Positions 1 through 26,671 of a stretch of 26,671 nt of DNA are shown here, piece after piece. Under the pieces are notes generated by a model. That model searched no databases. It saw nothing but the letters and a program-made list of their open reading frames with translations, and was not told the DNA's origin. The translations under genes and the position numbers were made by a program. Every line of letters begins with the position of its first letter. Position 1 is the stretch's first letter. Origin of the DNA: a virus; the IMG/VR virus record IMGVR_UViG_3300020469_000218, positions 1 through 26,671 of that record; one strand, written 5' to 3'.

Positions 1-2773
1 CCATGGGTTCGCTGTCTTGATTGGTTACACTAAAATTATTAGCATTATTATATGTAGCAGTTGAGATATCCCAAGGAGTTGATAAATCCATCATACGCAC
101 AGAATCAAATTGCGTTCCAACCACATACATTTTTGTTCCATCAGGCTTGAAAAATATTCCTTCTGGGAAACCTTCCACTGAACTTATAGATAAAGTTATA
201 TTATTATACGAAACAGTACTTAAATCATATGGAGTTGACAAGTTATATTCGTATACTGTTTTGTTGTCACCGTTCAGAACAAACAATTTTGTTCCATCAG
301 GTTTAAATTTCATTGAAGCTGGTGTGATTGAACTACCCATAGAGGTTACTAGACCAAACGATACACTATCATACGACATTGAAGCATCTGTCACTTCATA
401 TGGTGTTGCCAAACTATATTGATAGATAAGGTTTGCGTTGGCATCTGCAATGTATGCTTTTGTACCATCTGGTTTAAACCCTAGTGCATATGGGCGGTTA
501 GCATTTGCATCACCTGACATTCCAGCTTGATAAGTAAGTGGTGATTTGTGCATCCAAACTGCGTTAGAAAGTGTACCTGCTGCTTCACTTCCTTTAAAAA
601 CATAAACAGCTCCTGCTTTAACTATATCAGCACCTGCAAATTCAGTAACCATTGATCCCGGAAGAACAAAGTTTGTACCTGATTGTGAAGTACCTATATA
701 ACCCCTGTTTGTGCCAATAGTAACTTTAAAGTCTTGAATATATCCTCGATAATCGTTAGAATCTGAAGCATCAAATTGTCCAATATGTAATGTTGAGAAT
801 CCAGTATTAGGACTATGCCATTGACCTTTATAAAGACCATCATAATAAAAACGTTTAGCACCACTATCACATACAATAGCAATATGATGCCACCCTGATC
901 CAATACCAATGTCATTAGCATCATTACTAGAACCATTGAAATCAAAGGTTGAGCTGTTATTGATACCAAATAAGAATCTACCACCTACATCAGCACTTGA
1001 TATAGCCCAGTTACTGTTTGAAGTGCTATTAAGTGAGTAAAACCATCCTTCAATAACAAATGTACCTGTAGCACTTGATGGTATAGGAGTACTTAGTACA
1101 TATTGATTGGCTGCACCTATTCCAATCGTTCCTTTATAACTATTAGCATATGCTGGAGTAGTCCATTTTACTTGTTCTGTAGAATTACTACTTGCAGGAC
1201 CATCAGTTAAAGTTGCTTGAGTACTAGATGAACCTGTAATTGAATGACTTACATCATCCATTGCGTGTGTGCTATCAAAAGGTAATGCCAAAACTACACC
1301 ACTGGCATATGAGTCGCTTCTAAGCGATGTTACTGGTGTTTTATGTCCATGACGGGCTCCAACAGCAATTGTATCACTATTAGCATTTATTACTACACTA
1401 TCAAGTGATGAAAAATCATCTCCAGGTTGACCATCACTTGGAGTTATTGTTCCATTATGACTCCATGTTGTGCCTGTTAATGTATAGATATGCACTTGGC
1501 CTGATGTTGAATTAGAGTTATCTCTATCACCTACTATCAGAATATTTCCAACTATATCTAAACCATCACCATAACGCCTATTATTACTAGGAACATTTGA
1601 TTTAACTTTTTGTCTATATGTCCATGTAGTTCCTGATCTACTATAATAATAAACACTACCTTGATGATTATCATCGTATGGTGTAGCTATAAGTAAATTA
1701 TCACCTGATATTTTTACTCCACCGACACTATGTTGTACGTACTGAGTATTACTAGGAACAATATTACCACCTTGTTGTGACCATGTTGTCCCTGTTCTTA
1801 CCCATATCTGCACACCACCTGTATTAGTTGCTCCTCCGTTATCAAATCCAGTCATTCCAACCGCTAAATTATCACCATCTAACGAAACTCTACCAGCAAA
1901 ACCACTATTAATAGTTGGGCCATTTATAGTTTGTTGTAAACTCCATGCATCTGATTCACTGGCTCTAGTATAAACTCTTACTGCTCCTCTATAATTATCT
2001 TCAGCAGTACTGCCTACAACCAATGTAGTCTCATCCATATCCATACAATTACCAAATCTTTGTTCTGCAGCTGATGCTGGATGATTAAAAAGTGTTGTAG
2101 TTGCATTAGGCCAATCTGGTCCTATTGAAATTGTCATTGTTAATGTATCAGCGACTGTATTAATACCATCTGTGGCGGATATTGTAATTGTCTCACTTGT
2201 AGCTGCAATTGGATTATCAAATGTTATTGTATTATTTGCTTGATGTACTGTTATAGTAGCATTTGCTGTTGCAGATGCTGTTACAGTATATGGTGTATCT
2301 TCAGGTTCATTAACTGTATAATTTATATCCACAGATCCGCCTGAACCCATTGATATACTAGAGACACCTAAGGATAAAGAAGGTGATAAGTTTACTGTTG
2401 CAACCTTATACCATCCAGACCCATCAGTAATAAACAATGAATCTGTATCTGTTACATATACTTGAGATCCCGCAATAAGTCCTGTTATAGGTAATTGAGA
2501 TGCAGAAGAATAATTGGTTAATATATTACCAGCAAATTGAGCTAGACTAACATTAGCATGCGTACTATCATCTTTTTGTATTACTAAGGTATTGCCACTA
2601 ACAGACATTGAAGATATTCCGACACTTTTGTTTTCAAGATCGGATACTTGAGAAGAAGACATCGTCGATACATGTCTCCATTTATTTTTATCGCTGTTAT
2701 ACCGCATTGCTTTACCTTGAATAATGAATAACTCATTATTGCTAGGATTACTTGGAAAATCTATTACTGGCAT
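1..2773 (-). CDS. Giant multi-domain adhesin-like tail/virion protein (C-terminus cut by window edge)
   Basis: The frame is open from the ATG at 2771-2773 to the left edge (about 924 codons; I checked every in-frame triplet and found no stop), so the C-terminus lies outside the window. The start is supported by an AAGGAA ribosome site overlapping the stop of the upstream gene. Visible domains: residues about 10-125 are a diverged version of the module that ends the next two genes (FITDGSGWYKVA here, YVTDGSGWFKVA there). Residues 125-220 are Ig/cadherin-like. Residues 220-480 are FG-GAP-like propeller repeats of the type RSGTTWxxxQ. Residues 490-690 resemble a LamG/concanavalin fold (EGWFYSL then GWHHIAIV). 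From about 740 on there are YVTN-type propeller blades with FKPDGTK motifs. LamG and propeller folds commonly bind glycans or other surfaces, so host recognition is a reasonable inference. It is the last visible gene of the unit starting at 4810. Confidence 0.85.
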   Translation of the reverse strand, partial: MPVIDFPSNPSNNELFIIQGKAMRYNSDKNKWRHVSTMSSSQVSDLENKSVGISSMSVSGNTLVIQKDDSTHANVSLAQFAGNILTNYSSASQLPITGLIAGSQVYVTDTDSLFITDGSGWYKVATVNLSPSLSLGVSSISMGSGGSVDINYTVNEPEDTPYTVTASATANATITVHQANNTITFDNPIAATSETITISATDGINTVADTLTMTISIGPDWPNATTTLFNHPASAAEQRFGNCMDMDETTLVVGSTAEDNYRGAVRVYTRASESDAWSLQQTINGPTINSGFAGRVSLDGDNLAVGMTGFDNGGATNTGGVQIWVRTGTTWSQQGGNIVPSNTQYVQHSVGGVKISGDNLLIATPYDDNHQGSVYYYSRSGTTWTYRQKVKSNVPSNNRRYGDGLDIVGNILIVGDRDNSNSTSGQVHIYTLTGTTWSHNGTITPSDGQPGDDFSSLDSVVINANSDTIAVGARHGHKTPVTSLRSDSYASGVVLALPFDSTHAMDDVSHSITGSSSTQATLTDGPASSNSTEQVKWTTPAYANSYKGTIGIGAANQYVLSTPIPSSATGTFVIEGWFYSLNSTSNSNWAISSADVGGRFLFGINNSSTFDFNGSSNDANDIGIGSGWHHIAIVCDSGAKRFYYDGLYKGQWHSPNTGFSTLHIGQFDASDSNDYRGYIQDFKVTIGTNRGYIGTSQSGTNFVLPGSMVTEFAGADIVKAGAVYVFKGSEAAGTLSNAVWMHKSPLTYQAGMSGDANANRPYALGFKPDGTKAYIADANANLIYQYSLATPYEVTDASMSYDSVSFGLVTSMGSSITPASMKFKPDGTKLFVLNGDNKTVYEYNLSTPYDLSTVSYNNITLSISSVEGFPEGIFFKPDGTKMYVVGTQFDSVRMMDLSTPWDISTATYNNANNFSVTNQDSEPM

Positions 2774-2781
2774 TTATTTTA

Positions 2782-3078
2782 TTCCTTATTAAACTGGTTG
2801 TGAATTAGCTACTTTGAACCATCCTGATCCATCAGTAACATAAAGATAACCTGTATCTAATGCTATTGCTTGATCGCCTGATTGCAAACTAGAAAACGGA
2901 AATATGGAAGCATTCGCATAAGTTTCTGTTCTACCAGCAAAAGCATCGACACTGACAGTAACCCCGTCCACATTTAAATCTAAATCTGATTCAAGTTGTG
3001 CGTTCTGAACGCCTCTTGATCTTTTTCTTGATGAAGATATTCCATCTAAATCAGATGCTCTAGCGGGTCTCCACCTAC
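2782..3078. repeat. Direct repeat copy A (297 bp, pair with 4426-4722)
   Basis: Ungapped alignment by eye with 4426-4722 gives about 32 mismatches in 297 positions (roughly 89% identity), mostly at synonymous positions. The repeat covers the 3' part of the 542-aa gene, its stop codon and the ribosome site of the following gene. Confidence 0.9.
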
Positions 3079-4417
3079 TTTTGGCAGCATTCCATTTGAA
3101 ATTTCTACCTTGATGTATATGTGTATCTCCATCCTGAATGGCTGCAGCTTCTGTTGCTGTTGGTGTATAATAATGTACTAAACCATCTCTTTCATTAGAA
3201 TTTTCTGGGTTTTTACAATTAGCCCATAATATATGGTTACCTGTACTATCCATAAACACTCTATTTTCGCCAGTTGATCCTGCAGATGATGTAATTGATT
3301 GTTTGTATGTCCAGGTTGTTCCGACTCTTTGATAAGTCCAATTAGGAAAATTATTTTGGCCAATTGTTCCTATAATTACTCTAGATCCATCATCATTAAA
3401 TGAAAATGTTTTACCAAAATAGTATCCTGTACTGCCACCATGTGCTTTTGTTATAGTAGTTTCTTCAGCGTATGAAGTTCCGTTCCATTTTCCAATCCAC
3501 AATCTACCGTTACCAAAATTATTTGTAGAGTGCCTGAATCCTATTCCTATATAATTACCGTCACCACTCATATTCATACAATTAGCATATGATGCATACC
3601 ATCCGGTTTGATCTATTGTAGTTTCATTTGCTAGAGACCATGTTGTTCCTGATCTTGTATAAACATATATTATAACAGTATCTCCAGTAGGCAAATTATC
3701 TGTTTTAGACATAACTACTATCTTATCACCACTATTATTAATCGCAACGTTTGACGCACCTTTAGTTGGTGTAATTGTTTGTTGGGCTGCCCAAGTGCCA
3801 CCAGTTTTTGCAAAAATACTAATAAATGATGATGGTCCACCAGGAACATCTGCAGAAGCGGCTTGAACTACGTAATTTCCATTACCTGAAATTTGGCAAC
3901 CATTACTTGTTATGTATTCTATACTATTACCTGTATGCCCAAATGCAAATGACCATGTTGATCCAGATCTGCTCCATATTTCAAATCTGCCTTTATTATA
4001 AATGCTGGTCATAGTACCACCAATTACTATAGTCTCACCGGCTAAATCCATATCTACCCATCGTCTGGACATATCATCTTTAGACCAATAACCAAAATAA
4101 TCAGCTCCTGAATTTGAATAAGGTAGGTTACTCTCTATTGTTTGTTGGTGGGTTATTGTATTTCCACTTCTTGTTAATATTTGTGGAAATCCTCCAAAAC
4201 CATCATTTTGACCTGCACGAGGAGTTGCGTTTGAAATCAATATATATTCTGCATTAGCAGAGGCGGCCATATCAATTCCATCATGAGATTTTGTTCTATC
4301 AGTGAATTGTTGAAGGCTTGGGTAACTATTTAGTAAACTTGATGATACATTTGCTTGAAATGTTAAAGTAGCCAACCCAGTATTACTACTACTTGTTGTT
4401 GGTAAAGATAGAGCCAT
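2789..4417 (-). CDS. Beta-propeller tail/virion protein with duplicated C-terminal module
   Basis: A 542-aa protein. Residues about 20-425 contain repeated blades ending in motifs such as WSRSGSTW, YTRSGTTW and YQRVGTTW, each followed by a GDG/SGDG-type loop. This resembles FG-GAP/integrin-alpha or WD-type propellers seen in phage adhesins. Residues about 430-542 form a compact module containing a RWRPARASDLDG stretch and ending in YVTDGSGWFKVA, almost identical to the whole of the neighbouring 125-aa protein. The module is C-terminal here but N-terminal in the next gene, so it looks like a movable docking or oligomerisation unit. The gene starts 15 nt after the 125-aa gene ends, with an AAGGAA ribosome site. 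I infer a virion adhesin, probably a fibre or baseplate decoration; the exact receptor or particle position is not visible. Confidence 0.85.
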   Translation of the reverse strand: MALSLPTTSSSNTGLATLTFQANVSSSLLNSYPSLQQFTDRTKSHDGIDMAASANAEYILISNATPRAGQNDGFGGFPQILTRSGNTITHQQTIESNLPYSNSGADYFGYWSKDDMSRRWVDMDLAGETIVIGGTMTSIYNKGRFEIWSRSGSTWSFAFGHTGNSIEYITSNGCQISGNGNYVVQAASADVPGGPSSFISIFAKTGGTWAAQQTITPTKGASNVAINNSGDKIVVMSKTDNLPTGDTVIIYVYTRSGTTWSLANETTIDQTGWYASYANCMNMSGDGNYIGIGFRHSTNNFGNGRLWIGKWNGTSYAEETTITKAHGGSTGYYFGKTFSFNDDGSRVIIGTIGQNNFPNWTYQRVGTTWTYKQSITSSAGSTGENRVFMDSTGNHILWANCKNPENSNERDGLVHYYTPTATEAAAIQDGDTHIHQGRNFKWNAAKSRWRPARASDLDGISSSRKRSRGVQNAQLESDLDLNVDGVTVSVDAFAGRTETYANASIFPFSSLQSGDQAIALDTGYLYVTDGSGWFKVANSQPV

Positions 4418-4425
4418 GTTTATAT

Positions 4426-4722
4426 TTCCTTATTAAACTGGTTGTGAGTTTGCTACTTTGAACCATCCTGATCCATCAGTAACATAGAGGTATCCTGTAT
4501 CTAAAGCAATGGCTTGATCGCCTGATTGCAGACTGTCGAATGGAAATATAGATGCATTAGCATAAGTCTCAGTTCTGCCAGCAAAGGCATCAATACTAAC
4601 AGTAACACCATCTATATTTAAATCTAAATCTGATTCAAGTTGTGCGTTCTCAACGCCTCTTGATCTTTTTCTTGATGAGGATATTCCATCTAAATCAGAT
4701 GCTTTAGCAGGTCTCCACCTAC
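4426..4722. repeat. Direct repeat copy B (297 bp, pair with 2782-3078)
   Basis: This is the second copy of the duplication. It lies within the 125-aa gene and includes the downstream ribosome site. The two copies start 1644 bp apart, a multiple of three. Homologous recombination between them would remove the propeller-coding region and restore a single intact 125-aa gene. Confidence 0.9.
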
Positions 4723-4810
4723 CTTTAGATGCATTGAATTTGAATTTTCTACCTTCGTGAGTGTGTTCTGCTCCATCCGATGGAGAAGATGGTAAATTTA
4801 AATTTGCCAT
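4433..4810 (-). CDS. Stand-alone copy of the fibre C-terminal module, 125 aa
   Basis: After a short leader of about 12 residues, essentially the whole protein matches the last ~112 residues of the 542-aa propeller protein, including the RWRPAKASDLDG stretch, the basic SSRKRSRG patch and the ending YVTDGSGWFKVANSQPV. It is the first gene after a T4-type late promoter (4840-4847) and has a clear ribosome site (AAAGAGGT) upstream of the ATG. It is probably a virion structural protein. It could be an unadorned alternative to the propeller-bearing version, or the remnant left when an adhesin domain was lost or gained. No enzymatic motif is seen. Confidence 0.85.
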   Translation of the reverse strand: MANLNLPSSPSDGAEHTHEGRKFKFNASKGRWRPAKASDLDGISSSRKRSRGVENAQLESDLDLNIDGVTVSIDAFAGRTETYANASIFPFDSLQSGDQAIALDTGYLYVTDGSGWFKVANSQPV

Positions 4811-4839
4811 TATTACCTCTTTTTAAAAAATGTTTTAAT

Positions 4840-4847
4840 TATTTATA
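4840..4847 (-). promoter_or_regulatory. T4-type late promoter TATAAATA
   Basis: On the minus strand the site reads TATAAATA, the late-promoter consensus of T4 and of marine T4-like phages (recognised by the gp55-type sigma). It lies 29 nt upstream of the 125-aa gene's ATG and directly follows a terminator, so it should start the unit 4810 to 1. Confidence 0.7.
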
Positions 4848-4849
4848 AT

Positions 4850-4881
4850 AAAAAAAGGCAGAGATCACATAGACCTCTACC
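4850..4881 (-). terminator. Rho-independent terminator after the 547-aa fibre gene
   Basis: On the minus strand a 10-bp stem (GGTAGAGGTC with GATCTCTGCC, two G-U pairs) closes a 5-nt loop and is followed by a run of seven Ts. It starts 15 nt after the fibre gene's stop. It separates that gene from the late promoter at 4840-4847. Confidence 0.88.
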
Positions 4882-4896
4882 TATAATATTTTTTTA

Positions 4897-6540
4897 TTAA
4901 GCAGAAACGTTTGTGCGCTTAATCTTAATAGTACCACTATTATTGGCTGGTGTAGCTAATAATGATAAGTTGCCTGCTGATAATGATGCATCTAATGTCA
5001 TTAATGAAGCATTAGTTATTAATGTACCATATTCAGTTAAGTAAACATCTGTACCATCTTGTGTTACGTTAACCATTGTAAAATGCTTGTCTGTTCCTGA
5101 TGTACATTCAACAATATACTGAGCTGCACTATATGTTGCAATTGCAAATGAATCAACAGTTATTTGACTTGTTGATGAAACAGTTGTTGTTGATGTTGTA
5201 GGTAATTTGTCTAATGTTACATCAAATGTTGAAGCATCATCTCTAGTAAATGTAAGAGTATTGTTACTTGATGTCCATCCTGCACCTTGTGTTGATGTAT
5301 TTGCTCTTAGAGCTACATCAAACGTAGAAGCATCTGCTCTTGTAATAGTTAAAGTACTATTAGCTGAGGCAAAGGCTGCACTTGATGAAGATGTGTTAGC
5401 CGGTGTTGGAACAACAGCTACAAAAGCACCATCATAGTAGATGTAAAGATCAGCGTCATCACTGTCATACCATAAATCACCTTCTAGTGGTGATGATGGA
5501 GCAGTATTAGAAACTGTAGTTGCAGATGTTATAATTGACATATCAAATGTAGAACCATCTGCTCTTGTCATTGTTAATGTACTATTAGCAACTGTATATG
5601 CACCAGATGATGTAGATGTATTAGCAATAAGGGTTGTGTTTGCAACGCCTGTCAAGACAACATCAAATGTACTTGCATCATCTCTTGTTATTGTTAAAGT
5701 GTTATTAGCAACAGTATATGCACCAGAAGCAGCTGATGTATTAGCAATATTTGATAAATCAGTACCTGTTGCAATATTAATATAGGTAGAACCATCTTCG
5801 GTTACTTGCCATTTATCTGTTGATTCATTCCATCTTAATGCTACGTTTGCACTTGATCCACGCTCGATTTCAATACCAGCATTTAATGAAGGAGTTCCGG
5901 TTTGACCTGAAGCTAAAGTAATGATAGCATCATTTACAACTAAATTATTTGTATCAATATTTGTTGTTGTTCCCTGAACAGTTAAGTTGCCAGAAATTGT
6001 AAGATCATCAATTGTTAGATCAGACATTGCTACATCAAATGTACTTGCATCATCTCTTGTAAATACAAATGTACCGTTAGAGCCTGTAAATGCAGCACTT
6101 GATACAGATGTGTTTGCTCTTAATGCAACATCTGTAGCTGTTCCATCATCTCTTGTAAATGTAAGAGTTGAGTTAGCAGCAGCAAAAGCAGCACTTGCTA
6201 AAGATGTATTAGCTCTTAAAGCTACATCTAAAGTTGTACTATCAGCTCTTGTTAATGTTAATGTGCTATTAGCAGCAGCAAAAGCAGCAGATTGTGTTTG
6301 TGATCCAATGTCTACAGATGTTGTAGTTGAATCTGCTCTTGTAAATACAATCGTATTGTTACCGGCTGTAAAAGCAGCAGATGCTAATGATGTGTTAGAA
6401 GCAGATGCAACTAATTGATCATCAACATATTTCTTTGTGGCTGCATCAGTATTTGCAGTCGGAGTAGCAAGATTGATAATCTTGTTACTATTTGAGTTAA
6501 CGCCATACTGGGCGAGAAATTCTTTATTAATGGTCGCCAT
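4897..6540 (-). CDS. Repeat-rich tail fibre-like virion protein, 547 aa
   Basis: The N-terminus (residues 1-45) ends in DAATKKYVDDQL, a signature common in marine T4-like fibre proteins. Eight units of about 30 residues follow, of the form SAAFxxxNSTLTxTRxDxSTFDVxL, at about 49-78, 82-110, 112-141, 144-172, 268-296, 308-336, 382-411 and 414-443. Two inserts interrupt them: residues 175-260 (LTVQGTTTN then RWNESTDKWQVTEDG) and residues 340-380 (SPLEGDLWYDSDDADLYIYY). Residues about 452-547 form a C-terminal domain shared with the 323-aa fibre protein (QYIVE, TDVYLTEYGT, IKIKRT). Such repeats suggest an elongated trimeric beta-rich fibre. It is a single-gene unit between late promoter candidates and a strong terminator, with a GGAG ribosome site. 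Confidence 0.88.
   Translation of the reverse strand: MATINKEFLAQYGVNSNSNKIINLATPTANTDAATKKYVDDQLVASASNTSLASAAFTAGNNTIVFTRADSTTTSVDIGSQTQSAAFAAANSTLTLTRADSTTLDVALRANTSLASAAFAAANSTLTFTRDDGTATDVALRANTSVSSAAFTGSNGTFVFTRDDASTFDVAMSDLTIDDLTISGNLTVQGTTTNIDTNNLVVNDAIITLASGQTGTPSLNAGIEIERGSSANVALRWNESTDKWQVTEDGSTYINIATGTDLSNIANTSAASGAYTVANNTLTITRDDASTFDVVLTGVANTTLIANTSTSSGAYTVANSTLTMTRADGSTFDMSIITSATTVSNTAPSSPLEGDLWYDSDDADLYIYYDGAFVAVVPTPANTSSSSAAFASANSTLTITRADASTFDVALRANTSTQGAGWTSSNNTLTFTRDDASTFDVTLDKLPTTSTTTVSSTSQITVDSFAIATYSAAQYIVECTSGTDKHFTMVNVTQDGTDVYLTEYGTLITNASLMTLDASLSAGNLSLLATPANNSGTIKIKRTNVSA
5212..6396 (-). repeat. Eight ~90-bp coding repeats in the 547-aa fibre gene
   Basis: The eight ~30-residue units are also recognisable at DNA level (recurring minus-strand equivalents of ACTAGAGATGATGCATC and of TTTGATGTAGC). 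They are grouped four, two and two, separated by two unrelated inserts. Such arrays can expand or contract by recombination and so change fibre length. Confidence 0.8.
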
Positions 6541-6614
6541 TATTTTTCTCCAGAACTAGTTATTAGAAAATCTTCCGTTTTTGCAATATAATATAAGCAT
6601 TATGCACATACATT

Positions 6615-6622
6615 TATTTATA
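6615..6622 (-). promoter_or_regulatory. T4-type late promoter candidate (TATAAATA)
   Basis: The minus strand reads TATAAATA, 74 nt upstream of the 547-aa fibre gene's ATG. It is the nearer of two such matches in the 172-bp gap. This would give a leader of about 60 nt. Confidence 0.55.
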
Positions 6623-6676
6623 ATAATTTATGTATCAAATGGATATATTAGTATCAAATTTTTAAAAATATTTTTA

Positions 6677-6697
6677 TGTATAATCAATTGTTATACA
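6677..6697 (-). other. Weak stem-loop after the 323-aa fibre gene
   Basis: Perfect 7-bp arms (TGTATAA/TTATACA) enclose a 7-nt loop and are followed on the minus strand by an A/T-rich stretch including TTTTT. It may be a weak terminator or an RNA end-stabilising hairpin. The stem is AT-rich and the T-run is not immediately adjacent, so this is tentative. Confidence 0.35.
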
Positions 6698-6701
6698 CGG
6701 A

Positions 6702-6709
6702 TATTTATA
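6702..6709 (-). promoter_or_regulatory. Second late promoter candidate (TATAAATA)
   Basis: The minus strand reads TATAAATA immediately after the stop codon of the 323-aa gene, 161 nt before the 547-aa gene. The stem-loop at 6677-6697 would lie in its leader. It may be an alternative start or a chance match in AT-rich DNA. Confidence 0.4.
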
Positions 6710-6712
6710 ATT

Positions 6713-7684
6713 CTACATTGTTACAGCTGTGCGATATATTTTTATATCCATCGATGTAGATATGGTTGGTGTTACTATTAAATTTATGTGTGAACCAGAC
6801 ATATTAGCTGAAAAAATACCTAAATCTGAGTTGGTAGATATTTTGCCAAATTCAGATATATAGACATCATTAGTATCATATACAATGTTTATTTGAGTAA
6901 ATTGTTTACTAGATGTGGAATTTATTTCTACTAAATATTGAGAAGAAGAATATAAACTTTTAGAATAAGAATCTATAACTGTTGATGACAATGACGATGT
7001 TGTTGCAGAATTACTAGTTTTTATTACATTATTTCCAATATTAACTATATTTAATTCTACTGTGTTTGCAACAATATTATTAGCTTCAATAGTTGTGTGA
7101 GCTATATTATTTGCTTCTAATACATCTTCTAATCCAGTAAATATTTTAATATAATTTGATCCATTGTTGGTGAATTTCCATGAATCATCTGTCTCATCAA
7201 AATATAATGATGTATTAGGCAGTGCACCTCTATTAATGTTAATACCTGAATCAAATGGCGAATTTGTGTTTGCATCTACTCTAGTATTTAAATTAATAAA
7301 ATTAGTACCAATATTAAGTTCAGTACTGTTAATATATGTTATATTGCCTGTTACAGTTAAATCACCCTCAATAACGAGATTGTTTGCTACTGTATCATCA
7401 GCTAGTTGACCAAGGTCAGCAAATGACAAAACCCCATTACCGTTTGTAATAATAGTTTGCCCATTAGCACCGTCTAAGGTCGGTAATAGATATTGACTGT
7501 TAACAGATATAGAATTGGCTGATAATAAGGAAACATTTGCGCCGATTTCAAATACATTTGAGCCATTAGAACTAAACATGACTCCATCGGACATATTTAA
7601 TGCTAATTCACCAGTACCCAGATTAGTAGTATTTGGCGTACGTCCACTAACGGACGTCCGTTTGATATAAATCTTTGACGACAT
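6713..7684 (-). CDS. Tail fibre-like virion protein with GELA-type N-terminal module, 323 aa
   Basis: Residues 1-48 form the docking-type module (IYIKRTSVSGRTPN, GELALN at 25-30, FSSNG), related to the starts of the 475-aa and 963-aa proteins and resembling Mtd-N-like fibre N-termini. A LPTLDGANGQTIITNGNG motif follows, then DLTVTGNITYINSTELNIG and LYFDETDDSWKFTNNGSNYIKI, the latter matching the first insert of the 547-aa fibre. Residues about 228-323 are the same C-terminal domain as in the 547-aa fibre (QYLVEINS, NDVYISEFGK, IKIYRT). It is therefore a shorter fibre with the same tip but a different base and no long repeat shaft. A long leader with paired palindromes precedes it. Confidence 0.87.
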   Translation of the reverse strand: MSSKIYIKRTSVSGRTPNTTNLGTGELALNMSDGVMFSSNGSNVFEIGANVSLLSANSISVNSQYLLPTLDGANGQTIITNGNGVLSFADLGQLADDTVANNLVIEGDLTVTGNITYINSTELNIGTNFINLNTRVDANTNSPFDSGININRGALPNTSLYFDETDDSWKFTNNGSNYIKIFTGLEDVLEANNIAHTTIEANNIVANTVELNIVNIGNNVIKTSNSATTSSLSSTVIDSYSKSLYSSSQYLVEINSTSSKQFTQINIVYDTNDVYISEFGKISTNSDLGIFSANMSGSHINLIVTPTISTSMDIKIYRTAVTM

Positions 7685-7701
7685 ATGCGTTCCTTATTCA
7701 A

Positions 7702-7742
7702 CCTCTATATAGAGGGATAACAATAAAACCTCTATATAGAGG
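7702..7742. repeat. Two identical 14-bp perfect palindromes, CCTCTATATAGAGG
   Basis: Copies lie at 7702-7715 and 7729-7742, separated by 13 bp (27 bp centre to centre). Each is its own reverse complement, so each can form a small hairpin, or the two can pair as one 14-bp stem with a 13-nt loop. They lie in the presumed 5' leader of the 323-aa fibre gene, 18 bp upstream of its ATG, close to the ribosome site. Possible roles are operator, RNA processing or stability site, or translational control. There is no T-tract, so it is not a standard terminator. Confidence 0.8.
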
Positions 7743-7760
7743 TGATACTAAATACTTATA

Positions 7761-7767
7761 TATTTAG
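7761..7767 (-). promoter_or_regulatory. Late promoter-like CTAAATA
   Basis: The minus strand reads CTAAATA, a one-base variant of the ATAAATA core. It lies 76 nt upstream of the 323-aa gene and upstream of the paired palindromes. It is also one arm of an imperfect inverted repeat (7748-7767). No better promoter is visible in this gap. Confidence 0.4.
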
Positions 7768-7780
7768 GATATTTAAAAGT

Positions 7781-8068
7781 TTATTTTTTTGAACGTGATT
7801 TAGATAGTGAATTGTTTTTTGCTTTAGGATTTAATGCAACCTTTTTAGCTTCATATGTTTCAATTTGTTTTTCTAATGATGCAATTTTTTGTTTTTGAAG
7901 TGTATTTTGTTCCATCAAAGTAGCATTACTTTTAGAGCTGTCAGCGGTACTATTTTGTAAAACAGTAACCTGAGCTTTATATTTTATTAACTCTAATGAT
8001 AAAGTTTGTACTTCGTTCGTAAGATATTGGAGATATGTTTGATTTAATTGTTCGTCTAAAGATGACAT
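7781..8068 (-). CDS. Small coiled-coil protein, 95 aa
   Basis: Residues about 5-77 show heptad-like spacing of Leu/Ile/Val (LQYLTNEVQTLSLELIKYKAQ then LQKQKIASLEKQIETYEAKK), followed by a very basic tail (KSRSKK). No signal peptide, membrane segment or enzyme motif is seen. It lies between a strong terminator and the 323-aa fibre gene. A GAGG ribosome site supports the start. By position it could be a fibre trimerisation chaperone, a connector or a minor structural protein; the sequence alone does not decide. Confidence 0.75.
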   Translation of the reverse strand: MSSLDEQLNQTYLQYLTNEVQTLSLELIKYKAQVTVLQNSTADSSKSNATLMEQNTLQKQKIASLEKQIETYEAKKVALNPKAKNNSLSKSRSKK

Positions 8069-8104
8069 GATATAATAACCTCATAATTATTAATAATAAA
8101 TTGT

Positions 8105-8137
8105 AAAAAAAAGAAGGAGAAACCCCCCTTCTTTTTT
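8105..8137 (-). terminator. Rho-independent terminator after the 475-aa fibre gene
   Basis: An 11-bp perfect stem (arms 8107-8117 and 8127-8137, AAAAAAGAAGG on both strands' reading) has a 9-nt loop and ends in a T-run on the minus strand. It starts about 11 nt after the fibre gene's stop. The A/T-symmetrical flanks mean it could work in both directions, but only the minus strand has an upstream gene. Confidence 0.85.
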
Positions 8138-8148
8138 GTTTTGTTTTT

Positions 8149-9576
8149 TTAGAATGTGCCGCCGTCGATGATAGCATCGAATTGTGCTAAATTAGACGCA
8201 GTATATGTTACTTCTCCTGCAGGAGCTGCACCTAAATTTGTTGTAGCAGCATATACGTTTTCTGATGCATCCCAGAATATACCTCTGAATTTATCAACTC
8301 CGCCTACATCATATGTGCCATAAAAACCTACATCAACCGCATCAGTATCAGTTCCAGTTTGGTCATATGCTAAAGCTAACATATTATCTGTAACAGAAAC
8401 TGTTGTTGATTGTACTGTTGTAGTTGTTCCTTGGACAGTTAAGTTACCTGCAATAACTGCACTACCGCCAATTTCTAAATCACCACCAGCATGAATAGCG
8501 CCACCTACTCCTACTCCACCTGATACTTGGATAGCTCCGGTAGAAGTATTTGAAGATGCTGTTGAATCATTAATATCAACTACACCGCCAACTGTTAATG
8601 CATTTGTGATAGATGCCGCATCGGACATAGTTACGTTGCCAGTTAAAGTTGAAGTGCCTTCTACAGTAAGACCTTGACCAACAGTAACATTTTTTCTACT
8701 TGCAATACCACCAGCTGTTATAATTGAGCCAGTAGTGTTTGATGTTGATTGAGTATCATCGGTAATTTCTAACGCACCAGAGATACCTAATCCACCTGTT
8801 GTAGATAACGTTCCTGTTATATTAGTATTACCAAATTCTGCTGTTGTTGCATTTACCTCACCAGTAATTGTTGTATTACCAGCTGCTAATGTGTTATTGA
8901 TAACTATTGCTTGAGATGTTGTCGCACCTCTTGTAGTAACAGTTTCTAATGTTGATTGGTTTACTGCTGTAATCTGTGTGCTGTTACCAGACATACCAAT
9001 ATCAGTTCCACCTACAAAATTAACTGTTTCTGTAGAACTATCACCACCACCTGCAGGTGTAAGTGATACTTGACCAATAGATGAGTTACCTGTTGTTGAT
9101 AATTCGTATGTGCTTGTATCAACGGTTATTTGTGTACTATTACCACTAACAACTGCTGCTCCAGTTCCAACGATTTTAGAAATGTCAGTTCCTACACCAG
9201 CATCTCCACCACCAGTTCCAGTTAATGTAATATTACCTTGAATTGTATTACCACCCGTTCCAACTGCATATGTTGTTCCGGTTACAGTTACTTCTGAGGA
9301 GTTGCCTGAAACAAGAGAAGCACCACTACCAGCTATTGTAATACTATCATTTGATAGTGTTAAATTATCTACAGTTAAAGTTACTGTAGCAGCTGATGAG
9401 TTACCGCTTTGTTCTAGATTATATTGATCTCCACTTACTGAAAAAACTGATGTTCCGTTAGACGAGAAAAGTTTCTTGTCTACGACGTTGATGGCTAATT
9501 CACCTTCAGCTAATGCGCTGTTAGCTGGCACACCACCCGGGGTGGTACTCCTTTTTAATTTAATAATTGACGCCAT
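8149..9576 (-). CDS. Tail fibre-like virion protein with GELA-type N-terminal module, 475 aa
   Basis: Residues 1-47 are the docking-type module (IIKLKRSTTPGG, GELAIN at 25-30, FSSNG), the best match in the window to the Mtd-N-like class of fibre N-termini. Residues about 50-210 hold three degenerate repeats of about 45 residues (SGNSS or SGNSTQ, then VTLT/SLTP, then GGG). Residues about 260-375 hold paired units of the type STSNTTGSIITAGGI and TASSNTSTGAIQVSGGVGVGG. A NLTVQGTTTTVQ segment follows, and the protein ends in DGGTF, a terminal signature also seen (DGGNY) in the 270-aa protein. It starts 4 nt after the coiled-coil gene with a strong AAGGAG site and is followed by a terminator. Confidence 0.88.
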   Translation of the reverse strand: MASIIKLKRSTTPGGVPANSALAEGELAINVVDKKLFSSNGTSVFSVSGDQYNLEQSGNSSAATVTLTVDNLTLSNDSITIAGSGASLVSGNSSEVTVTGTTYAVGTGGNTIQGNITLTGTGGGDAGVGTDISKIVGTGAAVVSGNSTQITVDTSTYELSTTGNSSIGQVSLTPAGGGDSSTETVNFVGGTDIGMSGNSTQITAVNQSTLETVTTRGATTSQAIVINNTLAAGNTTITGEVNATTAEFGNTNITGTLSTTGGLGISGALEITDDTQSTSNTTGSIITAGGIASRKNVTVGQGLTVEGTSTLTGNVTMSDAASITNALTVGGVVDINDSTASSNTSTGAIQVSGGVGVGGAIHAGGDLEIGGSAVIAGNLTVQGTTTTVQSTTVSVTDNMLALAYDQTGTDTDAVDVGFYGTYDVGGVDKFRGIFWDASENVYAATTNLGAAPAGEVTYTASNLAQFDAIIDGGTF

Positions 9577-9580
9577 TTAT

Positions 9581-10222
9581 TTACTCCTTAGATATTTTAG
9601 ACAGGCCTTGTCTTTTAACCTCTACCACTTTCGGTTTAAAATGATATAATTCTTCAGTTTTAATTGGTTTTGGCTTCTTCTGTTTATTTATATTTTCTTC
9701 TTGTTTAGGTTTTTCTCTTAATTGTGCTATTCGTTTTTTAACTAATGGTCTAAACATATATTTATCATAATTATCTACAGGGGTTTCTTTTAAAAGTTCA
9801 TCCGCTTTTTGTTTAGCTACCATAACCTCTTTTTTTGTGTCTTCTACCTGCTTCTCTGCTATTGTCTTCATTTGGCTTTTAAATTCACTAGCTGTTGTTG
9901 ATATGTTAATTTTAGTTTCTTGTAATTCCAATAATCCTTGTAACCGTTGCATCTCAGTGTTAAGCAACATATTTTTTTTAACAAGATCACTTATTATTTC
10001 TTGTTGATTAATTATATACCGCCGCCAGAAATCATCATCAAAATTATCTGTATCATCACCAGGAAAAGAATTCTCATGATTTGTTTGTTGTGAACTTATA
10101 TAATTATTACTATACTCTATTTTAGGTGTAGTGTCAACAAGATTCTCTTCAGGAATTGTTTTTTCTTTAGTAACTATTTCTTTTTTTATAATTGGTCTTT
10201 TAATTCGCTTTTTTGAAGCCAT
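9581..10222 (-). CDS. Coiled-coil structural or chaperone-like protein, 213 aa
   Basis: I do not recognise a family. The N-terminus is Lys/Arg-rich (residues 2-21), then comes an acidic patch GDDTDNFDDDFW (55-66), then a predicted coiled coil over residues about 70-147, then a basic Pro/Lys-rich tail (residues 155-213). It is the first gene behind a GATAAATA late promoter and has an AAGGTGA ribosome site. It sits 4 nt upstream of the 475-aa fibre gene. Expression coupled to a fibre gene suggests a fibre-assembly partner or a stalk component, which is inference only. Confidence 0.75.
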   Translation of the reverse strand: MASKKRIKRPIIKKEIVTKEKTIPEENLVDTTPKIEYSNNYISSQQTNHENSFPGDDTDNFDDDFWRRYIINQQEIISDLVKKNMLLNTEMQRLQGLLELQETKINISTTASEFKSQMKTIAEKQVEDTKKEVMVAKQKADELLKETPVDNYDKYMFRPLVKKRIAQLREKPKQEENINKQKKPKPIKTEELYHFKPKVVEVKRQGLSKISKE

Positions 10223-10261
10223 AATAATATCACCTTATTTTTTTATAATTATATTATACCA

Positions 10262-10269
10262 TATTTATC
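10262..10269 (-). promoter_or_regulatory. T4-type late promoter candidate (GATAAATA)
   Basis: The minus strand reads GATAAATA, overlapping the stop codon of the 270-aa gene and 39 nt upstream of the 213-aa gene's ATG. It fits the NATAAATA consensus of marine T4-like phages and would start the 10222-8149 unit. Confidence 0.6.
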
Positions 10270-11081
10270 TAATAATTGCCACCATCAATATCATCTGCAA
10301 TTGGTGCACCATTAACATCGTATTGTAATATCTGTCCTTGGCTTCCTGTTGTAAATGCTACTGTTGTTGTATTAGCTCCTGACATTACACCTTTTTCAAC
10401 CAATTCTCTAATCCCTGTACCACCATCTTTTACTTCTAAAGGATTCGAAAGACTATTAATTGTAACATTGTTTAATGTGCCATCTGTAATATTTGTATTA
10501 GATATATTACTATCGGTTAATGAAGCATTGCTTATTACAGCATCTGATAATCCTACACCCGACAGTCCCAATTGTCCTGTATACACAGCACCGGATAAAA
10601 ATATGCCTTTTCCTGATGTTACAGATGTAGGTAAGTTAGAACCTATAAAATTTAAAACACCTGACTGATAGTCAAAATACCATTCATCATTATTGCCAGA
10701 ACCAGTCTCAAATAACTGTGTTCCTGATGATACTGGATTTGCTGCTGATGATAATGCAGAATATACTTTTAATTGATATGTAGAACCAAAAACTGGAGGT
10801 ATCCAATTTACTATACTTGTAGTCCATGTTCTTCTGGTTGTAGAAGTTAAATCTTCTGTTGTTTGTATTGTTGTATATACTTTGACAATACTCGTATTAG
10901 ATGTGGGAATAACATTAGGAATTGATGATGCATCACTCCAAATAGCTAATGGATCAATAATAGGTTTAGATACAAATACCTCGTTAGGTGCTTTTTTAAG
11001 ATCATTAGTATCAGTTTTTACTCTACCAAAACCTATTTTTTTCCAAAGTAAATCAACTTTTTGTGAATCTGATATGGTCAT
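10269..11081 (-). CDS. Conserved T4-like marine phage virion structural protein, 270 aa
   Basis: The N-terminus (SDSQKVDLLWKKIGFG, then KTDTNDLKKAPNE) matches my recollection of a structural family common in T4-like cyanophages. The middle (residues about 60-160) includes RTWTTSIVNWIPPVFGSTY and a DEWYFDYQSGVLNFIG segment. The C-terminus has short N/S/T repeats (SNASLTDSNISNTNITDG), then a DGGTG motif, TGSQGQILQYD and the ending DGGNY. It starts within the stop codon of the 963-aa gene (TAATG), so translation of the two is probably coupled. It likely bridges a fibre to the baseplate or forms a baseplate-peripheral complex with it. No enzymatic motif is seen. Confidence 0.82.
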   Translation of the reverse strand: MTISDSQKVDLLWKKIGFGRVKTDTNDLKKAPNEVFVSKPIIDPLAIWSDASSIPNVIPTSNTSIVKVYTTIQTTEDLTSTTRRTWTTSIVNWIPPVFGSTYQLKVYSALSSAANPVSSGTQLFETGSGNNDEWYFDYQSGVLNFIGSNLPTSVTSGKGIFLSGAVYTGQLGLSGVGLSDAVISNASLTDSNISNTNITDGTLNNVTINSLSNPLEVKDGGTGIRELVEKGVMSGANTTTVAFTTGSQGQILQYDVNGAPIADDIDGGNY

Positions 11082-13972
11082 TATGATATACTCAAATCTG
11101 ATATAGATTGGCCTGATGATAGACCAATAGAAATTAATATTTGATTTCCAAACGCATTGGTGCCATTTTGGCTTCCGAGTGTTAATAGAAAACTACTATT
11201 GTTATATGTAGTATTTGAAAGAATTCTATCACCTGATGTAAATGCGCATCCGTCAGATCCATTGCCCCCACTTCCTGTATTGCCACCTGGTATACCACTA
11301 CCAGCATATGTATCTCCTGCGTTCAACCACCCATTTAAAGTTGATGCAGAATCTATGCCTGTTCCAGGAGCTGCTATATGAAATGATGAAACAATTCCAC
11401 TTAATGTAACATTAAAGTTAGCTACCTGAGTCCTTCTAAATGCTATTATTATTTTTTGTGTGCCTGATCGACCGGAACTAAGATTAGGGCCTGCAGGTAA
11501 AAATCCAGTGCTTAAATCTGAGGCAAAGTGTTGTAAAGATCCATATCTAATTACAGCTTCATCAGTGCCAATAATAGTTTGTGCACCACTCCATGTTGAA
11601 CTTGTATAGTAATTTGTTGAACTTGAGAATGTGGGATTAACACCAGTAAATCCAGTTATTCTTACCGCATCATCGTTATAAGTTGCTCCTAATGAATCAC
11701 TAACAGGTATAGCTAATTCATTTATGCCAGAAGATGATCCATTCATTACAGATATTTTTGTATTACTAAAGTTGACAGATGTACTCGTTCCATTAACATT
11801 TTTAACATTCATGTTGAAACCTTGTACTCTTTTTCCCCCTCCATTAATATTTAACTGAAATGTTTCTAATGTTACAGGAGATGACATTCCTGTATTAGCT
11901 ATTGGATAATTTGAATTCAATTGAGAGGATGGTAAAATGGTATATGTTTTACTTTGAGAATTTATTATTGATCCAGATTCTCCTTCAAATGTTTGACCAC
12001 TACCAAAAGTAAAAGGAGTTGTTGTATTTCTATATGTCTGGCCTGTTAAGTTTGTTATTTTTGTACCTATAACATTAATCTTAGCATTATTTGTATAGTA
12101 TGGAATACCTGAAACATATGCTAAAGTCCCAGCTGTATTTTCTGTAACTGTTGTTGTTGAAAAATCTATACTTGGAGTTGACGTCAAATTATCTTTTATA
12201 AAATCTAATTGATTTGTATTACCTGTTGTACTATGAGACAATTTGTAGGTATGAGCTCCAATAGATAAATTATTTTTACTTATTCTTGATTTGAATCCTG
12301 AATACAATCCTGAAGCATATATTTTTTGAATATCAGAGACACTAGTTCCTGTATTACTAAATTGATTGAAATCACTTTCATCAATTATAACTAACGAGTC
12401 GTATGTACCAGAATTATCATTTGAATCAAATGTAATACTTCCGTCAGCTGAATTGTCTATTAAAGATGTCAGTGTACCATTGTCGGCATCGTGAGTAAAT
12501 TGGGTTGTAACAGAACCAGATGTTTGTATATTTCCTGAAGTTGTATATCTTGTAGGTGTGTCTCCGACATTTAATGTTGTTCCACTTGAGTTGTCAATAA
12601 ATCCTGATGCTACTCTTGGTGATGAACCAACAGAACTTGAAGATAAAGTAAATGTTTTATTAGCCAAACCTTGAGGAGCAGCAATACTTGTATTAAATAT
12701 TTTTATAACACTTGTTATACTATCAGGTAAAGAAGCTGGATTAGCTGTTGAATGAGTATTGATTGATAATGTTATAGTGTTAGTACTAAAACCAGTATCT
12801 GATGTATAGATATGATCTATTCTAGATCCTTCTGTCCCGCCTTCTACTGATGTATTAGATATTGAGTCTGATGTTCCATCTCCCCAATTAATATGGAATG
12901 TGGCAATGACTCCATTAGCATTAGTAGTATTATTATCAAGAAATATTTGATCTCCTGTATTAGCTTCAATAATATTACTTCCATTAGTTAATGCATCGTG
13001 TATAGTAAATGCTGCAGCAGGATCTGGTGTAAAAACGACTATAGCATTATTTACTATTATCTGCGCATTATTACCTTCTCCAAGACCATTATCATTTCTT
13101 GCAATTACTGTTATATTATATGATCCACCAGATGTGTTTGTATATGTATGGTTTGGTGTTGAGTCACTTGTATTATTAGAAAAAGATCCATCACCCCAAT
13201 TTATATCAAATTTGTTTGGATTACCTGTTGTAGATATTGTTAATTGTGTATCTAATGGTGCACCGCCTGAAGTGTTGCTTATTGTAAATGATACATCTCT
13301 TACATACGTATTATTATACACATTTAAAACAACCTCATTTAATTTATCAACTGCATCTGATACTTTTGTGTTTGCAGTTATTGATGTAACTGCACCTTCT
13401 GCAGTAACTCCTGCACCATTAGAATATATACCGTCTTCAACGGGAATTCCCATAGGTATTGAGTTTGCTATTGAGGATATACTAGAAAAAGCAGTAGTTA
13501 AAGTTGTATCTACATATTGTTTAGTAGCTGCTTGTAAATTTTCTGTTGGATCTCCAGTTAAATAAACTGAGGATACAAAAAGATTTGAATAATAATTTGT
13601 GTCACTACCTAAATTTAAAGTTGTATTGGTGGTTGGAATAATATTAGTGTTTACTGTAGCTCCTAAAGATATGATATCATTTCCATCTCCAAGCGTTAAG
13701 GTACTACCTTTAAGAAGAATATCCCCATCAACAGTTAATGTATTTGATATTGTTACATCTGTAGCTTGAACATTAGCAATTGTTTCTCCAAAATTTAATT
13801 TGGCAGTATCATTTCCTCGTGCAATTAAAACAGGAACATTACCTGATACTGATCCTATGAATAAATCATTAGATGTGAATGAATATGCAAGTTCTCCACT
13901 TGACAATATACCATTTGCTGGTGTATCATTTGTGTTACTCGTTCTAATTTGAATAACATTATATTCAGACAT
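11081..13972 (-). CDS. Large tail fibre-like protein with two PKD-type domains, 963 aa
   Basis: Residues 1-45 are a GELA-type N-terminal module (GELAYS at 26-31). Residues 55-155 carry NIIPTTNTTLNLGS and AATKQYVDT, motifs common in marine phage fibres. Two PKD-like Ig folds follow: residues about 225-310 (INWGDGS, then HTYTNTSGGSYNITV) and about 317-427 (INWGDGT, then HIYTSDTG). Residues 430-800 are Ser/Thr/Asn-rich beta structure. The last ~110 residues hold a Gly-rich region (YAGSGIPGGNTGSGG) before a CAFTSGDRI segment, a C-terminus I associate with cyanophage structural proteins. PKD domains usually act as rigid spacers or carbohydrate-contact modules. It overlaps both neighbours by TAATG junctions, so it is translationally coupled to the 86-aa and 270-aa proteins. 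Confidence 0.87.
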   Translation of the reverse strand: MSEYNVIQIRTSNTNDTPANGILSSGELAYSFTSNDLFIGSVSGNVPVLIARGNDTAKLNFGETIANVQATDVTISNTLTVDGDILLKGSTLTLGDGNDIISLGATVNTNIIPTTNTTLNLGSDTNYYSNLFVSSVYLTGDPTENLQAATKQYVDTTLTTAFSSISSIANSIPMGIPVEDGIYSNGAGVTAEGAVTSITANTKVSDAVDKLNEVVLNVYNNTYVRDVSFTISNTSGGAPLDTQLTISTTGNPNKFDINWGDGSFSNNTSDSTPNHTYTNTSGGSYNITVIARNDNGLGEGNNAQIIVNNAIVVFTPDPAAAFTIHDALTNGSNIIEANTGDQIFLDNNTTNANGVIATFHINWGDGTSDSISNTSVEGGTEGSRIDHIYTSDTGFSTNTITLSINTHSTANPASLPDSITSVIKIFNTSIAAPQGLANKTFTLSSSSVGSSPRVASGFIDNSSGTTLNVGDTPTRYTTSGNIQTSGSVTTQFTHDADNGTLTSLIDNSADGSITFDSNDNSGTYDSLVIIDESDFNQFSNTGTSVSDIQKIYASGLYSGFKSRISKNNLSIGAHTYKLSHSTTGNTNQLDFIKDNLTSTPSIDFSTTTVTENTAGTLAYVSGIPYYTNNAKINVIGTKITNLTGQTYRNTTTPFTFGSGQTFEGESGSIINSQSKTYTILPSSQLNSNYPIANTGMSSPVTLETFQLNINGGGKRVQGFNMNVKNVNGTSTSVNFSNTKISVMNGSSSGINELAIPVSDSLGATYNDDAVRITGFTGVNPTFSSSTNYYTSSTWSGAQTIIGTDEAVIRYGSLQHFASDLSTGFLPAGPNLSSGRSGTQKIIIAFRRTQVANFNVTLSGIVSSFHIAAPGTGIDSASTLNGWLNAGDTYAGSGIPGGNTGSGGNGSDGCAFTSGDRILSNTTYNNSSFLLTLGSQNGTNAFGNQILISIGLSSGQSISDLSIS

Positions 13973-14232
13973 TAGAAAAATCCGCCATGCACACCAACTT
14001 TTTGGACGATGAAGGTATTAGAATCAACATCATAAACTAAACTAACAGCTGCTTCATTGGATATTGCAGCATCACTTTGGAAAACCACTTGTTGTTTTAT
14101 ACCAGCACTTCCAAACATTATTCTTGATACTTGTTCTGGTGTAGCTGTTTGAATTCTAGCTATTGCAGTATTACCAGTTCTGAATACGGTAGTGGTATTA
14201 GCATTTATTCCTGTGCTTGTATCTATAGCCAT
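13972..14232 (-). CDS. Small virion-associated hypothetical protein, 86 aa
   Basis: I do not recognise a named family. The sequence includes ARIQTATPEQVSRIMFGSAG and ends in NTFIVQKVGVHGGFF; the 'xNTFxVxK' plus Gly-Gly-aromatic ending resembles the ends of other fibre-associated proteins here. It starts 1 nt after the 114-aa gene's stop and its own stop overlaps the 963-aa start (TAATG). Its place between an Ig-like protein and a fibre suggests a small connector or assembly protein. Confidence 0.75.
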   Translation of the reverse strand: MAIDTSTGINANTTTVFRTGNTAIARIQTATPEQVSRIMFGSAGIKQQVVFQSDAAISNEAAVSLVYDVDSNTFIVQKVGVHGGFF

Positions 14233-14233
14233 T

Positions 14234-14578
14234 TTAGCTTCCTCTTGTTACACCAGGTGTGACAGTTACTAAACCTTCTAATACACGTGTTGCATTATTA
14301 CTATTTAACGTATTATAAACCTCAACATCATATACATATCTTCCTGCAGGAACGATATTAGTTTCTGCAGATGTCATACTTAATTCCATGATACCACCGG
14401 TTGGATTTGTAATATTCGTTGATATTATATGAAATATGCTAGATGAATGTGTTTTTCTAAAATGACATGCTGATGTATGATCTGTTAAATTAAAAATATC
14501 TCCGCTCATGTCTGTAATATTTACTACGATATTAAATTTACTTCCTTGATCTATAATAAGATTAGCTTTTGCTGCCAT
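14234..14578 (-). CDS. Ig-like baseplate-peripheral protein, 114 aa
   Basis: The protein is made of alternating beta-strand-like segments (MAAKANLIIDQGSKFNIVVN, then GGIMELSMTSAETNIV, then GRYVYDVEV, then VLEGLVTVTPGVT). This resembles small proteins of T4-like cyanophages and, more remotely, the N-terminal fold of BppU-like (DUF2479) baseplate proteins. It is the first gene of a late unit, with TATAAATA 32 nt upstream of the ATG and an AAAGAGG ribosome site. It probably contributes to the fibre-attachment part of the baseplate. The family assignment is from memory of sequence patterns and not proven. Confidence 0.8.
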   Translation of the reverse strand: MAAKANLIIDQGSKFNIVVNITDMSGDIFNLTDHTSACHFRKTHSSSIFHIISTNITNPTGGIMELSMTSAETNIVPAGRYVYDVEVYNTLNSNNATRVLEGLVTVTPGVTRGS

Positions 14579-14610
14579 CGTACAATCCTCTTTATATTAT
14601 TAATTATATA

Positions 14611-14618
14611 TATTTATA
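14611..14618 (-). promoter_or_regulatory. T4-type late promoter TATAAATA
   Basis: The minus strand reads TATAAATA, 32 nt upstream of the 114-aa gene. It drives leftward transcription, back to back with the rightward sigma-70 promoter at 14643-14671. Confidence 0.68.
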
Positions 14619-14642
14619 CTAGTTAAAATCCTTAAAAAACCG

Positions 14643-14671
14643 TTGACTCTTTCATATTTTTATGTTATAAT
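14643..14671 (+). promoter_or_regulatory. Sigma-70 type promoter for the plus-strand glycosyltransferase gene
   Basis: TTGACT (14643-14648) and TATAAT (14666-14671) are separated by exactly 17 bp, near-consensus for the housekeeping sigma factor of the host. The predicted start near 14678 leaves a leader of about 30 nt with an AGAGG ribosome site (14696-14700). This gene should therefore be readable by host polymerase without phage late factors, unlike its neighbours. Confidence 0.75.
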
Positions 14672-14709
14672 AATTATTGTATGATTAGCTAAGATAGAGG
14701 GCCCTACTA

Positions 14710-15393
14710 ATGAATTTTGTTTGTGTTAATTTTGGCAACATGTATCATAATGCATATGTGGACGCTCTTTATTATATGATATTTATGCGTAATAAAATAA
14801 ACAGCTTTACATGTATTACTGATAGAAAAAGAAATATTAAAAAAGAGATTAACCAAATAATAATTAGTGATGACGAATACGAAGGCGCATGGAATAAACT
14901 TTATTGCTTTCATGATATAGATTTGCCGAATGAATTTGTATTATTGGATTTAGATATTGTATTGCAATCTAATTTTAAATTTAATGAATTAAAAGAAATA
15001 ATTGATAACAATAAGTTATTATTTGTTAATGCAGATTGGGCTATAGATAGCAGACCTTATCAACCTACTCAAATAAATTCATCTCTATTGTATGTTAATA
15101 AAAATTTAAAATCCTATAATAAAATTAGAAAATCTATAGACAAGGGAGATTGGTATCCATATGCTACTATGGATAGATATTTATTTAATATACTTAATAA
15201 AAAAGAAATAGGTTATTTTGATTCATTAAAAATATATTCATATATGGATAATGAATATATGGAAAAAAATTATGATGTATGCCTTTTAAATAAATTTGAT
15301 GGTAAAATATTCGATTATATTATAAGCAGTAACTGGATATTTAAATACTACCCAATTCATCTTTCATATCCATCCACATATCATATTGATTAA
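14710..15393 (+). CDS. Glycosyltransferase-like protein, GT-A type, plus-strand moron
   Basis: A 227-aa protein, the only plus-strand gene seen. Residues 60-64 (AWNKL), then FVLLDLDIVLQS (76-87) with a D80-x-D82 motif after two hydrophobic strands, and INSSLLYVNKN (122-132) fit the small phage or capsule type of GT-A nucleotide-sugar transferase (WNK, DLD, NS-x-hydrophobic). The Asp pair would bind metal and the nucleotide-sugar. No signal peptide or membrane segment is seen, so it should be cytoplasmic. It has its own sigma-70 promoter and AGAGG ribosome site. Its last 53 bp overlap the oxygenase gene tail to tail. Its acceptor could be a virion protein, DNA or a host glycan. The general GT call is fairly sure; the substrate is unknown. 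Confidence 0.8.
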   Translation: MNFVCVNFGNMYHNAYVDALYYMIFMRNKINSFTCITDRKRNIKKEINQIIISDDEYEGAWNKLYCFHDIDLPNEFVLLDLDIVLQSNFKFNELKEIIDNNKLLFVNADWAIDSRPYQPTQINSSLLYVNKNLKSYNKIRKSIDKGDWYPYATMDRYLFNILNKKEIGYFDSLKIYSYMDNEYMEKNYDVCLLNKFDGKIFDYIISSNWIFKYYPIHLSYPSTYHID

Positions 15394-16003
15394 TAATATA
15401 TGATATAGTTATTCTACTGCCAGATTTATTAGCTGCACAATGCCAAACTTTTTTATTGCCTTCATCATGACCACCAAAATACCCTGTTTTTACATTCCAA
15501 CCAATACTATCTTTATGCATAATATATTTTTTAGCATTTAAATCATATTCTTCAAAATATCCACCACCACAATCACTATATGTAAATAATACATTATATC
15601 CTCTAGCATTAGCATTATGATGCCATCCTATATATCCATCTACGGGGTAATATGTCAACAAAGAATTGTTAGATGCACCTAATTCTGATGTCATATTATT
15701 AGCAAGACTCATGACTTTATCTCTATTATTTAATTTATGAGCACCTACACTTGTTCTATAGTCTATAAGTAATGAACATTCAGGAAAGCCTTCGTGATTA
15801 TTGCCATTCATAAGCCATTGATGGTAATCATAACTTGTTCCGCTTGTAATATCCATTCCATCATTATACTCTTTACCATCTCTACCTAATCTTTCATCAT
15901 ATGCTATATCATATAATGTTTTAGTGTCTTCAGATAAAATATTATCTTTAATATCATTTAAAATATGTAATATACTTTTATTTTTAACTTCTATCTTGTC
16001 CAT
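15341..16003 (-). CDS. 2OG-Fe(II) oxygenase-like protein, 220 aa
   Basis: The C-terminal half has the double-stranded beta-helix pattern: YYPVDGYIGWHHNANARGYN (118-137), then VLFTYS, GGGYFEEYD (146-154), GWNVKTGYFG (168-177), VWHC with the distal His (H188), and GSRITISYII with R197, which would bind 2-oxoglutarate. This is the non-haem Fe(II) dioxygenase layout (AlkB/prolyl-hydroxylase superfamily), and similar proteins occur in T4-like cyanophages. The usual H-x-D appears as H128-H129-N130, with Asn where Asp is expected. It overlaps the upstream glycosyltransferase gene by 20 nt, so the two are co-translated. Likely role: hydroxylation of a protein, nucleic acid or small molecule. The target is unknown. 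Confidence 0.8.
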   Translation of the reverse strand: MDKIEVKNKSILHILNDIKDNILSEDTKTLYDIAYDERLGRDGKEYNDGMDITSGTSYDYHQWLMNGNNHEGFPECSLLIDYRTSVGAHKLNNRDKVMSLANNMTSELGASNNSLLTYYPVDGYIGWHHNANARGYNVLFTYSDCGGGYFEEYDLNAKKYIMHKDSIGWNVKTGYFGGHDEGNKKVWHCAANKSGSRITISYIINQYDMWMDMKDELGSI

Positions 16004-16718
16004 CTATCCACTCTTTCTTTAAAGTATGGTGCATTATAACTATATCAGATTTAACTTCAGATTTTTTATATGTATTAACATAATTCCATCTTGCATCGTC
16101 TTCCATTATATCTATTTTCATTTTATGATTTTTTATATTTAAAAGGAACCACCATGCGAATTGATCCCATTGTTTAACACTATTTAAATATTCAGGATAT
16201 TTAATAGTAAATTCTTTAGATGATTGATACTTGAATTGTTTATACCAAACATCTAAAAATTTTAAAATATGAGGCCTTTTCCAATACCCAAATATACCAC
16301 AATGATGAATCATTTTTGCATTGTTATTTTTTTCTTTTGTTAAAAATACTTCTGCTGCTGCATATTTACGAATTGAGGTAGTACATACATCTGCTTCATC
16401 CGATAATTGATCAAAGATTGAGGATATATCTTCATGCATAATTTCCGTATCTGCATCTATATAAAATGTTTTATCATATGGAGTCTTAGATAACATATAC
16501 AGTTTAGTGCGAATATTATATGGACAATCAGTTATAATAGAATCAAATACACCAGAGTTATTGGCTATTGTTCTCCATCGTTCCTCAGTATATAAAGTAA
16601 TATTTGCTTCAGGGTAATAATCTTTTAAAGATTCTGCAGAATATATTGCACTATGAAGATATGGTATTTTGCACGTAGCAGCATACATAAACCCATTTTT
16701 ATTTTTTATTTCGTTCAT
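15984..16718 (-). CDS. Glycosyltransferase, GT8-like GT-A fold, 244 aa
   Basis: The N-terminus is a Rossmann-like start (GFMYAATCKIPYLHSAIYSA), then YYPEANITLYTEE. The key motif is TFYIDADTEI (84-93), whose D88-A-D90 is the metal and nucleotide-sugar binding DxD. It is followed by KMIHHCGIFGYWKRP (135-149), KQWDQFAWWFLL (182-193, with a DQ pair typical of the acceptor or catalytic region) and IVIMHHTLKKEW (226-237), whose His residues fit the C-terminal metal ligand of GT8-like enzymes. It should act in the cytoplasm. It overlaps the 137-aa gene (20 nt) and the oxygenase gene (20 nt), so all three are translationally coupled and downstream of fibre genes. The substrate could be a tail fibre or a host surface sugar; the sequence does not settle it. 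Confidence 0.83.
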   Translation of the reverse strand: MNEIKNKNGFMYAATCKIPYLHSAIYSAESLKDYYPEANITLYTEERWRTIANNSGVFDSIITDCPYNIRTKLYMLSKTPYDKTFYIDADTEIMHEDISSIFDQLSDEADVCTTSIRKYAAAEVFLTKEKNNNAKMIHHCGIFGYWKRPHILKFLDVWYKQFKYQSSKEFTIKYPEYLNSVKQWDQFAWWFLLNIKNHKMKIDIMEDDARWNYVNTYKKSEVKSDIVIMHHTLKKEWIDGQDRS

Positions 16719-17112
16719 TAATTATACCAACAATTGTGTTTACTAAAACTTCCATTTTATTTTTGGATTTTCGTATAGAACGTTTAAATTCTTTGTTGGT
16801 TGTATTTTTTACTTCATCCATCTCAAATGCTTCAAGTTTTGCCATAAACAATTCTTCACCATCTATTCTTGCTCTATTTTCAACATCACGTTGATTTTTT
16901 CTGCTTTGCATTTCTCTAAATATGCGCAAAGATTCATCGGTATTTTTATCTATTTGTTGGATTGTATATTGTGATATAAGTGATTTATAATCACTATTTC
17001 TTTCATCTCTAGGTATAATAATTTTTACCTTATTACCATTATCATCAACACTATTAACTTCTATTTGTTTTTTTTCTTCTGGTATTAACCATTTGGGTTC
17101 TATATATCTCAT
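16699..17112 (-). CDS. Charged small hypothetical protein, 137 aa
   Basis: I do not recognise it with certainty. The N-terminus MRYIEPKWLIPEEKK resembles small proteins found between structural genes of T4-like cyanophages. The rest is highly charged and probably helical (RIFREMQSRKNQRDVENRAR, then EFKRSIRKSKNKMEVLVNTI). No membrane segment is seen. It starts 3 nt after the repeat fibre's stop, and its end overlaps the glycosyltransferase start by 20 nt. Its position suggests a chaperone or partner for the Tyr-rich fibre. Confidence 0.75.
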   Translation of the reverse strand: MRYIEPKWLIPEEKKQIEVNSVDDNGNKVKIIIPRDERNSDYKSLISQYTIQQIDKNTDESLRIFREMQSRKNQRDVENRARIDGEELFMAKLEAFEMDEVKNTTNKEFKRSIRKSKNKMEVLVNTIVGIINERNKK

Positions 17113-17115
17113 AAT

Positions 17116-18519
17116 CTATGCTATCCTCAACCATAATGCAATTGTTGTAATACTGTTTTTAGAACTTGATACAGTATCACTTGTAAAATTACCTGTATAA
17201 TTACCACTATATTCTGCTGTAAAATTCCCAGAATATGATCCAGTAAACATACGTGTATACTCTCTATTATATATGCCTGTAAAACTACCAGTATATTGCC
17301 TATTATAAGATCCTGTATATTGCCTATTATATGTTCCTGCATACTGTCTATTATATGTTCCTGCATAATAGCCAATATATGATCCTACATATGAACCTGT
17401 AAATCCAACTGGGCCATATCTAGCATAACTTCCAGTATAATAATTGTAATTATATCGAGGTCTTCCATTAAAATATGAAGTGCTTACATGGAGCGCATAT
17501 GTTCCAGTAAAATATCCAGTTATTTGTTGTGATGTATAAGTTCCAGTATAACTCCCAGTATAACTCCCTGAAAAATTTGTTGTTAATGCACCTGTATATT
17601 GTCCTGTATATTGACCTGTATATTGGCCACTATAACTTGCAGTAAAATCTCTATTATATACTCCTGTATATTGTCCAGTGAAGCTTCCTTGATATTGACC
17701 GGTAAATAATCCAGTATATTGTCTATTATACGTTCCTGTAAACGATCCTACGTATGTATTTGCTGCAACTTGTTGCCTTGTATCAATAAATGTATCACCT
17801 ACTTGTACCCATGTTCCAGTTGTTGGTGGTGTTGTGGCTAACGAATATCTACCTACTTCTGTGGATACAATTCTATTTCTATATCTATCTGTTAATGTTT
17901 CTATTTCAACATCAGTCATTTCTTGCATTGTACCATCTATACCAAGCTTTAATGGTCTTATTACTGTTGGTAAGGAATCATTTGTTTTTTTCCAAAGATA
18001 AGATGTGTTAGAAGAACTTCCACCACTACCCCCAAATGTATCTGTCAATGATGCTACTGACACCCAAGTGCCTGAAAATATTGTAGCTGGAGTTGATGTA
18101 GAAAGATAATATTGACTTATAGATGGTGTTGATATATTAGCTAAATTAGACGAAATATAATTCATAATGTTGTTATCTAAATTATTACTAGACATTGGTC
18201 TAGGTTTTTTATTATCTAATTCTAAAGGACTAACAGTTGTTTCCGATACTGAGACAAGATTCTGTGATAAAGTTGTAGTGGTTGTAGTTATTTGACCATT
18301 TGCTGGGTGTGTGCCAATAGATTCCACTCTTGCAGTATCGGAAAAATAACCTATTGTAGTACCAACACCTGCTATATTTAATGCACCTGTGCTATTATCA
18401 GACTCTAATGATACTTTTCTTAATACCAAGTGTGTGATATAATCCATATCTGTATTAGACATTTCTTGAATATCAACTGAAGTATTTCCAGTTCGTATTA
18501 ATTTTAAAGGGTTGCCCAT
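17116..18519 (-). CDS. Tail fibre-like protein with Tyr/Phe-x-Gly tetrapeptide repeats, 467 aa
   Basis: The N-terminus MGNPLKLIRTGNTSVDIQEM belongs to a structural family I associate with T4-like cyanophages. Residues 140-250 contain two similar blocks (SQYYLSTSTPATIFSGTWVSV and RYSLATTPPTTGTWVQVGD). Residues 256-447 are a nearly continuous [YF]-x-G-x array (TGQYTGQYTGQYTG, YNRQYTGSYNRQYTG), interrupted at about 340-370 by YALHVSTSYFNGRPRYNYNYY. The last 20 residues (KNSITTIALWLRIA) are an ordinary beta-rich end. The period of four with aromatic and Gly suggests a compact beta-roll or helix-like shaft. It is followed directly by a small helical protein gene, a glycosyltransferase and an oxygenase; the many Tyr, Thr and Ser side chains are possible modification sites (inference). 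Confidence 0.87.
   Translation of the reverse strand: MGNPLKLIRTGNTSVDIQEMSNTDMDYITHLVLRKVSLESDNSTGALNIAGVGTTIGYFSDTARVESIGTHPANGQITTTTTTLSQNLVSVSETTVSPLELDNKKPRPMSSNNLDNNIMNYISSNLANISTPSISQYYLSTSTPATIFSGTWVSVASLTDTFGGSGGSSSNTSYLWKKTNDSLPTVIRPLKLGIDGTMQEMTDVEIETLTDRYRNRIVSTEVGRYSLATTPPTTGTWVQVGDTFIDTRQQVAANTYVGSFTGTYNRQYTGLFTGQYQGSFTGQYTGVYNRDFTASYSGQYTGQYTGQYTGALTTNFSGSYTGSYTGTYTSQQITGYFTGTYALHVSTSYFNGRPRYNYNYYTGSYARYGPVGFTGSYVGSYIGYYAGTYNRQYAGTYNRQYTGSYNRQYTGSFTGIYNREYTRMFTGSYSGNFTAEYSGNYTGNFTSDTVSSSKNSITTIALWLRIA
17179..17754 (-). repeat. 12-bp-periodic coding repeat for Tyr/Phe-x-Gly
   Basis: About 48 tetrapeptide units are encoded by a degenerate 12-bp period (plus-strand recurring CCTGTATATTG, CCTATTATATG). 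Some are higher-order units such as YNRQYTGS. The array is a natural target for slippage or recombination. Confidence 0.85.
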
Positions 18520-18531
18520 TATATATTTTCC

Positions 18532-20886
18532 TTATTGTGGCCAAGCCACATCGCCATTTGCATATAAAATTTCTAATTTAGCACCGGTACTATCAACAAT
18601 ACGCGCTGCAGTACTTAAAACAATATTAGCATTAAAATTGGTTACTGCATCAAATGTGTCAATAGTTTCTTTTAATGTAGTTCCACTTGATAATCCTATT
18701 TCTAATGTATTATTACTATTTTTCCAATCAAGAGAAGCAACACCAGCTACAGAAACATCAGATACACTTGTTATTCTGCCTTTATTATCTACTGTAAATT
18801 GAGGCACAGCAGAGGCACTACCATATGTTCCTGCAGTAACTCCTGAAGTAGCTAACCTTGCTGCTACTAAAGTACCAGAAGATATATTTGATGCATTTCT
18901 ATAATATGAACCTTCTTGGCCATCTAATAAATCTGCATCTAATCCACTAGTAGCACCGTCATTATTCTCATGCCATATTTGATAAGAATGTGTAGCATTA
19001 GAACTAATTACTAATCCACTATTACCAATACCAGTATTAGCTACTCTTATATTTATTGGCGTAGTACTATCTGCATCTGTGTCAGCAATATGGACAGTAC
19101 CATTACCAGAAATATGTAATGTATTAGCTTGAACGTTCCATCTTTTAGTAGATGATCCTAATGATATTGCATTTGTAGTAGGAATAACATTGTTAGCAAA
19201 ATAACCTTTTGTATCTATAATATCTCCATTATTATCACCTAAAACTGTGTTTCCGGCAACAGAAAAATCACTTGTTACAGAAATTTCTTCGATAGTAGCA
19301 TTAGAAGATATAATTGATTGTGCATGCACATTTTGCCAATTTTTTGCAGATGATCCTAAATCATAAGTAACATCCTCGGTTGGTATTATATTAGTATTTA
19401 CAGTAGCATTAATAGTTACTACACTATCTGTATTTGCTCCAATTTGTGTGTCGTTTAGAATTGTAAAATCTTGAGCGCTTGTATTAGAAATAAAATTAAT
19501 ATTTCCAACAACTTCCATATCTTGCTCTACTCTTAAATGGCCTTGGATTACTGTATTAGATCCACCTATTGTTACATTAGCACCAATATTAGCAGCTCCA
19601 TCCACTTCTAGAGATCCAATCGTATCAATATTGCCGGTTGTAGCTGATACTTCAAATGCATTAGCAGTACTATTAGCTGACACAGATATACCATTATTTG
19701 CATTTATTGATCCACTAGCACCAATGTTGCCACCACTAACATTAACACCATTTGCTGATATTTGTCTGGTTGTTAAGTAATTAATAAAGCCATTAGCATA
19801 TGCTTTAGATGAGGTGCCAATATTATATGTATTAGTAGCACTAGGAGCTACTTGTCTAGTAGTTGTATTAGATGTAATAGTTACAACGCCAGTTACTGAT
19901 AGAGCAGAACTTAAAGCAACATTATTTGTTACTGTTAATTGATCAGAAATACTGACATTTCCAGAAGTATCAAGTGTACTGGACATAGTAACTGCCCCAA
20001 CTATGTTTGCAGTGTTAGAGAGCGTTAAAGCGCCAGTAACTGCTAATTTATCGCCAATACTTACATTTCCTGTTGCGGTAGTTATGCCTGTAATACTAAG
20101 ATCTCCACCAACAGATAAATCATTAGATAAAGCTACATTAGAAGTTATATTAACTTCGCCACCAGCAATTGAGACATTAGCAGATGTAATATCAACCTGT
20201 GTGGATGATATACTTGTATTAGAATTAGTTATATCTACATTTGCAGATGTTATAGTTACATTGGAGCCTACCGCAAATTCACCACCAGTGATTTCTGTGT
20301 TTGATGATGTAACACTTACATTACTTGTTGTTACTAAATTACCAGAATCAACTATTAAATCACCAGAGATAAATGTATCAGATGTTATATCTACTGATGT
20401 GGATATGATATGTATATTAGCTCCAGATAAACTAACATTTGATGTTGATGTAATTTGTTTACCTACAATATGAGTATTTGTATTATTAATTGTTATATTG
20501 GCTGTAATGGTACTATTAGCACCACCTATAACAGTATTGTCTGTTGTAGTTACTCTTTTGTTAAATAAAACAGTATTGCCTACTATAGTATTAGAATTTA
20601 TATTTAATGTTGAATTAGAAGCAAAAGTGGCATTTGATCCTATAGTTAATAACCCACTTGAATCTACAGTACCACCTCTTATTATATCTTTAGCAATTAA
20701 AGTATTAGCACTAAAAAAACCATTAACATGAGCATTGCCAGTAGTTTGACCTCCCGTACTATTTGCAAATGTTGTTATAACAACAGTGCTCATATCATAT
20801 ACTATTTGATTAGTACGTTCAATCCACGATGCGAAGGTATCTGTTTGGGTAGCTACATTAGCACCTATATATTTTGACTCTGACAT
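18532..20886 (-). CDS. Long tail fibre-like virion protein, 784 aa
   Basis: The N-terminus (YIGANVATQTDTFASWIERT, then NQIVYDMSTVVITTF) matches T4-like cyanophage fibre proteins. Residues about 60-330 are dense short beta repeats of the form N-V-[ST]-I-[TS]-[SG]-x and TSANVDITNSNTSI, probably a fibre shaft. Residues about 330-640 repeat VSIS/LTVT-type strands and include two NIIPTEDVTYDLGSS or NVIPTTNAISLGSS units. At about 640-690 is the classic fibre signature DGATSGLDADLLDGQEGSYY with SSGTLVAARLA. The end is LEILYANGDVAWPQ. It starts inside the 63-aa gene's stop (TAATG) and ends 12 nt before the Y-x-G fibre gene. It is a strong candidate for a receptor-binding or connecting fibre. Confidence 0.88.
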   Translation of the reverse strand: MSESKYIGANVATQTDTFASWIERTNQIVYDMSTVVITTFANSTGGQTTGNAHVNGFFSANTLIAKDIIRGGTVDSSGLLTIGSNATFASNSTLNINSNTIVGNTVLFNKRVTTTDNTVIGGANSTITANITINNTNTHIVGKQITSTSNVSLSGANIHIISTSVDITSDTFISGDLIVDSGNLVTTSNVSVTSSNTEITGGEFAVGSNVTITSANVDITNSNTSISSTQVDITSANVSIAGGEVNITSNVALSNDLSVGGDLSITGITTATGNVSIGDKLAVTGALTLSNTANIVGAVTMSSTLDTSGNVSISDQLTVTNNVALSSALSVTGVVTITSNTTTRQVAPSATNTYNIGTSSKAYANGFINYLTTRQISANGVNVSGGNIGASGSINANNGISVSANSTANAFEVSATTGNIDTIGSLEVDGAANIGANVTIGGSNTVIQGHLRVEQDMEVVGNINFISNTSAQDFTILNDTQIGANTDSVVTINATVNTNIIPTEDVTYDLGSSAKNWQNVHAQSIISSNATIEEISVTSDFSVAGNTVLGDNNGDIIDTKGYFANNVIPTTNAISLGSSTKRWNVQANTLHISGNGTVHIADTDADSTTPINIRVANTGIGNSGLVISSNATHSYQIWHENNDGATSGLDADLLDGQEGSYYRNASNISSGTLVAARLATSGVTAGTYGSASAVPQFTVDNKGRITSVSDVSVAGVASLDWKNSNNTLEIGLSSGTTLKETIDTFDAVTNFNANIVLSTAARIVDSTGAKLEILYANGDVAWPQ

Positions 20887-21077
20887 TATTTACCCTTAAA
20901 TATTTTGTTAATTAAATCTTTTAACTCTCGCATTTCATTACCTAAACATTCTATTTTCTTCTCAAGAGAACAAACTTTTTTATTTTCTTTTCTTTTAACT
21001 TTATATTCTTCATATGACATTCTATTAGTATTTAGTATCGCTTTTGAATGTAAATCTTTTTCAAATTTATTTATCAT
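20886..21077 (-). CDS. Tiny coiled-coil protein, 63 aa
   Basis: A highly charged helical protein whose last 25 residues show heptads (LEKKIECLGNEMRELKDLIN). No membrane segment or known family. It sits 12 nt after the giant structural gene, and its TAA stop overlaps the ATG of the 784-aa fibre (TAATG), which implies coupled translation. Such tight coupling of a short coiled-coil protein to a long fibre suggests an assembly partner, but this is inference. Confidence 0.72.
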   Translation of the reverse strand: MINKFEKDLHSKAILNTNRMSYEEYKVKRKENKKVCSLEKKIECLGNEMRELKDLINKIFKGK

Positions 21078-21089
21078 AATTATAATCCC

Positions 21090-24000
21090 CTATACAGACA
21101 GTGCTAGTGCTCTATAATCATTTACTTTAGGAATAATATTACTACTAGTAGTTGTTAATACAATTTTTATTGCAAATGATTTATATTCATCATATTTAAC
21201 ACCATTATCATCAAAATAAGAAGCTACAAATTCATTTTGAGGATCTTTAAATATAGCATGATCTTGAGATAAAATTTCTAACTGTGTTCCTGCTTTAGTA
21301 AATCCAAGTTCCTGGTCAACAATAATTACTGATGTGTTAACTGAGGCAACTCTAGTTATTTGATAATCTGTATTAGAATCAGAATTTACAATTTTCAATA
21401 ATGTTCCTGTTCCTACAAGATTGGCAGATCCATTAGAGAATCCAGGAGTATTACCAGATACACTTATTGTTGAGATACCATTTGATGTAGATCCAACACC
21501 AACAAGAGGTGTTGTATCAGGACTGCTTGGAAGATCATATTCATATTCTATAACATCAAATTCATTTGATGTTGAACTAAAAACGTCATTACCTAAATTT
21601 GTCAATTTAGTCCACTTTTTATTATTAAATTCTTGATTATCCGCTGAATTTAATCCTTTTAAAAATACATGTACATCTGTTCCTGCAGGCCTATATGCAG
21701 ATACAAATATTTTCAAATCTTCAGCATCTAATCCTTCTTTTAAATTTACAGTTCTGGAAATATATTTACAAACAGATGACCCATTAGCATATGCTTCATT
21801 ACTAATTGTATTATTAATGTCTGATTTAAATGTCAATAAACTTGTTGCTTGGGTATCTAATGCTGGAGTTAGTGTAATTTTACCAGTTGATAAATTCATC
21901 GTAGTTGTTAATGTTTTATTGCCTGAATTGTCAACAATTTCATTACTTTTACTATATACTGCTGGCTCAAACGCTAATATTCTGTTGTTATCATTAAATT
22001 TCATATCTACTATTGTTGTGTTAGATGTACTGTCTGCAGCTGTTAATGTAGATGTACCATTATTTGTAATATTACCAGCAAATGATAATCTATACATTAA
22101 AGGTTGAAAATAACTTACAATTTGATTATCAACCGTTGTTATAACTGCATTAGCATTTGAATCCGCTGCAATTAATGTATCGTTATTTGCAAATAAATAT
22201 GTTGAATTTGATGCATTACTATTAGTTAAATGTAAAACACCATCATTATTGTTGTAGTAACTTACGCTACCTGAAGGTGTTATTTGGTAATTAGCTATAG
22301 TATTAGAAAATAATGGTTGCCCTTTTATTGAAAGTTGTGTATTATTCGCTATACTGTTTACAGATAATACTTGAGATCTAATTGACCCATTAGAATCCGC
22401 ACCGACAACCACAATTCTATCACCAACACTAAAATCCGTTGTGAATGTAGTACTTGTCCCAACTAAATTACTACTTGTTGCGGACATACTTATCGTTTGT
22501 GCACTAACATTAGCTCCAGATTTATATACTAATTCACCATTAAAAAATGACCCACTCATATCTTGAATCTTTAAAAATTCTATATCAGGGTTATTGAATA
22601 TTGCTGTTCCAGATGTAGAAGAAAAATCACATCTATATATGTTTACTTTTAAATTTTCATCTTGTGTAGCTGTCCATGTTCTATTATTTGTTGAAAGAAA
22701 TAAAACACCATCAAAACTATCTTGTGTTATATTATCTGATCCTGTTGTTAAATCAGATTGTCCAATTTTTGACACCCATAATTTATAACTTGGGTTATTA
22801 CCATCTGGTTTTATGATTACAGCATATTCATTACCTTGCCTCATAAACAATGGAGAGTCAAATGTTACAGTAGTAGATATAGATCCATTATTACTTGTGC
22901 TAACTTCTGCCGAAGTTAAATGTTTTATTCCAAAAGGTAATATTTCTTGAGCAGGTGTTCCATTAAATACTGTTCTCATTTCTATAGTAACACCTTCAAC
23001 TGCATCTTTTTCTGCAAAAAATAAATCTATTTTAGGTACAAAGATACCTTCTTCATCTTGTGAAATACTAGGTCCAATATAAAATGTTTGAGCTAGTGGG
23101 TCATCTACACCGGCTCCTGGATCACCTCCATTACCTACACCACCAGATTCTGATTCGTTTCCACCATCGTCACCACCATCATCTTGTTGTTGTTGCCATG
23201 TCACCTGTCTACTTCTACGCGATTCTACTGATCTTGATGTCTCAATTGTTGTGTTTGACCAACCTATTCTATTAAAAGTTGGTTGTCTTGTACTAATAGA
23301 CGAACTACCTTTTTCGATAGAAAAGTTATATGCATTATATGCGGTTAAGCTTATTGATGTTGCATCTTTCAATGACGTAGAAAATACTTCATCAGCTACT
23401 GTTAATATTCTCTCACCTACAAAGAATGTTTGTGCTGGAATTCTGAAGCTACCTGCAACAACACCAGCACCATCTGCGGTTATTGTTCCTCCAAACTCAC
23501 CTATTTCTTCTATATCATTTTCTGTTATATCTGCACCAGTTCCTGTAATTATAGCAGCTCTGCAATGTTGATCTACAGCTGTGTCATCAAAATATATGTA
23601 GTGTCTAGTATTAGGTCTTAAACCGTGTACTACAAATTTTACAATTCTTGATCTCATATATGGTTGCATAGCCATATCAGTCATATATTCGCCAACTTCT
23701 ACTGTTGATATATTACTATCTGATATATTCAGAAGTTGTCTTGTTTCTCTAATTGTTCTATCTCTTATAACTTCAAATGTATTTGTGGTCTCAGTTCCAC
23801 CACTATTGCCATTATTCCAACCAGTAGTTGTTGAATTTAATAAAACATCTCGCGAAACATCATTTATAATATCAAATCTTCTTTGGTTTATTACGTCTAT
23901 TTTATTTAATTCTCCAATTAAACTTTCAAATCCAGATGTCATATCAATTACTACATTATTAACTTTTTCTGGGTTTATAGTAGTATCATAGAAATTATCA

Positions 24001-26671
24001 TAGTTTGGAAATAATGTCATTGTGCCATTATATCGATGAAATAGTTCAGTAGCATTTCTGGATTTTGTAGCATATGGATTAGATAATACTAAATTAGCGG
24101 AATAATCATTTGTTATAAGATCACCTGTCTTTGTAACATTTGAACTTAATGAACTATTAAATGATAAATCTAAATTTACTTGTTCAACTTTTGGAATTAA
24201 TTGAGCTGCAGCTTTATCAACACCTGCTTTATATTCTAAGCTATTAATATTACCAATACTTAAATCTTTAAATGCATCTACCAATATACCATTTTTAAAT
24301 CTATCTAATCCATTAGAACCCTTTATTATTAAATCAGTGGTTTGTTTTTCTAATAAATTTAAAGAAGTATAATATTCAAGTCTTGATAATCTTTCTTCCA
24401 TATCACCAATATCAGACATTGTATATCTTCTAATTTGCCTTACACTTGTTTTAATACCATATGATGGTCGTTTACTTGTAATAGCATCTGTTATACTTAA
24501 TGATGGATATACTGGCACTGATACTGTAGCTATTATCATACCTGTATCTGGCTTTGTTGGAGGAACAGGAGATTCTGCTGCTAATCCTTTAATAACACCT
24601 ATTTGGCCAGTAGATTCAATATGCAGCATATCAATCCTAGAAAGATAATGTTTAAAATCAGCTACAAATTCTCTTCCAGGAGCTACAAATTTGTCATTAC
24701 TAAATGATATTGCATTTGATGGATTTACTGTCGCTGATACAATTGTATTTGCATATACTCCAGTATTAGCTGTCATAGGTCTAAAATCTATTGAGTCTCT
24801 TAAATCATATTGTTTACCTGATGTAGGAGAATTAAATAAAGGAATGTCTTCAGTCCTAAATTGGGTATTATCAATACTGCCTGAATCTGTCGGAGCATAT
24901 GAATCTATTGAAAAAAATCCGGAGCCTCCTCCAGTACTATCTTTTTGAAATGCATTAAAGTGAACCAATAACTTATCTGAAGCAGATATTGTTAAAGATG
25001 AACTTGATTTTTGTTCTAATGTAGATATACCATAATATGCATCTTTTTGGCCTGGATTTATAACAAAATGAGAAGTTACATCTGTTTCCGTATTTGCATA
25101 TGTAGAACCTTTATATACAGCTATTAATTGTAAAGCATCTGGCACACCCAAAGACCATGGACCAGATGTGCTATTTACATTATTAGAAGTATCAATTTTT
25201 GTAAACACTTCTCTTAAATTTTTATTTACTTGAACAGCACTGTCTATTTTGACGGGATATATTACTGCAGCATTAATAGTTGATGATAATGACTCATCCA
25301 AATTAATTGTCATTTTTTGTTGACTTTGTGATATTACAACATTTGCAGATCTACTAGACAATGGTATTGAGGTATCTTTTGGAAAATTTCTATAATGTGC
25401 TGCATTATTAACAGTAGAACCAAATGCAGATTCGAGAACTATATGAGTTGTGTTTGTTATAGCAGCAATTCTAGAAGATGATGATTCCCCTGATATTGAT
25501 ATATAGTCACCTACATTATAATCTGATACAAAATTAGTTCCATTACCTTCGATTGTAGTATTGGAATGTGAGGTTGCTGTGCCAGTTCGTGCTACAGTAT
25601 TAGCTCCTGTCAATGATGTAACAATAATTTGGCGTTCTTGAACACTGTTTAGTGTTGAATCATCTGTAAACGGAAATTTGCTATTTCCAGATAATACTAT
25701 TTCTAAAGAACCGTTACTTGCAAATGTTATAGCATCATTCATATCTCTGTGTATAAATGTTGTATTATTAATACCTTGAGAATTGCGTATAGTTGATACT
25801 CCCGTAGATCCTAGCGGATGCACACTAACTGCTAAACCACTATCTTTTAATACAGCTTTATTTGATTCCAGTAATATATCAGCTACAAAATCATAGGTAG
25901 AAGTAAAATGGATTGATCTAACACTACTAAATTGTTTTCCTGCACTCATTGATATATCAAACAAATATACTCTATATGTTGCTGCAGGAGTGCCAGGAAC
26001 ACCTTCATGATTCTCTACTGCTCTAACTCTAGCAGTCCCTATTGAATTAGGTAATGATGATGGTGCTTCTGCATATTCACTAGTTATACCTTGATAAGCC
26101 GCTGAATGTAATGTTATTTGACTTCCTGATGTATAATTTAACGAACCAAGTAATTCATTTACTATTATATAATTGCCAAAATTTGGAGTTATTGTTTGAT
26201 TTAATTTATCTACTTGAGTTGTAGCTTTTTCTACAGGAATTCTTGTTGCGTCATGTAATTGAACTCTATATCCATCAACATATGCTAGGCCTGCACCAAC
26301 AACCATACTTGTATGTGTTGTATTACTAACAATATTCTCTGATCTTATAGCAAAAGGTTTAACAACATAATCACCACTTTCATCATTAGTTCTTGATGCT
26401 AACTCTTGGCCTAGTCTATTATATTGTGTAGTTTGATTTCTAGTTATGGTTTGTCCACTTTCAAAATCAACAAGAGAAAAAAAGTTATTAGCAGTAGTTT
26501 TTTGTGCTTTAGTTTTAACAACTAATTTAGGTTCTAATTTTAATCTAAATGCGCCTGGAGCATTTTCATTATTAAATCCTTGAGCATTATCAAGTAATGA
26601 TGTATCAATAGAATTATTAACTACACTTTCTACTACCTCAAAGCCAACTGATAATTCATGAGCATTGGCAG
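21090..26671 (-). CDS. Giant DUF4815-type virion structural protein (N-terminus cut by window edge)
   Basis: The frame is open from the right edge to the stop at 21090 (at least 1860 codons). An internal ATG at 26304-26306 could be read as a start, but the 121 codons upstream are open and coherent (FRLKLEPKLVV, YNRLGQELASRTND), so the true start lies outside. The conserved cyanophage-type core includes RRYTMSDIGDMEERLSRLEY (about 24373-24435) and GLDRFKNGI (about 24285-24311). LRPNTRHYIYFDD (about 23586-23623) and DPLAQTFYIGP (about 23071-23103) follow, after a Gln/Asp/Gly low-complexity linker near 23129-23197. The C-terminal third is beta-rich and repetitive (about 22500-21200). Members of this family are large virion proteins of T4-like marine phages, probably at the baseplate periphery. 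It leads the fibre operon that follows. Confidence 0.88.
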   Translation of the reverse strand, partial: ANAHELSVGFEVVESVVNNSIDTSLLDNAQGFNNENAPGAFRLKLEPKLVVKTKAQKTTANNFFSLVDFESGQTITRNQTTQYNRLGQELASRTNDESGDYVVKPFAIRSENIVSNTTHTSMVVGAGLAYVDGYRVQLHDATRIPVEKATTQVDKLNQTITPNFGNYIIVNELLGSLNYTSGSQITLHSAAYQGITSEYAEAPSSLPNSIGTARVRAVENHEGVPGTPAATYRVYLFDISMSAGKQFSSVRSIHFTSTYDFVADILLESNKAVLKDSGLAVSVHPLGSTGVSTIRNSQGINNTTFIHRDMNDAITFASNGSLEIVLSGNSKFPFTDDSTLNSVQERQIIVTSLTGANTVARTGTATSHSNTTIEGNGTNFVSDYNVGDYISISGESSSSRIAAITNTTHIVLESAFGSTVNNAAHYRNFPKDTSIPLSSRSANVVISQSQQKMTINLDESLSSTINAAVIYPVKIDSAVQVNKNLREVFTKIDTSNNVNSTSGPWSLGVPDALQLIAVYKGSTYANTETDVTSHFVINPGQKDAYYGISTLEQKSSSSLTISASDKLLVHFNAFQKDSTGGGSGFFSIDSYAPTDSGSIDNTQFRTEDIPLFNSPTSGKQYDLRDSIDFRPMTANTGVYANTIVSATVNPSNAISFSNDKFVAPGREFVADFKHYLSRIDMLHIESTGQIGVIKGLAAESPVPPTKPDTGMIIATVSVPVYPSLSITDAITSKRPSYGIKTSVRQIRRYTMSDIGDMEERLSRLEYYTSLNLLEKQTTDLIIKGSNGLDRFKNGILVDAFKDLSIGNINSLEYKAGVDKAAAQLIPKVEQVNLDLSFNSSLSSNVTKTGDLITNDYSANLVLSNPYATKSRNATELFHRYNGTMTLFPNYDNFYDTTINPEKVNNVVIDMTSGFESLIGELNKIDVINQRRFDIINDVSRDVLLNSTTTGWNNGNSGGTETTNTFEVIRDRTIRETRQLLNISDSNISTVEVGEYMTDMAMQPYMRSRIVKFVVHGLRPNTRHYIYFDDTAVDQHCRAAIITGTGADITENDIEEIGEFGGTITADGAGVVAGSFRIPAQTFFVGERILTVADEVFSTSLKDATSISLTAYNAYNFSIEKGSSSISTRQPTFNRIGWSNTTIETSRSVESRRSRQVTWQQQQDDGGDDGGNESESGGVGNGGDPGAGVDDPLAQTFYIGPSISQDEEGIFVPKIDLFFAEKDAVEGVTIEMRTVFNGTPAQEILPFGIKHLTSAEVSTSNNGSISTTVTFDSPLFMRQGNEYAVIIKPDGNNPSYKLWVSKIGQSDLTTGSDNITQDSFDGVLFLSTNNRTWTATQDENLKVNIYRCDFSSTSGTAIFNNPDIEFLKIQDMSGSFFNGELVYKSGANVSAQTISMSATSSNLVGTSTTFTTDFSVGDRIVVVGADSNGSIRSQVLSVNSIANNTQLSIKGQPLFSNTIANYQITPSGSVSYYNNNDGVLHLTNSNASNSTYLFANNDTLIAADSNANAVITTVDNQIVSYFQPLMYRLSFAGNITNNGTSTLTAADSTSNTTIVDMKFNDNNRILAFEPAVYSKSNEIVDNSGNKTLTTTMNLSTGKITLTPALDTQATSLLTFKSDINNTISNEAYANGSSVCKYISRTVNLKEGLDAEDLKIFVSAYRPAGTDVHVFLKGLNSADNQEFNNKKWTKLTNLGNDVFSSTSNEFDVIEYEYDLPSSPDTTPLVGVGSTSNGISTISVSGNTPGFSNGSANLVGTGTLLKIVNSDSNTDYQITRVASVNTSVIIVDQELGFTKAGTQLEILSQDHAIFKDPQNEFVASYFDDNGVKYDEYKSFAIKIVLTTTSSNIIPKVNDYRALALSV

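Follow-up and report, generated by a model that had tools for sequence, protein, structure and literature searches.

Phage-encoded glycosyltransferases decorate virion proteins in mycobacteriophages, with capsid and tail-tube subunits as targets (Freeman et al. 2023, as cited in PMC12619734), and in the host-recognition cluster of pelagimyophages, glycosyltransferases have been proposed to modify the O-chain (PMC7029224). Here, we describe a viral locus in which a glycosyltransferase and an oxygenase-fold protein are encoded next to a small helical protein and a tail fibre containing aromatic repeats. The linkage of these four genes across related genomes is near-obligate, suggesting that the viruses modify their own fibres chemically. 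We place the probability that the genes form a fibre-and-decoration module, in which the glycosyltransferase and the oxygenase-fold protein modify the co-encoded fibre, at about two in three.

The window, meaning the whole stretch of DNA analysed, is the 26,671-base IMG/VR virus record IMGVR_UViG_3300020469_000218 and derives from an uncultured T4-superfamily phage (Table 1). Its cassette is also present in IMGVR_UViG_3300001472_000003 (149.5 kb), with 98–99% protein identity. The edge of the host-recognition region is marked by the VrlC gene, and since the closest VrlC homologues are from the alphaproteobacterial phages Cr30 (Caulobacter) and phiM7, phiM12 and phiN3 (Sinorhizobium), the host of the phage may be alphaproteobacterial. 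The same VrlC relationship, along with the presence of PsbA/psbA in 0 of 13 large relatives, led us to reject a cyanophage origin. More broadly, carriers of the repeat fibre and the enzymes form a large set of bacterial viruses, which are uncultured and mostly marine.

Table 1 Features of the fibre locus and its surroundings in the window.
Feature	Position	Strand	Basis
L-shaped tail-fibre assembly homologue	14234..14578	-	phrog_1084 E 3e-24, phrog_3304 E 1e-18
Second glycosyltransferase, another family (accessory)	14710..15393	+	phrog_1962 'glycosyltransferase', E 7e-6
2OG-oxygenase-fold protein, W-H-x-N ... H188 ... R197	15341..16003	-	Invariant residues, model, viral library
GT-A/GT8-type glycosyltransferase, DxD at residues 88-90	15984..16718	-	Invariant motif, model, profile
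Small helical protein, 137 aa	16699..17112	-	Conserved directly upstream of the glycosyltransferase, 86/86 clusters
Aromatic-repeat (Y-x-G) tail fibre, 467 aa	17116..18519	-	ORF, relatives, periodicity statistics
Tail-fibre-like structural protein	18532..20886	-	phrog_25747 E 3e-16; upstream of the Y-x-G fibre
VrlC tail/baseplate protein	21090..26669	-	Matches VrlC of phiM7/phiN3/HTVC008M; Cr30

An original prediction made from this DNA had described four packed genes and a fifth abutting them, and all five ORFs are present where it placed them. Judged by the ORF coordinates, the four cassette genes, which share one strand, are separated by 3 nt (fibre and helical gene) or overlap by 20 nt each (helical gene with glycosyltransferase, glycosyltransferase with oxygenase-fold gene), and the next structural gene past them encodes the L-shaped tail-fibre assembly homologue. 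The second glycosyltransferase, said to abut the cassette, is indeed adjacent, with a 53-nt overlap; this wording masked that the gene is on the opposite strand and converges on the oxygenase-fold gene. Compared with the closest relative (L004, with enzymes ~98% identical to those of the window), dN is lower than dS in all six cassette and neighbour genes, an estimate based on few changes, including few in the helical gene.

The fibre consists of an N-terminal head of repeated QEMT...GTW...DTR domains, a region of four-residue aromatic repeats and a C-terminal ...LWLRIA ending. A PHROG search with the fibre gave no match. The predicted Y-x-G periodicity is far above chance, with 37 aromatic pairs at a spacing of four, whereas 5000 shuffles gave 7.7 ± 2.5 and never more than 16. 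Harmonics appear at spacings of 8 and 12, and [YF]xG occurs 31 times against 6.5 ± 2.3 in shuffles. Across 81 fibres, the aromatics of the repeat units average 70% Tyr and 30% Phe, and the units contain on average 1.05 Thr or Ser, 0.76 Gly, 0.01 Pro and 0.02 Lys. These repeats are variable: some fibres have almost only Phe (in one clade, Tyr is only 8–13% of the aromatics), others have few Thr/Ser, down to 0.33 per unit, or little Gly, and Lys is more frequent in one remote clade (L147, L158). No repeat residue is common to all fibres; the constant residues are the aromatics, whose presence in every unit is a consequence of the unit definition itself, and usually also Thr/Ser. Since the fibre of locus L010 lacks the usual head and is made of repeats, the repeat is the element that all fibres have in common.

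This composition bears directly on the analogy with collagen that was originally drawn, in which repeats are hydroxylated and then glycosylated. With almost no Pro or Lys per unit, collagen-like Pro/Lys hydroxylation is rejected, and, judged by the repeat sequences, these two residues are ruled out as general acceptors. The aromatics and, in most fibres, Thr/Ser would be the best candidates for the modified residue.

When viral contigs were scanned widely, using alignments of the oxygenase-fold protein, the glycosyltransferase and the helical protein, more than 200 loci were obtained, and the four-gene order recurs at about 41–42% mean enzyme identity. Because the samples overlap and comprise the best 80 matches per scan or the matches listed, they show tight linkage within this family, with remote family members falling outside the best-80 counts. 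Clustering the glycosyltransferases at 90% identity gave 86 clusters among the matches listed, with the helical gene directly upstream in all 86. The second gene upstream encodes a repeat fibre in 81 of the 84 clusters where that position is present, and the oxygenase-fold gene lies downstream in 80 of 83. Exceptions without fibre or oxygenase include contig ends, inserted genes, truncated ORFs and, in a few cases, other genes at that place; in L010, two genes are inserted between the fibre and the helical gene.

The same arrangement emerges when starting from the fibre. Among the matches listed for a fibre-head query, we counted 66 untruncated fibres that have 1.5 kb or more of downstream sequence, and these are accompanied by the helical gene (66/66), the glycosyltransferase (66/66) and the oxygenase-fold gene (65/66), the sole case without the latter (L242) having 1.7 kb downstream. 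Additionally, we searched with degenerate DNA for [YF]TGx[YF]TGx[YF]TG, which uses no homology to the head or the enzymes, and counted 31 ORFs with at least 8 lag-4 pairs and 2.2 kb downstream among the matches listed. One match (L319) was set aside as a chance match with no repeat density; for the remainder, the helical gene and the glycosyltransferase are each found in 30/30, with the oxygenase-fold gene in line in 29 and inverted in one (L366). A further Y-x-G fibre, L333, has only 0.5 kb downstream, and the helical gene does not directly follow it. The co-occurrence of the enzymes with the repeat fibre, proposed at the outset as a check, is thus close to invariable from three starting points. 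Thirteen phage contigs of 101–218 kb carry exactly one oxygenase-fold gene and one glycosyltransferase gene each, and pairwise distances of the glycosyltransferase, oxygenase-fold and helical proteins correlate (r 0.81–0.84). Among bacterial sequences, only three homologous matches were found, all in MAG contigs (genome_contigs).

From its gene position, the small helical protein is a putative fibre assembly or chaperone protein. It has no Pfam match above cut-off in the window and no informative PHROG match in the window or in 31 relatives, and no known tail-fibre chaperone domain was found in either database.

Phage C48C1 (OQ984149) is the only one of 50,697 phage records with both the oxygenase-fold protein and the glycosyltransferase at E<1e-5, and the only annotated relative; a literature search found no paper on it. 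Its gene order is a 3,347-residue aromatic-repeat protein, the helical protein, the glycosyltransferase, the oxygenase-fold protein and an L-shaped fibre assembly homologue. C48C1 also encodes two extra oxygenases away from any fibre, one following the tail tube gene, the other near a DnaB-like helicase. In the Pelagibacter (SAR11) phage Mosig, the fibre has a head that looks similar by eye and carries no repeats; after it come an epimerase-like gene and a relative of the helical protein (E 6e-10), and a search of Mosig found neither the glycosyltransferase nor the oxygenase-fold protein of the cassette. Both cassette enzymes were likewise absent from Cr30, phiM12, HTVC008M and Melnitz when searched. 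The Mosig contrast, although a single case, is suggestive of a tie between the enzymes and the repeats. Because of the near-obligate linkage and of this repeat-less, enzyme-less phage, the co-encoded fibre is very probably the substrate of the enzymes.

The glycosyltransferase assignment is borne out by an invariant D88-x-D90 motif in the alignment of relatives and by an AlphaFold2 model (pLDDT 94.8) with a GT-A fold, for which the best solved folds are the GT8 enzymes glycogenin-1, UGGT and LgtC (E about 1e-9 to 1e-8). At the level of sequence profiles the best match is glycogenin (E 0.002). Of 75 members, only 3 reach E<0.1 against Pfam Glyco_transf_8 (0.009 at best), and more of them weakly match GT2 or Nucleotid_trans. 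Glycogenin glucosylates a protein Tyr, which, beside a Tyr-rich fibre, is suggestive, as judged from a fold similarity in a predicted model at 16% identity. The matches to LgtC and UGGT are almost as good, and Phe replaces most Tyr in some cassette fibres; the mostly-Phe clade weakens strict Tyr glucosylation as a universal mechanism.

The oxygenase-fold protein has no sequence-level match in Pfam, among PHROGs or to solved structures in the PDB. Its AlphaFold2 model (pLDDT 93.8) has as best solved folds the P. putida prolyl-4-hydroxylase, PHD2, OGFOD1 and the chlorella-virus vCPH (E about 2e-5 to 6e-4), with Foldseek probabilities of 0.95–1.00 for these among others and TM-scores of only about 0.3–0.4, values at which the model nonetheless shows a double-stranded beta-helix. 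The model also matches cyanophage and giant-virus 2OG oxygenases in a viral library. Profile comparison with the HTVC008M and Mosig oxygenases gives a probability of only 2.6%, too low to count as evidence. Ten residues are invariant in 77 sequences (Y119, W127, H128, N130, N137, G148, D165, W169, H188 and R197), of which R197, 9 residues past H188 on the next strand, is placed as the basic 2-oxoglutarate-binding residue. The HxD/E...H iron triad is absent from all distinct sequences tallied: Asn replaces the metal-binding Asp/Glu, giving H-x-N in 48/48 glycosyltransferase-anchored, 38/38 helical-anchored and 56/56 oxygenase-anchored sequences (sets that may overlap), and the distal His is invariant. 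The oxygenase scan required H-x-N, while the other two scans did not. Because the motif is always H-x-N across the anchored sets, we refer to an oxygenase-fold protein rather than a canonical 2OG-Fe(II) dioxygenase; the predicted fold stands, and the putative iron motif is corrected from H-x-D to H-x-N. The motif may reflect lost or altered iron chemistry, and the hydroxylation originally inferred stays conjectural, given the Asn found in every member examined. A literature search for an HxN triad found nothing relevant. A family with no metal carboxylate in any examined member would provide a useful case for iron-enzyme chemistry.

The Asn substitution, together with the tight link to the fibre and the helical gene, would also fit two pseudo-enzymes, with the H-x-N protein and the glycosyltransferase fold serving as non-catalytic assembly or carbohydrate-binding partners of the fibre. 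We regard this as quite improbable, since loss of function would normally let catalytic-type residues drift, and the D-x-D of the glycosyltransferase as well as H128, N130, H188 and R197 of the oxygenase-fold protein are invariant. DNA-base modification, one of the alternatives first listed, would employ the right pair of enzymes, an oxygenase and a glycosyltransferase as in base-J-type pathways, and the C48C1 paralogue adjoining the helicase could be read in its favour. However, both cassette enzymes are encoded by overlapping genes that follow a fibre gene within the structural region and their closest folds are protein hydroxylases and glycogenin, making this a very remote prospect.

The surroundings of the cassette speak to a different target, the host surface. 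The predicted second glycosyltransferase is upheld as an enzyme of that kind by its PHROG match, and not as a core member: a gt2-like gene lies at most four genes from the oxygenase-fold gene in 73 of 86 cases among the matches listed, in a variable neighbourhood. Related loci have GT2-, GT25- and sulfotransferase-like genes among the neighbours, as well as KdsA/KdsB-like KDO genes, the window cassette sits beside VrlC in the variable host-recognition region, and PMC7029224 proposes an O-chain/LPS change for GT8-rich islands. Glycosyltransferases, perhaps with the oxygenase-fold protein, might alter the host O-chain or LPS to block superinfection, as put forward for the pelagimyophage cluster. 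This would leave unexplained both the two-way tie of the two enzymes to one fibre type and the helical gene, and the absence of the enzymes where the fibre has no repeats. We consider it unlikely for the cassette as a whole; it suits the variable glycosyltransferases nearby better than the fixed core, and for the second glycosyltransferases, which vary more, it may well hold. The fibre-and-decoration module offers an alternative to the view that glycosyltransferases of host-recognition regions act on host LPS.

We propose that the four cassette genes would be expressed together, and that the fibre would fold with the small helical protein and be modified during or after folding. The GT8-type enzyme would attach a sugar to the repeat region of the neighbouring fibre, and the oxygenase-fold protein would oxidise residues of the repeat, either making the sugar acceptor or adding a second decoration; the sugar may be lengthened or diversified by the variable glycosyltransferases nearby. 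As a likely benefit, the fibre would be stiff, soluble and coated with sugar, and/or its receptor binding or proteolysis would be altered. In this scheme we infer that the fibre is the substrate, in which order the reactions run and which residue is modified. The best solved folds of both enzymes, which are protein-modifying (glycogenin/UGGT and prolyl hydroxylases), speak for the module; the HxN motif, the want of one repeat residue common to all fibres, the low TM-scores of the oxygenase-fold model and the extra C48C1 copies speak against it. A more specific version, in which the H-x-N protein hydroxylates aromatic or neighbouring repeat residues that a glycogenin-like enzyme then glycosylates, would be a new pathway in tailed phages and, if true, would parallel in bacterial viruses the decoration of collagen, though on an unrelated repeat; we put it forward tentatively, as possible and on balance doubtful. 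We found no Pfam or PHROG family describing the module, nor any paper in a literature search to which most subscription journals were closed, and a search on fibre glycosylation gave nothing relevant. With the module, a part of phage genomes that had gone unannotated becomes a modification system open to testing.

Among known systems, collagen has Gly-X-Y repeats with Pro/Lys acceptors, whereas the cassette fibre has a four-residue aromatic repeat. Prolyl hydroxylases, including vCPH of PBCV-1, share the predicted fold class and the distal His and Arg with the cassette protein, and differ in having HxD/E where it has HxN beside a repeat with almost no Pro. The pelagimyophage cluster has the same genomic position next to VrlC and also holds fibres and GT8-type glycosyltransferases; it is described as variable and read as modifying the O-chain, and the accessible sections of PMC7029224 do not describe the fibre–helical protein–glycosyltransferase–oxygenase core. 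The mycobacteriophage system (Freeman et al. 2023, cited in PMC12619734) is alike in its phage-encoded glycosyltransferases, acting there on capsid and tail-tube proteins, whereas the cassette, known from its genes, implies a repeat fibre as target, an oxygenase-fold partner and a fixed gene order.

Phage C48C1 (OQ984149), the only annotated relative, carries an aromatic-repeat fibre of unusually large size, in which non-repeat insertions interrupt the repeats. Two additional members of the oxygenase family are encoded in this phage away from the cassette, and the first of these (L308) likewise has H-x-N where the H-x-D/E iron motif would be expected.

Within the window, the 300-nt direct repeat reflects a duplication: the C-terminal part of a 542-aa ORF recurs as a separate 125-aa ORF.

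At a related viral locus (L009:10704-14325), the oxygenase is followed immediately downstream by a GT25-family gene, and then by radical SAM/SPASM, GT2-type glycosyltransferase and sulfotransferase-like genes. On a 133-kb phage contig (L010), KdsA-like and KdsB-like genes adjoin the cassette, a putative phage-borne pair for KDO sugar synthesis.

Repeats and genes in the window and related viral records
Feature	Location	Details
Direct repeat, 300 nt	window 2771-3070 and 4415-4714	copies 88% identical
Degenerate 88-nt repeats (n=8)	window 5221-6403	within tail-fibre-like gene
Aromatic-repeat fibre, Phage C48C1	L003:1415-11458	3,347 aa
Oxygenase-family member L308	Phage C48C1 18279-18911	between tail tube gene (before) and UvsY (after)
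Oxygenase-family member L309	Phage C48C1 40130-40798	flanked by DnaB-like helicase and NifU-like gene
KdsA-like gene	L010, within 14178-15558	DAHP_synth_1, E 3e-48
KdsB-like gene	L010, within 14178-15558	CTP_transf_3, E 3e-27
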